DNA of 64,000 nucleotides from Candidatus Nitronauta litoralis (GTDB taxonomy: Bacteria > Nitrospinota > Nitrospinia > Nitrospinales > Nitrospinaceae): positions 744,001-808,000 of the forward strand of contig CP048685.1 in NCBI GenBank assembly GCA_015698285.1, given 5' to 3'. The number at the start of each line of letters is the position of its first letter. The first letter of the stretch is position 1. A program made the position numbers and the translations under genes. Under the pieces are notes generated by a model. It saw only the letters and a program-made list of their open reading frames with translations, was not told the origin of the DNA and did not search any database. Shown one piece after another: positions 1-64,000 of the stretch.

Positions 1-832
1 GCGTTCATTCTGGCACTGCACCACAATCCCGCTCGGCTTATGGGTGATACGCACGGCAGAGTCGGTGGTGTTAACCCCCTGCCCGCCAGGCCCCGAAGCG
101 CGATACACGTCGATCTTAAGATCGTCTTCTTTAATGTCGATTTCAAAATCGTCTTCCACTTCCGGGTAAACGAAAACGGAAGCGAACGAGGTGTGTCGTC
201 GTTTGTTGGCATCGAACGGGGAAATACGAACCAGACGGTGAACGCCAATTTCCGAACGCAGGTAGCCGTAGGCGTAATCACCAATAATATGCACCGTTGC
301 GCTCTTGATGCCAGCCTCTTCGCCATACTGCATGTCGAGCACTTCCGTTTTGTAGCCGCGCACCTCTCCCCAGCGCAGGTACATGCGGAACAACATCTGG
401 GCCCAGTCCTGCGACTCGGTTCCCCCTGCGCCTGAGTTGATGGACACCAGGGCATTGTTGGAATCCTGATCTCCGGAGAGCATGGCCTTGAGTTCCGCCT
501 CGGCCAGCATTTTTTCGAGGTTTTCGATCATGCCGGTGCATTCGTCGAGCATGGAGTCGTCACCCTCCTCCTCGGACATGGTCACCAGCGTTTCGAGGTC
601 TTCGTTTTCTTTATGCAGGTTTTCCCAGATCTCGACACTGCGCCGCAATGTCGAACGACGCTGTTGAGTTTTCTGGGCTACGGTGTTGTCATCCCAGAAG
701 TTGGGAGCGGCGATTTGCTCGTCCAGAGAGGCGATTTCCTGCTGTTTTTGATCGACGTCAAAGAAACCCCCGGATGCGGTCGATTCGCGTGGCGAGGTCC
801 TGGGTTTGTTTTTTCAGCTCTTCAAGTAACAT
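1..832 (-). CDS. prfB: Peptide chain release factor 2, 3' end beyond the window, read through a programmed +1 frameshift
   Basis: RF2 recognises UGA and UAA in the ribosomal A site and triggers peptidyl-tRNA hydrolysis. The reverse strand encodes the GGQGVNTTDSAVRITH segment near the window edge, containing the universal GGQ catalytic motif. An ATG at 832 with an AAGGA ribosome site opens a 24-codon leader that stops at UGA (760-758); the rest of the protein continues in the +1 frame from Asp (GAC) with no other interruption. This is the classic RF2 autoregulation: low RF2 favours frameshifting and more RF2. The C-terminus lies left of base 1. It would appear as two disconnected reading frames to naive gene finders. 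Identification is very secure. Confidence 0.96.
757..772 (-). promoter_or_regulatory. prfB programmed +1 frameshift site
   Basis: On the reverse strand the sequence reads CGG GGG TTT CTT TGA C. A Shine-Dalgarno-like G-run sits three bases upstream of the slippery CTT codon, which is followed by the in-frame UGA and a C, the poor termination context. Spacing and order match the well-known bacterial prfB recoding element. The UGA is codon 25 counted from the ATG at 832. Confidence 0.93.
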
Positions 833-915
833 GGTAATCCTTAAAAAAAATTGAACTGGCGGTATTGTCGCCAATCCAGATAGAGATTGCAAGAAGGAGT
901 AACCGTTTCAAACAG

Positions 916-944
916 TTGACCCGCATGGCCGGGTTCTTTATACT
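916..944 (+). promoter_or_regulatory. Sigma70-type promoter for the rightward glycosyltransferase/radical SAM cluster
   Basis: TTGACC (916-921) and TATACT (939-944) are separated by exactly 17 bases; each hexamer matches the sigma70 consensus at five of six positions. The element lies in the 305-base gap between divergent prfB and the first cluster gene, leaving a leader of about 185 bases. No other strong signal is seen in this gap. No transcript evidence is available. Confidence 0.5.
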
Positions 945-1137
945 GCTGTGGTGGGTATAGCCCTGTATCTGCAATGTTTTCAAATCCATCCCGGCATTCC
1001 GCCACCTGCATTTTTCCCGTACTCAAGATATCCCCGGCGGAATCCGAAAAAGCTAGTGGGCAAGTTCCAAAAAGCACTTCTGATTAATTATCGGGTCTCC
1101 TGTTTTTTTGTCGGCACCCGGCCTGCATTGTGACTGC

Positions 1138-3522
1138 ATGAATACCCTGCACCTCGTATTCCCCATCCTGATCGCTGCCGCCGTTTTTGTCTTGCGTTGG
1201 CCGCATTTGCGGTTCCCGCTGGACGAGGATATGGCGACCTACACCTACATCGCACGATTCCGGCATCGCGGTCTTAAGTGGAAGCGAGACGCGTTCCTTT
1301 TTCTTTACCCGATCTGGCGTCTGCAGTTGATCGATCGCATCTATGGCAAGCCCGAGGGAGGCCCGATGCGGGTCCGGCTTTTCATTGCGGCGCATAATGT
1401 CATCACATCAATCGTGACCTATGGACTGGTCTTCACTTTATCCGGCAATTTCTGGGTAGGGTTTATCGCAGGATTGCTTTCAGCCTTTTTCCTCACTTCG
1501 CCCTCTCTGGAAGCGGAGTCCTTCAACACTGAGCCCTGTTACCTGCCATTTTTATTGACCGGATTCTGGCTTGCCCTGCTCGACCCGGCCTACGCCGTAT
1601 TCGCGGGCCTGGCCTGGGGACTGATGATCGTGGGAAAACTCACCACCGCGGTCTACGTACCGGCTTTCCTGATTCTGATGTGGCTGGAGCAGGGAGCAGA
1701 GCCTACGTTCAACGCCTTTATGGCAGCAGGACTGGTTGTCGCAGCCTCCACAGCCTTCGATGCCGCACGGGGATTTCTCGATGTTGAATCACTGGGACAA
1801 ATCAAGTCACGCATGATCGCCACCCTGCGCACCGCGCAACGCGACCCCATGTTGCCCCGGATGTTGGGTGATCTAAAATTGATCGGTGCCGAAACCTTGC
1901 CGGTGTGGCTGCTGGGACTTCCCGCGCTGGCAGGAGCAATCGTAGCACCGCAAGGTCACTGGCTGGCGGTTCTCACCGGAATGACCCTGTTCGTACTGAT
2001 GGCCCAACGCGCCTTCACCCGGTACCATTACACGCCACTCATCGCAATATTGACCATAGCCACGGGGCTTGGCCTCGCCCAATTGATTGAATTGGGTGGC
2101 TGGCTGGGTACCCTGATCATTTCCGCCTGGGCCGTCACTTTATTGTTCACGGTCAAACGGCAACTTCCCTATTACCTGAAGCCGCAGGACAAAGAAACAC
2201 TCGCAACCTACGGGAAGTTTGAACAGCTGATTTACCTGCCTTATCTTGGAAAACTGTTGAAGAGGTTGATGCGCTTTCAAGGCAAAGAAGAGGGGCGCCT
2301 TTACGTCTGGGGCAATTTCACCCAGCTTTATCATTATTCTGATTGCCCGGCTGCAGACTCTTATGTCTATTACGCCATGGGCCCGTGGCTGAATTCTGGA
2401 CTCGAACCTATTTTTGATTCCATCATTGGTGGATTGATCCGGCACAAGCCAACCTATCTGGTTCAGGCCTATCCGGACTTCGACCCGACACTCCTGAAAG
2501 AAATCACCGGCCTCGAATACGAACTCATTAAAACCGTGCTGGCACGTTACCCGATATATAGCCTGAAAAATTCCACGACGCCCAAGCAGGACCCACTCAA
2601 ACTGACCTGGATGGAAAAATGCGGCTTGATGGAACGACTGACCCAGGGTCGTCACATGCCGGGCATTTCGGATACCGATCTTGCACGTGGACGGGAACTG
2701 AAAGCCCTCACGGAATGCCGCAAGCTGGTTAACCTGAATCCTTCTGATCGGGATGGACGAATTTTTCTGGGAGAACTGTGCAGCCGCTTTGGCCTGCACC
2801 GACAGTCCGCCTCCATGTTCGAGTGGGTGGTCGCGCATCATCCAAAGTTAAAACACATTCGCCTGATGCTGGCAGGTCAAAAAATTGTTCTCGGAGAACT
2901 CGAGGAAGCACGGTTCCTGATCAAAGATGAAATCAAACTGTTCGGATCCTCCACCGAAACCACACAGGTTCTTGGCCGTCTAGAAAAAGCTTCCGGCGAA
3001 TTCCGCAAGGCCATCGACCATTTCCAGAATGCCATTGTCGACGCTCCTGAACGCTGGGACCTCCGTCTGGAACAGGCCGACTGTTATGAGCGTCTCACAG
3101 AACCTGCTTCGGCTCGAAAACGCTTCCTGCAGGTATGGGAAGGGGCTACGGAAAAAAATGAAGACGGATTCCGCGCCCAGGCGGCTGTGGGACTGGCCCG
3201 CATCGGATCAATCGTCAATCCGGAATCGGCCAGTCTCGGGGACTTCTGTCATAAGGCCCCGGACAATACAGCCCTGGTTTACGCGCATGCATCTGCACTG
3301 GAACGTGAAGGACAAGCCGATCAGGCGCGCAACCTGTTTCAACTTTTGACCAGTCAAATGCAAACCGACACCCTGCAAGCCAGCGCCTGGTTTCGTCTTG
3401 CCCGGTTATCTGAAGGGGAAGAACGTGAACGCTGTTTAAAAGAGTGTATCCGACGTAACCCCTACCACTATGCCGCACAGGAAATGCAAACGGTTTGGGA
3501 GGAAAGCAATGTCCCGGTCTAG
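1138..3522 (+). CDS. GT-C (PMT/ArnT-like) membrane glycosyltransferase with C-terminal TPR repeats
   Basis: The predicted protein has about 794 residues. The N-terminal ~350 residues form many hydrophobic segments, with an LDED acidic motif at about residues 28-31 in the first extracytoplasmic loop, as in PMT/ArnT-type GT-C enzymes that use polyprenyl-phosphate sugars. A soluble stretch follows, then TPR-like helical repeats from about residue 520 to the end, closing with a WFRLARL...CLKECIRRNP module that recurs in several neighbours. ATG 1138 is chosen; an in-frame TTG at 1108 would add ten residues, and neither has a clear ribosome site. It overlaps the next gene by 14 bases, so they are co-transcribed. 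Sugar and acceptor are unknown. Confidence 0.75.
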   Translation: MNTLHLVFPILIAAAVFVLRWPHLRFPLDEDMATYTYIARFRHRGLKWKRDAFLFLYPIWRLQLIDRIYGKPEGGPMRVRLFIAAHNVITSIVTYGLVFTLSGNFWVGFIAGLLSAFFLTSPSLEAESFNTEPCYLPFLLTGFWLALLDPAYAVFAGLAWGLMIVGKLTTAVYVPAFLILMWLEQGAEPTFNAFMAAGLVVAASTAFDAARGFLDVESLGQIKSRMIATLRTAQRDPMLPRMLGDLKLIGAETLPVWLLGLPALAGAIVAPQGHWLAVLTGMTLFVLMAQRAFTRYHYTPLIAILTIATGLGLAQLIELGGWLGTLIISAWAVTLLFTVKRQLPYYLKPQDKETLATYGKFEQLIYLPYLGKLLKRLMRFQGKEEGRLYVWGNFTQLYHYSDCPAADSYVYYAMGPWLNSGLEPIFDSIIGGLIRHKPTYLVQAYPDFDPTLLKEITGLEYELIKTVLARYPIYSLKNSTTPKQDPLKLTWMEKCGLMERLTQGRHMPGISDTDLARGRELKALTECRKLVNLNPSDRDGRIFLGELCSRFGLHRQSASMFEWVVAHHPKLKHIRLMLAGQKIVLGELEEARFLIKDEIKLFGSSTETTQVLGRLEKASGEFRKAIDHFQNAIVDAPERWDLRLEQADCYERLTEPASARKRFLQVWEGATEKNEDGFRAQAAVGLARIGSIVNPESASLGDFCHKAPDNTALVYAHASALEREGQADQARNLFQLLTSQMQTDTLQASAWFRLARLSEGEERERCLKECIRRNPYHYAAQEMQTVWEESNVPV

Positions 3523-5905
3523 AAAATGCGTGGCGGTTTTTGCCACCGAACCGGTAACAGGGAAAATCGGCGGGCTGGGTGTACGTCAATTGGAAGTCGC
3601 CCGGGAGTTGTCCCGGCATTTTGAAGTACGCCTGCTCACACCATTCAAGGTCACGGCGCACAACGAACCTTTTCCAATCAAGCAAATCATTTACGAAAAA
3701 CCCTCGACACTTTCCCCCCATGTAAAGTGGGCCGATTCGATTTATGCCATCGCCCTGTCTGTATTGCCAGTGGCAAAGCGACACAACAAACCGGTGGCGG
3801 CAGACCTGCTGGTCCCTGAATACTTTGAAAATCTGGAAGGGATGCCCCTTGATATTTTTCATGCACAGGAAAAATGCGAACGCTTCGGCAACACCATCTC
3901 CCGGACCGCGCGGCTATTAAACTCTGCCGATTTTTTTCTGGCACCGACTGAGCGGGGCCGTGACTTCTATCTCGGCCAACTCACCATGCTGGGTCGCCTG
4001 CGCCCGGACGACTACAAGCACGACCCCAAATTTCGATCGCTGATCGATGTGGCTCCTTTTGGAATTCCTGACCATGAACCGCGGAAGGGACAACCGTTAT
4101 TTCGAGGGCAGTTACCCAATGTCGGTGCCGAGGATTTCATCCTGTTATGGGGAGGGTCGCTTGCCAACTGGTTTGATGCCATGACACCGCTTAAAGCAGT
4201 CGCCCGGCTCAAGAGAAAATACCCGAAACTCAAACTGATCTTCACTGGAAGCAAACACCCGGTATGGGGGAAATTACCCGACGCTTACCAGGAAGTGGTT
4301 AAGTTTTCCAAACAGAAAAAAATGTTCGAGCAAAATGTTTTTATTTTTTCAGACTGGGTGCCCTACGAAGAACACGACAGGTACCTGACAGAATCCGATG
4401 CCGGAGTGTCTACCTTTTACGATCACATTGAAAACCATTTTTCATTCCGCATCCGGGTGCTCGACTATCTCTGGGGCAACCTGCCCATCCTGACCAATCC
4501 CGGCAACACACAAAGTGCTCTCATTGAACAAAAAAAACTGGGACGCGTCGTACCTTTCGGAAACGAGAGAGAACTTGCGAAATCCATTGAGTGGATGATG
4601 AATAATCCGGCTGAAATGGAAATACTGCGCAGGAATATTCAGGAGGTCAAAAAAGGTTTTCACTGGTCCAGGGTTCTCGAACCTCTGGTCCGGTTTTGCC
4701 ATGAACCCAGACGCGCCGCATCTCTGTTCGATGATCAAGGCATTCCCAATGACCGCAAACAGCAATCGTCCACCTTTGTTTTTGATCCCAATCAATTTGC
4801 CGAGACCGTACCCGGCCATCCTGCAATGCGACTCACCCTTGCAAATCATGCTCATAAGGAAGGGAAAGCAGACACCGCCGCGGCCCACCTTCTGGAGTAC
4901 CTGGATTTATATGGCACCGGGCTGGAGACTTCCCTTTTTAAAAACCCGCTGTTTGGACTTTCTACAGACTTTCCATTTGAGTCATTGAAAAAACTGATCC
5001 CGGATCACCCTCACGCTCAATTGCTGGAGGCTAAACTGGCGCTGGACGCTGATGACGCAGATCGGGCCCAGGCGCTGGTCGAAGAAGAATTGTCGCTTTT
5101 TGGCGATTGTCCAGAAGCGATTTTCCTGCAGGGCCTTATTTACCAGCATAGAGGCCTGCATGCTGAAGCTGTGGAACCTTTTCAATCAGTAGCGGAAAAC
5201 CTACCGGGGCATTTACCGTTTTTACTGCCTTTGGCCGACAGCCTCGTGGCATGCGGAAAAGTCAGCAAAGCCCGCAAGCTGTATACAAAAATCTGGCGCG
5301 AATCCCAAACCGGTCCACACTCAGGAGAAGAGTGGTTGCGTACCCGGGTTGCCCTTGCGATCGCTAAAATGGATGCTGAAATTCGGCCTGAACTGGAAAC
5401 TCTGAATAAATATTTTAAAAGGGACCGTACCAACGAAACCCTGGCTCATCTGGTGGCCTCTCAACTGGAACTGGATGGCAAACGACTGGAACAAAATGGC
5501 GATGATGAAACTGCCAGAACTTTTTACCAGTCCGCCTGGAAACAAAATGGCAAGACTTCAGGCGAGGGCTGGATAAGGGTGGTTGCTGCTCTCAACCTGG
5601 CTAAACTTGAAAAAGACCGGAAACCGGAAATCGAGACTCTCCACCATTGCCTGAGTCGGGACCCTGAAAACGAGCGCCTGGCTTATGCCGTGGCTTCAAC
5701 GCTTGAACGGCAAGGTCAAAAAAGGGAAGCCCGCAATATGTTTGAGGGCTTTACCACATCATTCAAGGATCGCTCCATTCTGGGCAGCGTATGGTACCGG
5801 CTGGCACTCTTATCGCCAAAAAACAAGCAAAAACAAATGGTTAGAAAGTGCCTGACGTTTCATCCCGGGCACCGGGCAGCACGCGACCTGCTTCGCTCCC
5901 TATAA
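3509..5905 (+). CDS. GT4-family (GT-B fold) glycosyltransferase with C-terminal TPR repeats
   Basis: About 798 residues. The start at ATG 3509 is supported by a GGAGG ribosome site just upstream, inside the end of the preceding gene. A glycine-rich N-terminal loop (KIGGLG, about residue 20), the nucleotide-sugar region WGGSLANWFDA (about 214), and SFRIRVLDYLWGNLPI (about 311-327) are typical of GT4 enzymes, which usually transfer hexoses from NDP-sugars in the cytoplasm. From about residue 420 the protein is TPR-like, with repeated YxSAWKxxGK and ExxAxxF helices, ending in a VWYRLALL...CLTFHPGH module similar to the end of the upstream gene. Such a long TPR extension is unusual for the family. 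Acceptor unknown. Confidence 0.8.
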   Translation: MSRSRKCVAVFATEPVTGKIGGLGVRQLEVARELSRHFEVRLLTPFKVTAHNEPFPIKQIIYEKPSTLSPHVKWADSIYAIALSVLPVAKRHNKPVAADLLVPEYFENLEGMPLDIFHAQEKCERFGNTISRTARLLNSADFFLAPTERGRDFYLGQLTMLGRLRPDDYKHDPKFRSLIDVAPFGIPDHEPRKGQPLFRGQLPNVGAEDFILLWGGSLANWFDAMTPLKAVARLKRKYPKLKLIFTGSKHPVWGKLPDAYQEVVKFSKQKKMFEQNVFIFSDWVPYEEHDRYLTESDAGVSTFYDHIENHFSFRIRVLDYLWGNLPILTNPGNTQSALIEQKKLGRVVPFGNERELAKSIEWMMNNPAEMEILRRNIQEVKKGFHWSRVLEPLVRFCHEPRRAASLFDDQGIPNDRKQQSSTFVFDPNQFAETVPGHPAMRLTLANHAHKEGKADTAAAHLLEYLDLYGTGLETSLFKNPLFGLSTDFPFESLKKLIPDHPHAQLLEAKLALDADDADRAQALVEEELSLFGDCPEAIFLQGLIYQHRGLHAEAVEPFQSVAENLPGHLPFLLPLADSLVACGKVSKARKLYTKIWRESQTGPHSGEEWLRTRVALAIAKMDAEIRPELETLNKYFKRDRTNETLAHLVASQLELDGKRLEQNGDDETARTFYQSAWKQNGKTSGEGWIRVVAALNLAKLEKDRKPEIETLHHCLSRDPENERLAYAVASTLERQGQKREARNMFEGFTTSFKDRSILGSVWYRLALLSPKNKQKQMVRKCLTFHPGHRAARDLLRSL

Positions 5906-5964
5906 TTTTCTAAAAATCCCTTTTCCTCAAGATTTTTCTGAAAAAATCCGAAAAGATACTGAAT

Positions 5965-5996
5965 TACCCTTTAGGGTAGACTCTTTTGTTTATAAT
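5965..5996 (+). promoter_or_regulatory. Possible promoter/operator ahead of the radical SAM gene
   Basis: The 144-base gap before the radical SAM gene holds a perfect inverted repeat TACCC-TTTA-GGGTA (5965-5978) followed 12 bases later by a perfect -10 hexamer TATAAT (5991-5996). No good -35 is present at 17 bases, so if it is a promoter it may need an activator binding the dyad. This is weak evidence from pattern alone. Confidence 0.3.
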
Positions 5997-6049
5997 TAAT
6001 TTAAAGGGACTTAGTGGCGGAATAATTCCCCCGCAGGTCAGGACTCGAT

Positions 6050-7855
6050 ATGAAAATCCTCGTTTGTCAGCCTCCGGGAAGATTTCCCGGTGATCGTTAC
6101 GTCTGTCCATTTCCAAGTCGCTGGACCAGTATGTTCCAGGGCTATCCGGTATTCATCTATTACCCGTATGAGCTTGCCTATCTGAGCACCCTCCTCAAAC
6201 GGGAATTCCCTGACGACTACGTCAAACTGATCGACGGCACATACCTGCGTTTCACGGCGGAGGATTATATTCAGTATCTGGACCAGGAAAAACCAGACTG
6301 GCTGATCTTCGAAGTCGATACAGTGACCTATAAAGAAAGCCTGCGTATTGCAAAGGCCATGAAAGCCAAGTACGGAACACGGGTGATCATCACAGGCCAG
6401 TACCCGACAGCCTTTCCGGAAAGTGTCATTGCAGACGGAATGGATTATGCGTGCATCGGCGAGTTCGAATATGCAGTGGTTGACATTCTGAATGGATTGG
6501 ACCCCAAAACCATTTCCGGTGTTTATCCAAACAGCTATCGCAAGGTATTGGACATCGATTCACTACCCGATCCGGAAGACGAGGATATCCGACGCATCGA
6601 CTACAGCTATTGTGGTGGACACCGCTGGACCAAATATCGCGAAATTGAAGTCCACGCTTCCCGCGGCTGCCCGTACACCTGCGATTTCTGTGTAGCGGGT
6701 ACGGTTTACTATGAAAAAGAGAACTGGCGGTTTCGTAGCCCGCAACGCATCGTAGCCGAAATAGAAAACCTGCGCCGCAAGTATCCCGAGATGGAGGGTT
6801 GCTGGTTCAACGAAGAAACCCACATCATCCGCAAAAAGGACATCATGTCGTTTTGTCAGGCACTGATTGATTCCGGGAATAACGACCTGCGCTATGAAGC
6901 GATGGCTAACCATCAACGCATCGATGAAGAAATTCTCGAGATGATCAAAAAAGCCGGTTATTACAAACTGCGACTGGGCATTGAAACCATCGACGAGGCA
7001 ACCGGGAAGAGTATTGGACGCAAAACCAAAGCTGATCGCCTGCACGAATTGCTACGCTCTGCCAAACGGCTGGGAATAGAAATTTACGGCACCTTCATGA
7101 TCGGGGCTTCCGGGTCAACACCTGAAGGCGATCGCAAGACCATCGACTACGGCAAAAAACTGATCTCGGAAGATCTGATTTCAAGCTGGCAGTGCTCCAT
7201 CTCGGTTCCTCATCCGGGCACCACCTTTCATAAGAAAGCTCAGGAGAATGGATGGCTGGCGACCAATGACCTGGAATCTTTCAACGGATCAAGCGGTACT
7301 GTGGTCAGCTACCCGAACTATTCCAGCGAGCAAATAATGGATTCCGTGCAACTAATGAGTCGTGAATTCCGCGATGCAAGGGTGCAGGAAACGGTTCGCC
7401 CCAAACGATCGCTGGCAGCTGAGAAAACCGCCATCCTGAAACAGGACAAGCCGGAAATCGACAAACTGGTTAAATCGATGAATGCCCGCTTTGAATCCGA
7501 CCCCAAAGGTGCAGCAGAAGAGGCAGAAATGATTCTTGAAAAATTTCCTCAATTACTGAGCCCAAGATATGTTCTCGGAAAAGTGGCTGTGCTGGAAGGT
7601 CAACTTCAACAGGCGCGCGAGCAGTTTGAATACGTTTACAAAACTGCGGTCGACTATGATGATGCCCTGATGTTTGGTGCCGGTGCACATTACCGACTCG
7701 GTATGATCTGCATTGAAGAAGACAAACGCGACGAAGCGTTGCAGCATTTCAAAATGTGCATGCACCTGAGTCCCGACCACCAGGAAGCAAGAAAGCAATA
7801 CTGGCAATTGATTCCTGACACCATACCCGAAGCCGAACCGGCTGTGGTTTCCTGA
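6050..7855 (+). CDS. B12-binding-domain radical SAM protein with C-terminal TPR
   Basis: 601 residues. The N-terminal ~150 residues look like a cobalamin-binding Rossmann domain (MKILVCQPPG, then IITGQYPTAFPE and YACIGEFE). The SAM-cluster motif CPYTCDFC (CX3CX2C) lies at about residues 206-213, followed by a GxETxDxxTGKSIGRK region typical of the B12 radical SAM (class B methylase-type) superfamily. These enzymes methylate unactivated carbons or do other radical chemistry on sugars, lipids and natural products. Residues ~470-590 form TPR-like helices ending in HYRLGMI...CMHLSPDH, resembling the tails of the neighbouring glycosyltransferases. It is followed 23 bases later by a GT2 gene. Substrate unknown. 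Confidence 0.85.
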   Translation: MKILVCQPPGRFPGDRYVCPFPSRWTSMFQGYPVFIYYPYELAYLSTLLKREFPDDYVKLIDGTYLRFTAEDYIQYLDQEKPDWLIFEVDTVTYKESLRIAKAMKAKYGTRVIITGQYPTAFPESVIADGMDYACIGEFEYAVVDILNGLDPKTISGVYPNSYRKVLDIDSLPDPEDEDIRRIDYSYCGGHRWTKYREIEVHASRGCPYTCDFCVAGTVYYEKENWRFRSPQRIVAEIENLRRKYPEMEGCWFNEETHIIRKKDIMSFCQALIDSGNNDLRYEAMANHQRIDEEILEMIKKAGYYKLRLGIETIDEATGKSIGRKTKADRLHELLRSAKRLGIEIYGTFMIGASGSTPEGDRKTIDYGKKLISEDLISSWQCSISVPHPGTTFHKKAQENGWLATNDLESFNGSSGTVVSYPNYSSEQIMDSVQLMSREFRDARVQETVRPKRSLAAEKTAILKQDKPEIDKLVKSMNARFESDPKGAAEEAEMILEKFPQLLSPRYVLGKVAVLEGQLQQAREQFEYVYKTAVDYDDALMFGAGAHYRLGMICIEEDKRDEALQHFKMCMHLSPDHQEARKQYWQLIPDTIPEAEPAVVS

Positions 7856-7878
7856 CCCTCACACCCGAGCCCGTCCAT

Positions 7879-9318
7879 ATGCCTGGAACCTGCATTGTTT
7901 TTTGTACCGCACGGGAAGCTGAGGTCCATCGTGCGTCTTCCCTTGCAGGAAATTCCGAAGACAATGTCCGTTTTTTCGGTCCCGATTCATCTCCGTTTAA
8001 CAATGCCGGAAAAAATAATTTTATTGGTTGGGGTGAGGGGCCCTTTACTTTGACAAAAGCCCTCCGTCATTTTTTCCGATTGAAATCATTTGCACCTTCG
8101 AAGGTGATCCTGCCACTCAACAATGAGAGTGGTGCAGGATATGGGCTGTTGCGACTGTTCGCTCTTGGACTTTCAGACCAGGCGATAGAAATACCTCCCT
8201 CTGGTAAAGAAGAAAAAACGTCCATCGGAAAAATACTATCGCAAAAGGAAATCATCTGGCACACCGGGCTGATCTGGTTTTTCGACTGTATCGCACCTGT
8301 TTTACGTTTGTGGTTGAACACAAAAGCACCTCCCTTAACCAGCAACTCAAGGCCACCAGCACAACCTGAAACCATCCAGGATTTTTACAATGAAGAGCCT
8401 CCCGAGGCTTCTATCATTATCCGGACATTCAATGAAGCTCAATACCTGGGTCAAACACTTGAAGCCATCGGCCGCCAAAAAGGTCCGACGCGGGAAATCA
8501 TCGTCATCGATTCAGGTTCTACAGACAATTCTGTAACCATTGCCTGTTCCCATTCGGTGAGGGTGTATGGAATATCGAAAGAATCGTTTCATTATTCGAG
8601 CGCTCTCAACCTTGGTGCCCGGTTGGCTCGTGGAAAATATCTGGTGAATCTCAGCGCACATGCGGTCCCTCAAACCGATACCTGGCTGGCCAAACTCATC
8701 GAACCCATGCAGACAGATGAAAACGTTGCGGGAGTCTGCGGTCGTGAAGTGCCTATAAAAGACTGGGCCAGCCCGTTTGAAAGGAAGCTTTTGCACGATA
8801 TGTTTCGATTGGAAAAAAGAGTGATGACGGAATCCTTCTTTTTCTCCAACGCCAACGCAGCCATGCGACGCGATTTGGCACTTGAAGTTCCTTTCGACGA
8901 GAACATCGACTGGGGTGAGGATCAGGTCTGGGCCCATGCGGTGCATCAACGTGGATTTAAAACCGTCTACACACCGGAAGGTCCGGTAGCGCACTCCCAC
9001 AACCTGTCCATGGTCGATTGTTTTGTTCGCACCTTAAAATTTCAACGAACACTTTTCCGGCGCATGCATCATGATCGAGCCGACATCACCAATGATGAGT
9101 TCCATTTTCACCTGCCAGCACGCGCCCTTTCGTTTAGAAGGTTTATCAGCAAAAACCGACTGATGCCGGAACTGAAAGCCTGGTTCGCCCCCTCTTTTTG
9201 TGAATATATTAATTTTATGGGCAGCGATATGGCCCACCGGGAAATAATGATCGCAAGGCGCCGGACGTCTTGTTCAGATAAAAGTTATCGGCCCAAAAAG
9301 GAGGCGGTATTGCCATGA
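7879..9318 (+). CDS. GT2-family glycosyltransferase with extra N-terminal domain
   Basis: 479 residues. A GT-A catalytic domain starts at about residue 175 with IIRTFNEAQYL, then EIIVIDSGSTDNS and a WGEDQVWAHAV acceptor/metal region, typical of inverting GT2 enzymes using NDP-sugars. The first ~170 residues are not GT2; they contain a VILPLNNESGAGYG stretch resembling phosphosugar/glycosyl-transfer accessory domains, which I cannot name securely. The ATG at 7879 has no evident ribosome site, so the start is uncertain. The stop overlaps the next start in an ATGA, indicating translational coupling. Confidence 0.82.
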   Translation: MPGTCIVFCTAREAEVHRASSLAGNSEDNVRFFGPDSSPFNNAGKNNFIGWGEGPFTLTKALRHFFRLKSFAPSKVILPLNNESGAGYGLLRLFALGLSDQAIEIPPSGKEEKTSIGKILSQKEIIWHTGLIWFFDCIAPVLRLWLNTKAPPLTSNSRPPAQPETIQDFYNEEPPEASIIIRTFNEAQYLGQTLEAIGRQKGPTREIIVIDSGSTDNSVTIACSHSVRVYGISKESFHYSSALNLGARLARGKYLVNLSAHAVPQTDTWLAKLIEPMQTDENVAGVCGREVPIKDWASPFERKLLHDMFRLEKRVMTESFFFSNANAAMRRDLALEVPFDENIDWGEDQVWAHAVHQRGFKTVYTPEGPVAHSHNLSMVDCFVRTLKFQRTLFRRMHHDRADITNDEFHFHLPARALSFRRFISKNRLMPELKAWFAPSFCEYINFMGSDMAHREIMIARRRTSCSDKSYRPKKEAVLP

Positions 9319-10265
9319 AGGTTTCGGTAATTATTCCCAACTGGAACGGCGCGCGGTTACTCGGTATGTGCCTGGACTCCCTTCTGGCATCCAGCTTCAG
9401 CGATTTTGAAACCATTGTGGTTGATAACGGATCGGAAGATGCCTCGTCTGCTTTGATTCGTGAACGCTATCCACAAGTCCATCTAATCCAGCTTGATCGA
9501 AATTATGGATTCGCCCCTGCCTGCAATGAGGGCATCCGCAATGCAAAGGGCGACTTTGTTGTATTACTCAACAACGACATCGAAGTCGAACAAGACTGGC
9601 TTCGTGAGTTGGTAGAGGGTATGAAGCGGCATCCAGATTGCCGCATGGGCGCTTCTCGTATGATGTATCGGGATGACCGCGACCAGTTCTGCAATGCTGG
9701 AGATGGATTCTTTGCCTGGGGCGCCGGTAAGTCGCGTGGCGAAGGTGAAATAGATTTTGGACAATATGATACCGAGGTTGAGGTTCCGGGCGTTTGTGCT
9801 GGCGCGGCCGTTTACAAACGCAGCCTGTTCGATGATGTCGGGTTGTTTGACGAAAGGTTTCACTCATTGGCCGAGGATGTTGATTTGAATCTTCGAGCCC
9901 GTCTTAACGGAGACAAGGCCTTTTATTTTCCAAAGGCACGGGTTTTCCATATTGGCTCAGCAACACTTGGCCGGTACAGTGACCGTTATGTGTATCAGGC
10001 ACACCGCAACGAATGGTTCGTGATGCTGAAGAATCTGCCATTGAAACATTTTCTCCGGCACCTGCCGGGTATCATCCGTTATCAAATCCGGACTACCAGC
10101 TACTTTTCTTCTCGCGGACAAGGCGGCTTGTTGTTAAAAGCCAAACTCGACGCGATCAGGCAATTTCCATCCATGTTGAAAAGCCGTAGCCGGATCCAGA
10201 ATAATAGAATCCTATCTGACTCTGGCCTGGAGAAGATCATGGAAAAAGAAAGGGAGGCCGCATGA
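9315..10265 (+). CDS. GT2-family glycosyltransferase, rhamnosyltransferase-like
   Basis: 316 residues, one compact GT-A domain. SVIIPNWNG at the N-terminus, ETIVVDNGSED, LLNNDIEVEQDWL (metal-binding DxD equivalent) and EDVDLNLRARLNG are characteristic of the WbbL/RfbF-like GT2 group, which often adds rhamnose or related sugars to surface glycans. It starts within an ATGA overlap with the upstream GT2 and ends in an ATGA overlap with the downstream radical SAM gene. Two adjacent GT2 genes suggest sequential sugar addition. The exact sugar cannot be read from sequence. Confidence 0.87.
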   Translation: MKVSVIIPNWNGARLLGMCLDSLLASSFSDFETIVVDNGSEDASSALIRERYPQVHLIQLDRNYGFAPACNEGIRNAKGDFVVLLNNDIEVEQDWLRELVEGMKRHPDCRMGASRMMYRDDRDQFCNAGDGFFAWGAGKSRGEGEIDFGQYDTEVEVPGVCAGAAVYKRSLFDDVGLFDERFHSLAEDVDLNLRARLNGDKAFYFPKARVFHIGSATLGRYSDRYVYQAHRNEWFVMLKNLPLKHFLRHLPGIIRYQIRTTSYFSSRGQGGLLLKAKLDAIRQFPSMLKSRSRIQNNRILSDSGLEKIMEKEREAA

Positions 10266-12397
10266 AGGTGACGCTTATTTATCCACCGGATCGTAACTTC
10301 CCGGGGAACCCTTATTCCAGTCTGCCGGCACTTTCATCCTGCTTAAAGGAAAAAGGCCACGACACCGCCCTGCATGATGTGAATCTGGAGGTGTTCCTCG
10401 AACTTGTGAACACGGACGTGCTGACATCACATTATGACCGGCTGAATGAACGCATGCATTATCTGGGCATCAAACACTCCCTCGAACCTGCCGAAGCGAC
10501 AGAATACCAGTCATTGGTGCAACAACTATCGATCCCCAGAGAGTGTCTGGAAAACGCACAAGCTGGTCTGGAGATAATGAAAAATGCAGAGTCGTTTTAC
10601 GAACCTGACCAGTTCAATCGTGCTTACGATGATTTGCGTTCTACTCTCAGGTTCTATTTCGGGGAGCACCCTCTCGACAATGCGGCAAATCCGGATGTCG
10701 TCAACCGGCTGATGGACCGTCTGCAGCAACCGATGGATGATCCCATTACCACTGCACTTCAAAACGGGATCATCGACACTATACTTACAGAAAAGCCCGG
10801 CCTGATTGGAATCAGCATTCCCTTTATGGTGTCTTACTGGGAAGGAATGCGTCTCGCAAAATTGTTCAAAGAAAAAGCACCGCATATTCCAATCATCATT
10901 GGCGGTGCCCTCATCGAAAATCATGAGGCGATTTTCACCGGCGATCCACGTCTGTTTGAGCTTTTTGATTTTGTCATGGTCGGAGATGGAGACCTTGCAC
11001 TTCCCAACCTTGCCACCGCTCTGGAAAACGGCAGCGACCTTAAAGAGGTGTCGAACCTTTACTATAAAGATGAAAAAGGAAACTGGGCGTTTACAGTTCA
11101 CGAACGACTGAATGATTTGAGCTCACTTCCTGCTCCGGATTTTGCCGGCATGGCTTTAACCGATTATCCTGCGCCAGAGGTGGGGGCAACGTTCCAGACC
11201 TCCCGCGGTTGTTATTACGGAAAATGCACATTCTGTTCGGAGAGTTTCCGTGAGAATTACCGTTTGAGAAAGCCGGAACGGGTATTCGATGACATGGTCC
11301 ATATTCACAACACCACCGGCATCCGTCATTTTTATTTCTGGGACTCCCTGTGTCCGCCGAGAACACTCAAGTACGTCGCCGAACAGGTTAAAGAAAAAAA
11401 TCTTCCCTTTATCTGGTTCGCAGAAACCAAGATGGAGAAGGCCTACCTTCCACCCGAGTTCATGCAGAATCTTGCAGATGGCGGCTGCCGATTCCTGCAA
11501 TTCGGGTTTGAGTCGGCCAGCCAGCGGGTACTCGATCTCATCGACAAGGACAACGACCTGAAGGAAGTGGATCAGGTTCTGGACAACATGGCCAATGCAG
11601 GAATCATGGCCTGCATGACGTGGTTTATTGGCTTCCCAACAGAGACCGAAGGCGAAGCCCGGTTGACCTTTGATTATATTCGCAGTCACGGACCCAATAT
11701 TGCTTTGTCAGCCTACTGCGGGGTCTACCATTTGTTACCAGATCAACCCCTGTTCTACCATCAGAAAAAGCTTGGCATTGAAGTTGAGCAGAATGAACAC
11801 GGAGGTTACGTTTATACCTACCTGGATGGGTCCTCTCCTTACGACAAGACCGAGTATCATCAGGCCTACGAAGCACGTTCGGACTCTAAACTGCTACATC
11901 ATGGTGGCTACCTGCTATATGCCGACCATAGCCCAGAAAAACTGGTGGAGCTTACCGGAGCCTATCGTTCCGGAACCATCGTGCGACACATTCCAGATTT
12001 AAAAAGAACCAATGTAGTATTCAATGATGCTGCAGTATTAAAACAGTTTCCTCGCGATTTCACTCAGGATTTTTCAATGCCCCCGCAACCGTTCACCCTT
12101 GTTTATCACAAGATGTCGGGTGAAATATTTCGTTTGCGAGGTCGGGAAATTTCCGCTCTTAAAAAATGTAGGGAGCCGATGACTTCGGAAAATTTACGTT
12201 CCGCGCTTGGTGTGGAATGGAACGAGATGAGTGACATCTTGACCAAGCTGTCTCACCGCGGATTGTTGCGTTTTGTGGGTCAGGTAGAACAATTTAAGAT
12301 CGAACCTGCCGCAGCGCGTTTCGCAGGCTCCGGATATCTTCTGGATGAAGTTCCTTCCAATACCATGGAAACCAAATCTGTGAGCACTTCTGCATGA
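10262..12397 (+). CDS. Second B12-binding radical SAM protein with winged-helix-like C-terminus
   Basis: 711 residues. An N-terminal cobalamin-binding-type Rossmann region includes ISIPFMVSYWEGMRLAKLF and IIIGGALIENH. The cluster motif RGCYYGKCTFC at about residues 313-325 gives CX4CX2C, a spacing seen in part of the B12 radical SAM superfamily. The C-terminal ~100 residues (EISALKKCREPMT... LTKLSHRGLLRF) look like a small winged helix, as in some natural-product-modifying members. It is ATGA-coupled to the GT2 upstream and the methyltransferase downstream. Unlike the other radical SAM genes here, it lacks an obvious TPR tail. Reaction unknown. Confidence 0.84.
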   Translation: MKVTLIYPPDRNFPGNPYSSLPALSSCLKEKGHDTALHDVNLEVFLELVNTDVLTSHYDRLNERMHYLGIKHSLEPAEATEYQSLVQQLSIPRECLENAQAGLEIMKNAESFYEPDQFNRAYDDLRSTLRFYFGEHPLDNAANPDVVNRLMDRLQQPMDDPITTALQNGIIDTILTEKPGLIGISIPFMVSYWEGMRLAKLFKEKAPHIPIIIGGALIENHEAIFTGDPRLFELFDFVMVGDGDLALPNLATALENGSDLKEVSNLYYKDEKGNWAFTVHERLNDLSSLPAPDFAGMALTDYPAPEVGATFQTSRGCYYGKCTFCSESFRENYRLRKPERVFDDMVHIHNTTGIRHFYFWDSLCPPRTLKYVAEQVKEKNLPFIWFAETKMEKAYLPPEFMQNLADGGCRFLQFGFESASQRVLDLIDKDNDLKEVDQVLDNMANAGIMACMTWFIGFPTETEGEARLTFDYIRSHGPNIALSAYCGVYHLLPDQPLFYHQKKLGIEVEQNEHGGYVYTYLDGSSPYDKTEYHQAYEARSDSKLLHHGGYLLYADHSPEKLVELTGAYRSGTIVRHIPDLKRTNVVFNDAAVLKQFPRDFTQDFSMPPQPFTLVYHKMSGEIFRLRGREISALKKCREPMTSENLRSALGVEWNEMSDILTKLSHRGLLRFVGQVEQFKIEPAAARFAGSGYLLDEVPSNTMETKSVSTSA

Positions 12398-13371
12398 ACC
12401 TGTTGCATCTATTCGAGGGAAATCAGGAGCACTATCAAAAACCGCTCTACATCTATTCGGCGCACCATTCTAAAACCCAGTTTTTCCTGAACACCATCTC
12501 TAAAGTTTACGGCTCACAAAAACTGACTGTAATCCTGCGCGGAAACTCATCTTCGCTTGACGTTCCTCAAAATATGGAAATTATTTCTCTGGACTTGAGT
12601 GAAACCACTTCCAATGAAACCCAATTTGATTTTAAAAAAGTCGTGTCGTCCGGCAGTTTTGACAGTCTGCTGATCCAGAATGACGAGTCCTCCGAATCCT
12701 TCGAAGTGGTCGATTTAATGCCGCTTCTCAGCATTTTTGGGGATAGCCACCGTATCGCCTTCCTCAATGCCAACTTCCAGATCATACCTGTCAATGAACT
12801 AATTGCCATATGGAAAAATTCGATTCATCTCAAGGACGCTGGTTTAACGGTGAATTGTCCTGGCTTGATGATCGGTCGAGAACTCGCTCATCTGGAAAGG
12901 CTGGCCCGAACCCGGCCTCCGTCGGACACCGTGATTGAAATCGGTCGCTATTACGGTCGGTCTACAATCGCACTAGGCCAGGGTGTTAAAAGCAGCAAAC
13001 TCGGAAAAGTAATCAGTATTGATCCTTTTTCAGCCCCGGATATTCAAGAGCGAATCAAGGCACATTGTGTTTCGCACTTTGTCGAATTGTGGGACCAGAC
13101 TTCGCGCTCCGGCTTTGAACGCTGGAGAAAAGAAAGGGCAAAATACAAAGCTGGAATGTTGTTCATCGATGGCGACCACCGTTATCCTGCCGTCATTCAG
13201 GATATTGAAATGTGGTCCAGCGTTCTGATGCCGGGAGGGATTATCGCATTACACGATTACTACGAAACCCAGCCGGATTGCCTGAAGGCACTTAATGAAA
13301 AGATAATATGGTCAGGAAATTTTGAACAAATAGAATTGAAAACCAGCCTGCTGATTGCACGCAAAAAATAA
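12394..13371 (+). CDS. Class I SAM-dependent methyltransferase (Methyltransf_24-like)
   Basis: 325 residues. SAM-binding motif I is VIEIGRYYGRST at about residues 181-190, preceded by a ~170-residue N-terminal region without recognisable motifs. FIDGDHRYPAVIQDIEMW (about 257) and a GGIIALHDYYE motif match the Methyltransf_24 and TylF-related group, which methylate oxygen atoms on sugars and natural products. The start overlaps the radical SAM stop (ATGA). It is the last gene of the rightward cluster and converges with the leftward radical SAM cassette after a 25-base gap with no clear terminator. Confidence 0.8.
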   Translation: MNLLHLFEGNQEHYQKPLYIYSAHHSKTQFFLNTISKVYGSQKLTVILRGNSSSLDVPQNMEIISLDLSETTSNETQFDFKKVVSSGSFDSLLIQNDESSESFEVVDLMPLLSIFGDSHRIAFLNANFQIIPVNELIAIWKNSIHLKDAGLTVNCPGLMIGRELAHLERLARTRPPSDTVIEIGRYYGRSTIALGQGVKSSKLGKVISIDPFSAPDIQERIKAHCVSHFVELWDQTSRSGFERWRKERAKYKAGMLFIDGDHRYPAVIQDIEMWSSVLMPGGIIALHDYYETQPDCLKALNEKIIWSGNFEQIELKTSLLIARKK

Positions 13372-13396
13372 TAGACCGGTTTTTTCGGAAAACTTT

Positions 13397-14887
13397 TTAA
13401 GATCGAATTCGGAGAGGTGTTCTGGGTGTTCTCTCCAGATAATCCGGGGCTCCCTGAATTCGATACACCAGATAAAGGAAAGCGAAAGCTTTTTTATGCG
13501 AAAAGTTTTCGCGAATGGCATTTTCAAAACAATCGCGCGCAGCCACAAGTTCCCCTCGTATAACTTCCAGCTCTCCAAGATGAAACCACACTCCACTTCT
13601 TAAATCCTGTGGCAGATCCCTCTCCTGCAACTGGAGAAACTGCAACCTCGCCTCTTCATATCTCAAACTCTTCCGGGCTACAGAGGCCTCCTGATACTGA
13701 CGATAGATTGCGGCCGTTTCCACCTTCTCCCTGCCCATCTCTTCACGTATAGTTTGAAAGTATCGTGCAGGATGGGTTGCCAGGCACTCCTGGCAGTCCC
13801 GGGGCTGCCTCTGTTCCGGCTGACAAAACATCAGATAACGCAGGTAGCGAAAAGGGAAAGAGTTCCAGAATGCCTTCGCTCCTGCCCCGTCGGGCATATG
13901 CGGCAAATCCAGGCTACCGCAACACACTTTGGGAGGCACATCCAGTCCGCTGAATATCAGGGTATTGTCGACATAGGAGCAGGGCGTCGCTGCCTCTTCC
14001 AGTTTTCCATATTCATTAAAAGAAATTTTGAGTCCTCTCTCCCGCCAACGGTCAGACACTTCGTTAAGATAGGACCGACAGGCCTCATAGTTTTCTGCGA
14101 AAGAAGCCTCGTAAACATTTTTAACCAGACGACCTCTTGCATCCCGGTTGATTGACATAGGAAACAACACAATATGCTCCACACCGAGTGACTGCGCTCT
14201 TTCAAACAAGCCGTTCATTTGTTCGAGGTTTTCAAGATTCACCGTGATGTGCAGTTCGAGGTGTGGAGTATTTGAGTCCTGCTCCTGTTTTACCTGTTGC
14301 ACCAGTTCAATCTTTTCCCACAGGTTCCGACTGTATTCCGCTTTTCCACTGCCATGACCGACAGCGGAATTTCCTTCGAAAGATATCTGAAGGCAATCCA
14401 GCTTTCGGTCCATCAATTCTCCGAGTCGTCGACGCGTCAACCCCACTCCGCTTGTCGTCACAAGCGTGTACTTATCCATACCCTTCTCAAGAAAATCGTT
14501 AAGGTAAGGACTGTCCAGAGTTTCACCTACACCAACGAAGCACCAGTGCGTAGCCTCTTTAATCCAGGGCAGAATATCTTCCCACGATTGCGGCGATAAA
14601 AAATCACGTCCGCCATAAGGTTGGGGACTGATATGAAAACCAGCATTACACATCTCGCAGCCAATATTGCAGGTGTATGAAGGGGAGATTGCAAAATGAG
14701 TTGGATAGGGCGCAGTCAATTCGGGGAACACATTGGGGCGATGCGCCGCCTGTTTCAACAGGGTTCGTAACGGGTCCGCATTTTCTTCAAAATTGTCGAT
14801 CGCCTGTAGAGCCTCCTTGACACGATCATTCAATATCAGGTTCAGCAATTCTTTTTCGGTAATGGGCTGGGCTGGTGTTTGAAGCAT
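13397..14887 (-). CDS. Radical SAM protein with C-terminal cysteine cluster and TPR (paralogue A)
   Basis: 496 residues. SYTCNIGCEMCNAGFH holds the CX3CX2C [4Fe-4S]-SAM motif at about residues 73-80. FVGVGETLDSP and VTTSGVGLTRRR follow as in SPASM-type enzymes. Additional cysteines (CSYVDN, VCCGS, CQPEQRQPRDCQEC) at about 300-385 suggest one or two auxiliary clusters. The last ~100 residues are TPR-like (GVWFHLGELEVIRGEL). A short helical domain precedes the SAM motif. It is strongly similar along its length to the gene at 15924-17411, so the pair arose by duplication. It is third in the leftward cassette, 23 bases after the TylF-type gene. SPASM enzymes usually modify peptides, sugars or sulfatases; the substrate here is unknown. 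Confidence 0.83.
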   Translation of the reverse strand: MLQTPAQPITEKELLNLILNDRVKEALQAIDNFEENADPLRTLLKQAAHRPNVFPELTAPYPTHFAISPSYTCNIGCEMCNAGFHISPQPYGGRDFLSPQSWEDILPWIKEATHWCFVGVGETLDSPYLNDFLEKGMDKYTLVTTSGVGLTRRRLGELMDRKLDCLQISFEGNSAVGHGSGKAEYSRNLWEKIELVQQVKQEQDSNTPHLELHITVNLENLEQMNGLFERAQSLGVEHIVLFPMSINRDARGRLVKNVYEASFAENYEACRSYLNEVSDRWRERGLKISFNEYGKLEEAATPCSYVDNTLIFSGLDVPPKVCCGSLDLPHMPDGAGAKAFWNSFPFRYLRYLMFCQPEQRQPRDCQECLATHPARYFQTIREEMGREKVETAAIYRQYQEASVARKSLRYEEARLQFLQLQERDLPQDLRSGVWFHLGELEVIRGELVAARDCFENAIRENFSHKKAFAFLYLVYRIQGAPDYLERTPRTPLRIRS

Positions 14888-14910
14888 AAGTCTTTTTAAT
14901 TCCTACAACT

Positions 14911-15927
14911 CTATTGTTTGATTACAAAGGCTGCCCCATCATAACCCAAAAGAACTGCTTCGGGTTTATCCTGGAAAAAATGATCGACTGCAATACGCTC
15001 TCCGAGGGTCGCTCCAAAACTGTAATTTTGAAACATGAGGATACCACCGGGAACCATTCGCGGATAAAGCTGTTCGCACAAAAAGCGTGTCACCTCAAAC
15101 TGATCGCAGTCGACATGTACCAGGCAAAATGGACCTTCGCCTGAGGCGAGAAATGTTGTGGTCACGTCCCCGGGAATAAATCGCACGTTGTTAAAATGGC
15201 CCAGCAAATTTTTAACACGGTCCAGACTGTTCCCTGAGAAATCGTTGACATCCACCAGGTCCAACGCTGAGCTTTGGGGAATTCCATTGAAGGTGTCGTA
15301 CAAAAACAACAATTTTTCATCGAGTCCGAAGTGCTGCATGGCCTTCGCAAAAAAGTAAGCGCTGCCTCCCTGGAACACTCCAAACTCCGCCACATCACCT
15401 TCCAGTGTAGCGGCCTGCTTCAAATATTGGTAACAGCAATACCAGTTTTTTTCCTCTGTATACCAGACCGAGCCATGGCGGTTCAGTGCCTCAGTCGTTT
15501 CCTCGGCCAAAGCAGCGAATTCTAATTCGGCAAGGGGTTGCGCTTCCCGATGAACAAACAGTATCTCTTTTGCTTTGAAGGACGAAAAAGCCAACTGGCT
15601 TAAAACCCCGGTCAAGGACGGACTGTCGATCAATACAGCGACCAGATCGATTTTCGGTTCAAGATGTTCTGCATCTTCAAACGATAAAACGGCACAGGAC
15701 TTTACAGGACCAGGCTCTCCGGCCCTACGGTTGTCAATGATGCAGACGGGAACAAACCGACCGCCAAGCACTGAATAGAATTCGTTTACGAGAGATGCTG
15801 TCTGGTACGTGTATCCATAAAACGCAACCCGGGTACCGGGATGTTCACGAATGTGATCAAACAGTCTTTGCTTAAGCTGATCCAGGTTTCGAATTGCTTT
15901 TTGCTCAATGCGCTGGCCTTCATTCAT
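14911..15927 (-). CDS. TylF/MycF-type O-methyltransferase with N-terminal Rossmann-like domain
   Basis: 338 residues. The C-terminal ~210 residues contain VAEFGVFQGGSAYFFAK (SAM motif I), YDTFNGIP, and HVDCDQFEVT with the acidic metal ligands of TylF/MycF sugar O-methyltransferases. The N-terminal ~130 residues (RVAFYGYTYQTASLVNEF, CIIDNRRAGEPG) look like the nucleotide-binding PglD-N/CoA-binding type sensory fold often fused to sugar-modifying enzymes. It starts in an ATGA overlap with the upstream radical SAM gene. Position between two radical SAM paralogues suggests a three-step modification unit. Likely target is a sugar hydroxyl (inference). Confidence 0.85.
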   Translation of the reverse strand: MNEGQRIEQKAIRNLDQLKQRLFDHIREHPGTRVAFYGYTYQTASLVNEFYSVLGGRFVPVCIIDNRRAGEPGPVKSCAVLSFEDAEHLEPKIDLVAVLIDSPSLTGVLSQLAFSSFKAKEILFVHREAQPLAELEFAALAEETTEALNRHGSVWYTEEKNWYCCYQYLKQAATLEGDVAEFGVFQGGSAYFFAKAMQHFGLDEKLLFLYDTFNGIPQSSALDLVDVNDFSGNSLDRVKNLLGHFNNVRFIPGDVTTTFLASGEGPFCLVHVDCDQFEVTRFLCEQLYPRMVPGGILMFQNYSFGATLGERIAVDHFFQDKPEAVLLGYDGAAFVIKQ

Positions 15928-17411
15928 ACGAGGAGGCCTCCCGGTTTGATTTCCGGATGATAGGAAAGAGGGAATTTGTCCTGTCGTTTAGCGACCTTTG
16001 GGAGACCGGTGATGCGGGTCAACAAAGACAGATACGCCCAACCGCGCCTGTGATCGAAATTATGCTGGATACATTTCTGGATGTTGTCGAGCGCAGCTCC
16101 ATCATTGGCGCGTGCCAGTTCAATCTCAGCGAGGTGAAAATAGACCTTGCCTTTTAAGGCATCGTCATCACTCAGTTCCAACACTTCCTGCATGCGGGAC
16201 TCCGCTTCCTTCCACGAGCCCTCACGTTTTAATCGCGACCCTTCCTGATAAATAGAAACCGGGTCCATCGCTGGTGGTCTGGTATCCAACGCTTCACCGC
16301 AGGACTTGTAATATTTTCGTGTCTCAAGGATCCAGCAATCCTGGCATTCACGCGGCAACCCAGCCCGCTCGCCAACAAAATGCAGATAGCGAAAATACCG
16401 AAACGGAAATGAGTTCCAGTAATCCTCTGGCGGTGTGTCCCAAAACGTCAATGGCATCTCAATCTTGCCACAACAGATGTTGGGACCACTGGAAAGACCA
16501 TGGATCTGAATTGTGTTATCGACATAACTGCAGACCGGAGCTTTCTCATGATATTCGGGATAGGCGTTCACCTGCAGGCGCAGCCCGTTCCGGTTCCAAT
16601 GGTCAACCAGTTTTTTGAACTCCGTAGAACAACGATCGAAATCCGGGCCAAACGATTTTTCATAGAGCATGGGACTGATCTCTCCGCTGTCCTCTACCAC
16701 AGACATGGGAAGCAGCAGAATGTCTCGGATATTGCGCTCTTTTGCTTTTGCAAAAAGGTTATCAAGATCGTCCAGGTTTTCGCTGTTCACGGTAACGTTG
16801 AGACCCATCACCGGGCTTTCACTGTGCATTTCCTCTTTTACCTGGGTGACCAGGTCGATCTTGCTCCAGATATTTTTGATGTAGGTGTCCTTGCCGTCGC
16901 CATGCCCAACCGATGTTTTACCGTCGAAAGAAAAATTCAGGATCTGGACACCAGTCTCGATCATCTTCCGGATTTTTTCCCGAGTTAACGGGACACCACT
17001 GGTAGTCACGACTTTTACCGGACCATCCACGTCATCCAGAAAATCGAAGAGATGGGGAGAGTCGAGCGTTTCCCCGATTCCGACAAAGAACACGTGAGTC
17101 CCGGTACGGACCCAGGATTTGGCTTTTTCGAATTGTTCCGGCGACAGGTATTTGTAATTGGGATCCAGCTCGGTTTTATTGTGAAACCCCGTGATGCACA
17201 TTTTGCAACCAATGTTGCAGGTATATGAAGGGTTGACGACTACGTAGTCGGGTAAGTCTGCCGTCATGGAAGCCAACGGCTTTTCACAACCCAATGCCCG
17301 GTATATGAGGTCTCTCAGGATGGAATCCGGCCCACTTTCATTTTCCAGTACACACGCAGCCTCTTCCAGTTGGTCGGTCATGAGCAGATCAAGAACTTCT
17401 TGCGAGGGCAT
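15924..17411 (-). CDS. Radical SAM protein with C-terminal cysteine cluster and TPR (paralogue B)
   Basis: 495 residues, collinear with the protein at 13397-14887. SYTCNIGCKMCITGFH carries CX3CX2C at about residues 64-71; FVGIGETLDSPHLFDF and FSFDGKTSVGHGDGK are shared with the paralogue. CSYVDN, ICCGK and CQDCW provide candidate auxiliary-cluster ligands. TPR-like helices near the end (KVYFHLAEIELARANDG) complete the protein. The ATG at 17411 has a GGAG sequence a few bases upstream. It is the first gene of the leftward three-gene unit, so its promoter should lie in the 236-base gap to the NHL gene. Substrate unknown. Confidence 0.83.
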   Translation of the reverse strand: MPSQEVLDLLMTDQLEEAACVLENESGPDSILRDLIYRALGCEKPLASMTADLPDYVVVNPSYTCNIGCKMCITGFHNKTELDPNYKYLSPEQFEKAKSWVRTGTHVFFVGIGETLDSPHLFDFLDDVDGPVKVVTTSGVPLTREKIRKMIETGVQILNFSFDGKTSVGHGDGKDTYIKNIWSKIDLVTQVKEEMHSESPVMGLNVTVNSENLDDLDNLFAKAKERNIRDILLLPMSVVEDSGEISPMLYEKSFGPDFDRCSTEFKKLVDHWNRNGLRLQVNAYPEYHEKAPVCSYVDNTIQIHGLSSGPNICCGKIEMPLTFWDTPPEDYWNSFPFRYFRYLHFVGERAGLPRECQDCWILETRKYYKSCGEALDTRPPAMDPVSIYQEGSRLKREGSWKEAESRMQEVLELSDDDALKGKVYFHLAEIELARANDGAALDNIQKCIQHNFDHRRGWAYLSLLTRITGLPKVAKRQDKFPLSYHPEIKPGGLLV

Positions 17412-17647
17412 TGCGGGTCTCCGGATACAGGCTATTGTCAGTTTTGGCGAGGGCCTTTATCTCCTTAAGGACAAAGGACCCTCAATTGACTTTATCGACA
17501 TAAAAATGGGGAGACTTTAGGGGCGCAGGGGGCCTTGAACAGATAAACCCAGAGGGAAAACAAGACTTCCTGAGGATTGTATAACATTTTGAATTATGAT
17601 TAAATAACCGGTCAGCGCCGCAAAATTAACCGGCCTGCCCCCATCCT

Positions 17648-20600
17648 ATGACCCATCCCTCAAAACGTCTCAAAAATCTGTCGCCGGAAGAAATCGCTAC
17701 CCTCTTTTTGAGCGAATTCGCGTCCAGCACCACCTCCAAAGAGGCACGTGCTTTTCTGGGCGCGTTTCGGGAAAAAGTTTCGGCTTCCGATTTTCCTCCA
17801 GAGCGAATGGACGATGCAAAGAAAGTTTTAAAATCCCTCAATGATCTGTTTGTGGTCGAAACGCCCGAACCGTTTTGCCGTAAAGTTGAAGGTGGTCTCA
17901 AACCTTCTCCGCCCTCGGGAATGACTTGGGCTCCTGATGGAGGCCTGATCATTGCGGATGACTTCAACCACCGTATCCAGGTTTACGATGCGAACCACAG
18001 CCTCAAAATTCAGTTTGGCTCTAAAGGGAAAAATCCGGGCGAGTTTCAATATCCCAAAGGCATTGCACTGGACCCGGCGGGCCATCTTTATGTAGCCGAC
18101 GGATGGAACCACCGCGTCCAGAAATTTGATCTCGAAGGAAATTTTATCGGCGCGTTCGGCGAATTTGGTGAAGGCCCTGGCCAGATGAATGAGCCCTGGG
18201 ATGTGCTGGTGGATTCTACCGGACGCATAGTGGTGGTGGAACGCTACAACCATCGTCTTCAGTTTTTTGATTCGGATGGCAATTCACTGGGTTGGACCGG
18301 ACAACGCGCAACTGTGTTCGAAGATCAGCTGGCGTTCATTTATGAAACATCCGCGGCATTGGCACCGCGTCCGGCGCTGGAGTTTCCCACCTGCCTGGAC
18401 GAAGATTCTCTCGGCAATTTTTTCCTCACAGACAGCGCCAATCATAGAATTCTGAAGTTTGACAGTGAATGGAATCTAATAAAAAGTTTTGGCAGTCAGG
18501 GAGATCGTCCCGGACAATTTCAATACCCCCTGAGTTTGTCTATTGATGATGGCGGACTCCTTTACGTTGCGGATTTAAACAACAACCGCATCCAGAAGTT
18601 TACCGGAGAAGGGGTTTTCATTGAAGCTTTCTCCGAAGGCCAGGGCGGCGCAGCATTAAAAATGCCAGGACTGGTCCTTGCAGGGAAAGACGGAGCGCTT
18701 GTGATCGCACTCACTCTTGATGCCACTCTACACAGGTTTCAATCCCCCACCCTCACTTCGGACAAAACCTACCAGGCCCTTTCTGCTTTACAACCCGATT
18801 CAGCCGAAATCAGACTTTCACACAGCCATCACCTTGAAGACAGTGGACATAGAGAGGCCGCTTTAAACCTGTGTCAACAGACCCTCGACCTTACGGCGAC
18901 AAAACCTCTTTCAAAAGAAGCTGAAACTCTGCCCGCCACCTGGTCGAACCTTGCCAGCAAAGTGGAATCGACTGAACCCCTGCTGGGCACTCTTATTCAG
19001 TTGGGGCTGATACACGCTAACCGGCGCGGGCACCTTCTTAAACAATTTCAGGAATGGACAGATTTTCTGCCGAGCTACTGTGGGCGGTTGGTGGAAGAGC
19101 AAAATAATATCCTGAATCACAATGAAGATCCGTTGGAGTTTGACCGCGAGCTTTTCAATATGAAAAGCCAGGACAAAGCCCTGTTCCGCAGCACCCGTCT
19201 TGCGATGGTTGAGTACCGGGAGTCGGTTGCCCGACTGGAAAACGCTTTTCGTGAAACTCTCCTGCTACCGCTTGAGGATCCGTTTCTCATACCCTTGATG
19301 GCCCAGATCAAACAGGAGTTTGAAGATGTGGGCGAACTTCTTGTGCAATTACTAAAGCGCAAGGAACAGAGTGAGACCTTCCTCATCAAAACTTTACAGG
19401 ATGAACGCGGCGCCCAGGAACACTGGGCCGAGTTTGTGGCCAACCACAGCATCAGCAACCGGATTTCCGAACAGGTGCGACAGTTGATCGTCGAGTTCCT
19501 GGCACACGCACGACTGCTCGACACGGCTGCAAAACGATTTTCGAATTGTAAACCTGTAACAGAAACCCTCCGGTCGACTTTATGGAATGAAGGCACAGTC
19601 AACCTGTTTGGACAGGTCCTGCTGGGATTTCAGGAAGACCCGGACCTTGTTGCCCATATGCAGGGCATCTTCATGGGGCTTCTCGATGGATGGAAAACGC
19701 AGACGGAAAACGACGGACCACCGGTCGCCTCCTTTTCCACCGAGGACATCGCCGCATTCGAATTTGATCGCGAAGAGTTATCGCCTGCGGAACTGACTCG
19801 ATCCTATCGCATCGGCGGTAGCCCAATTAAGATTCAACCTGATGGAGTATTGTTGGGCGGCGAGCTGTACCCTGTTGGGCTGGTTGCCGGAAAAGAAAGC
19901 GACGTGGGTGCAAAACTTGAAAGTATTCTGCAGAACCAGAGTGTCTACAGCGAAAAGATTATTGATGTCCTTAAACAGTCCGGGGATTTGCGGAAACAGA
20001 AACTGGAACTTGAAACGCGCCTGCATTCTGTCGACGTGCGGGACAAGGCCACCCCCGTGCAAATTGGCAACAACGTGCGTGTGATCGATTTCCAGATCAA
20101 TCTGCTGCAACGCATGAACCAGACGCTCGCGGTCAACGAGATGAACAACCTCGTCCGGCTGGTCATCGGGGCCGCTCTGCTGGCTTCGACGGATGCTGGC
20201 AAAGCTATACTGGCCGGACTCGACCTGCCTTCTTCGATTAATAAACTTGTTCAAAGTGAATTACAACAGTTGCATCAACTCAAACAGGAATGGAAAGAAG
20301 TGGGCCTGTTCCACGCCGGTTTGCAGGGACGGCTGGCAGGCATTTCAAATGAACTGGAACCGGAAAAGGTCAAAGAAATTGAAGCACTGCAGAACCAGGT
20401 GGCCAAATCGGATTTCAATTATCTGCAAAAAACTGCGACCGTTTACCGGCAGGCCAACCTAACCGGACTTCTGCAAAAACTGGATGACGCGTTGAATCCT
20501 GAGGCAACGGCTGAAAGCGCTCCCACTTTTTCACATTACGTTGGGAGTTTTGGTCATGCCGACAGCGGATTTTTGTATCCGTTCGGTGCGGCGCATCTGA

Positions 20601-21358
20601 AAAATGGCGAACTACTCGCCACCGATAATAAGAAACATTGCGTGATGCGGTTCTCATCCGAAGGTGTTTATCAAGGAAACTTCGGACGGTTCGGCAACGG
20701 ACCCGGCGCACTGAACTCGCCTTTTGGCATTGCGGTATCACCAGACCAGACTGTATACGTCGCTGACAACGGGAACCGGCGCATTACCGCGTTCGATGCC
20801 AACGGACATTTCCTGAACTCCCTTGGCAACACGGGACCGGAAGAAAACCGCATTGGTCTGGCCTACAGTGTTGCTGTAGATTCCGAAAACAACGTGTGGG
20901 TACCCGACACCGAAAAGAATCGCATCCAGGTGTTCTCTTCATCAGGAGAGTTGCAAAAAGTTTTTGGAAAAGAAAACGACACCGCAACTGACCTCGACAA
21001 TCCCACCGCAGTGTGTCCGCTTGATGATGGTGGATTCATAGTCAGTGACCGATCGGAATACATCCTCAAACGATTCGATAAGGACGGAGGACTGGTGACA
21101 TCGGTTGACACGACCCAAGCCACGTTGGGAGAAGCCTACAGTCTGGTTCATCACCCGGATCATGGATTGTTTGTTTCCGACACCTTCAACTGCCAGATAC
21201 TTTGTCTCGACCTGGATTTAAATGTTAAGTGGGTTCACAACCAGACCGGCCGACGCGGCGGACAGGTTTTTAGAATTGGCGGCCTCTCAATTTCAAACAA
21301 TCAACTTTTCGTCGCCGACTACGATAATATTCGCGTGCAGGTTTTTGATTTAATATAA
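17648..21358 (+). CDS. Giant NHL-repeat protein: two beta-propeller halves flanking an alpha-helical/coiled-coil core
   Basis: 1236 residues, no signal peptide or membrane segment. Residues ~85-360 contain several NHL repeats (LIIADDFNHRIQVYD, LYVADGWNHRVQKFD, VVERYNHRLQFFD, LYVADLNNNRIQKF). Residues ~360-950 are helical and charged, with long coiled-coil stretches. Residues ~960-1236 carry a second set (VYVADNGNRRITAFD, VWVPDTEKNRIQVF, LFVADYDNIRVQVFD). NHL propellers bind proteins, RNA or sugars and act as scaffolds. The gene diverges from the radical SAM cassette and follows the TPR-rich cluster, so a scaffold role for those enzymes is possible but unproven. ATG 17648 lacks a ribosome site. 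Confidence 0.85.
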   Translation: MTHPSKRLKNLSPEEIATLFLSEFASSTTSKEARAFLGAFREKVSASDFPPERMDDAKKVLKSLNDLFVVETPEPFCRKVEGGLKPSPPSGMTWAPDGGLIIADDFNHRIQVYDANHSLKIQFGSKGKNPGEFQYPKGIALDPAGHLYVADGWNHRVQKFDLEGNFIGAFGEFGEGPGQMNEPWDVLVDSTGRIVVVERYNHRLQFFDSDGNSLGWTGQRATVFEDQLAFIYETSAALAPRPALEFPTCLDEDSLGNFFLTDSANHRILKFDSEWNLIKSFGSQGDRPGQFQYPLSLSIDDGGLLYVADLNNNRIQKFTGEGVFIEAFSEGQGGAALKMPGLVLAGKDGALVIALTLDATLHRFQSPTLTSDKTYQALSALQPDSAEIRLSHSHHLEDSGHREAALNLCQQTLDLTATKPLSKEAETLPATWSNLASKVESTEPLLGTLIQLGLIHANRRGHLLKQFQEWTDFLPSYCGRLVEEQNNILNHNEDPLEFDRELFNMKSQDKALFRSTRLAMVEYRESVARLENAFRETLLLPLEDPFLIPLMAQIKQEFEDVGELLVQLLKRKEQSETFLIKTLQDERGAQEHWAEFVANHSISNRISEQVRQLIVEFLAHARLLDTAAKRFSNCKPVTETLRSTLWNEGTVNLFGQVLLGFQEDPDLVAHMQGIFMGLLDGWKTQTENDGPPVASFSTEDIAAFEFDREELSPAELTRSYRIGGSPIKIQPDGVLLGGELYPVGLVAGKESDVGAKLESILQNQSVYSEKIIDVLKQSGDLRKQKLELETRLHSVDVRDKATPVQIGNNVRVIDFQINLLQRMNQTLAVNEMNNLVRLVIGAALLASTDAGKAILAGLDLPSSINKLVQSELQQLHQLKQEWKEVGLFHAGLQGRLAGISNELEPEKVKEIEALQNQVAKSDFNYLQKTATVYRQANLTGLLQKLDDALNPEATAESAPTFSHYVGSFGHADSGFLYPFGAAHLKNGELLATDNKKHCVMRFSSEGVYQGNFGRFGNGPGALNSPFGIAVSPDQTVYVADNGNRRITAFDANGHFLNSLGNTGPEENRIGLAYSVAVDSENNVWVPDTEKNRIQVFSSSGELQKVFGKENDTATDLDNPTAVCPLDDGGFIVSDRSEYILKRFDKDGGLVTSVDTTQATLGEAYSLVHHPDHGLFVSDTFNCQILCLDLDLNVKWVHNQTGRRGGQVFRIGGLSISNNQLFVADYDNIRVQVFDLI

Positions 21359-21389
21359 AAACCTTTGTCCTTTTTTCCCTGAAAAAATT

Positions 21390-22123
21390 ATGAATTGGTC
21401 TTCGGAAAAAATCCTACAGACTCTAGATCTATGTGCGGAAAACAACACTTTCCCCATGCTGGACAATGGCTATGTTTATCTTGCTGCAACACGAATGTCA
21501 CTTTTTTTCTCCAAAGAAGATTGGGGACTTTCAATTGAAGTATTTGGTTTTTCACCACGTTCAGGGTTACCTGACCTTCATATTTACAATTTTTCCAGCA
21601 AATTAAATAATAGGGATAAAGCTTCCGATTACTCTTCTCACGAAGCCTATGAAAATTATTTAAAAAACCACCCAAACGATGAATTTCGTTTCTTTTACCC
21701 TATCAAAATGACAACTGGATAAACCAGGAGGATCCTGAATCTATTAATGATCAAGGTATTTGTAATTTAAGAAGAAAAGAAATTCTCCTACCACCCATAG
21801 AAAAATATCAAGAACTGGAGATAACACTTGAAAATGAAAGACCTCAAGTATTTGAGTTTTGCCGCTATTTGGCAGCAATAGAAAGGGAAGCAATACTTGC
21901 CACCGAAGAAGAGAGGAGAATTAGTATTTTACCTTCGATGCAACAGATACTACAGATTGAAGAATGGTATCACCCCGATTTGGTCGAAGAAGAACTCCCA
22001 AGCCAAACAGAAACCTTTCAACAAATTTCCAAGGTTTTGGAATCCGGCGATGTTTCCATGTACCAACCCTCATTAGAACCCAACACGCACTGGAAAAACT
22101 GGCCCGATGGTGGCACGTTGTGA
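21390..22123 (+). pseudogene. Frameshifted uncharacterised gene (DUF7003-like)
   Basis: Two reading frames join into one plausible protein of ~245 residues. Frame one runs from ATG 21390 to a stop at 21722, ending ...DEFRFFYP then unrelated residues. The second frame, readable from about 21701 as YQNDNWINQEDPE, runs to the stop at 22123. A single missing base near 21699-21703 (in a TACCC run) accounts for the shift. The N-terminal part (TFPMLDNGYVYLAATR, WGLSIEVFGF) resembles my recollection of the DUF7003 family, of unknown function. It is either a fresh pseudogene or a sequencing error. Neighbouring genes are also broken, which favours decay. Confidence 0.6.
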
Positions 22124-22191
22124 TCTCATTGCCTTAAACGTAGCTAGTGCCGCTATCAAGCAAACTTATTGTTTAAAAAATTTCCTACCCC

Positions 22192-22787
22192 TCATTTAGC
22201 AACTTTAACCACGGGAATTCCGTTGGTGCCGGACGGGATGTAGACCGTCGTGTGGTTCGGGCTGTCGGCCATTTTGAGTTGTGCCTGTATGGCTTCGTGC
22301 TGCAGGTACTGTTCGGTCAATGTGGTGTTGATGATCTTCTGCGCTTCAGCAATGACGCGCGCTTCTTCTACACGAATCTCCGCCTCCTTCTGCGTGATTT
22401 TGCGGGCGACTTCCTTACCGCCCAGGTTCTCCACCACCTCTTTGGATTTATCCGGTTCGATCTGGGCAATCATCTGGACCGGGAGGTGACCATCAGGTCG
22501 TCCATCGTCAGAATCTTGAAAGCTCCGTGGAAAGTTGCCGGGCGCATGTCGATATTGGTCGCCCGGTTGCGAAACAGGGAAAACCCGCAATTACCGGGTC
22601 CGGGAACCGAGCCCGCATTACCGCCCTTGCCAAAAATTCGGGGCACTTTCCGGACATACCCGTTGTGCCCTGCTGGAATGTGGACATGGGTATATAATGT
22701 GGAAACAACCAGGGTAACTAAAAAAGATAGAACCAGAACCCCAATTTGGCTATAGAAACTCTCTTTAACCTCTAAAACCAGATCCAC
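22192..22787 (-). pseudogene. Internally deleted SPFH/prohibitin-family membrane protein remnant
   Basis: The N-terminal frame (22787 downwards) has a membrane anchor (VLVLSFLVTLVVSTLY) and a prohibitin-like start: PAGHNGYVRKVPRIFGKGG, then SLFRNRATNIDMRP and ILTMDDLMVT, where it runs into a stop. The C-terminal part resumes in another frame at about 22490 with EPDKSKEVVENLGG and ends HEAIQAQLKMADSPNHTTVYIPSGTNGIP, the usual end of this family. Most of the SPFH core (roughly 130-150 residues by comparison with normal length) is missing and the halves are out of frame. The product cannot be functional. Confidence 0.72.
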
Positions 22788-22953
22788 CCCATTTTTTCAT
22801 GACAGCCTCCGGAGAAAATCCCTGGGAATCGAGGTCATAACCCCCAATTGGGGACTGCCCCTGAATGGCCTTATAAACCCTGTTTAATCCCGCTTCCGAA
22901 GAAAAAGTGGAAAATCGGACAAAAACCGGCTGATTGAGTATGCCTCTCTTCAC
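22765..22953 (-). pseudogene. Possible catalase-like fragment
   Basis: A 62-residue frame contains NQPVFVRFSTF followed by a YDLDSQGF stretch. PVFVRFST is a hallmark of haem catalases (the strand near the distal haem pocket), but the rest does not match a catalase and no flanking catalase sequence is visible. It overlaps the start of the broken SPFH gene. It may be a scrap of a deleted gene or coincidence. Confidence 0.22.
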
Positions 22954-23185
22954 CTCCGATTTCCTAACATTTGAATTGATTTTGGGAGTCTAATCTTATA
23001 GTATTCCACAGTTCCAATCCCAGTTTGGGCTTTCACCTATGACCTGATTTTTAAACGGTTTTGGTCAAAGGTGAGTGTCCAAACAGGGCGTTGGAAAGGT
23101 CTATCCCCTTGGAAGAAATTCAATCTTCCCGGCTCCATTCTCCGAGGTATTTCAGGTTTGGGCCGGAAAAATAAGGATATTGCTG

Positions 23186-24979
23186 ATGACCGCTTCAAAC
23201 CCGCTAAAGATTACCGATGTCATCCTGCGCGATGCACACCAGTCCCTGCTCGCCACCCGGATGAAAACCGAAGACATGCTCCCCATCGCGGGCAAGCTCG
23301 ATCAGGTGGGATTCTTCTCACTCGAGATGTGGGGAGGCGCGACCTTCGATGCCTGTGTCCGTTTCCTCAACGAGGACCCCTGGGACCGGGCACGTCAACT
23401 CAAGATAAAAGCACCCAATACCCCTTTCCAGATGCTCCTGCGCGGGCAGAACCTGCTGGGCTACCGTCATTACGCAGACGATATTGTTGAGCGGTTCGTC
23501 AAACAATCCTGCGATGTCGGTATCGACATCTTCCGGATTTTCGACGCACTCAATGATTTCCGCAACATCCGGAAAGCCATGGAAACGGCCAAACAGTACG
23601 GCGGGACTGTAGAGGGAACCATCAGCTACACCGTCAGCCCGGTTCATACGGTAGAACGCTACATCAAGATGGCCAAAGTCCTGGAAGACATGGGGTCGGA
23701 CATCATCTGCCTCAAAGACATGGCGGGACTGCTGACCCCTGAAACAACCGCGGGCATCATCAAAGGAATTAAGGAAACAGTCAAACTGCCAGTCCATTTA
23801 CATTCGCATGCCACCACAGGACTGGTTGGCATGAACTTCATGCGTGCCATCGACGCTGGAGTGGACATGGTTGATACCACGATTTCTGCTATGTCCATGG
23901 GCACCTCTCATTACCCCACGGAATGTCTGGTGGCTGCTCTTAAGGGAACCGAACGCGACACGGGTCTGGACCTCGACCTGTTGCATGAAATCGCTGACTA
24001 CTTTAAGGAAGTACGTACCCATTACGCTGAATTTGAAAGCGACTTCAAAGGCGTCGATGTCAAAATCCTCGATTCACAGATTCCAGGCGGCATGATTTCC
24101 AACATGGAAAACCAGCTCAAGGAGCAAAACGCGATCGACAAGCTTGACGATGTTCTCCTTGAAGTACCGCGCGTCCGCAAGGATATGGGGTATCCCCCTC
24201 TCGTAACTCCTACGAGTCAGATTGTAGGGTCGCAAGCCACATTGAACATCCTGACCGGCGAGCGTTACAAGGTGATCACCAAGGAAACCCGTGATTGTGT
24301 GATGGGAAAGTATGGGCAACTTCCTGCAGAAATTGAACCGACCCTGCTTGAAAAAGTAAGCGAGGGGAAAAAAATCATCGACTGTCGGCCTGCCGACCTG
24401 CTTGAACCGGAGTGGGAAGACCTCTGCAAGGAACTGGGCGATAAGCACACGTCTGATGAGGACCGGTTGACTTATGCCATGTTTCCCAAAGTGGCGCTCA
24501 AGTTTTTTGAAACACGTGGCAAGCCGCTTCCTGAAAAAGCGCCCGCATCCAACGGGTCCAGCGCAACCCCGGCAGCAGCACCAGCCGCGGCACCCGCGCC
24601 TGCCGCAACCCAGGGACCTGCAGCCTACACCGTCCATGTCAATGGCAAACCTTACAACGTTCAGGTTGCGCCGGCAGGAACAGCCGTTGCCGCAGCCCCT
24701 GCACCCGCGGCAGCACCTGCAGCCGCCACGGCCCAGGAAGCCGCACCTGCAAGTGGTGGAGGTGGTGGATCAGCAGTCACGTCTCCATTACCGGGATCAG
24801 TCTTCGCTCTGAAATGTCAGGTTGGCCAAGTGGTCAATAAAGGCGATGCTGTAATCGTATTGGAATCCATGAAAATGGAAAGTGAAGTTCATGCTCACGT
24901 ATCCGGTCGTATTGATGCCATCCTGGTACAGGAGGGTGCCAATGTTCAAACCGGTGACGAACTGGTCTTGATCGTCTAA
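23186..24979 (+). CDS. oadA: Oxaloacetate decarboxylase alpha / pyruvate carboxylase subunit B-type protein with biotinyl domain
   Basis: 597 residues. A TIM-barrel carboxyltransferase begins [17 protein letters not shown], with the metal and substrate motifs [17 protein letters not shown] and [17 protein letters not shown]-type domain follows, then an Ala-Pro-rich linker (~455-520) and a C-terminal biotinyl domain with ESMKMES; the biotinylated lysine is about residue 563. It transfers carboxyl from oxaloacetate (or a relative) to biotin for the membrane subunit. ATG 23186 has AAGGA eight bases upstream, preferred over in-frame upstream codons. The stop TAA shares its last base with the oadB ATG. 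The neighbouring beta and gamma genes argue for a Na+-pump rather than a stand-alone pyruvate carboxylase. Confidence 0.92.
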
Positions 24980-26160
24980 TGGAATTCACACTCTCAGATT
25001 CATTGTCGCGAATTGCGGCATCGACGGGTTTCTCTGCCCTGACCGGCGGGCATGCGGTGATGCTGGTAATTTCATGTGTCCTGTTTTACCTGGCCATCTA
25101 TAAGGAGTTTGAACCTCTTCTCCTGTTGCCGATTGGTATGGGGTGCATGCTGGCCAATCTTCCCATGAGTGGCCTGGCCAATACCGATGTGGGTGGCCTC
25201 TTTTACCATTTCTATTTCGGTGTGAAGCATGAAATTCTGCCACCTCTGATATTCCTTGGGGTGGGGGCGTTAACGGACTTCGGCCCCATGCTGGCAAATC
25301 CCTATACATTATTACTGGGAGCTGCTGCTCAACTGGGTGTTTATACAACACTCATCGGCGCGGTTGTTCTCGGATTCAATATGCAGGAAGCCAGCGCGAT
25401 AGGCATCATTGGTGGCGCAGATGGACCGACTTCGATTTTCCTGGCGGCCAAGCTTGCGCCACATCTACTCGGACCAATCGCTGTTGCAGCTTATTCTTAT
25501 ATGTCGCTGGTGCCGTTGATCCAACCGCCAATCATGCGATTCTTCACTACCAAAAAAGAACGCCAGGTGAAAATGGAGCAGCTCAAGCCCATCTCACCCC
25601 ATGTAAAAATTATTTTCCCGATAGCGGTCACTCTCATCTGCTGTTTGATGCTCCCGGGTGTTGCTCCACTGCTGGGAATGTTGATGCTGGGCAACCTGTT
25701 TCGCGAAAGCGGTGTAACCCAGCGCCTCAGTGATACCGCGCAAACACACTTGATCAACATTGTCACAATCCTGCTGGCGCTTTCAGTCGGTTCTTCCATG
25801 ACCGCCGAATCATTCCTGACCATAGAGACGATCAAGATCATCGTTCTCGGTTTGATCGCCTTTTGTTTTGCAACAGCAGGCGGTGTTTTATTTGGAAAGT
25901 TTATGTACTACGTCACCAAGGGCAAGGTCAATCCGCTGATTGGTTCGGCGGGTGTGTCTGCCGTACCGATGGCGGCACGCGTCTCGCAAAAAGTTGGCGC
26001 GGAGGAGTTAAAAGGGAACTATCTTTTGATGCACGCGATGGGACCAAACGTAGCGGGTGTGATCGGCAGTGCTGTGGCGGCGGGAGTTTTCCTGTCTCTA
26101 TTCGGCGGTGATGTTGGTGGAGCCGCCCATACTGCGATGGTTCTCACGGCAGGAGAATAA
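24979..26160 (+). CDS. oadB: Na+-translocating decarboxylase beta subunit
   Basis: 393 residues, about ten hydrophobic segments, usual length for the family. [14 protein letters not shown] contains the conserved aspartate needed for Na+ transport and carboxybiotin decarboxylation, and [20 protein letters not shown] and [18 protein letters not shown] are the C-terminal signatures. It couples decarboxylation of carboxybiotin on the alpha subunit to Na+ export across the inner membrane. The start overlaps the oadA stop by one base; oadG follows after four bases. Confidence 0.94.
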
Positions 26161-26164
26161 AGTT

Positions 26165-26437
26165 ATGGTTGCGCAGGCAGTTCAAGTCTCAATCCTTGCA
26201 ATGGGAGTGATCTTTACCGTATTGACCATTCTCATCGGGGTGATCCAGGTCCTCGTAAAATTTATTCCTTACCAGGAGCCACCTGCAAAAGCACCAACAG
26301 CCTCTTCGCGAACAACTGCAGGGGGAGCAGGCTCTGAAGAGGAATCCGAAGTCCTCGCCGCCATCCACGTCGCCGTCGCTCACCACCGGGGCGAATCCCC
26401 GCAATCCATCCAGATCACCAACGTCCAGTCGCAGTAA
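26165..26437 (+). CDS. oadG: Na+-translocating decarboxylase gamma-like subunit
   Basis: 90 residues: one N-terminal membrane span (SILAMGVIFTVLTILIGVI), an Ala/Pro/Ser-rich linker, then a short soluble tail. This is the architecture of OadG-type subunits, which anchor the alpha subunit and stabilise the complex. ATG 26165 is preceded by AGGAG at the end of oadB. Sequence conservation in this family is low, so the call relies on size, topology and position. Confidence 0.75.
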   Translation: MVAQAVQVSILAMGVIFTVLTILIGVIQVLVKFIPYQEPPAKAPTASSRTTAGGAGSEEESEVLAAIHVAVAHHRGESPQSIQITNVQSQ

Positions 26438-26547
26438 CTCCTCGAAATAGAACCTCGATGACCTGCAAGCAAAACTCTCCTTGTAAACGGCTCAAATAAT
26501 TAAAAGGATTTGCGCCGGATTAAAATACCGGTTAAAAAAATTGGTAA

Positions 26548-29500
26548 TCACTCTGTTGTCGTTGGCGAATCGGGAATGAGGTCGGTGGGAGACTGGATTA
26601 TGCCCTGGAAAATGCCAACCACTTTTTTGCCGAGTGATGTGAAGGGGATTGGGTAGACTTCCGGGTTGTGGAAGCTGCCTTTGACTGTGTAATAGTTTTT
26701 AAACAGGCTTTGTTCATCGCCTGCGGTAATGATTTTACCGACCAATGGAATCTTGGTGAGGAACCGGTCGAGTTCCCGCAAGGGAGCGACACCCACGACT
26801 GTGTCCATTCGGAATCGCCCCATATCAAAATCACCCACCATCGACATGCGCTGGTCCGGCTCTTCAAACATGAAATTTTCCGTACGCGCCTGTCCTCTTT
26901 TAGATACAAAGTTCCCAAAAATATCAACGTAGGGTGTCGGTGGAAGTTTCATCTGCTTTGGTGTGATATTTCCCGAAAACCCGAACAGCTCGTTCAACCC
27001 ATGGCGCAACCGGTACGTCTGCAATTCACCTTTTGAAATATCAAAAGCTATTTCTCCATTCAAGTTGCTGAACATTTCCTTCAAATCTTTACCCTTGCTG
27101 TCCAGCTTTGCCTTGAACCAGTTGAGCTGACCATTCAGGCTGTCATCAAATATGGGACTAAAGATGCCGAGGAACCCTTCGGCCCTGATATTACTTGCGA
27201 GCACCAGCCCATCAAACTCGATTCGTTTCGGATCTTTTAAAGAAACGGTACCCTGTGCTTCAATCTGGTCTCTATTCGTCCGACCAACACTCAGCTTCTT
27301 GAAGTCAAAAACTTTACCCTTGAAAGACATATTGCCCTTCAGTCGTTTCAGGGTCCATTTTTTGAAATTGAACCGATCCAGTTCAATATCCACAGACCCC
27401 GAACCCTTGCTCAAAAGTTTTGAGGTACGCCACCAGCCAGGTTGTTCCAGTTCTTCCCGTGTTCCAGGTTCAGGCAACAGCTCACTGAAGTAAACACCGT
27501 CTCCCCGCAATTTCAATTCCAGTTGAGGGGCAGGGCCTGCATAATAGCGACCATTGAATTCGGTCCGGGTTTTACCCGATTCAAGTCGCCCTTTACTTAT
27601 TTCAACATTACTTCCCGTCCACTTGACATCCCCATCCACCGTAAAATTTTTCAAAAAACCTTCCGGCTTAAATTCCAGTTGTTTCAGGGTAGCGGTTCCT
27701 TTGTACAAGGCATCTTCCAATCGTCTCACATTCCCCTGCCCATCAAGACTCATTTGCACGATCCCACCAAAATTGTTTTGCAAAGCCGGAATGTACGGTG
27801 CCATGGGAAGAGTTTTAAAATCCTTCGCCTCCAGATGGGCTGAGAATTGCGGGTTGGATGGCTGCGCGATGCGAGCGTGACCGGAAACCTTATTATCCTC
27901 AAGTTCAAACGTCATTTCCTTTATATTCAATCCACCATCTGGCAACACGCGACCTATCATGGCTATTTTATTTGGCACTCCCTTGGGCTTGACCAACCAG
28001 TCTCCATAACGGTAATCGACCTGAGAAAGGTCGACATGATTTTCAAACTTCTTGTATTGCCGATTGCTCTGCCAGATAAATTCCATTTTGGCAAATCCAT
28101 CGTACCTGAGCGTTTCCAGAAAGGGTATGTCTGTGAAGTCTGATGGCTTAAACTCGGATGAACTTGCACGCAAGACCAGTTCCGGATTTTTGGAATTCAT
28201 GAACAGGTATTGCCCCTTGATTTTTACTGGTGAATCCCCGTACCAGGCTTCTTTGGTTTCTACGCGTATCTTGTTCTTGTCAAAAAATAAAATTCCGGAC
28301 ACACCCATCAGAGGTCGGAATCCGGATTTATGTTGCATGGTGACTTTTTTCAATTCCACAAGCCCGAGCGGCCCTGATGGCTCCAGACTGAATTCGGCAC
28401 CCTGACCCCGAAAATCAACCAGCACTTCACCTCCGGAAAAACTTACATTTTCCAGTACTGATTTAAACCTTCCCAGCAGTGAATCAGATGCCAGCTCTGC
28501 CGCTTCCAGCAACCCCAACTTTACTTTGCCATAAACCCGGCGTATTGGGCTTCCCTTTGCAAGCGTTGTCTCACCTGCCAGGTCAACGATCTTGTGTGGC
28601 CCTAGATTTCCGGAAAAACCTTCAAGCTTAACTTCCCAGGGAGGAGCATCATTAATCTCTTTCAATACAATATTATCCGGCCTGTTAGTGAATCGAATCC
28701 TGCCATTGATGTTTTCAAATGGCTTGGTCAGTTGATCCTGTTTAAAGGAAGCATTCTCGAGTAGCATCGCTCCTTCGATTTCCAGTTTATTCGGTTCTTC
28801 AAGGGGTCCCCGGAAATGCAAGTGAACACTGCCCTCTCCTTTCAAGTCCTTGAAAAAGGCAAGTTGATTTTCAAACGACCGCGTGTCCATAACCTGCCGG
28901 AGAATGCCCTTCAACTCCTCGAGTTTGAATTGCCCGTCAACAGTCCAGCTCACTACTGGATGATTCATCACCGATGTGACATTTCCCGATAAACCCGAAA
29001 TCAGGAAGTCCTGATATTGGGCCTGACTGATATTGATAGCATTTTTTTCCGGCATTAACTTGAGTCCGCCCGTTACCTGCTTCAGTTTTGGCAGTTCTGA
29101 TCCAAAATCGACCTTGTTCAAAACCAGTTCCGCGCTAAGACGTTTCAGGTTTTCCGGACGGGCCAGATGATTTAACTGGTCAAGAGTCCCGTTAAAATCA
29201 AACGATCGAATTTCAAGCATTCCTTTTTCAAATCGTTTCTGAAATGCGGTGTGTGTTTTTGGAAAAAATAATTTAAAAGGCAATAGCTCCTGGGTTCTCT
29301 CGACAGCAAAGGGAGTACTCGAAACTTTCAACCTCACCTCCGGGTTTTTCTTTGAGTGGCCTGCATAAGCCCCTTTGACTTTGAAGTCAAAGGCGCCAAA
29401 GCGATAGTCCAGGCGATTGAACTCAACAAGATCCGGTTTGACGGTCACGTCAAAATCGATAGCACTCTCTGGAGATTCAGGAAATCGAAACCGTTCTGGA

Positions 29501-30384
29501 GACAGAGCCTTATGGTTTCGGGAAATAAAAACTTTGCCTTGATAGTTCACGCTCTTTCCAGGATTCCAGACGAACTCAGAATCTGTGGACAAGGATTTTT
29601 CGGTTGGAAGAATGGCAAACACCTTATCTAGATACTTTCCAAACAAAGGGATGTGACCACCAACCAGCTGCAGGCTGCCCTGCAATTCAGGATCTCCCGG
29701 GTTTTCATCCGATTCTTGCCAACGCCCGTTTATTCTAAAGGGTGATTTCAAATCATGCGGCCCATCCATATTGCCCTCAAGGGAAAACAACAGGGCTGAT
29801 TCTAGGATGGGTTTTGATAGAGAAGCATTAACATTCTCCGCCACCAACCGGATAGGAGCTTTTTCAGAAATCCAGGGATCAACAAATATCAGTGTTGCAT
29901 CTTTAATATCCAGACGACGCACACGCTTCCAGTTTTCTCCCAGTTTCCCTTTAGCGTTCATAGTATCGGTGCGAAAATCCCCTAACCCTTCAATAGCCCA
30001 GCCACGTCTGCCTTGCCGCGTGACCTTAAGCCTGGCACCATGAAAACTGACTTTCTGGATTTGGGCATTCTGATTTAAAAGTGACCAAAGCCCCATGGTC
30101 ACACCTGCCTGGACTGCAGTGAACGTTTCAGACGGTTTCGCTGGATCGCTTAATACAAGGTTGTGCAACTTCAACCCAACACCTTCAGAAAAATCCAGGC
30201 TGATGGTTTTTATATTGACCTGCCGTTGGGTGAGTTCCTGAAGTTGTTCAACCACCAACATCTTTAAATTTTCAAGGTCGCGGAATTGCAGATACACCAA
30301 CCCTGCTACAATAGCGACAAGGCCGATCAATCCAAAGAAAACACTATAAAAACGTTTACGGGTAATTAGGGGCACGGAACCCAT
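26548..30384 (-). CDS. AsmA/YhdP-like giant periplasmic protein
   Basis: 1278 residues. A single N-terminal membrane helix (VFFGLIGLVAIVAGLVYL) is followed by a very long beta-rich extracytoplasmic region (DUF3971/AsmA-like), and the C-terminus has the family's low-complexity end (NPEVYPIPFTSLGKKVVGIFQG). Members of the AsmA group (YhdP, TamB, YdbH) are bridge-like proteins that move phospholipids between inner and outer membrane; this supports a diderm envelope. It faces oadG and diverges from rlmB. The ATG at 30384 is one of several possible near-N-terminal starts. Which AsmA paralogue it is cannot be decided by eye. Confidence 0.82.
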   Translation of the reverse strand: MGSVPLITRKRFYSVFFGLIGLVAIVAGLVYLQFRDLENLKMLVVEQLQELTQRQVNIKTISLDFSEGVGLKLHNLVLSDPAKPSETFTAVQAGVTMGLWSLLNQNAQIQKVSFHGARLKVTRQGRRGWAIEGLGDFRTDTMNAKGKLGENWKRVRRLDIKDATLIFVDPWISEKAPIRLVAENVNASLSKPILESALLFSLEGNMDGPHDLKSPFRINGRWQESDENPGDPELQGSLQLVGGHIPLFGKYLDKVFAILPTEKSLSTDSEFVWNPGKSVNYQGKVFISRNHKALSPERFRFPESPESAIDFDVTVKPDLVEFNRLDYRFGAFDFKVKGAYAGHSKKNPEVRLKVSSTPFAVERTQELLPFKLFFPKTHTAFQKRFEKGMLEIRSFDFNGTLDQLNHLARPENLKRLSAELVLNKVDFGSELPKLKQVTGGLKLMPEKNAINISQAQYQDFLISGLSGNVTSVMNHPVVSWTVDGQFKLEELKGILRQVMDTRSFENQLAFFKDLKGEGSVHLHFRGPLEEPNKLEIEGAMLLENASFKQDQLTKPFENINGRIRFTNRPDNIVLKEINDAPPWEVKLEGFSGNLGPHKIVDLAGETTLAKGSPIRRVYGKVKLGLLEAAELASDSLLGRFKSVLENVSFSGGEVLVDFRGQGAEFSLEPSGPLGLVELKKVTMQHKSGFRPLMGVSGILFFDKNKIRVETKEAWYGDSPVKIKGQYLFMNSKNPELVLRASSSEFKPSDFTDIPFLETLRYDGFAKMEFIWQSNRQYKKFENHVDLSQVDYRYGDWLVKPKGVPNKIAMIGRVLPDGGLNIKEMTFELEDNKVSGHARIAQPSNPQFSAHLEAKDFKTLPMAPYIPALQNNFGGIVQMSLDGQGNVRRLEDALYKGTATLKQLEFKPEGFLKNFTVDGDVKWTGSNVEISKGRLESGKTRTEFNGRYYAGPAPQLELKLRGDGVYFSELLPEPGTREELEQPGWWRTSKLLSKGSGSVDIELDRFNFKKWTLKRLKGNMSFKGKVFDFKKLSVGRTNRDQIEAQGTVSLKDPKRIEFDGLVLASNIRAEGFLGIFSPIFDDSLNGQLNWFKAKLDSKGKDLKEMFSNLNGEIAFDISKGELQTYRLRHGLNELFGFSGNITPKQMKLPPTPYVDIFGNFVSKRGQARTENFMFEEPDQRMSMVGDFDMGRFRMDTVVGVAPLRELDRFLTKIPLVGKIITAGDEQSLFKNYYTVKGSFHNPEVYPIPFTSLGKKVVGIFQGIIQSPTDLIPDSPTTTE

Positions 30385-30713
30385 GGAAGGCCTGAAAGTT
30401 TTTTCAACTTCCAGACAAAAGTCTGCTAGGTTTGTGGAAGACCCGATCCTGAACCGGAACAGTGAAGGTAATTCTTGAATGATTGATCAGGGGTCGGACA
30501 GATTACTACCGGACATCTCGAACGATTCAATTGCTTTCCCTTCGGCAAGCCGGGAACCCTTAAAAAATAGGTCGTTCCTTGCCAAAAATCATATTGGGAT
30601 GTCTTAATACAGTATAAAATGATGGCAGCTAATATTCAATGACCCCGTCGCCTTGGAGATGACTACCTAAGGTTTTGATTTTAATATAAAACCCTGTTTC
30701 AACGGATAACTCA
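30385..30713. other. Intergenic region between yhdP-like gene and rlmB
   Basis: 329 bases between divergent genes, so promoters for both are expected. AT-rich TATAAA-containing stretches are present near 30616-30622 and 30682-30690, but none has a convincing -35 at the right distance. No RNA gene or repeat was recognised. Confidence 0.4.
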
Positions 30714-31460
30714 ATGACCGCTTCACCCAAAACTGAAATGATCATGGGACTTCACCCTGTCCGCAAAGCATTGGAATCGGGTAATCGCGCCTGCGAAAAA
30801 CTGGTAGTCGCTTCCGGAAGCCCGAAAAACAGGCTGCATCCGATTCTGGATCTGGCTCGCAAAAAGGGCGTTCCGGTGGAAACCCTCTCGCCTTCAGTAT
30901 TCCAGAAACGATATAAGGATAAAAATAATCAAAACCTGGTCGGATACTTCGCGGTTCGACGATCCCAGAATCTGGAAGAACTGCTTGAAGCTACTTCACA
31001 TTATAAAAACCCCATCGTGGTTATCCTGGATGAGATCCAGGACCCACAAAACCTCGGTGCCGTGCTTCGCTCAGCCGAAGTGCTGGGTTTGCAGGGCGCG
31101 ATTATCCCCAACCGCCGGGCAGCACCCCTCAATGCCACTGCCGCCAAATGCGCCTCCGGCGCATTGGAAATCCTGCCGGTGGCCACCGTCACCAATCTGG
31201 TCCGAGCAGCGGAAGAACTGAAAGAAAACGGGTACTGGGTGGTCGGTCTAGATCCGGAGGGCCCAACCGATTGTGGATCGTTTGAATTTAATTTTCCCCT
31301 GGCTCTGGTACTGGGTGGAGAGGCGAAGGGGATTCGTCCTCTGCTCAAAAAAACCTGCGACGCAACGATCAAGATTCCCATGCAAGGACAGGTGGAATCC
31401 TTAAACGCCTCCGCAGCTGCAGCCATTGTTTTTTACGAAGCCTGCGGCAAACGGAAATAA
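30714..31460 (+). CDS. rlmB: 23S rRNA (guanosine-2'-O-)-methyltransferase, TrmH/SpoU family
   Basis: 248 residues, the family's usual length. An N-terminal L30e-like substrate-binding domain (MGLHPVRKALESG) precedes the knotted SPOUT domain with its three motifs: DEIQDPQNLGAVLRSAE, LVLGGEAKGIRPLL and IPMQGQVESLNASAAAAI. It 2'-O-methylates G2251 (E. coli numbering) of 23S rRNA using SAM. It converges with rpsU across a shared bidirectional terminator. Confidence 0.93.
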   Translation: MTASPKTEMIMGLHPVRKALESGNRACEKLVVASGSPKNRLHPILDLARKKGVPVETLSPSVFQKRYKDKNNQNLVGYFAVRRSQNLEELLEATSHYKNPIVVILDEIQDPQNLGAVLRSAEVLGLQGAIIPNRRAAPLNATAAKCASGALEILPVATVTNLVRAAEELKENGYWVVGLDPEGPTDCGSFEFNFPLALVLGGEAKGIRPLLKKTCDATIKIPMQGQVESLNASAAAAIVFYEACGKRK

Positions 31461-31461
31461 A

Positions 31462-31494
31462 AAAACGGCCGGAGCAATCTGCCCCGACCGTTTT
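31462..31494. terminator. Bidirectional rho-independent terminator between rlmB and rpsU
   Basis: A 15-base stem (AAAACGGCCGGAGCA with TGCCCCGACCGTTTT, allowing two non-Watson-Crick positions) encloses the loop ATC. The A-run on the left and T-run on the right give both strands a U-tract after the hairpin. Confidence 0.85.
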
Positions 31495-31519
31495 CCAGTT
31501 TTCTTTTTTACCTCTTACA

Positions 31520-31720
31520 TTACATACCGCCGCCCCCGCGCCGCATGGCGGACTTGCGTTTTTTCTTGGCTTCCTTCTGCTTCCGTTTTTTCTTAACAGA
31601 AGGTTTTTCGTAAAAGCGCCGACGTTTTAATTCCTTGAGTAATCCTTCTTTCGTCATCTGGCGCTTGAGCGCCTTCAGCGCTTTATCAACCTGATTCTGG
31701 TGTACTGTGACTTCCAGCAA
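31520..31720 (-). CDS. rpsU: Small ribosomal subunit protein bS21, TTG start
   Basis: 66 residues. ALKALKRQMTKEGLLKELKRRRFYEKPS is collinear with bS21, whose RRxFYEKPS core is diagnostic; the tail is very basic and ends in a Gly run. bS21 sits near the 3' end of 16S rRNA and helps initiation. No ATG is available: the start appears to be TTG at 31720, ten bases downstream of a full AGGAGG (31731-31736). A weak start codon with a strong ribosome site may tune its level. Confidence 0.93.
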   Translation of the reverse strand: MLEVTVHQNQVDKALKALKRQMTKEGLLKELKRRRFYEKPSVKKKRKQKEAKKKRKSAMRRGGGGM

Positions 31721-31901
31721 AAAGCAACAACCTCCTTTATTATGGAATAGCGGGCTTTAATGTGGGAAGCTGTCTGTAAGAGTTAACCTCTTCCCGCTTC
31801 ACCCGGCAGGCGTCCCTGGGACACGCTGTGATCGAAAATCGAAGTGGGTATTATCTTTCATCAAAAGAATAATGTCAATATAACGAGCCTCCGGTGACAC
31901 C

Positions 31902-33095
31902 ATGATCCGTCCATTAATGTTCACTTACCTGTTGTATTACTTGATGTTCCTCCCTTTGCAGGCGCTGGGAGAGGATTACGCAGTCCCCAACGGCGGTTCC
32001 CCTTACCGCAGCTTATCTGACTTAAAGGACAACCAGATCCTGCACCTTCCCACTGGTGTGCTGGTTTCCAAAAAACAGATGCTGGATACGATTGCGGCCG
32101 CCCGGGTCATCTATATCGGTGAAACGCACGACAATATCGAAGCACACCGTGTGCAGCTTGAAATCCTGAAAGCCGTTTCAGACCGGTTCCCAGGCAAGGT
32201 GGCGGTCGGGATGGAAATGTTTCGGCGGTCCGCTCAACCTGTTCTCGACCAATGGCACCGAGGGCAAGTCCCGGACAAAGAATTTAACAATTTGTTTAGG
32301 CAAAATTGGGGAGGTGGGTACCGGCTGTATCTGCCGATTACTGATTTTATGAAAAGCAGTCAAATTCCCATAATCGGATTGAAATCCTCCACAGATACTG
32401 AACAAATGCTCAGGGAAGAGGGACTGAACACGCCTGGACTACCCACACTCGATTTGACTGATCCGTATCACAATGCTTACTCGATGTCCCTGTTCGGTGC
32501 AAACAAGGATCATGCGCCCGAGGTTCTGAAACCTTACCAGATGCTGGTGCTGTGGGAAGAATCGATGGCCCAGTCGGTAGCGGAGTTTTTATCAAATCCG
32601 GAATATGCGGACTTTAAACTGGTCGTGCTGGCGGGTGGTTTTCATGTCCAGTATGGCTATGGAATACCCAAGCGCGCGTTTCGAAGAGTGCCCCATGCCT
32701 ATACAATCGTTTTGCCACACATCACCCAAACACCTGAAGAATTGAAAGATCGTGAAATGAAAGTCGACCCGGTTTCAATTCCCCTCTACAGTGCCGATTT
32801 TGTATGGGCGGTTTCTTATGTTGTGGAACAGGACAATGGAATCAAACTGGGTGTGATGCTGCAGGAGAAAGAAGACGACGGACTGTGGGTCACCTCTGTC
32901 ATGGAAAGCTCAAACGGGAAGCGCCTGGGAATACAAAAAGACGATAAGATCGTCAGCATGGATGGCAGCCCGATCACCAACATTGACGACTTGCGTGAAT
33001 TACTTAAGACAAAATCTAATGGCGATGCAGTGACTGTTAGAGTTCGAAGAGGAGACGAGCCTCATACCCTCAGTGGCAACCTTAAAGGGAAATAA
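31902..33095 (+). CDS. ChaN-family (haem-binding uptake) protein fused to a C-terminal PDZ domain
   Basis: 397 residues. A hydrophobic N-terminus (LLYYLMFLPLQALGE) looks like a signal peptide without a lipobox cysteine. The ChaN/Haem_bd_uptake domain (residues ~65-280) has VIYIGETHDNIEAHRVQ, VGMEMFRRSAQPVLD and VLAGGFHVQYGYGIP; this family has been linked to haem or iron handling and shares the EreA-like fold. Residues ~310-395 form a PDZ domain (RLGIQKDDKIVSMDGSPI), which typically binds protein C-termini. Likely periplasmic. The biochemical role is not established. Confidence 0.8.
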   Translation: MIRPLMFTYLLYYLMFLPLQALGEDYAVPNGGSPYRSLSDLKDNQILHLPTGVLVSKKQMLDTIAAARVIYIGETHDNIEAHRVQLEILKAVSDRFPGKVAVGMEMFRRSAQPVLDQWHRGQVPDKEFNNLFRQNWGGGYRLYLPITDFMKSSQIPIIGLKSSTDTEQMLREEGLNTPGLPTLDLTDPYHNAYSMSLFGANKDHAPEVLKPYQMLVLWEESMAQSVAEFLSNPEYADFKLVVLAGGFHVQYGYGIPKRAFRRVPHAYTIVLPHITQTPEELKDREMKVDPVSIPLYSADFVWAVSYVVEQDNGIKLGVMLQEKEDDGLWVTSVMESSNGKRLGIQKDDKIVSMDGSPITNIDDLRELLKTKSNGDAVTVRVRRGDEPHTLSGNLKGK

Positions 33096-33113
33096 TCTTG
33101 TTGTGATAAAAAG

Positions 33114-33554
33114 ATGAAAGCGATAAAAAACTCTATCGTTTACCAAAAATTTAAATCCTATCCTGAGCCCTTTCAATCGAAACTTCTGTTCCTCCGGCAA
33201 TTGGTGTTCGACACTGTGCAAGAAGCCGAAGGAATAGAAAACCTGGAAGAAACCTTAAAATGGGGCGAACCCAGTTATATTTCGAACAGTGGCAGCACAC
33301 TCCGAATGGATTACAAGAAATCAAAACCAAATCAATATGCTTTATATTTCCATTGCCAGACAAAACTGGTAGATACCTTTAAAGAACTTTATTGTGACAA
33401 GTTTAATTTTGAAGGAAACCGGGCAATTATTTTTAACGAAGATGACGAGATTCCTATCAAGGAAATAAAACATTGCATCGCCATGACCCTGACCTATCAC
33501 CGCATTAAACACCTTCCTTTGCTGGGCGCAGGAAAAAAATCACCTTCCAAATAA
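33114..33554 (+). CDS. DUF1801-domain protein
   Basis: 146 residues, matching the DUF1801 (YdhG-like) fold: ETLKWGEPSYI near residue 50, then a YALYFHCQTKLVDTFKELY stretch and conserved hydrophobic C-terminal helix. The family is small, cytoplasmic and of unknown function. It starts 18 bases after the ChaN-PDZ gene, so probably shares its transcript, and ends at a strong terminator. Confidence 0.78.
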   Translation: MKAIKNSIVYQKFKSYPEPFQSKLLFLRQLVFDTVQEAEGIENLEETLKWGEPSYISNSGSTLRMDYKKSKPNQYALYFHCQTKLVDTFKELYCDKFNFEGNRAIIFNEDDEIPIKEIKHCIAMTLTYHRIKHLPLLGAGKKSPSK

Positions 33555-33589
33555 AAAAGAGGCTGGGCCCGAAGGCTCAGACTCTTTTT
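33554..33589. terminator. Bidirectional terminator between DUF1801 gene and msrAB
   Basis: Stem AAAAAGAG-G-CTGGGCC pairs with GGCTCAG-A-CTCTTTTT around a CGAA tetraloop, with one mismatch and one G-U pair. A long T-run follows on the plus strand and an A-run precedes it, serving both converging genes. Confidence 0.86.
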
Positions 33590-33608
33590 CTTTTTTTTGT
33601 CGACTCGC

Positions 33609-34853
33609 TCAGGTCGATTTCTTTGCATTGGGAAACAGCGAGAGATATTCGCCATAACCTTCCTGTTCCATTTTGTCCACTGGGATGAACCTCAAACTGG
33701 CGGAATTGATGCAATAGCGCAGGCCAGTGGTATTTTTGGGTCCGTCGTCAAACAGATGACCGAGATGTGAGTCGGCGTGCTTCGAACGGACTTCCGTTCG
33801 TACCATGAAAAAGGTGGAGTCCTTTTTCTCAATGATATTTTCAGCCACCAGCGGGCGGTCGAAGGAAGGCCAGCCGGTACCGGACTCAAACTTGTTGATA
33901 GAACTGAACAGCGGCTCACCGGACACGATGTCAACGTAGATGCCAGCCTCGTGGTTGTCCCAGTATTCATTTTTGAAGGGAGACTCGGTGCCTTCTTTCT
34001 GCGTTACCTTGTATTGCAAATCCGTCAGCCGCTTTTTCAATTCATCGTCAGACGGTTTTGTATAGGAATCTTTCATGGTAGATACCTTTATTGGTACACC
34101 TTCAACATTGGTTTTGGATAAGGACTGGTTCTTCCGAGACAGACCTGCACGGGCAGCCGTTGCTGAAGATTGAGATTTAAATGAAGCCTTTTGGATTCTA
34201 TATTCGCGGTCTTCTCCCCAGTGCTTGTCGATGAACTGGTCGCGCCCGGAACCATACCGGTAAGAATGATATCGAACCGGGCTCTTCCTAAAAAAATCCT
34301 GATGATATTCTTCCGCCGGGTAAAACTCGTTCACTTTAACAATGGGGGTGACTATTTTACCATCAAAACGACCGCTTTTAATGATACGGTCTTTTGAAGC
34401 CCCGGCCAGCATTTTCTGATGATCGTCATGATAAAAAATTGCTGTTGTGTACTGGTGACCCCGGTCGACAAACTGACCACCATCATCGGTAGGATCAATA
34501 TTCCGCCAGAAAATTTCAAGCAGGTCCTTGTAAGTGACTTTTTCCGGATCATAGGTGATCTGCACCGCTTCCAGATGCCGGGTTTGACCTCGCGCCACTT
34601 CTTTATATGTAGGGTTCTTCTTTTCTCCACCCGTAAAACCTGAGATGACCTGACCCACTCCATTGATCTCCTCGAAGGGTGTCTCCATGCACCAGAAACA
34701 ACCACCGGCAAAAGTCGCTTTTTGTAAATTTGAACTAGAAACCTTTTTAACCTGCTGAACGGGTTCTTCTCCCATTGAGAACGCGCTTAAATTGGTTAGC
34801 GCCAGAACCGCTACACCCGCAAAAATTATGGATATCAGGTTGGAGTTTTTCAT
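33609..34853 (-). CDS. msrAB: Exported MsrA-MsrB fusion, methionine sulfoxide reductase
   Basis: 414 residues. A hydrophobic signal sequence ([16 protein letters not shown]) precedes an MsrA domain with catalytic [13 protein letters not shown] and the [10 protein letters not shown] region, reducing the S-epimer of methionine sulfoxide. After a Ser/Lys-rich linker, the MsrB domain carries [13 protein letters not shown] and [13 protein letters not shown] with the catalytic Cys, reducing the R-epimer. The MsrB CxxC zinc pairs are absent, as in non-zinc MsrB forms. The ATG at 34853 has an AAGGA site; an ATG seven codons upstream does not. Likely repairs oxidised periplasmic proteins. No thioredoxin-like CcdA or TlpA partner is adjacent. 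Confidence 0.93.
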
Positions 34854-35231
34854 TTTCCTTGTCCTTTTTTTCATATCAGCTGCAAGAGCCTGGAATTTAT
34901 TTTAAAACGCCGCGTTTTTTACCTGCTGGTTGGTCGAGGTTGCCAACAACAACTTACAACCCGATCTGAGATCAATCATTATTTCCATCCATCCGTTTTC
35001 CAAGAATATCACAGACTGTTCTGCTCACATTTCAAGTCAGCCTCACAAAGCGTTAATTAACACTTAAGAATAGCCGGAGCCCCTGGACCACCCCCTCCAC
35101 AACCTGCCGGAAACAAATTGAGCCAATATAAACAATGGGTTACAATATAACCGTCTGAAGTTTGAGAAAGTCGGGCTTTTTCATATCCAGCCCACTTCAC
35201 ACTTTTCAAACAAAAAGGCAACGGAGGCGAC
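34854..35231. other. Intergenic region between msrAB and the 416-residue orphan gene
   Basis: About 380 bases between divergent genes. A good plus-strand promoter is listed separately. The remainder, including the msrAB leader, shows no RNA gene or repeat that I recognise. Confidence 0.4.
35118..35146 (+). promoter_or_regulatory. Sigma70-type promoter for the orphan gene at 35232
   Basis: TTGAGC (35118-35123) and TACAAT (35141-35146) are 17 bases apart, matching consensus at four and five of six positions. The predicted transcript start is about 80 bases ahead of the coding sequence. Confidence 0.5.
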
Positions 35232-36482
35232 ATGGGAAAATATACAGGCACCTTGATGTCTTCTGCGGATTTTCGCAACAAGGTTAATACCTTAAAGTTA
35301 AAGTCAAAACTGAAAAAAAAATTTTTGCCCTATGTAGACACTATCTGTCGACTCATCGACAAATATCACAGTTTTGCTAAATATTATGTCGCACAACGAC
35401 AGAATATTCTAATGGAAATTAGAACAGCCTGTTCGGATTGCGCAGGAGCGGGCATGGCGGAACAAGACGACAAGCCTCACGTTAAAGCCGTCAAAAACCT
35501 GGGTACTTTTTGTATAGGTAAAATCAAGAATGAACAGGCCCGCGCGAAAACCATTGAAAAACATCTCACCGCTGCAACAGGGCGCCGAGGTCTGAAAGGA
35601 ATTTTCAGGTATGAAAAATTAAATAAACCCGGGCTGCCGGGCATGCGCGGTGATGATATTGTCCAATTGTCTGATAATGATGCTGAATATGCGAAAACAC
35701 TTCTTCAGGAATACGAGCTCAAGCTAACGGGGGACGATGGTCAGGATTATTACATGTTAAAAAAACTGATCAAAGAAGCACGCGGGAATACAGCTGGAAT
35801 AGCAGGGTGGGGCCTTGTTTACATGAATGAGGAGCAACGCAGCGCTTATAAATTAACGTTCGCAAAAAACACGGTGCGAAGAAGAGAGAAGCTCTATACA
35901 ACAGCAAAACAAAATGAAAACATTTATGCCGCCAATCCCGCAGGTCAAATTTTTGCTGCTGGTAATGTCGACGCAAGTAAGGAATTCAAAAAATTTTATC
36001 AGAAAATGGGGTTTAAATTCGATAGGGCAGCCATGCACCACTCATCATTCCTCTCCGGTGCCGATGTTATGTGCGCAGGAACCCTTGAGGTGATCGAAGG
36101 AAAACTAATCTATATTTCCAATAACAGTGGTCACTATAAACCCAATATTGACGACCTTCAGGCTGTATGCAATGCCATTCTTATCGATTACGCCCCTTCA
36201 AAGGAGTGCTACGCCCTGTTTACGGATATCGATGCCAAGGAATATCCTGCTTTAAGAAGGGAAAACCCCTTCGGTGATGAACCGGTTGGCAACACATTCC
36301 ACTTTCCTATTGTAGAATTTGCCAAGCTTGGGCGAAATATCCCAAAACCGGAAAGTTATGCCCAATACAAGCTGGCAAGCCGGGCTCCAGCAGCACCTCC
36401 CTCCCGTTGGGTCTTTGCCCATAGAAGGAGTGCCCTACAAAAGCCCTTGCTGCGAGGCACAAAAGGAAAAGGGAAAGGCTAG
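35232..36482 (+). CDS. Uncharacterised 416-residue protein with HHSSFLxG / SGHYKP motifs
   Basis: The ATG at 35232 follows a GGAGG ribosome site. The N-terminal ~200 residues are basic and helical (LKLKSKLKKKFLPYVDTICRLIDKYH), with a CSDC pair. The C-terminal half carries QIFAAGNVDASK, AAMHHSSFLSGADVMCAGTLEV and IYISNNSGHYKPNIDDLQ. I recall the HSSFLxGxxVxxAG...SNxSGHYxP pattern from scattered bacterial and eukaryotic proteins, often large, effector-like or calcium-signalling associated, but no function is established. No signal peptide or membrane span. It is a stand-alone transcription unit. The name should remain hypothetical. Confidence 0.75.
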   Translation: MGKYTGTLMSSADFRNKVNTLKLKSKLKKKFLPYVDTICRLIDKYHSFAKYYVAQRQNILMEIRTACSDCAGAGMAEQDDKPHVKAVKNLGTFCIGKIKNEQARAKTIEKHLTAATGRRGLKGIFRYEKLNKPGLPGMRGDDIVQLSDNDAEYAKTLLQEYELKLTGDDGQDYYMLKKLIKEARGNTAGIAGWGLVYMNEEQRSAYKLTFAKNTVRRREKLYTTAKQNENIYAANPAGQIFAAGNVDASKEFKKFYQKMGFKFDRAAMHHSSFLSGADVMCAGTLEVIEGKLIYISNNSGHYKPNIDDLQAVCNAILIDYAPSKECYALFTDIDAKEYPALRRENPFGDEPVGNTFHFPIVEFAKLGRNIPKPESYAQYKLASRAPAAPPSRWVFAHRRSALQKPLLRGTKGKGKG

Positions 36483-36548
36483 CCAAAAACCCTTTTTCCC
36501 CGTTATCTTTACTTCACCCATGGCCAACCTGCCCAACACCTTTTCGAT

Positions 36549-37517
36549 TTAACCCTTAATGGAAGAAACTCCTATCACCTGTTCGTGGGCTTTTGCTTTG
36601 GTCAACTCAGTTGGTATAGAGCAGGAAATTGCGTTGTGCAGGGCATCGATGATGCTTTTCTTAAGAAAAGAACGACTGTAGACCAGGCTGACTTCACGTG
36701 TCGGAATTGGAGCTTTAAAATATCGTACTTTTTTCTTTTTCTCAGTAGCACTCATTCCCAATATGGCTAATGACGGAAGCAGGGTGTATCCAAATTTCTG
36801 GTCGACCAGCCGTTTCAGGGTTTCAAGGTTTCCACTTTCAAAGGTCAGGTTTTTTTTACCTGAATTTTTGCTTTTCACTCTTCCACAGATTTCGATCGCC
36901 TGCTCCCGGAAACAATGCCCTTCATTCAACAGCCAGACATCTTCCAGGCTCAAGTCCTGATGTGTCACTTTACTTTTTGAGAGTAAAGGGTGTTTGGGTG
37001 ACAAATAAACCAGAAATGGATCGCGAAACAATGGCTTCTCGATTATTCCTGGAACATTCAATGGGGTTACCAGGAGTCCCGCATCCAACTGATCATCATT
37101 TAATCGGTTTATGATCTGCTGAGTCTGGAGTTCCTCTATAATCAGGTTAACCAACGGATATTTTTTTATGAATTTTTCGAGAAACAGTGGCAATAAATAG
37201 GGCGCCAGAGTCGGGATGATTCCAAGAAAAAAATCCCCTCGGATCTCGCCTCTTTCTGATTTGATCAATTCCTCAATCCTCAAAGCCTCCTGAAGCACAA
37301 CCTTGGCCTGCGCAACCACCTTTCTTCCTATATCGGTCGGCTCTACCGGTTTTTTTGACCGGTCGAACAAGGAAACGCCAAGGTCATCCTCCAGTTTCTG
37401 GATCTGCATACTCAAAGTGGGTTGAGAAACAAAACAGGCCTGGGCAGCCAAACCAAAATTCCGCTTCTGGTCGACTGCGACAACATACTGGAGCTGGGTC
37501 AGTGTAATAGATTTCAT
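36549..37517 (-). CDS. oxyR: LysR-family peroxide sensor OxyR
   Basis: 322 residues. The winged HTH (LTQLQYVVAVDQKRNFGLAAQACFVSQPTLS, split by convention) and effector domain are collinear with OxyR. NEGHCFREQAIEICG places two cysteines nine residues apart at the positions of E. coli C199 and C208, which form the peroxide-sensing disulfide. It probably activates peroxide defence genes and represses itself. It diverges from a di-haem cytochrome c peroxidase gene with 102 bases between starts, an arrangement expected for a regulator and its target. Confidence 0.9.
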   Translation of the reverse strand: MKSITLTQLQYVVAVDQKRNFGLAAQACFVSQPTLSMQIQKLEDDLGVSLFDRSKKPVEPTDIGRKVVAQAKVVLQEALRIEELIKSERGEIRGDFFLGIIPTLAPYLLPLFLEKFIKKYPLVNLIIEELQTQQIINRLNDDQLDAGLLVTPLNVPGIIEKPLFRDPFLVYLSPKHPLLSKSKVTHQDLSLEDVWLLNEGHCFREQAIEICGRVKSKNSGKKNLTFESGNLETLKRLVDQKFGYTLLPSLAILGMSATEKKKKVRYFKAPIPTREVSLVYSRSFLKKSIIDALHNAISCSIPTELTKAKAHEQVIGVSSIKG

Positions 37518-37552
37518 CTATTAGATAATAACAATATTCGATTAGACCTATC
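37516..37552. promoter_or_regulatory. Candidate OxyR binding region between oxyR and the peroxidase gene
   Basis: The dyad ATCTATTAGAT (37516-37526) overlaps the oxyR start codon, and a second imperfect dyad GATTAGACCTATC (37540-37552) lies downstream; both contain the CTAT/ATAG half-sites typical of OxyR operators. Their centres are about 25 bases apart rather than the canonical 22, so this is tentative. Confidence 0.35.
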
Positions 37553-37619
37553 AACCCGACTGTCCGATAATGGAGTCATCAACATTACAAATATTGGCCA
37601 GACAGGGAGAAAATTTAAC

Positions 37620-38702
37620 ATGAAAACAAACAGGCAAAAACCGGAGAATCAAAACAGCAAACGGCTCATCTTATTGGGCCTGACCCTTTTAGGAATTGCA
37701 TTTTTTTTAGCTGGTGCCGCTCCCAAAGCACAAAAGGTAACTGAGGAAGAATTTGAACTGGAATTTCCTCTGGGTTTAGATGAAGACACTTTCCAGGTTC
37801 CTGAATCAAATCCTCTAACCAGGGAAAAAATTGACCTGGGACACCTGCTCTTTTTTGACAAACGGCTATCGAAAAATGGAAGCATCGCTTGTGCTTCCTG
37901 CCATATCCCGTCGCTCGCATTCACCGATGGGCAACCGGTTTCGACCGGTATCCATCGCCAGCAGGGAGGCAGAAGTGCTCCAACTTCAATCAATCGCGGA
38001 TTTGGAAACTCCCATTTCTGGGATGGCCGCGCCGGAACTCTGGAAGAGCAATCTGTCGGACCTTTGTTCAACCCTGTAGAACACGGGTTCCAGAGCAACG
38101 AGGAACTGGTAGCCAAGTTAAACCAGATTCCGGGATACAAAAAACTGTTCCAAAAGGTGTTTGGAGAGAACATTTCAGTTCAGAACATTGGAAAAGCTAT
38201 TGCCTCTTTTCAAAGGACACTTCTTTCCGGCAACAGCCCGTTTGACCGCTTCGACTGGGATGGTGATGAAAAAGCCATTTCCGAATCAGCCAAAAGAGGG
38301 CGAAAACTTTTCTTTGGCAAAGCGCGATGCAACCTGTGTCATTTCGGAACCAATTTTTCTGATGAAAAATTCCACAACATTGGAATTGGTTGGGATGGAG
38401 AAACCCTGGACGTTGGACGGTTCCATGTCACTAAAAAGAAAGAGGACATTGGGGCATTCAAAACACCCACTCTCAGGGAAGTGTCACGGACCGCACCCTA
38501 CATGCATGACGGAAGGTTTTCGACCTTAATGCAAGTCGTCAACCACTACAACCGGGGTGGAGTCAAAAACCCATTCCAGGATAACCAGATCATTCCCCTG
38601 AAACTGACGGAAGAGGAAAAGAAGGATCTGGTAGAAATGCTTCGCACGTTGAATGGAGAAGGCTGGCAACACGCCACCGCCCCGAACTCCTTCCCTGAGT
38701 AA
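37620..38702 (+). CDS. Di-haem cytochrome c peroxidase (MauG/CcpA family)
   Basis: 360 residues. A signal anchor (LILLGLTLLGIAFFLAG) leads into the periplasm. Two c-type haem sites are present: CASCH (about residue 92) and CNLCH (about residue 239). GRSAPTSINRGF, HFWDGRAGTLEEQ and RTAPYMHDGRFSTL are family signatures. The enzyme reduces H2O2 to water using electrons from cytochrome c. ATG 37620 has GGAGA upstream, preferred over earlier in-frame codons that run into oxyR. Divergent oxyR supports peroxide induction. Confidence 0.92.
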   Translation: MKTNRQKPENQNSKRLILLGLTLLGIAFFLAGAAPKAQKVTEEEFELEFPLGLDEDTFQVPESNPLTREKIDLGHLLFFDKRLSKNGSIACASCHIPSLAFTDGQPVSTGIHRQQGGRSAPTSINRGFGNSHFWDGRAGTLEEQSVGPLFNPVEHGFQSNEELVAKLNQIPGYKKLFQKVFGENISVQNIGKAIASFQRTLLSGNSPFDRFDWDGDEKAISESAKRGRKLFFGKARCNLCHFGTNFSDEKFHNIGIGWDGETLDVGRFHVTKKKEDIGAFKTPTLREVSRTAPYMHDGRFSTLMQVVNHYNRGGVKNPFQDNQIIPLKLTEEEKKDLVEMLRTLNGEGWQHATAPNSFPE

Positions 38703-38715
38703 ACAACCTCAAGTA

Positions 38716-38742
38716 CCCGACACCCTTCAATGGTGTCGGGTG
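38716..38742 (+). terminator. Terminator hairpin after the peroxidase gene
   Basis: A perfect ten-base stem ACCCGACACC / GGTGTCGGGT with a seven-base loop is followed by a T-rich stretch (GCTTTCTTG). It lies 14 bases after the stop codon. Confidence 0.8.
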
Positions 38743-39017
38743 CTTTCTTGAACAGATTTCACTCGATTAACAAGTGAAACTTTACTCAAGTGGATTTGGT
38801 GATCGCATCGTCCAGGGGGGAAATGCCTCACGAGTTCATTGAGTTTTCCCCTGGGAGAACTGGACTTTACGGCAAACCAGCCCCGGGTCCCTTTGAGTCT
38901 TTGACATTCCTTCGGATCCAGATTCAGGAACCCATTAAGGCCAATGTTTCTTTAATAACCTGACTCCAAAAATTCTATCTGGATTCCCAGGGCCACGTGA
39001 ATGGAAAAGTGTTTTTG
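38743..39017. other. Intergenic region with an isolated long stem-loop
   Basis: No gene is seen. A stem of 11 pairs, CCAGGGG at 38812-38818 with CCCCTGG at 38848-38854 extended by G-U and A-T pairs, encloses an inner CTCA/TGAG stem. No T-run follows, so it is not a standard terminator for either strand. It could be a 3' structure for the leftward methyltransferase transcript or a small RNA piece. Confidence 0.3.
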
Positions 39018-39800
39018 CTAAGCAGGTTTGCAAGCAAGGATAAAGTCAAAATGATCTTCAAACTCCAGAGTGCTTTTCCCTGCCAAATTAGTTTCCATCT
39101 CTCTGATACCCTCCTCGATTTCTTCATCCTTGAATGATGATAATACGGTCATATAGCCAGTCCGTACCATACTGATATATTTTTCTTTTGAAATAGAATG
39201 AGGGTACTTAATAAACTCGTGCTCCACCTGAAACCCCGTTTCGAAAAGGGACCGACGCAGATCTTCCGGGTCGGCATGCCAGTTGCGGGCTCTTTCCAGA
39301 GCCTTTTCAAATATAGGGTAGTCCAGTTCCGGGGGCACATGCACCAGCAACAATTTCCCTCCGGGTAACAGCCTTTCAAACAAATTCCCGAACAACCGGC
39401 TCTTGTCCTGAACGTGATGAACGGCTTCTTTCATCAAAACCTTGTCGTAGTCTCCTTTCAACTCTGAGAAAGCCAGGCCATCGTGCTGTTTACATTCAAT
39501 CTGAGGATGCGAGTCAGCCTGCCCCAACATTTCTGCAAATGGATCGACAAGGATTGCAGGCGTTTTCAGGTCAACCTGTTCCAGAATATCCTTTGTGTAC
39601 ATCCCGGTCCCTCCACCCAGATCGACAAAAACATCATTGTTTTTTAAATCCAGCATCTGGATCATTTTTTTTGTCATCAGGCGGACAAACTGGGGGGAGT
39701 AAAGTAAATAGTCGTCATAACTATTGGAAAGATTTTTATAATGATCCTCCACCAGTTTTTCAGTGAAGGGCTGATGCTTGGGTTTCGTCAATTCATTCAT
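39018..39800 (-). CDS. Class I SAM-dependent methyltransferase
   Basis: 260 residues. FVDLGGGTGMYTKDIL is SAM motif I, followed by ILVDPFAEMLGQA and a LPGGKLLLVHVPPE strand, typical of small-molecule methyltransferases of the UbiE/Methyltransf_11 type. GGAAGAG precedes the ATG. It is the last gene of the leftward ectoine-associated run, 30 bases after the MFS gene. Substrate unknown; no known step of ectoine metabolism needs a methyltransferase. Confidence 0.78.
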   Translation of the reverse strand: MNELTKPKHQPFTEKLVEDHYKNLSNSYDDYLLYSPQFVRLMTKKMIQMLDLKNNDVFVDLGGGTGMYTKDILEQVDLKTPAILVDPFAEMLGQADSHPQIECKQHDGLAFSELKGDYDKVLMKEAVHHVQDKSRLFGNLFERLLPGGKLLLVHVPPELDYPIFEKALERARNWHADPEDLRRSLFETGFQVEHEFIKYPHSISKEKYISMVRTGYMTVLSSFKDEEIEEGIREMETNLAGKSTLEFEDHFDFILACKPA

Positions 39801-39830
39801 TGTCTCTTCCTTTCAAAAGAACTAATAAAC

Positions 39831-41084
39831 TTATTCATTTGTGGATTCAGGGGATTCATCGGTAGCATTTGGAGCTAAGTTAGAAACCATGGGCGATGTT
39901 GTGGATGGCACAGGAATGAACTCTTCCTGTTCTACAAGAGGAACGGGTGCTGATTTTTTAATTCTTGCAAATACAAAAATTCCCAAAATTATATGGACAA
40001 ACGTTAATTGATAAAAAAAGCCAATCCGCCCAAATAGTTCCATGCTCAGTGAACCCAGTAGCGGGCCAAACAAAGCTCCACAGCCATACATCAGCACCAT
40101 GGTACTGCTTCCCGAAACCATTTGAGAACGGTCCAGCTTATCATTTGCATGGGCAATGCAAAGAGAATACAAAGGCAAGGACAAACCACCAAAAACAAAC
40201 ATCAGAAACAACAACAGATCTGAATTAGTTTCGGAAAAAAAAGAACAAGCCAGGGCAAAAATTGCCGCCGACCAAACGACTCGAAACAGAACGGAACGTC
40301 GGTCAAACTTATCTGACAACATCCCAATTGGCCACTGAAAAATAAATCCTCCCAATAAAAATACTCCCATAAATATGGAAACACCATAAACATCAAAACC
40401 AGATTTAAAGGCATAAACGGGGCCCAGTCCCCAGACACATCCATGCGCAACCCCAACGCAAATTCCGCCCACCAAAGCCGTGGGTGAGTTGTGATAAAGC
40501 TCCGAAACACTCATTGGCTGATAGGAATTAAATGAGGGGAATGGGCTCGCTGTCACCAGTATGGGTATCAACGCAAAAGACAATAAAATTGAAATTAAAA
40601 TAAAATGGGTAAAGCCCCCGGGGTGTGCCAGGTTGAGAAACAATTGGCCTATTAAAAAGCCACCATGGTTGATAGCCATATAAATGGACAATATTTTTCC
40701 CCGGTCTTCATTTTGGCTCTGATCATTTAACCAGCTTTCAGCTACAACAAAAATACCGGCAAAAGAAAAACCGGATATCAACCGAAACAATCCCCAGGAC
40801 AGAGGGTCAAAAATCAGGGAATGCCCCAGAATGGAAATCGAAGCCACAGAGGCGAAAGCTGCAAAAACCCGGATATGCCCCACCTTCAGGATTAATTTTT
40901 GTACATAAAATGATCCCAACAAAAAACCCAGATAATAAGAGGACATGATGAAGCCAAGGGTTCCAACAGAAAACCCCTCCATCGTTCCACGAACGCCAAG
41001 AATGGTGCCCTGCAGACCGTTGCCAATTGTGATCAGGGCAATTCCAAAAAAAAGCGCCCAAAGGGTATAAAGCTGGGTAATCAT
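39831..41084 (-). CDS. MFS transporter, YcaD-like
   Basis: 417 residues with about twelve membrane spans. VAESWLNDQSQNEDRGKILSIYM and the GxLSDKFDRR loop (GMLSDKFDRRSVL) fit the YcaD-type branch of the major facilitator superfamily. The C-terminus is a Pro/Ser-rich cytoplasmic tail. It follows ehuA by 40 bases on the same strand, so it is probably co-transcribed with the ectoine genes; a role in compatible-solute export or import is possible but not shown. Confidence 0.8.
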   Translation of the reverse strand: MITQLYTLWALFFGIALITIGNGLQGTILGVRGTMEGFSVGTLGFIMSSYYLGFLLGSFYVQKLILKVGHIRVFAAFASVASISILGHSLIFDPLSWGLFRLISGFSFAGIFVVAESWLNDQSQNEDRGKILSIYMAINHGGFLIGQLFLNLAHPGGFTHFILISILLSFALIPILVTASPFPSFNSYQPMSVSELYHNSPTALVGGICVGVAHGCVWGLGPVYAFKSGFDVYGVSIFMGVFLLGGFIFQWPIGMLSDKFDRRSVLFRVVWSAAIFALACSFFSETNSDLLLFLMFVFGGLSLPLYSLCIAHANDKLDRSQMVSGSSTMVLMYGCGALFGPLLGSLSMELFGRIGFFYQLTFVHIILGIFVFARIKKSAPVPLVEQEEFIPVPSTTSPMVSNLAPNATDESPESTNE

Positions 41085-41124
41085 ATGGTTAAAGCCTTCA
41101 TTTCCAGGGTAAGTCCATTATTTT

Positions 41125-41910
41125 TCAGGTGGTTTCCAAAACAGTTTTGAGAAAGCTTTTGGTTCGTTCCTCCTCGGGTTGATTGAATATTTTTTCGGGA
41201 GTCCCTTCCTCCAAAATGATTCCATGCTCCATAAAAATGACGCGGTTGGCAAACTCCCGGGCAAATTGCATTTGATGAGTCACCATCAACATTGTCATAT
41301 CGGTTTCACGGGCCAGGTTTTTTATTACACTCAAAACCTCTGCTGCCAGTTCAGGATCCAATGCAGATGTGATTTCGTCGAACAGCATGATCCGGGGTTG
41401 CATGGCAAGAGCCCGTGCAATAGCTACCCTCTGCTTTTGCCCGCCAGAGAGTTGGGCCGGGTAAGCCTCGATTTTGTCTTTCAAACCTACCAGGTCCAGA
41501 ATTTTTTCGGCTTGCTGTTCTGCTTCTTTATGGGATTGTCTTAAAACATACACAGGCGCTTCCGTGACGTTGCGTAAAACCGTCATGTGCGGAAACAAAT
41601 TGAAACTCTGGAACACCATTCCCACTTTGGAACGGATTTTTGAAACCTGACTTTCAGACAAAGGCTCCCTTTTCTCACTTTCCTTAATATCATAAAGTTT
41701 CTCGCCTTCGATCTTTACAAGTCCGGAATCTATCGTTTCCAATGTCATCAATATTCTGAGTATGGTTGACTTTCCTGATCCACTGGGCCCAATCAAAGCA
41801 ACTTTCTCTGAAGGTTTAATCCTCAAATCCAGATTTTTCAAAACCAATAGGTTGCCATAGCTTTTGCAGACTCTTTGCATTTCAACTGACCAGGCTGGTT
41901 TAGTATCCAT
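41125..41910 (-). CDS. ehuA: Ectoine/hydroxyectoine ABC transporter ATP-binding subunit
   Basis: 261 residues. Walker [10 protein letters not shown], signature [15 protein letters not shown] and Walker [15 protein letters not shown] place it in the polar-amino-acid transporter group. Its start overlaps ehuD by 11 bases. Identification as EhuA rather than a general amino-acid ATPase depends on its position directly behind ectABCD with matched permeases and binding protein. Confidence 0.85.
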
Positions 41911-42565
41911 GAATATAACGGTGCTCCAATTGCCGGATAATTCGTGCTGATATCAGACTGAGTGTTAAAAACAGGATGCCGACCAGGGTAAGAGGTTCAA
42001 TATATCGAAAGGTGTCTGCACCGATTATTTTGGCGGTCTGCAATAGCTCCAATACAGTAATGGCAGACAACATGGGTGTGTCCTTAAACATGGCGATTAA
42101 ATAATTGCCCAACGCAGGAATAACAGGCGGAAGTGCTTGCGGCAGGATGACAGCCCTGAACGTATGAACCTTGCTCAGGCTAAGGGCCTGAGCCGCTTCC
42201 CATTGTCCTTCCGGAACACTGTCAATCCCTGCCCGGTACACTTCCGCCAGGTAGGCACTATAGTGGAGTCCCAGAGCCAGAACTCCAGTTTGGAAAGGAC
42301 TCAACCGGATCCCCGCATCCGGCAACACATAGAACAAAAAATAGATCTGAACTAACAGGGGTGTACTTCGAAAAAACTCCACAAAAATAGTAGCAAACCA
42401 AAACACCACGCGGTTTTTTGATTTTCGCATTACTGCCCATACGAGGCCCAGTATCATGGCCAGCCCCATTCCCAGAAGGGTTGCCAGGACAGTGACCATC
42501 AAGGCATCCAGAAGATCGGGCATCAAATTCCAGGCAAAATGCCAATCAAAAATTTTTTCTTCCAC
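41900..42565 (-). CDS. ehuD: Ectoine/hydroxyectoine ABC transporter permease
   Basis: 221 residues, about five membrane spans, His/Glu-type permease. The EAA loop is present ([26 protein letters not shown], split by family convention at EAA...G). It pairs with the upstream permease as the second half of a heterodimeric channel. Two bases separate it from ehuC. Confidence 0.85.
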
Positions 42566-42567
42566 CC

Positions 42568-43215
42568 TCAGTCCCTTAGATAAGAAAAGCGTTGTTCCAG
42601 CTTGCGGACCCCCTGGGAAAGCAACAGGGCAACAATAAAATAAATTATCAATACCAATCCAAAAATTTCCGTCGATTTATGGGTGGCGGCCCTCAGCATT
42701 TGTCCTTTAAAGGTCAGTTCAGCCAAAGTGATCATGGAAACAAGTGCAGTGCTTTTCAACAATTCGATTAAAAGGTTTCCGGCTGGCGGCAGAATAGCCA
42801 CAAATGCCTGAGGCAATATGATCCGCCTCATGGTTTGAGCTTTTGTAAAACTCAAAGCCTTTGCAGCCTCATATTGTTCTTTGGGTACAGATTGAACGGC
42901 TCCACGAACCACCTCGGCCCCATAAGCGCCAATATTCAGACCGAGAACCAGGGTACCTGCTGCAAACGCTGTCAAATTCCATCCAAAATGGGGGAGGACG
43001 TAATAAAACCAGAACAGTTGAACCAGAGCCGAGGTGCCGCGAAAAATTTCAATGTAACAGGCGGCTGGCCAGAAAAGCAGAGGGTTTCTTGAAAGACGCA
43101 GGAGACCGGCTGTCAATGCCAGAACGCAGGCAATCAGGGCCCCTCCAAAAGTTAAGGCCAGGGTCCATTTCAACCCACTCAACAACGCGGGAATCCAGTT
43201 TAAAAAATCGAACAA
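42568..43215 (-). CDS. ehuC: Ectoine/hydroxyectoine ABC transporter permease
   Basis: 215 residues with about five spans. KEQYEAAKALSFTKAQTMRR is the EAA loop that contacts the ATPase, and RGTSALVQLFWFYYVLPHFG is typical of polar amino-acid type permeases. It follows ehuB by 27 bases and precedes ehuD. Works with EhuB, EhuD and EhuA to import ectoines from the periplasm. Confidence 0.85.
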   Translation of the reverse strand: MFDFLNWIPALLSGLKWTLALTFGGALIACVLALTAGLLRLSRNPLLFWPAACYIEIFRGTSALVQLFWFYYVLPHFGWNLTAFAAGTLVLGLNIGAYGAEVVRGAVQSVPKEQYEAAKALSFTKAQTMRRIILPQAFVAILPPAGNLLIELLKSTALVSMITLAELTFKGQMLRAATHKSTEIFGLVLIIYFIVALLLSQGVRKLEQRFSYLRD

Positions 43216-43242
43216 CCGTCAGCCTCCAAATAATATTCTCGA

Positions 43243-44142
43243 TTATTCAAACTGGCGGGTTTCTGGACGGCAAACCTGATCTGCGGTCACGTTTCCGGGC
43301 AGGTCTCCTTTGGAGAAGCCGAAAGGATGCACCGTTCGAATATGCTCCGGCGAACCAATAAAATTGGCCAGTTCCCGGTTTAGTGCCTCCAGCAGATTTT
43401 GATCTTCTTTTCTCACAGCAAATGCTCCAAACCCTTTGATTGATTTTCCATCAATGACCGGGTCGTGAAAGGGTCTGGCGCGTTCAATGGTTTTGTCTTT
43501 TGCCTTGTTCAACAAAGTCTGAATTGTCAGGCTGGTGGCTGAGAAAGCGTCGACTCTTCCTGTTTTAACACCCGACAGAGCACTGAGGGCGTCAGGAAAA
43601 ATCAGCAATCTGTCATCAGGAACTCCCAGTTTTCTAGCATAATTTATTTCGACCGTTCCTGCCACCACGCCCAGTTTAACTTTATTTTGTCCAGCTACGT
43701 TTTCATAACTGTGTAATTTCTTAGGGTTGTTATTTTTAACTATAAACCCTCCACCAACTCCATAGGTAGGATTTGAAAAAGCCACCTCCCTGCAGCGTTC
43801 CGGGGTGATATACATTCCAGCGGCAATGATATCGAAACGCCGGGCCTTTAAACCTGGAATCAGGGCTCCGAATTCTGTCAGGACCCCTTCGATATTTTTG
43901 ACTCCCATTTCCTTCAACACAAGGCGTGCAATTTCCGGGGCTTCTCCCGTTAATCGGTCCTGTTCCGGATCGTAATAGGCGTAGGGGGCTTCATTGGCGT
44001 AACCTATCCTGAGGGACCCTTTTGCTCGGGCCTGTTCCAGGGTAGTTTGCGCGATCGAGTTTGATTTATCACCAGGTTGAGAATCCTGACACCCAAAAAG
44101 CAGGGTAACGGCTAAAATCAAAATACAGCGATGCCATTGCAT
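43243..44142 (-). CDS. ehuB: Ectoine/hydroxyectoine-binding lipoprotein
   Basis: 299 residues from the ATG at 44142, eight bases after the ectD stop. A lipoprotein signal ends in LLFGC. The SBP_bac_3 fold follows: GSLRIGYANEAPYAYYDPEQ, GALIPGLKARRFDIIAAGM and VAFSNPTYGVGGGF. The EhuB family has an aromatic-lined pocket; several aromatic residues are present in the expected segments. It delivers ectoine and hydroxyectoine to EhuCD. A longer form starting inside ectD is possible but would bury the signal sequence. Confidence 0.87.
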   Translation of the reverse strand: MQWHRCILILAVTLLFGCQDSQPGDKSNSIAQTTLEQARAKGSLRIGYANEAPYAYYDPEQDRLTGEAPEIARLVLKEMGVKNIEGVLTEFGALIPGLKARRFDIIAAGMYITPERCREVAFSNPTYGVGGGFIVKNNNPKKLHSYENVAGQNKVKLGVVAGTVEINYARKLGVPDDRLLIFPDALSALSGVKTGRVDAFSATSLTIQTLLNKAKDKTIERARPFHDPVIDGKSIKGFGAFAVRKEDQNLLEALNRELANFIGSPEHIRTVHPFGFSKGDLPGNVTADQVCRPETRQFE

Positions 44143-44150
44143 TTCAGGTT

Positions 44151-45059
44151 TTATTCGGGTTCCAGGGGAGAAAACTCTCTGCTGGCAATATAGTCTGGGC
44201 GGGGTTTCAAACCACAAAAGGGTTCAACGAGTGTGTTTTCCATACTATTGTAAACGAAAAATATATTGCTTCGGGGCCAGGGGGTAATGTTTCCATTGGA
44301 CCCATGCATGACATTACATTCAAAAAACACAACAGAGCCTGCATTACCTTTAAAAGAGACCATACCGTTCTGGTCTGCAATGCGTTTTAGAATTCTGGAA
44401 TCAGGCACACCATATTCCTGTTTTTTTAACGATTGTTTAAAATGGTTTTCGGGGGTTTGCCCTGCGCAGGAAATAAATTGCTGGTGCGACCCGGGAATCA
44501 GCAGTAGAGGACCGTTGAATTCATTATTATCGGTTAAGGTGATGGAACAACTGATAGCCCGCATACGCGGCATTCCGTCCTCCACGTGCCAGGTTTCAAA
44601 ATCCGAATGCCAGTAAAATTCCTTCCCGTCAAAACCCGGCTTGTAATTGATTCGCGATTGATGAATATAAACCGGGCTATTTAATAATTGGGTTACAATT
44701 TTTAATATCAGTTTATCGCGTGAAAGTTTGCTGAATAACTCATTCGTTCGGTGGATATTAAAAATAGACCTGACTTCCCGGCTTGAAGGCTCCAGAATAT
44801 ATTCCGGATTTTCTTCTACACCTTCAGCACTCCTCAGGCAATTCAATTCCTCCTGTAGTTTTTCGACCTCTTCTCGAAAAAAAAAGGATTCTAAAATGAG
44901 ATACCCGTTCTTCTCATAAAAACTCAACTGTTCATTATCTAAGTAGGCATCCGGCCCTGAAGAACTGGAACCGTAAATCACGGGATCCTTACGGTCTAAA
45001 ATACCTGGAACATCCCCTCGAGAGGGGTATTTATCCTGAAGTGTTGCCTGCTGTGTCAT
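44151..45059 (-). CDS. ectD: Ectoine hydroxylase
   Basis: 302 residues, typical length. YWHSDFETWHVEDGMPRMRA holds the Fe(II)-binding His-x-Asp pair and the EctD consensus; the distal His lies in VMHGSNGN, and LLLIPGSHQQFISC is a family hallmark. This 2-oxoglutarate dioxygenase makes 5-hydroxyectoine. Presence of ectD implies oxygen-dependent growth. It follows ectC by 11 bases. Confidence 0.95.
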   Translation of the reverse strand: MTQQATLQDKYPSRGDVPGILDRKDPVIYGSSSSGPDAYLDNEQLSFYEKNGYLILESFFFREEVEKLQEELNCLRSAEGVEENPEYILEPSSREVRSIFNIHRTNELFSKLSRDKLILKIVTQLLNSPVYIHQSRINYKPGFDGKEFYWHSDFETWHVEDGMPRMRAISCSITLTDNNEFNGPLLLIPGSHQQFISCAGQTPENHFKQSLKKQEYGVPDSRILKRIADQNGMVSFKGNAGSVVFFECNVMHGSNGNITPWPRSNIFFVYNSMENTLVEPFCGLKPRPDYIASREFSPLEPE

Positions 45060-45070
45060 AAAAAATTTTC

Positions 45071-45472
45071 CTATCTGGATTCTTCCGATACCTCTTCCAG
45101 AGGGTACGCTCCCTCTTCATCGTGAACTTCGTTTCCGTTCAGAGGGGGATTGAATACACAAATCATCCTCATACCCGTTTTGGTTCGCAGGACATGCTTT
45201 TCATTCCCATCCAGCGCGTACAAAGTTCCAGGGGCAAGGGCGTGGGTTTTGCCAGTGGTCAAGTCGGCCAACTCGCCCTCCCCCTCAATGCAATAAACAG
45301 CTTCAACATGGTGGCGGTACCACATAAAGGTCTCTGTTTCCGGAAGTATCCTTGTATCGTGGAAGGAAAACCCCATTCCATCTTTTTTTAAAAGGATTCT
45401 GCGGCTAGACCAGTTCTCCGCTGAAACCTCATTGTCGGTACCTGTAATTTCTTCAAGTTTTCGAACGATCAT
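45071..45472 (-). CDS. ectC: Ectoine synthase
   Basis: 133 residues, a single cupin. MIVRKLEEITGTDNEV is a near-canonical EctC start; TFMWYRHHVEAVYCIEGEGEL and GTLYALDGNEKHVLRT carry the metal and substrate ligands. It cyclises N-gamma-acetyl-diaminobutyrate to ectoine. Thirty-three bases separate it from ectB. Confidence 0.96.
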   Translation of the reverse strand: MIVRKLEEITGTDNEVSAENWSSRRILLKKDGMGFSFHDTRILPETETFMWYRHHVEAVYCIEGEGELADLTTGKTHALAPGTLYALDGNEKHVLRTKTGMRMICVFNPPLNGNEVHDEEGAYPLEEVSEESR

Positions 45473-45505
45473 ATTCTTAATCCTAGTGTTAAAGTTCCCA
45501 GCAAT

Positions 45506-46765
45506 TTAAGCCATTGCTTTGGCCGCAACTTCTGACAACGACGCCTCAATAATATCCAACCCCTTGTTTAAATCTTCTTCATTGATATTGAGAGGGGGTA
45601 AAAGCTTGAGAACATCACTATCCGAACCAGACGTTTCTGCCAATAAAAAGTTTTCAAAACAGATTGAGGAAATGTGAGAACCTAGCCCGTCTTCCCTGAA
45701 AACCATCCCCTGAATCATGCCCCGGCCCCGGGTTTCACTGATTTCTTCAGGAAAAGATTCCATCAAATTTTCGAGACGATCTTTTATTAATTCGCCCTTG
45801 CGAAGAATTTCACGGGAAAATGCAGAGTCTTTCCAAAAGTTCAACGCTTCAGTAGCCGTCACAAAAGCGAGGTTGTTTCCCCGAAAAGTTCCATTGTGCT
45901 CACCGGGCTCCCATTTATCATGCTCCGGTTTAATGAGACATAGTGCCATTGGCAGGCCATATCCACTAATGGACTTGGAAAGACAGACGATATCGGGGGT
46001 GAGGTTCATATTTTCAAAACTGAAAAATGTTCCTGTTCTGCCACATCCGGCCTGGATGTCGTCCACGATAAACAACATGCCGTATTTTTTGCAAAGCTCC
46101 TGAAGTTTCTCCAGCCATTCACCACTTGCGGAATTGATCCCACCTTCCGCCTGCACGGCTTCTACGATGGCAGCGGCCGGAAGGTCGACTCCGCTGCCAC
46201 TACTTTCCAACATTCGCTCCATGTATTCGATGGTATCGACATCATTCCCGAAATAACTGTCGTAAGGCATACAAATTGAGTTTGTCAAAGACAGGCCTGC
46301 CCCGTCCCGCTTAAAAGAATTGCCGGATATGGAAAGTGAGCCCAACGTCATCCCGTGGAAAGCCTGAGTGAAAAACAGAATCTTGTCCCGCCCGGTTATT
46401 TTCCGTGCAAGCTTTAAAGAGCTCTCCACGGAGTTTGTCCCTGTAGGACCAGGGAACTGGACCTTGTATTTCATGTCACGAGGCTTAAGGATCACTTCAT
46501 TGAATTTATCGAGAAATACTCCCTTAGCCTCCGTAGCCATATCCAGACTGTGGGCGATGCCATCTTGTTCAATGTAATCAAGAAGTCTGGCTTTCATTGG
46601 ATCTGGATTGTGACCGTAATTCAATGCACCAGCTCCTGAAAAAAAATCAAGGTAAGGTTGTCCGGTTTGATCAAAAACATAACAACCCTTGGCCTTTTGA
46701 AACATTGCCGGGAAAGCCCTGCAATAGGACCTGACATTAGATTCAATCTCTTCAAAAATTTCCAT
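45506..46765 (-). CDS. ectB: Diaminobutyrate-2-oxoglutarate transaminase
   Basis: 419 residues from ATG 46765. MEIFEEIESNVRSYCRAFP is the standard EctB N-terminus. GPTGTNSVESSLKLARK, VDDIQAGCGRTGTFFSFE and CLSKSISGYGLPMA (PLP lysine) mark a class III aminotransferase. It makes L-2,4-diaminobutyrate from aspartate semialdehyde. The start shares one base with the ectA stop (TAATG), so the two are translationally coupled; a longer upstream start is rejected. Confidence 0.96.
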   Translation of the reverse strand: MEIFEEIESNVRSYCRAFPAMFQKAKGCYVFDQTGQPYLDFFSGAGALNYGHNPDPMKARLLDYIEQDGIAHSLDMATEAKGVFLDKFNEVILKPRDMKYKVQFPGPTGTNSVESSLKLARKITGRDKILFFTQAFHGMTLGSLSISGNSFKRDGAGLSLTNSICMPYDSYFGNDVDTIEYMERMLESSGSGVDLPAAAIVEAVQAEGGINSASGEWLEKLQELCKKYGMLFIVDDIQAGCGRTGTFFSFENMNLTPDIVCLSKSISGYGLPMALCLIKPEHDKWEPGEHNGTFRGNNLAFVTATEALNFWKDSAFSREILRKGELIKDRLENLMESFPEEISETRGRGMIQGMVFREDGLGSHISSICFENFLLAETSGSDSDVLKLLPPLNINEEDLNKGLDIIEASLSEVAAKAMA

Positions 46766-47316
46766 TAAATATATTCCTTTTTTGTACAGCGATCGCCTAA
46801 CGGTCCAAGGCAAAACAGAGATTCAGGCTCATGCCCGTTTTCTGGGAAAAGTGACGCTGAAATTAAGGATTCCTTATTAACTGAGCAATTCAGCTCATTT
46901 GCCAGACTCTGAAAAAGGGCCTGTGATCCTTTATTCGAGGGAGTAATAGTGGCTTCAAGGAATCGAATTGACGGATTGAAATTTCGTTGGAGAATATGTT
47001 TCAACATGGCTTTGGCAATTCCACCATTGCGAAATTTATTTGATACCGCTACCTGCCAGATAAAAAGGACCTCCGGATGGTTTGGATCTCGGAACCCTGT
47101 CGCAAAGCCCGCTAATTCCCCGCCCTGGACCGCGACTGCACACGTATCTGTGAATTTATAAGAAAGCAGAATATAGTGATAACAGGAGTTAACATCCAGA
47201 TTTCCTGCGGTACGGGCCAGCTCAAACATTTTTGGCCCGTCTTCTAAAGAAGGTTTTCGTATCTTCAACAAGTTTGAGTTAAACCCTCCAGAAAGTTCAG
47301 ATAACCCATTATCCAT
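46765..47316 (-). CDS. ectA: Diaminobutyrate acetyltransferase
   Basis: 183 residues, GNAT fold. IRKPSLEDGPKMFELAR, CAVAVQGGELAGFATGFRDP and IWQVAVSNKFRNGGIAKAML (acetyl-CoA loop) match EctA. It acetylates the gamma-amino group of diaminobutyrate. First gene of the leftward operon; the promoter must lie in the 90-base divergent gap to the LysR gene. No aspartokinase (ask_ect) gene accompanies the cluster. Confidence 0.95.
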   Translation of the reverse strand: MDNGLSELSGGFNSNLLKIRKPSLEDGPKMFELARTAGNLDVNSCYHYILLSYKFTDTCAVAVQGGELAGFATGFRDPNHPEVLFIWQVAVSNKFRNGGIAKAMLKHILQRNFNPSIRFLEATITPSNKGSQALFQSLANELNCSVNKESLISASLFPENGHEPESLFCLGPLGDRCTKKEYI

Positions 47317-47336
47317 AAATTTTGAATTAAATTAAG

Positions 47337-47383
47337 TTGATTTTTTCTTACAAATAAATCAAAAATATTGATTCATGATTCAA
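47337..47383. promoter_or_regulatory. Candidate operators in the ectA / LysR divergent promoter region
   Basis: The gap holds TTGATTT (47337-47343) and its inverted copy AAATCAA (47356-47362), followed by the dyad TTGATTCATGATTCAA (47368-47383), palindromic at all but one symmetric pair. Repeated TTGA/TCAA half-sites between a LysR gene and its divergent neighbour are typical regulator binding sites. Which arms are used is not known. Confidence 0.45.
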
Positions 47384-47406
47384 ACTCACTAATCAAACAA
47401 GGATTT

Positions 47407-48300
47407 ATGTCTATGTATAATCTGCCCAACTTTCGTCATCTTTACTATTTCTGGGCTATTGCCCGAGAAGGATCTATTAAAAAAGCGGGTAAAAAACTGA
47501 ATTTGACTCCATCCGGTTTAAGCGAACAATTGAGGCTGTTGGAAGAAAATTTTGATAAACGTCTGTTTGAACGAAAAGCCAGGAAGTTAATTTTGAATGA
47601 CACCGGTAAGCTGGTTTTTGAATACTGCAACAAAATTTTTAATCTGGCTGAAGAATTAAACCTGGCTGTAAAACAGGAAAATCCAAAACGCAGGTCTCGC
47701 ATAAGGGTGGGTGTTTTACCTTCCTTGTCTTCTTCCCATATTCATGAGTTCGTGGTCCCCTTGTTAAAGGACAAGTCTGTGTCGGTTGTTGTGATAGAAG
47801 GGGTCCTGGATGAATTGATTTATCAATTAGACCAGAATGAACTGGAAATGGTTCTGAGTGACCGTGAAGTCGATAAAAAATACAAAAAAATCACAAACTA
47901 CCGTTTAAGACCGCGCAAAATTGTTGCTGTGGGTTCTGAAAAGTTTGCATATCTCAGAAAGAATTTTCCCCATTCACTTTCCGGAGCTCCACTTTTTCAA
48001 CTAACCAGGCACAGTCAGATTCAAAATGAAATTGAAAGTTACTTCTACCAGAACCAGATCAATCCACAGGTTATTGGAGAGGCGGATGATGTGACCCTGC
48101 TTCGTTTGGGAGCGGAAAGAGGAATCTGCGTGGCGGTTTTACCGCAAAATACGGTGACCGAAGCTTTATCACAGAAAAAACTTATCCGGCTTGGAGAACT
48201 CAAGGGAATAAGTTCTGATATGTGGGCTATGGTCCGGGCCGATTCCGCACAAACCCCGATCATTAATAAAACAATCAAAAGGTTTCTTTCCGCCCAATAA
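47407..48300 (+). CDS. NhaR-like LysR-family regulator, probable ectoine operon regulator
   Basis: 297 residues. The HTH region NFRHLYYFWAIAREGS...LTPSGLSEQ...LFERKARKL aligns well with my memory of E. coli NhaR (NHLYYFW, EGS, LTP, LF-RK-R-L), the Na+-responsive activator of the NhaA antiporter, and the effector part keeps the GVLPSLSS and GEADDVTLLRLG positions. AAGGA lies just upstream of ATG 47407. Divergent to ectA, it is a good candidate to control the operon in response to Na+ or osmotic stress. Known ect regulators are mostly MarR-type (EctR/CosR), so this would be different. Nearest-homologue naming remains tentative. Confidence 0.82.
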   Translation: MSMYNLPNFRHLYYFWAIAREGSIKKAGKKLNLTPSGLSEQLRLLEENFDKRLFERKARKLILNDTGKLVFEYCNKIFNLAEELNLAVKQENPKRRSRIRVGVLPSLSSSHIHEFVVPLLKDKSVSVVVIEGVLDELIYQLDQNELEMVLSDREVDKKYKKITNYRLRPRKIVAVGSEKFAYLRKNFPHSLSGAPLFQLTRHSQIQNEIESYFYQNQINPQVIGEADDVTLLRLGAERGICVAVLPQNTVTEALSQKKLIRLGELKGISSDMWAMVRADSAQTPIINKTIKRFLSAQ

Positions 48301-48448
48301 ATACTCAATATTCTTTTCCACCGAATAGTGAATTAAAATGTAAAAATCGTGGGCGTTGGTATCTCCTCTTGGAACCATGGAACACACTATATACTTAACT
48401 ATCTAGCTAGACTAATTCAAGTTCTCTTTCTGCCCTCTGCTACTACTT

Positions 48449-49237
48449 TCAGGGAGTTGTCATTGTTTTTACCAGGTTTTCTAGATCGGTGTCGCCGGTG
48501 AGTTCGAGAAATAAATCCTCAAGATCCTCGTGGTTTTTTTTGGCCTGCCGCCTCAGGTCTTCCATAGTCCCCAGCGCAATCATTTTTCCATGCTGGATGA
48601 TTCCAATGCGGTCGCACATGGCCTGGGCAATGCCAAGGGAATGGGTGGACATGAAAATGGTGGCGCCCTTGCGACAAACATCGGTGAACAGGTCTTTCAC
48701 CTGGCGCGCGCCTTTGGGATCGAGGCCGACTATGGGCTCATCCACGATGAGGACTTTTGGTTCGTGTAACAGAGCACCTGATATCACCAGTTTCTGTTTC
48801 ATCCCGTGGGAATAGCCTTCGATCAACTCCCCGCCATGTCGGCCCAGATCGAAAAACTCCAGAAAGCGCTGGGCTTTCTTTTCAGCATCAGTAGCATCCA
48901 TCCCGTAAATGTCTGCAATAAAGGCCAGATACTCCAAACCACTGAGCTTGTCATAAATAAAGGGGCGATCCGGTATGTATCCAATCATCGCCTTGGCTTG
49001 GACCGGATCCTCAACGACATTCTTGCCACCAATAAATATTTTTCCACGAGTGGGTTTGAGAATGCCCACCAGCATTTTGATGGTGGTGGTCTTGCCTGCG
49101 CCATTAGGGCCAAGGCAGCCGAAAAACTGACCGGCAGGGATTTCCAGATCAATCCCGTCGACGGCGGTGAAATTGCCGTAGTTTTTGACCAGTTCCTGGA
49201 TTTGGATCAAGGAATCACCTGATTTCGAAGGAGTCAA
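48449..49237 (-). CDS. ABC-2-type transporter ATP-binding protein, no partner permease adjacent
   Basis: 262 residues. Walker A GPNGAGKTTTIKMLVG, signature region YSHGMKQKLVISGALLHEP (a degenerate LSGGQ, common in this subfamily), Walker B VLIVDEPIVGLDP. Such ATPases power ABC-2 membrane proteins for drug, lipid or polysaccharide export, or act in gliding/CcmA-like systems. No permease gene follows; the next gene converges. The start overlaps acyP by 23 bases, so co-translation is likely. Confidence 0.86.
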   Translation of the reverse strand: MTPSKSGDSLIQIQELVKNYGNFTAVDGIDLEIPAGQFFGCLGPNGAGKTTTIKMLVGILKPTRGKIFIGGKNVVEDPVQAKAMIGYIPDRPFIYDKLSGLEYLAFIADIYGMDATDAEKKAQRFLEFFDLGRHGGELIEGYSHGMKQKLVISGALLHEPKVLIVDEPIVGLDPKGARQVKDLFTDVCRKGATIFMSTHSLGIAQAMCDRIGIIQHGKMIALGTMEDLRRQAKKNHEDLEDLFLELTGDTDLENLVKTMTTP

Positions 49238-49499
49238 AACCCCGGGGAGTGGTCCACTCTATGTCCACAGCGTCAACCTCGGCCAGGGGAGGACCCTGCC
49301 GGCACCAGGCAATGAACTCTTCCAGCTCTGCCCCCTCTGCAAGAATTTCGACCGTACGGTCCGGGCAATTACGCACCCACCCGGTAACGCCAAGACGGTT
49401 GGCTTCCTTTTCGGTTGAGGCTCGGAACCACACTCCCTGAACCTTTCCCCGAACTACCAGACGTGCGGCTTTTATTTCATTTAAATCTCGCGATTGCAT
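49215..49499 (-). CDS. acyP: Acylphosphatase
   Basis: 94 residues. VRGKVQGVWFRAST holds the phosphate-binding loop and catalytic Arg, and GWVRNCPDRTVEILAEG the catalytic Asn region. It hydrolyses acyl phosphates such as carbamoyl phosphate and 1,3-bisphosphoglycerate. It overlaps the genes on both sides, forming a compact three-gene unit with the small protein upstream and the ABC ATPase downstream. Confidence 0.93.
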   Translation of the reverse strand: MQSRDLNEIKAARLVVRGKVQGVWFRASTEKEANRLGVTGWVRNCPDRTVEILAEGAELEEFIAWCRQGPPLAEVDAVDIEWTTPRGFDSFEIR

Positions 49500-49717
49500 T
49501 GGTCGTAGAGGTTCTGAACCTCCCGGTAAATTCCAAACTTACTGCCGTCTCCAATTTTTCCACCGAATTTCCCCAGATCCCGCATGATGCGCTGGAATTC
49601 GGAAACCGATCCGGAAAAGTTTTCAACAAGAGGACGGAAATAAGCCTGCTCGTCTTCATCCAGACGGTCTGCAATCACAAGAAGTCTTGTTTTGAGTGGT
49701 TCAAAGTCTTTAGCCAT
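49481..49717 (-). CDS. Small conserved-looking protein of unknown function
   Basis: 78 residues from an ATG at 49717: MAKDFEPLKTRLLVIADRL, then a helical region with RIMRDLGKFGGKIGDGSKFG. It looks like an all-helical cytoplasmic protein. It overlaps acyP by 19 bases, implying coupling. A longer form starting upstream reads into the modB promoter and is less likely. I do not recognise the family. Confidence 0.6.
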   Translation of the reverse strand: MAKDFEPLKTRLLVIADRLDEDEQAYFRPLVENFSGSVSEFQRIMRDLGKFGGKIGDGSKFGIYREVQNLYDQCNREI

Positions 49718-49835
49718 GCGGACTATGTTAATGCCATGACCTCCAGTTTTCAATGATCCTCTTGCACAACGTTGCGAATTTATTTTTTGACCACACGATT
49801 CCCTTTGGCTTAATCCCGACAAGACCTTGACCATT

Positions 49836-49859
49836 CGTTATATTTTATGATATATAACG
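49836..49859. promoter_or_regulatory. ModE-type operator upstream of modB
   Basis: A perfect inverted repeat CGTTATAT-N8-ATATAACG (49836-49843 and 49852-49859) matches the known ModE operator pattern. ModE-molybdate represses mod genes when molybdate is plentiful. It lies 40 bases ahead of modB. No modE gene is in this window. Confidence 0.78.
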
Positions 49860-49898
49860 TTAATCTGCTTTTTAAAACTCTTTTCAAATTTTTTTAAT

Positions 49899-50582
49899 AT
49901 GGAAGCAACTTCACTCGATTGGCAACCGGTTTTCATTACCTTGAAACTGGCAGCGGTCACGGTTCTTCTGCTGCTGGCAGTCGGAACCCCGGTTGCCTGG
50001 TGGCTGGCCCACACAAAAAAGAAATGGCGCATTCTGGTAGAGGCGGTTGTCGCTCTTCCCCTGGTACTGCCTCCGACGGTGCTTGGGTTTTATCTTCTGA
50101 TCGCCCTCGGAACCAACGGAGTCATCGGAGGATGGTTCCAGTCGGTGACCGGTGATTCCCTGGCATTTTCTTTCACGGGCCTTGTCATTGCCTCTTCCCT
50201 GTACTCCTTACCATTCGTTGTTCAACCTTTGCAGGGTGCCTTCGAATCGGTTGGCCGGGCCCCTCTGGAGGCGGCCTGGACCTTACGTGCTTCTCCTTGG
50301 GATGCTTTCATGAGCGTCGCTTCTCCCCTGGCCCTGCGGGGGTACATCACCGCCATAGTTCTCGGGTTTGCACACACCCTGGGAGAATTCGGGGTCGTCC
50401 TGATGGTAGGAGGCAACATCCCGGGGGAAACCCGGGTCATCTCCATCGCCATATACGACCATGTTGAATCCCTGGAATACATGCAGGCACATGCCTTGTC
50501 CGCCGGTCTTCTGGCTTTCTCCTTTCTTGTTCTATTAATGGTCTACACGCTGAATCGCCGGTTACCGGTTCATCTCTCATGA
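49899..50582 (+). CDS. modB: Molybdate ABC transporter permease
   Basis: 227 residues, about six spans. PLVLPPTVLGFYLLIALG and EAAWTLRASPWDAFMSVASP (EAA loop) and HTLGEFGVVLMVGGNIPGET are ModB hallmarks. It forms the molybdate channel with ModC. The start follows the ModE-type site, and the stop overlaps the modC start (ATGA). No modA binding-protein gene lies upstream, where it is usually found. Confidence 0.93.
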   Translation: MEATSLDWQPVFITLKLAAVTVLLLLAVGTPVAWWLAHTKKKWRILVEAVVALPLVLPPTVLGFYLLIALGTNGVIGGWFQSVTGDSLAFSFTGLVIASSLYSLPFVVQPLQGAFESVGRAPLEAAWTLRASPWDAFMSVASPLALRGYITAIVLGFAHTLGEFGVVLMVGGNIPGETRVISIAIYDHVESLEYMQAHALSAGLLAFSFLVLLMVYTLNRRLPVHLS

Positions 50583-51661
50583 GCACACAATTAAAAGCTA
50601 AAATTAAAATACAGTATCCCGGGTTTCAACTGGATACGGATTTATCTCTTCCTCTTGATGGGGTCACCGTAATCTTCGGCCCCTCGGGTTGCGGCAAAAC
50701 CACCCTGTTGCGCTGCCTTTCCGGTTTGGAAAAACCGGATACAGGGTCCGTTACATTTGGTGATGCTGTCTGGCAACATGGCGAAGAATTTTTGCCCCCT
50801 CACAAACGACCCATCGGGTTTGTTTTTCAGGACGCTCGCCTGTTTCCTCATAAAAATGTTCGTGACAATCTGCTTTACGGTTACAAGAGAATCCCGCAGG
50901 CAGAACGCCGGATTGCACCGGATCAGATTATCGAGTTGTTGGGACTTTCCAAACTGCTCGACCGTTTTCCGAAAAATATGTCGGCGGGAGAAAAACAACG
51001 CGTGGCGATCGGGAGAGCCTTATTGACCAGCCCGCGTATCCTGATGATGGATGAACCACTGGCAAATCTTGATATGCCACGCAAACAGGAAATCCTGCCG
51101 TACCTTTCCAGACTACGCAGCGAACTCAATATTCCCATTCTCTACGTCAGCCATTCACTCGACGAGGTGCTGCAATTGGTCGACACGCTTGTTTTACTGG
51201 AGGACGGTCGCGTACAAGCTGCGGGTAAGGCTCAGGAAGTGCTTGCCGAAATATCACCGGGCCAGCAACCGCCTCCCGCTCTTGCAGGTACCCTGCTGGA
51301 CACCATTGTCACTGACCACGAAGAAGAATACAAACTCACACGGCTGACTTTTGGTGATCAACCCCTTCACGTTCCAAAACAAAACCTGAAAGCTGGAAGT
51401 ACCTTGCGCCTGCATGTCCTGGCCCGGGATGTGAGTCTGGTAACCGGTCCACGCAACATCCAGACGAGTGTGCTGAATATTTTGGAAGGACGAGTGACTG
51501 CTATTGAAGCAGGAGAACCGGAGGATCATTCGGTGAATGTCATGATAGACATCGGACAGCCACTTTTGGCGACCATCACAAAAAAATCGCTTTCGGTTTT
51601 AAAACTGGAGCCGGGGCAAACGGTGTTTGCACACATTAAAGCCTTGAGGATGATTCATTAA
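50579..51661 (+). CDS. modC: Molybdate ABC transporter ATP-binding protein
   Basis: 360 residues. Walker A GPSGCGKTTLLRCL, signature MSAGEKQRVAIGRALL (Ser-Ala in place of LSGG, common in ModC), Walker B ILMMDEPLANLD, then a C-terminal TOBE/Mop domain (residues ~290-355) that binds oxyanions for feedback. Coupled to modB by an ATGA overlap. It powers molybdate import for molybdopterin enzymes such as nitrite oxidoreductase or nitrate reductase. Confidence 0.94.
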   Translation: MSTQLKAKIKIQYPGFQLDTDLSLPLDGVTVIFGPSGCGKTTLLRCLSGLEKPDTGSVTFGDAVWQHGEEFLPPHKRPIGFVFQDARLFPHKNVRDNLLYGYKRIPQAERRIAPDQIIELLGLSKLLDRFPKNMSAGEKQRVAIGRALLTSPRILMMDEPLANLDMPRKQEILPYLSRLRSELNIPILYVSHSLDEVLQLVDTLVLLEDGRVQAAGKAQEVLAEISPGQQPPPALAGTLLDTIVTDHEEEYKLTRLTFGDQPLHVPKQNLKAGSTLRLHVLARDVSLVTGPRNIQTSVLNILEGRVTAIEAGEPEDHSVNVMIDIGQPLLATITKKSLSVLKLEPGQTVFAHIKALRMIH

Positions 51662-51699
51662 ATCTTGAGGGGAAAAACTGAAATTACGGTCAGGAAATT

Positions 51700-52083
51700 T
51701 TAAATTGCAGGCTCTTCCGGATTTTGTGTTTGAGGATTACTCTTGTTTTTCATCTGGCTTAGACGGGAGGTCATGATTGACCGAATACGTTTGATTCCAG
51801 GGTTATCCGGCGGAAGTTTTTTATAAATTTCCTGAGTCAGAACAGAGACAACACAGTCTTCCAAAGCCCGGACATTGGCGGTGCGTACACAATCTGAGAT
51901 CAGAGCCATTTCCCCAAAGACATCTTTCTCTTTCAGGACAGCCAATTCCTTTTTATCACCATTGGCATCGATCTGAAACACTTCAACCGTACCGCGTTCA
52001 ATAATAAAAGCACTGGTTCCATGTGTTCCCTGTCGAATAATGTATTTTCCTTTGGAGATTTTCCGTCTTACAAAGACCCCCAT
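51700..52083 (-). CDS. Stand-alone cyclic nucleotide-binding domain protein
   Basis: 127 residues, essentially one CNB (CAP_ED) domain: GKYIIRQGTHGTSAFIIERGTVEVF then LKEKDVFGEMALISDCVRTANVRA, the phosphate-binding cassette. No HTH or enzymatic domain is attached, so it must act through protein contacts. The cassette has FGEMALIS followed by Arg-Thr, close to the canonical form that contacts the cyclic phosphate. Downstream of the long coiled-coil gene on the same strand, separated by 116 bases. Confidence 0.85.
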   Translation of the reverse strand: MGVFVRRKISKGKYIIRQGTHGTSAFIIERGTVEVFQIDANGDKKELAVLKEKDVFGEMALISDCVRTANVRALEDCVVSVLTQEIYKKLPPDNPGIKRIRSIMTSRLSQMKNKSNPQTQNPEEPAI

Positions 52084-52199
52084 TGCCGCTCCATAAAATC
52101 AGGCCTGAACGGACCTATGTGCAATCCGCATCTAATTAATTTAAGTGAATTTCACAAAAAATTCAATGGAACACTGAGAGGAGACGATCCCGATGCTCC

Positions 52200-54731
52200 T
52201 CATCCGCCCATCTCAGTTTCAATATTTGGGTTGAGCTTTATAGCCATCTGGTAATGTTTCTGTGCAGCATCTTCATTGCCTACGAGTTCATTTATCATAC
52301 ATAAATTATAGTGGGCTTTAGCCAGTTTCGGGTTAATCCTTACCGCCTGGTTAAAAGGTGCCAGGGCTTCCTGATAATTTTGCAATTTATAGTAAACATC
52401 CCCCAGTTGAAAATGGATCTCCGCTTCTCTGGGCATTACTTTGGCTGCCATTTTCATCGGATCAACCGCCTCTTCGTATCGTTTGGCTTTGATATAAACC
52501 ATGCCCAACTGGTACAACGCTCTTCCTTCCCGTGGATTTTTGGCCAACACTTGTTTTAGCTTGGCGATTTCCATATCCACGGAACCCGCAGCAGGGGAAG
52601 GTTTAGCCGCCGGAGCAGGTTGTCCGGCAGGCGGTTGTGCCGTCGCCGAAGTTGGGGCCGGGGCTGCCGGAGGTGCCGCAGTCTTCTTTGCAGATTCCTG
52701 TTGTGCCTCTTTTAATGCAGCTAGAGTTTCCTCCAGTTCTGTCGTCAGGCTGGCTACCTGTGCTTCCAACTGGGCCCGAGCACCTTTCAATGCTTCCTCG
52801 GATTTCTGCAACTTTTCTATTTCCTGGTTCAACTCCGTGTCGTATACGGTATCCTGAGCTGACTCCATAATTGCTTCTTCAAGTCGGGATTTTGCTTCCT
52901 TCAACTGGTTACCAAGTTCCTCTTTTTCATTCTTGATTTTTTCCAGGCTTTCGTTAGCCTGATCCAGCTCCTTCTGCAGGGCATCAGCGGCACCAGACCC
53001 TTTGGCCGCTTCATCCAACTGCCCACGCATTGCCTTGATCTCGGCCTCCATGGTAGCCTTTTCAGTTTTAAAGGCTTCCCTATCCTGCTGCAATTTTTCG
53101 ATTTCTTTTTCCAGGCCCTCAGCGGCTCCAGTACCCTTGGCTGACTCCTTCCAGGCTTCGTCAAGCTTGGTGTTCAGTTCACGAATCTCACGTTCATAAT
53201 TTTCAACTTCATTTTTGAATTCTTCTTCTTTTCTTTTCCAGGTTTCCTCCTCCTGCTGCAGGGCTTCAAGAGCTCCCGCATTTTTTGCTGATTCCTTCAG
53301 TGCCTGCTCAGCCTGCTCGTTGGCTGCTTCAATCTCCGCTTTCAGTTTGTCACGTTCTGCTGAATCAATTTCAATCTGGTTTGCCAGCACAAGCAGTTTT
53401 TCGTTTTCTTCGCGAACTTCGTCCTCCAGCTTTTTCTTTTCCTCATCCCATTCTTCCTGGGCCTTCTTCAGCTCTTCCAGTTCCGTGCGAAGTACATCTG
53501 CCGCTCCCGCTTCTTTCGCGGATTCGGTCATGGCTTCTTCAAGCCTGGTCTGGATCTCTTCCACCTTTTCTTCAGCCGCTTTTCGCTCCAACTCAGCAAG
53601 CTCGACTTTTTTGTTCAGGTTGGATCCTTCCTCCAGCAAATCGTTGATCTGGTTTTCCAGTTCCTGAACCTTGCCCCCCAGAGTTTTTTCCAACTCCTCC
53701 TGCTGCAGCTTGCTACTGCTCTCTATGGCCTCAAGTTTGGTTTTAAAATCCTGTTCATCAGCAAGCGCTTTATCTTTAAGTTCTGATTCCGATTTTCTTA
53801 GAGCTTCGACTTCTTTCTGAATTGCGTCACTGATCCCCGCACCTTCCGCTGCCTGTTTCTGCGCAGCTTCCAGTTTGAACCGGGTTTCCTTCAATTCGGA
53901 TTCATACTTTTCCCGGGAACTTTCGATTTCTTCCAGATGCTTTTGTTCAACTTGTTTAAGTTCCAGTTCCAACCGGTCGCGTTCCAGCTGAATCCCTTCC
54001 TGTTGAGAACGCAGTTCCTCGAGTTCCTTCTGGATTTCAGTATTGGCAGTGCCTTCCACCGCCCCGCTTAGTTGAGCCAGCTCGATCTGTTCTCTGGCTT
54101 CGCGTAACTGCTCTTCCAGATGCCGACGCATATCCGTTTCAAACTGCAGATCCTGCGTAGCCTTGTAAATTTCTTCGGTGCTGGCCTTGAGTGAGCTTTG
54201 GGCTTCTTCCAGCTTCTCAATTTCATCTTTGAGCTCAGTGTCGGAGGCACCCGTTTTGGATTTGAGTGCCAGGATTTTCAACCGATCTTCGAGCTTACGT
54301 CTTAAATCTATCTCTGTTTGTAATTCGCGGGTGAGCTTGTAAACATTTTCTGTTCTTTCGGAAAGCTGGTCTTCCGCGCGCCGTCGCTTATTGATCTCAT
54401 TTTCCATCTCGGCGCTGGAAACACCAACACCGCCTCCTTCCCCACCGGATTTGGAAAGGGATTCAATTCGCGCCTGCGCATTGGCAAGTTGTTCTTCCAG
54501 GTTTTTTTGGGCGTTGACCGCTGTTTCCAACTCTCCTTTTGGAACAAAATCCCCGCCAACATCCAAGGTACCGGATTTGATCTGCTCTTCCAGGGCGGAA
54601 CGCGCAGTCATTTCTTCCTTGAGTTTTTTCTTCGCAGCCTCCAGTTCCCGAGTACGGTCCTTCAACGATTGTTGAAGATTGGTCAGGACATCTGTAAGAG
54701 TTTGCGCAACACCTTTGGGTGGATTGGCCAT
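52200..54731 (-). CDS. Long coiled-coil protein with C-terminal TPR domain
   Basis: 843 residues. Residues ~10-660 are almost continuous coiled coil rich in Glu, Lys and Leu, with a repeated ESAKxxGAxxxL-x-ExExL motif; four adjacent repeats are exactly 49 residues (seven heptads) apart. An Ala/Pro linker (TAAPPAAPAP) leads to about four TPRs (ALYQLGMVYIKAKRYEEAV, IHFQLGDVYYKLQNYQEAL and on to the end). There is no signal peptide, so it is cytoplasmic. Such proteins act as filaments or scaffolds; its partner is unknown. It precedes the CNB protein. Confidence 0.82.
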   Translation of the reverse strand: MANPPKGVAQTLTDVLTNLQQSLKDRTRELEAAKKKLKEEMTARSALEEQIKSGTLDVGGDFVPKGELETAVNAQKNLEEQLANAQARIESLSKSGGEGGGVGVSSAEMENEINKRRRAEDQLSERTENVYKLTRELQTEIDLRRKLEDRLKILALKSKTGASDTELKDEIEKLEEAQSSLKASTEEIYKATQDLQFETDMRRHLEEQLREAREQIELAQLSGAVEGTANTEIQKELEELRSQQEGIQLERDRLELELKQVEQKHLEEIESSREKYESELKETRFKLEAAQKQAAEGAGISDAIQKEVEALRKSESELKDKALADEQDFKTKLEAIESSSKLQQEELEKTLGGKVQELENQINDLLEEGSNLNKKVELAELERKAAEEKVEEIQTRLEEAMTESAKEAGAADVLRTELEELKKAQEEWDEEKKKLEDEVREENEKLLVLANQIEIDSAERDKLKAEIEAANEQAEQALKESAKNAGALEALQQEEETWKRKEEEFKNEVENYEREIRELNTKLDEAWKESAKGTGAAEGLEKEIEKLQQDREAFKTEKATMEAEIKAMRGQLDEAAKGSGAADALQKELDQANESLEKIKNEKEELGNQLKEAKSRLEEAIMESAQDTVYDTELNQEIEKLQKSEEALKGARAQLEAQVASLTTELEETLAALKEAQQESAKKTAAPPAAPAPTSATAQPPAGQPAPAAKPSPAAGSVDMEIAKLKQVLAKNPREGRALYQLGMVYIKAKRYEEAVDPMKMAAKVMPREAEIHFQLGDVYYKLQNYQEALAPFNQAVRINPKLAKAHYNLCMINELVGNEDAAQKHYQMAIKLNPNIETEMGG

Positions 54732-55042
54732 GAAAATAAAAAACCCACTGAAAAAACAGGTTTTATTCCTGAAAGTATTTATTGATCAAGGTCCAAGACG
54801 CATTGGTTAGCGGACAGGCATGTTTCCCCAAAGGGTAACAACCAGTAAAACTGCTTTACCACCAGATCCCGGATTATCGCTTTTGAATCAAACCTTTTTA
54901 TCTAAATTTTGGGGTACTGTCAACCATCGGGATGGAAGAAGTCAAGAAGCGCAGAAACTGTTAATCCTTCAAATTTAAAGGGTTTTCCCTGTCCGCGGCC
55001 AACCTCGGAAGCTCCTGTCTTGATCAGTCACAAGCCAGGCCG
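54732..55042. other. Intergenic region without recognisable gene
   Basis: 311 bases between two leftward genes. It contains AT-rich and direct A/T runs and should hold the promoter of the coiled-coil gene. No RNA gene, repeat or small frame with coding character was recognised. Confidence 0.35.
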
Positions 55043-55531
55043 CTATTTCTTATACAAAGGGTTCAGGCGGGCTGCTTCCTCGGAATATTTCTGAGCTAAC
55101 CCGGTATCTCCCAGAAGGGAATATATAACCCCCAGCACTTTATGTGCTTCGGCAAAATCAGGCTGGACCTCCACAGCTTTTTTCAGGGGATCAGTAGCAT
55201 CTTCATATTGGCCTACAAGCATATAGGCCAATCCAAGATTATAATGGGATTCTGACCAATCCGGAGCGAGATAGGAAGCTTCCTGGAAGGCGTCAATCAT
55301 CTCATCATACCGTTTCAATCCATCAAAAGCCTTGGCCAGTCCAAAATGGGCTTGAGCATTTTCCGGTTCAAGCTGCACGGCTTTCTGAAACGGAGGCAGG
55401 GCCTCCTCAAATTTAAGCTCGGCAAGAAAGGCATGGCCTAAAGCTAACCAGGCGCCTGCACTTTCCGGGTCCTGTTCTGTCGCCTTTTTCAATTCCGGGA
55501 CCGGGCTTTGATTTTCTTCAATGTCACTCAC
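55043..55531 (-). CDS. TPR-repeat protein
   Basis: 162 residues, about four TPRs: AWLALGHAFLAELKFEEALP, AHFGLAKAFDGLKRYDEMID, SHYNLGLAYMLVGQYEDATD and AHKVLGVIYSLLGDTGLAQK. No signal peptide, so cytoplasmic. It follows the DyP-like gene by 19 bases on the same strand and is probably its cotranscribed partner, perhaps an adaptor. Specific function unknown. Confidence 0.85.
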   Translation of the reverse strand: MSDIEENQSPVPELKKATEQDPESAGAWLALGHAFLAELKFEEALPPFQKAVQLEPENAQAHFGLAKAFDGLKRYDEMIDAFQEASYLAPDWSESHYNLGLAYMLVGQYEDATDPLKKAVEVQPDFAEAHKVLGVIYSLLGDTGLAQKYSEEAARLNPLYKK

Positions 55532-55550
55532 AAGTTACCTTTCAAAATAG

Positions 55551-56402
55551 TTATTCCTTCCATTGCCGAGTCTGGGAGAACCGGTTCATTCGAATACCCC
55601 CCTGTCTCAACCCTGTCAAAACATCCAGGGAAGGGACAAAAAAACGAATGGCTCGGACAGAAATTTCTCCCTCTCCTATTCCGAGCACATGTGGCTGGTC
55701 TTGTTCAAGCCAGTCTTCCAAAAATGCATCGAGTTTATCCGAATTCTGATGAAACAACTGTAAATAGGTCCCTTTTTTTTCATCCTCGTTTATATCCATT
55801 ACCCGGATCATGACACGATCGGACATTTCCCGAGCCTCCAGCAAAGAATACAGGGAATGCACCAGAGGTTTTGAAAACTTATGATGGTGTTCCATTTCCA
55901 GGTGCAACATGAAAGTCCCCTTTGAAAACTCAGCCTCATCATTGGAAACCCAGATATCTCCAGGAATCTTTTGGTCCGCATCCAATTGCTTATCCCAATG
56001 CAACTCATGATCCACGACCAGGTCGACCAGCCCCTTAAGATTGTTTTCCACCTTCTGAATCAACTCTTCGATAAGCTTCTGGCTGGAAGATGTGTAATGA
56101 ACCAGAAGGTCTCCCTCCACCTCTATAATTTCATTGTCTCCCGACTCCAGCGTCTCAAAAGGCTTGAACAGGCGGGGAGTCATTCCATGCCAGGCCAGAG
56201 TCCAGAACATGAAACCAAACCCAACAGTAACTCTCATTTCCTCTGGAGAATTCGATTGTGCAAGCTGGTGGCCAAGACCCGGAATCATGACTGAAAATTG
56301 TCCCACAGTCATTGAGGTCATGGGAAGGTCGAGGATTTCAAAGACCTGTATGCGATTGTGATACAGTGGTGGAGGAACTATTCCGGATTGTGGACGTGCC
56401 AT
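55551..56402 (-). CDS. Divergent, probably inactive DyP-type peroxidase-like protein
   Basis: 283 residues. PQSGIVPPPLYHNRIQVFEIL, MRVTVGFGFMFWTL, GDLLVHYTSSSQKLIEEL and GTFMLHLEMEHHHKF follow the order of strands in dye-decolorising peroxidases (PQxGI, VTxGFG, GDLLxHIxA, GTFLVxRR). However, the haem-pocket GxxDGxxNP motif is replaced by KQLDADQKIPGD, so the catalytic Asp is not in its usual context. It may be a fold relic with a binding role. The resemblance is judged by eye; an alternative is an unrelated orphan. Confidence 0.5.
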   Translation of the reverse strand: MARPQSGIVPPPLYHNRIQVFEILDLPMTSMTVGQFSVMIPGLGHQLAQSNSPEEMRVTVGFGFMFWTLAWHGMTPRLFKPFETLESGDNEIIEVEGDLLVHYTSSSQKLIEELIQKVENNLKGLVDLVVDHELHWDKQLDADQKIPGDIWVSNDEAEFSKGTFMLHLEMEHHHKFSKPLVHSLYSLLEAREMSDRVMIRVMDINEDEKKGTYLQLFHQNSDKLDAFLEDWLEQDQPHVLGIGEGEISVRAIRFFVPSLDVLTGLRQGGIRMNRFSQTRQWKE

Positions 56403-56463
56403 TTAAGAAACCTGCATGCTAATGGGTGCAGGCCTACTTTACCCAACCTTGATCAAAAAAGAA

Positions 56464-56490
56464 ACAGGAGCCGAAAATTTCGGCTCCTGT
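56464..56490 (-). terminator. Terminator for the small gene at 56559-56768
   Basis: A 13-base perfect arm ACAGGAGCCGAAA with its complement TTTCGGCTCCTGT forms the hairpin; on the minus strand it is followed by TTTCTTTTTTG. It lies about 70 bases past the end of the small gene. Confidence 0.78.
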
Positions 56491-56558
56491 ATAGTGCCTG
56501 AGAGGCAAGACAGGAAATCAGGCTTCCTGTCTATTGAAAAATTAATTGGCAGGTGTCC

Positions 56559-56768
56559 CTAATAATAATTGATTTCAAAAGTCTCCGGATACAGAAGATC
56601 CAGATTCTTTTTTACCCATTTTGGAACCGATTTCTGACCAGTTGAAATCAGGCTGATCCTGTTTTCGGAGTCATTAAAGTTTTGCCAGAAATTTTTTGAC
56701 AGGGATTGAGAAGGGAGAACTTTTTTGAGTGATCCGTTAGGTTCTTTTATGCGCACCTCGTACAACAT
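56559..56768 (-). CDS. Small protein of unknown function (69 residues)
   Basis: The ATG at 56768 is preceded by a full GGAGGT six bases upstream (775-780 within the 56 kb block). The product MLYEVRIKEPNGSLKKVLPS... ends LLYPETFEINYY and has no membrane span. A strong terminator follows. A longer frame extends upstream but lacks a ribosome site. I do not recognise a family; strong translation signals make it likely real. Confidence 0.6.
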   Translation of the reverse strand: MLYEVRIKEPNGSLKKVLPSQSLSKNFWQNFNDSENRISLISTGQKSVPKWVKKNLDLLYPETFEINYY

Positions 56769-56876
56769 GTTTCCACCTCCGATCAAGAAGCAACCTGCGT
56801 TAGCGTTTGTCAAAACCTGGATCGAATGGGCAACCCCCATATTGGCCCAAATCTTTTCGGTACTTAAATTCTGCAA

Positions 56877-57132
56877 GCCCTATGCCAAATTAAAAAACAC
56901 TAGTCGGAGTAGAGAAAACCACCATAAAGAATGAGGTTAAGGGTTTTCGTGGATTTTTTTTTATTTCCAAGTCGTAGGGAAAACCGTATAAACGTCTTTT
57001 CGTACGCACGATGTTTCGTGCAAAAATCAGATTTTTCAAACGGGTTTTAATGAAATCCCGGTTCGATCAGATAGCATATTCCCACACAGGGGAGAGAGCT
57101 TTGTATAAGTGGAATATTTTGAAAAAAAGTGT
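56877..57132. other. Gene-poor region before the palindromic repeat
   Basis: No credible coding frame. A short hairpin GCACGA-TGTT-TCGTGC lies near 57007-57022, flanked by A/T runs but without a following T-tract on the plus strand. Nothing else recognised. Confidence 0.3.
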
Positions 57133-57211
57133 TCGTCATTGCGAAGAGCCTTTACGACGAAGCAATCCAGACCTCTGGATCGCCACGCTCTCTGGTCACT
57201 CGCGATTACGA
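57133..57211. repeat. Palindromic dispersed-repeat-type element (CGTCATTGCGA... family)
   Basis: The 79-base segment is an imperfect inverted repeat: the left arm starts TCGTCATTGCGAAGAGCC and reaches AAGCAATCCAGA; the right arm starts TCTGGATCGCCACG and ends CGCGATTACGA. TCATTGCGAGGAGC...GACGAAGCAATCC is a recurrent intergenic palindrome I know from many unrelated bacterial genomes, usually non-autonomous repeats. One copy is seen here, so the repeat status is from memory of the family, not from multiple copies in this window. Confidence 0.6.
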
Positions 57212-57485
57212 GTTTTTTGTCAAAATTGCTAAAGACCAGCCACTGCTTTGACATCAGGATTATTCAAAGGTCTCCAGAGGGGAGTGGGTATCTTGAAATG
57301 GGAACAAACGTCATATAAGCCAAATCCAACGAAAATGCCCCCTTCAATAGAAATCTATTTCCGACTTCCCACTTACATTAAAATCCGTTAGGCTGAGACG
57401 TTTTTTTGTCCAATAACCTAATGGTCACTCCAACGCACGGTAGTCCAAACTCATACTGTTCAGCGTTGCAACCCTCTCCCTTCTC

Positions 57486-58271
57486 ATGCCCCCATCACAA
57501 AACCTGGATGCCTACCTGGAAAGAATCCACTATAAGGGTTCTCTGGATCTTTCTATCGAAACCCTCCAGGGCCTTCATGTAGGGAATTGCCTGAATATCC
57601 CTTTCGAAAACCTGGACATTCATCTGGGACACTCCATTTCACTGGACCCTGATCACCTGTTTGAGAAAATAGTCGGCCAAAACCGGGGAGGGTATTGCTA
57701 TGAATTGAATGGGTTGTTCGCCTATATTCTTGAAGAACTGGGGTTCAAGGTTACGGGATTAATGGCCCGGGTGCTGATTCACAGGAAACCGGAACCTCGC
57801 AACCACCATGTGTTGTGTGTCCATGTAGATGGACGCGACTGGCTGGTTGACGTGGGGTATGGCGGACGCGGTTTACTGGCTCCCATACCCATTGAGAACA
57901 AACAAACGGAAAAACAATTCGCTGACACCATTCGTCTGGTAGAAACTCCGGAGAACCATTGGACCTTGCAAACCCTGATTGAGGAAAACTGGGAACCTCA
58001 GTATGAATTCAACCTGGCACCCTACCGGCCTATTGATTACATACCGGGAAATTATTATCACTCCACTTCGCCGGAGTCCCTGTTCACAAGAATTACTCTT
58101 TGCACTATGCCCACCACTGATGGTTTTATCCAACTACGGAATCAACACCTGACCATCACGGCCAATGGGAAATCTGTTTCAGAAAAGGCTCATTCGCTGG
58201 AGGAATACCACCGACTTTTAAAAAAGAATTTTAAAATCGAACTGAAGGGAGGCTTCACCCCACCCTGGTAA
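57486..58271 (+). CDS. nat: Arylamine N-acetyltransferase
   Basis: 261 residues. IPFENLDIHLG, NRGGYCYELNGLF (catalytic Cys), HHVLCVHVDGRDWLVDVGYGG (His and Asp of the Cys-His-Asp triad) are full NAT signatures. It moves acetyl from acetyl-CoA to aryl amines or hydrazines; in some bacteria homologues make amides in natural products. Stand-alone gene following the repeat-containing gap, with an unremarkable ribosome region. Family assignment secure; physiological substrate unknown. Confidence 0.94.
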   Translation: MPPSQNLDAYLERIHYKGSLDLSIETLQGLHVGNCLNIPFENLDIHLGHSISLDPDHLFEKIVGQNRGGYCYELNGLFAYILEELGFKVTGLMARVLIHRKPEPRNHHVLCVHVDGRDWLVDVGYGGRGLLAPIPIENKQTEKQFADTIRLVETPENHWTLQTLIEENWEPQYEFNLAPYRPIDYIPGNYYHSTSPESLFTRITLCTMPTTDGFIQLRNQHLTITANGKSVSEKAHSLEEYHRLLKKNFKIELKGGFTPPW

Positions 58272-58410
58272 CCTCAAGACAGGAGTGATTTTGGAACGCT
58301 ATCAGGCCAATGGGAACGTAGGGGAAAATACCTGAAAGGTTTCTAAATGGCAGGAACAATTCCCGGTACCCGGTTACAGGGAAAACCTGTGAATTTTCCG
58401 GGTCGACTCT

Positions 58411-59736
58411 TTATTCTGGCTTGTCAGAGGCGGGGTTGTTTTCTTTTTCACGGGCCAGTTTAACCATTCCATCAAGCAGGGTTTTGAAATCTCCCTCAAG
58501 ATCAAACTCCTGAACCTTAAGATTGCCCGACAGGAGATTTGCAGAATGACGACGGAAAACTCTTAACTTTTCTACCAAAGCGTTGGATTTTAAAATGAGC
58601 TCTCCCAATTCATCCCTGGTGAGAGCATCTAGCGGCTTCTGCCTGAAATCCCCTTTGTTCAAACCATTCATGATTCTACTCAAACCTTCAAGGGGCACAC
58701 TGATTCCCCGTGTGATTGTTGCCCCCAGTACTCCGCTAATCAACCCCCCAACGATGAACCACCCCACCAAAATGACTATTAAAAAATGGGTCTGCTTGTT
58801 AACAGCGGCCAGTTCCTTTTTTAAAAGTTTATTCTGACTGGTCACCATTTCATTTAGAAAATGATTGATTGATGCTGCAATCGGGGCAGCCTGCGTCTTC
58901 AGCTTATAGTTGGCCTTGTTCCAGTCGTCACTGGACCGAATCGCAATAATTTTCTTAAAAAGCGGCGCCACCTCTGAACGCGCTTCGCTCAACCGTTTGA
59001 GTGCAACCCGTTGCTCGTCTGAAAGAATCGAAGCCTTGGTTTCCAGGTACATATAATGCCTGTTGTTATTATTCCAATGGTGTTTGAATTCTTCCTGAAA
59101 TTTATTCGAGCCAGACAAAAGGTACTCTTCAATTTTTTCAATGGCCAGGGTTGTAGTCGCTTCAATATCGGACATTAAGGAAGCCAGCCCGCGCCTTTCC
59201 ACAGTATGCGGATTTTTCAGTTCCAGCTTGAGCATTCTGGTTAAATTGCTCACAATCACCTTTTGCAGGGGATCCACCTGGTTGAAAAATATTTTTCGCG
59301 CCGGGGTATTTTCTTCCGTTTGTGCAATGTCTTCAATCTCTTCCTGATACATCCGGAACATATCAATATCAGTTCCGACTTTCTGGAGCCTCTGGATGTT
59401 TTCCAGGTCTGTCCATTCAGTTGCCAGGATATTCAATTGTTTCAGGGAAGCGTCAATTTGTGTTTTCCAGGCATCCTCGCGTTCTTTTTTGAACTGCTCT
59501 TCTCCAAGAATGACCCAGCCTCTAAGGGATGCCAGTGAATGGTTCATTCCATTGAGCATCATCAAACTTGCCTGAGCAGTCGGGGACCTAAGATCCACAA
59601 CACGGTGCGTGGTGGACTCGATTTCCTTCACCAGTTGAATAATCACCAAAATGACCACCAGCAAAATCAGGGTGACCAGAGTGAAGCCGGCAAATACTTT
59701 TGTTCGAATCCGCATATTCAGGAACCAAGACAGCAC
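58411..59736 (-). CDS. Membrane sensor with HAMP domain but no output domain
   Basis: 441 residues, GTG start at 59736 with AGGAG six bases upstream. Two membrane spans (FTLVTLILLVVILVIIQLV and FLIVILVGWFIVGGLISGVLG) flank a ~270-residue helical periplasmic domain, like chemoreceptors. A HAMP-type segment follows (ISVPLEGLSRIMNGLNKGDF), then about 60 residues (LGELILKSNALVEKL) and a charged tail (ENNPASDKPE). There is no MCP hairpin, kinase, GGDEF or other effector. The final ~100 residues are helical and could bind a separate partner. No partner is adjacent. Confidence 0.8.
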   Translation of the reverse strand: MLSWFLNMRIRTKVFAGFTLVTLILLVVILVIIQLVKEIESTTHRVVDLRSPTAQASLMMLNGMNHSLASLRGWVILGEEQFKKEREDAWKTQIDASLKQLNILATEWTDLENIQRLQKVGTDIDMFRMYQEEIEDIAQTEENTPARKIFFNQVDPLQKVIVSNLTRMLKLELKNPHTVERRGLASLMSDIEATTTLAIEKIEEYLLSGSNKFQEEFKHHWNNNNRHYMYLETKASILSDEQRVALKRLSEARSEVAPLFKKIIAIRSSDDWNKANYKLKTQAAPIAASINHFLNEMVTSQNKLLKKELAAVNKQTHFLIVILVGWFIVGGLISGVLGATITRGISVPLEGLSRIMNGLNKGDFRQKPLDALTRDELGELILKSNALVEKLRVFRRHSANLLSGNLKVQEFDLEGDFKTLLDGMVKLAREKENNPASDKPE

Positions 59737-59950
59737 AAATTTCTCCTATGGTTAAAAATTCTTATTTACACTATAGGACAATTACCCCTTTTACGCATAA
59801 GACAACGGTGCAAGGCTTGTTATTCTACTAGTTTAGCCCGGTCTGTGTCCAGATCATAAAAGGCACTTCCCGCCCGGGTTTTCGCGCTTCCCGCCTTTTC
59901 AAACAGAATGAATTTTGCATAATTCAGAACAGCCTCTCCATCCCGAAAAA

Positions 59951-61681
59951 TCAAAGCCTAAATCTCGGGTCTAACCTGTGACTTTTTTCACCAAGTTCAT
60001 CAAAAAAACGGTCCATATCATCCAAATGGGTATCGGTCAGTTCCCTTTCGATCCAATCCACACATTGCTGGAAGGACTCAAAACAGTAATGTTCAGGAAC
60101 CAGACTCGGGATAATATTGATACGGTGCAACATCCGCCTGGGCTGATCCTGTAATCCTGAAAACACCACGGCAATTTTTCTTCCTTCAAGAGTCCGGATC
60201 ACTTCCTCCATAGCGTACAAACCGGTCTGGTCAATGTGCGGCACCCGTTTCATCCTGAAAATCACGACGCGGATATCAGGCAGTTTTTTGGCTATTTCCT
60301 GAAACGCTGGGGCAAATCCGAAAAAGATAGGTCCATTAAAATGTTTGACATAAATTTTGTTGGAAATGCTTTCAGGAATTTTTTCATCGTCCCAGTCGAA
60401 TTCAGGAACAAAATTTCTTAAAGGAATGATTTTCACTTCGGCTGTAACCTGGTCGCTCATCTGCTTCATAAAAAGAATCGAGGCCAGGATCATTCCAGTA
60501 GCAACGGCCTGAATCAAATCAACAAATACTGTCAGGCCGAGTACCAGGATCATCACAATGGCATCTGCTCGAGGCACCTGTTTCAAATGACGGAGGCCCT
60601 TGTAGTCAATGATTCCAATGCCGACTGTGATCAAAATACCCGCCAGAACAGGCAGGGGGATCAGCGATGCGTAAGGACCGAGCCCAAGCAGAACAGCCAA
60701 AAGGACAGCGCCGTGAACCATACCAGATAATCCGGTTTTGCCGCCGGAATTGATATTGACCAGGGTACGCATTGTGGCCCCGGCTCCTGGTAACCCGCCA
60801 ATGGCTCCAGCCAGTATATTTCCAAGCCCCTGACCGATCAATTCCTGATTGCTGTTGTGTTTGGTCTTGGTAACATTATCTGCGATCACCGAAGTGAGAA
60901 GGGAATCAATGGCTCCTAGAAGAGCCAGGGTCAGGGCTAATTTGATGATAAGGCCCGTCCCCAGCGCAGAAAAATGGATCTCCCCCAGTTTTATATCAGG
61001 CAGACCACTGGGAATATCGCCAATGATGGGAACGTTGAATTCCCCCCAGGTTGAAAGTGAGGTGATAATAAGCAAAGCCACCAGGGCACTGGGCACCGCT
61101 TTCGTGATTCTTGGGAAAATGTAGATGATGGCGATAGTGGCAGAGGCCACCAACACCGCTTCAATATTTAACTGGGACAGGCCTGCCGGCAATTCCTTAA
61201 AAACATTGACGATGGATTTAGGTGAGGGTTGCCCCATGAAGGGGAAAACCTGCAATATGATGATGATCACCCCGATTCCTGACATAAAACCGGAAACCAC
61301 CGGGTAAGGAATATATTGAATATAAACGCCTAGCCTCAATAACCCGAACACCAGCAGGAAAACACCAGCCAGAACAAATATGGCCAAAATAGTGCCAAAT
61401 GCCGCTTCAAGAGAACCCGCCTGCTCAATGGCACTGATCACTATCAGGCTGCAGACCACCGTCATCGGCCCCGTAGGCCCACTGATCTGGGAGGGGGTCC
61501 CACCCAATAGCGAAGCAACGATCCCAAGCGCAATAGCGCCATACAAACCCGCAATCGCGCCCAGTCCAGATTGGACACCAAAGGCCAGAGCTAGAGGCAG
61601 AGCAACAATTCCGGCGGTTATTCCACCAAAAACATCACCACTTATATTGTTAAAACCAACAGTGGTTTTAAACTTCATCAA
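59951..61681 (-). CDS. SulP-family inorganic anion transporter with STAS domain
   Basis: 576 residues. About 12-14 spans carry DVFGGITAGIVALPLALAFG and SGPTGPMTVVCS, GLGNILAGAIGGLPGAGAT, VGIGIIDYKG; residues ~430-550 form a STAS domain (VIFRMKRVPHIDQTGLYAME). SulP members carry sulfate, bicarbonate or other anions, usually Na+- or H+-coupled. Substrate cannot be assigned; no carbonic anhydrase or sulfate gene is adjacent. The tail ends ...ELGEKSHRLDPRFRL. Confidence 0.9.
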   Translation of the reverse strand: MMKFKTTVGFNNISGDVFGGITAGIVALPLALAFGVQSGLGAIAGLYGAIALGIVASLLGGTPSQISGPTGPMTVVCSLIVISAIEQAGSLEAAFGTILAIFVLAGVFLLVFGLLRLGVYIQYIPYPVVSGFMSGIGVIIIILQVFPFMGQPSPKSIVNVFKELPAGLSQLNIEAVLVASATIAIIYIFPRITKAVPSALVALLIITSLSTWGEFNVPIIGDIPSGLPDIKLGEIHFSALGTGLIIKLALTLALLGAIDSLLTSVIADNVTKTKHNSNQELIGQGLGNILAGAIGGLPGAGATMRTLVNINSGGKTGLSGMVHGAVLLAVLLGLGPYASLIPLPVLAGILITVGIGIIDYKGLRHLKQVPRADAIVMILVLGLTVFVDLIQAVATGMILASILFMKQMSDQVTAEVKIIPLRNFVPEFDWDDEKIPESISNKIYVKHFNGPIFFGFAPAFQEIAKKLPDIRVVIFRMKRVPHIDQTGLYAMEEVIRTLEGRKIAVVFSGLQDQPRRMLHRINIIPSLVPEHYCFESFQQCVDWIERELTDTHLDDMDRFFDELGEKSHRLDPRFRL

Positions 61682-61925
61682 AAACCCTCACAGGTTTCCG
61701 AAATGTCTGCAAACACCATACGTCCCCAAAAAACCCTTTGCCTTCAATTTTCCAGAAAAGTTTCATATTATTTTGGTAAGAATCCGATAGCGTTCGGGTA
61801 TCAACTTAAATATGATACAACGATAGACAACCCGAACCAAAGCCCGCAAACAATTTATTTACGTTCTCTGATTACATTCAAAAAGGAAAAAACATTTTTC
61901 TACATGTAAAATATCCAGAGTCAGA

Positions 61926-61954
61926 TTCGATTAAAAAAAGATTCCGTGTATAAT
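61926..61954 (+). promoter_or_regulatory. Candidate promoter for the small gene and trmL
   Basis: A perfect -10 TATAAT (61949-61954) with TTCGAT (61926-61931) 17 bases upstream (weak -35). It sits ~75 bases ahead of the small frame at 62030. The rest of the 348-base gap holds no recognisable feature. Confidence 0.42.
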
Positions 61955-62029
61955 GCGCACCTGTAAAAAAGGAAAACAGAGGATATATTATTAAAATAAC
62001 CTTTTCACAAGGTGTAAATTCTGGAAATC

Positions 62030-62263
62030 ATGCGGGAAGATAGCCACCACATTCAGATCGAAGGTGTTTCCGAATTCCCTCTTCAACGCTCGCTGGATTG
62101 CCAGGACTGGGAAGATGTCGACCAGGAAGAACTTGATGCCATGCTTGACGAGCTGACTATCGAGCGAGTTAAGGTTTTTCTCGGTGTTTTGAGAAGCGGA
62201 AGTTTTCCACGCCACCAGAATTACTACTACCGAATCTGTCCGCACAACAAGAATTACACTTAG
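62030..62263 (+). CDS. Small orphan protein (77 residues)
   Basis: MREDSHHIQIEGVSEFPLQ... is acidic in the middle (DWEDVDQEELDAMLDEL) and ends in a Tyr/Asn-rich tail. Codon use is coding-like (many C/G third positions) and a promoter lies upstream, but the ribosome site is weak. A frame on the opposite strand is larger but has no start signal. trmL follows after 55 bases. I do not recognise a family. Confidence 0.45.
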   Translation: MREDSHHIQIEGVSEFPLQRSLDCQDWEDVDQEELDAMLDELTIERVKVFLGVLRSGSFPRHQNYYYRICPHNKNYT

Positions 62264-62318
62264 TCGTCCCTGTGACATACGCCTCCAGGCACCTATTCCA
62301 GATACTTTAAGGCCGGAA

Positions 62319-62819
62319 ATGAGAAACAAGGCTCCGGGTGATTCGTTTCACATTGTTCTGGTCTCTCCAGAAATCCCCCCCAACACAGGCAACATTGGCC
62401 GTTTATGCGTTGCCACTGGAACTCCTCTCCACCTGGTAGACCCACTGGGGTTTGATATTTCGGATTCCCAGGTCAAACGCGCTGGTCTCGATTACTGGCA
62501 ACATCTCACGCTCCTTCGCCATAAAAACCTGGAACAGTACCTAAGCAAAAAACCACCCGAGGCACCGCTCGTCCTGCTAACCAAAAGGGCGGATCGCTCC
62601 CTCTACGACCACAAGTTTGAAGCAGGAACTCATCTCGTATTTGGAAATGAGACATCGGGACTCCCGGACGATTTTCGAAACGGGCCAGACCGGATCTGTT
62701 TACGCATTCCTATGGCAGATGACCGAGTGCGGTCGCTCAATCTTTCAACAGCCGCGGGTATTGTCCTGTATGAAGCGCTACGTCAATTGAGTTTGAAAAA
62801 AGGGGATCAAGCAGTCTGA
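62319..62819 (+). CDS. trmL: tRNA (cytidine/uridine-2'-O-)-methyltransferase TrmL
   Basis: 166 residues. FHIVLVSPEIPPNTGNIGRLCVATG, LVFGNETSGLPDDF and RIPMADDRVRSLNLSTAAGI are the three SPOUT motifs of TrmL, which 2'-O-methylates the wobble nucleotide of tRNA-Leu isoacceptors. Length fits. Its 3' end overlaps the converging gene by 13 bases. Confidence 0.95.
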   Translation: MRNKAPGDSFHIVLVSPEIPPNTGNIGRLCVATGTPLHLVDPLGFDISDSQVKRAGLDYWQHLTLLRHKNLEQYLSKKPPEAPLVLLTKRADRSLYDHKFEAGTHLVFGNETSGLPDDFRNGPDRICLRIPMADDRVRSLNLSTAAGIVLYEALRQLSLKKGDQAV

Positions 62820-63814
62820 AGGGTAACACTCAGAAAAAGTTTCCCATCATCCAGTTGGAAGGGGACCATAAAATTATGCCCTGTATTTTCGGGAAGTCCA
62901 ATTTCTCCCGCTTCCAGCCATTTTGAATCTGGAAACCCTAGCTGAAATTCGAGTTCTGTTCCTTCCACCAATGGATCTCCTTCCGGACGCAGCAGCAGGT
63001 GGCAAACATTGGCCATCTCTGCTAAATGTGGCTTGACCGCCCCCCCAATTATATTATTGAGCTCACCAACAATTCCACACACCATATCCATATCGACCTC
63101 ACCAAACAGTGTTTCGTAAATGGTGCAGGCTGATTTTTTCGGAAACAAAAGAGTCAGGTGAAATTTGATTCCCGATTTTGAATCCAATAATTCAATCGAT
63201 GAAACCAGATCTCCCTTTACCTCTTCCTTTTCACAAGGATTACCAGGCTGGGCCTGAACCATGTATTGGCCCAAACCCTCTATCGTATTTTTCACAAAAA
63301 TATCGACCAATCTGGCTGGAATGCCATCGGTCTCTTCTTCAGGTCCAGCCGACTCCTCTTTCTTTTGCGAGGAGTCTCTGTAACGCTCGTTTTCGGAGAG
63401 ACACACAAACCCGTTACTGCCGCTATTTAAGCGTTCGAGAGTCTCACTAAAATCTTTTGGATGGAACGGTTTGCTTAAAAGACCATCAGCACCAGCACTC
63501 AAAACATCTGCCAGCAATTGCGCTGAACCATCTGCGGTTATCATCAGGAATTTGACCTTGCTGATAGATTCATCCGGATTAGCCCTTAATTCCGTCAGCA
63601 ATTCCAAACCATCTTTAACCTTCATATGACGACCGGCAGTCACAAGATCGAAGGCCATTAACCCCGCCATCATGGATGCCTGATTACCATCCTCCGTTAT
63701 GGTGATGTTTTCTCCTTTCAGCCCCATTTCAACAAGATAATTCTTAATAAGCCGACCCATCACAGTCGAGTTATCAGCCACCAATACCTTCCAGTTTTGA
63801 ATGCCATTTTCCAT
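62807..63814 (-). CDS. Degenerate receiver domain fused to a CheX/CheC-like domain
   Basis: 335 residues. The first ~125 residues are a receiver fold (VLVADNSTVMGRLIKNYL, FLMITADGSAQLLAD, GLLSKPFHPKDF) that keeps the switch Thr and the Lys. The phosphorylatable Asp position reads Gly (FDLVTAGRHMKV where CheY has ISDWNMP), and one of the two acidic-pocket Asp residues is Asn. A linker follows, then a CheX/CheC-like domain (GIVGELNNIIGGAVKPHL), which in CheX dephosphorylates CheY-P. It likely acts as a phosphate-independent or partner-controlled CheY-P phosphatase. The opposite-strand end overlaps trmL by 13 bases. Confidence 0.78.
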   Translation of the reverse strand: MENGIQNWKVLVADNSTVMGRLIKNYLVEMGLKGENITITEDGNQASMMAGLMAFDLVTAGRHMKVKDGLELLTELRANPDESISKVKFLMITADGSAQLLADVLSAGADGLLSKPFHPKDFSETLERLNSGSNGFVCLSENERYRDSSQKKEESAGPEEETDGIPARLVDIFVKNTIEGLGQYMVQAQPGNPCEKEEVKGDLVSSIELLDSKSGIKFHLTLLFPKKSACTIYETLFGEVDMDMVCGIVGELNNIIGGAVKPHLAEMANVCHLLLRPEGDPLVEGTELEFQLGFPDSKWLEAGEIGLPENTGHNFMVPFQLDDGKLFLSVTLQTA

Positions 63815-64000
63815 AATTAATTATTTTCTGAACCCAGGTCAGGTTACTAAATGAAGGTGCACCATAACCTTGTATTTTCGGTTTAAGGGCATCCGGTTAT
63901 TAAAACCACCATCACCCAAAATTTTATTTGCATGCATTAAGGAAGGCTCCAAACCCTCCAAACCTCCATTTAAAAGGCCTGCAGGATATTAAAAACTCTT
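63815..64000. other. Right-edge non-coding segment
   Basis: 186 bases upstream of the pseudo-receiver gene, presumably containing its promoter. No gene, RNA or repeat is recognised. Confidence 0.35.

Follow-up and report, generated by a model that had tools for sequence, protein, structure and literature searches.

Known enzymes of flagellin glycosylation include glycosyltransferases, methyltransferases and acyltransferases. In the described Maf/FlmG flagellin O-glycosylation islands, Maf is accompanied by variable sugar-modifying cargo, methyltransferases, TPR enzymes and a sigma-28 promoter. Flagellins are modified in the cytoplasm prior to export (PMC4065374); the TPR part of FlmG alone binds flagellin (PMC7591256), and the C-terminal TPR of Maf-1 confers flagellin specificity (PMC13317340). 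The flagellin lysine methylase FliB, an iron-sulfur, SAM-dependent enzyme modifying flagellin in the cytosol, carries a [4Fe-4S] cluster, and its mechanism may be a radical one (PMC8598068). Radical enzymes are unmentioned in a survey of enterobacterial flagellin islands, and in the open-licence literature no description of radical SAM enzymes in flagellin glycosylation or in such islands was found, earlier reports elsewhere being possible; the sole paper there with both 'flagellin glycosylation' and 'radical SAM' was an unrelated Rickettsia genome paper.

Among radical SAM enzymes, those of the twitch type (BtrN, MoaA and SkfB) have a CX3CX2C core and a four-cysteine C-terminal domain fit for one auxiliary cluster, with one cysteine pair around a hairpin and a CX2C at the end. 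The seven-cysteine motif of SPASM proteins is CX9-15GX4C..CX2CX5CX3C..C (PMC6231123). BlsE, the cytosylglucuronic acid decarboxylase of an antibiotic pathway, acts on a sugar substrate and likely has a second iron-sulfur cluster, for which the motif CXCX2C was proposed. TylF and MycF are sugar O-methyltransferases known from macrolide clusters.

The locus described here comes from the marine nitrite oxidizer 'Candidatus Nitronauta litoralis' EB (Nitrospinota; PMC8026999) and lies in a window of 64,000 bases (744001-808000 of the single 3,921,641-base contig). Two radical SAM genes and a methyltransferase gene form a cassette which, on balance, is rather likely to be a late flagellar (sigma-28) operon tailoring flagellin or its O-glycan before export.

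Organization of the cassette

The cassette is one minus-strand operon composed of radical SAM A (15924-17411, 495 aa), which was recognized from the ORF list, Pfam, conserved cysteines and a structure model, a TylF-like O-methyltransferase (14911-15927, 338 aa), recognized from Pfam and solved-structure matches, and radical SAM B (13397-14887, 496 aa), a paralogue of A. The start of the TylF gene shares ATGA with the end of radical SAM A, and 23 bases separate it from radical SAM B, so the coordinates bear out the preliminary description of two collinear paralogues placed around TylF on one strand. The paralogy it had claimed holds as well, since A and B align end to end with 37% identity (E = 2e-120). 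Its observations were thus confirmed and its interpretation in part supported, while TPR-like tails, a flagellar-type promoter and a larger glycan island around the cassette had gone unremarked.

The TylF gene product matched Pfam TylF with 55 bits (cut-off 23) and the solved structures of mycinamicin III 3''-O-methyltransferase (MycF) and NovP. The methyltransferase domain covers residues 174-317, and the N-terminal ~110 residues are of another kind. This extra domain, and the location in a flagellar operon instead of a macrolide cluster, distinguish it from TylF and MycF.

Sequence and fold of the radical SAM proteins

Radical_SAM was the only Pfam domain in the two radical SAM proteins, with 36.2 bits for A and 28.8 bits for B against a cut-off of 29.5, so that B fell just under it, and no SPASM match was obtained. 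Radical SAM A starts with N-terminal helices, followed by the radical SAM core with CX3CX2C at 65-72, a putative twitch domain with C294, C313, C356 and C359, and a TPR-like tail (~384-468); B likewise ends in a TPR-like helical tail. All seven cysteines (C65/C69/C72, C294, C313, C356 and C359 in A numbering) were invariant in 20 homologues, in agreement with the CX3CX2C motif and later cysteine pairs first noticed. When their spacing was compared with that of SPASM and twitch enzymes, as had been suggested, the pattern was twitch-like: the SPASM seven-cysteine motif was absent from the 20 homologues, which have four conserved C-terminal cysteines only. These four are predicted to form the one-auxiliary-cluster version, a twitch domain. 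Radical SAM B keeps all the cysteines yet departs from family-conserved positions (e.g. H344 to M), which would fit another substrate or step.

The AlphaFold2 model of radical SAM A (pLDDT 87, pTM 0.88) matched BlsE, SkfB, anSME and MoaA in the PDB (E 1e-8 to 1e-6), and also SuiB and PqqE. The top match was BlsE (7vob), with a TM of 0.61 on target length and 14% identity. According to the model, A would have the core-plus-twitch fold of the radical SAM superfamily. With radical SAM A as query, phmmer found no radical SAM protein among the PDB chains, hence no sequence homology to BtrN. The proteins thus resemble BtrN, MoaA and SkfB in cysteine layout and differ from them in having no sequence match to solved radical SAM structures, an added TPR tail and a flagellar promoter; BlsE, besides its low identity and its own proposed second-cluster motif, lacks the TPR tail. 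In NCBIfam every score of A and B was far under cut-off, so they do not belong to an assigned family.

TPR repeats are generic interaction modules. BLAST between the TPR tails of five island proteins gave matches as weak as for any TPR, with GT1/GT39 (3e-22) and A/B as exceptions. The idea of a special tail shared among the island proteins was dropped, as most pairs stayed at the generic level.

The same data bear on whether the cassette could be a SPASM/twitch peptide (RiPP) or metalloenzyme maturation system. Weak NCBIfam matches to TIGR04317, a maturase of tungsten enzymes (71 and 47 bits against a cut-off of 380), and weak likeness to PqqE were seen, and SkfB and anSME were among the fold matches. 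Against this stand the far sub-cut-off NCBIfam scores, Radical_SAM as sole Pfam domain, the flagellar promoter described below, and the lack of a precursor. The genes are packed within 26 bases except at 17412-17647, the sole real intergenic space, where all six frames were stop-interrupted and had no coding stretch in common with G002, the second species of the genus, although the DNA was 77% identical to it over 185 bases. No conserved short ORF was found there, which agrees with the absence of a nearby precursor peptide stated in the preliminary description. A RiPP system is unlikely, and a peptide or metalloenzyme maturation role as a whole is very improbable.

Distribution and ancestry of the radical SAM family

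Full-length members of the family were found in 15 of the 77 Nitrospinota genomes, in which the gene was mostly single and away from TylF. Outside Nitrospinota, a scan of genome contigs with two short patterns gave none. The exact order of radical SAM, TylF and radical SAM was seen only in this genome and G002. The preliminary description had taken the two copies around one methyltransferase for a conserved unit and had proposed to look for the three-gene order elsewhere; single-copy homologues unlinked to TylF, which it named as reason to abandon that reading, were largely what was found, and the arrangement is confined to two genomes of the genus.

In the tree, A and B of the genus grouped together (99/98), separate from every other member, and the B branch was twice as long as that of A. 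Tandem radical SAM pairs without TylF in L090 and L098 fell in other subfamilies, so the two copies arose more than once. The possibility that A and B are an old conserved pair was rejected, because the tree separated them from the remaining tandem pairs. The L098 pair (2375-6540) is accompanied by a sulfotransferase gene and headed by a sigma-28-like site, AAAAGTTT-N12-GCCGATAG.

In G001, the third species of the genus, the same island holds TylF alone at the same place (L066 5546-6830), and neither radical SAM gene could be traced in it. This genome offers a natural 'deletion', in which the conserved sigma-28 promoter is followed by TylF only.

A sigma-28-type promoter heads the operon

A predicted sigma-28 (FliA)-type promoter, TAAAGTCT-N12-GTCGATAA (17492-17519, minus strand), heads the cassette operon. 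It scored 24, and 1000 shuffles gave a mean of 16.3 and a maximum of 22. When the strict pattern TMAAGT-N14/15-YCGATAA was scanned over the whole genome (3.92 Mb), six matches were obtained, compared with one for the reversed control. Two of the six were upstream of flagellin genes, one upstream of fliD-fliS and one at this operon; the remaining two formed a divergent pair inside a flagellin/FliD-like/FlgN locus, and of these the minus-strand site had ~1 kb between it and the next same-strand gene. A scan for sigma-70 consensus promoters and terminators gave no more than chance.

Both boxes are conserved throughout the three species of the genus, and the spacer drifts at constant length; in G002 this footprint precedes the cassette, in G001 the lone TylF gene. 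A looser pattern, TAAAG-N14..16-CCGATNA, preceded 11/24 GT39/TPR genes, compared with 0/285 for the other ORFs of the same loci; it was loosened after the first matches had been seen, and the p of 5e-14 is therefore optimistic. In G043 ~20 bases separate the GT39 gene from the radical SAM gene behind it, and in G036 the latter lies closely behind a SPASM gene, so it would share the upstream promoter there. No enrichment of the motif was found upstream of NHL genes or non-first radical SAM genes, which is expected if the promoter sits at the operon head. From these motifs, the cassette operon is predicted to be under flagellar (sigma-28) control. Two weaker sigma-28-like sites were seen in the window, TCAAGATA-N12-TCCGAAAA at 1023-1050 before the GT39/TPR gene and TCAAGATT-N12-TCCGAAAA at 5927-5954 before a B12-radical SAM/TPR gene.

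The larger glycan island

The conserved unit is a larger island and not the cassette itself. At lower coordinates than the cassette, all on the plus strand, it starts with a GT39/PMT-like membrane protein (1108-3522) whose TPR tail is predicted to be cytoplasmic. Domain searches identified the following genes as a GT1-type glycosyltransferase with a TPR tail (3470-5905), a B12-binding radical SAM protein with a TPR tail (6050-7855), two GT2-type glycosyltransferases (7879-9318 and 9315-10265), a second B12-binding radical SAM protein (10262-12397) and a Methyltransf_24/CmcI-like methyltransferase (12394-13371). On the other side the cassette has a divergent neighbour, a giant NHL beta-propeller protein of 1236 aa (17648-21358, plus strand), which is a recurrent island partner. 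In most relatives the order was GT39-like/TPR membrane protein, variable cargo and giant NHL protein, usually with prfB alongside the membrane protein gene, and the GT39/TPR protein was often fused to GT2, in many of them to the counterpart of the second GT2 gene, as the loci showed. The cargo differed between genomes and consisted of twitch, SPASM or B12 radical SAM proteins, Methyltransf_24, TylF or sulfotransferase. Such surroundings support the leaning towards sugars in the preliminary description.

Several features of the island genes were observed besides. The NHL protein has propellers at both ends and is without membrane segment or signal, and no sigma-28-type promoter was found for its gene; it adjoined the cargo slot in 48 of the 77 Nitrospinota genomes, and beyond it a spermine-synthase-like protein (~305 aa; L047 15880-16797) recurred in many genomes. 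The cargo slot of G036 holds a second, canonical SPASM radical SAM protein of ~390 aa (L048 11026-12192), and proteins of similar length and N-terminus occupy this slot in some other genomes (e.g. at L067). B12 auxotrophy was reported for each of the three cultured Nitrospinae strains examined (PMC8026999), and two B12-binding radical SAM proteins sit in the island of this reported auxotroph. Elsewhere in the window (52200-54731), an 843-aa coiled-coil protein with a TPR C-terminus causes strong local AT and GC skew.

Co-distribution with Maf

The NHL gene, taken as the mark of the island, was compared with Maf (PF01973, counted at >100 bits) in the 77 genomes surveyed. Among those at least 90% complete, 21 had both, 11 had neither and none had one alone (21/0/0/11); restricted to flagellated genomes, the counts were 21/0/0/5. 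As Fisher tests treat the genomes as independent and ignore shared ancestry, the genus-level count is the safer figure: 16/16 vs 0/8. Flagellin presence alone tracked the island less well than Maf. The NHL gene and Maf occurred together in each of the 15 genomes that have the radical SAM family, and most genomes with Maf and the island were without these radical SAM genes, which are therefore accessory. The island of 'Ca. Nitrohelix vancouverensis' VA, for instance, comes without this family.

Physical linkage was seen in relatives. The GT39/TPR gene adjoined Maf in three genomes of a sister family (G071, G072 and G076), with a one-strand order of flgN-flgK-flgL-(methyltransferase)-Maf-GT39/TPR in G072, and in G014 (L112) the NHL gene was ~2.5 kb from cheA. 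The genome also encodes three strong NeuB-type synthases. Such enzymes make the sugars that Maf transfers, which fits Maf-type nonulosonic acid decoration.

These results weigh against an ordinary surface polysaccharide locus (LPS, capsule or S-layer), in which the radical SAM proteins would tailor a sugar and the flagellar link would be coincidental. That reading could account for the GT39-like membrane protein with its membrane topology, the GT1/GT2 enzymes and the TylF and CmcI-type methyltransferases, and also for the distance from the flagellin genes: the island is at 0.75 Mb and the main flagellin genes at 2.11 Mb, 1.3 Mb apart and not adjacent in this genome. It is improbable in view of the sigma-28 promoters found both here and ahead of GT39/TPR operons in relatives, the distribution identical to that of Maf, and the position of GT39/TPR beside flgKL-Maf in G072. 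The flagellar assignment of the island is well supported, and the substrate class, which the preliminary description had left simply open, is directed by promoter and comparative evidence to the flagellum. The island shares with Maf/FlmG islands its strict association with Maf, a changing set of sugar-modifying genes, methyltransferases, enzymes with TPR and a sigma-28 promoter; it differs in that the cargo here includes twitch, SPASM and B12 radical SAM proteins, and in being usually away from flagellin genes.

Proposed role in flagellin modification

The two radical SAM enzymes and the methyltransferase probably act on flagellin, the protein of the flagellar filament, or on the sugars it carries. 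The likeliest substrate would be a flagellin O-glycan laid down by the neighbouring glycosyltransferases and Maf. As twitch enzymes, A and B would abstract a substrate hydrogen by means of SAM and a [4Fe-4S] cluster, and the second electron could pass to the four-cysteine auxiliary cluster, as it does in oxidations of the BtrN type. The radical step might then be an oxidation or an epimerisation in which the auxiliary cluster accepts the electron, after which TylF would O-methylate a hydroxyl, while the target of radical SAM B may be another position or another sugar. Through their TPR tails, A, B, GT1 and the B12 radical SAM protein would probably be held at flagellin or at one another. This model does not account for the GT39-like membrane protein, because GT39-type enzymes are expected on the periplasmic side, whereas flagellin modification takes place in the cytoplasm.

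In the main rival reading, the radical SAM enzymes would attack the flagellin polypeptide itself and oxidise, epimerise or cross-link side chains, with the TPR tail docking them and the sugar enzymes acting separately. It shares the flagellar promoter with the preferred reading, and draws on the TPR domain being the flagellin-binding part of FlmG, on the high rank of the peptide-modifying SkfB, anSME and SuiB in the fold search, and on FliB as a precedent for Fe-S chemistry on flagellin. TylF and the adjacent glycosyltransferases indicate sugars instead, and the top fold match, BlsE, works on a sugar nucleoside; attack on the polypeptide is accordingly rated as rather unlikely. FliB is the nearest functional precedent for tailoring of flagellin or its O-glycan by this operon, though by its description it is without a recognised domain, has eight conserved cysteines and has no twitch or TPR.

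A more far-reaching proposal can be made only tentatively, namely that a flagellar-regulated class of radical SAM enzymes, docked on flagellin by TPR, acts directly on flagellin or its attached glycan before export and introduces an undescribed modification.

Nitrospinota are the most abundant nitrite oxidizers of the ocean, and this organism is one of their cultured representatives. If the assignment is true, a large uncharacterised radical SAM family would gain a concrete and testable substrate, and the combination of sigma-28 promoter and TPR tail would mark flagellin-acting enzymes and offer a general way of finding substrates. In that case filament chemistry would also be tied to vitamin supply, through the island's two B12-type radical SAM enzymes.
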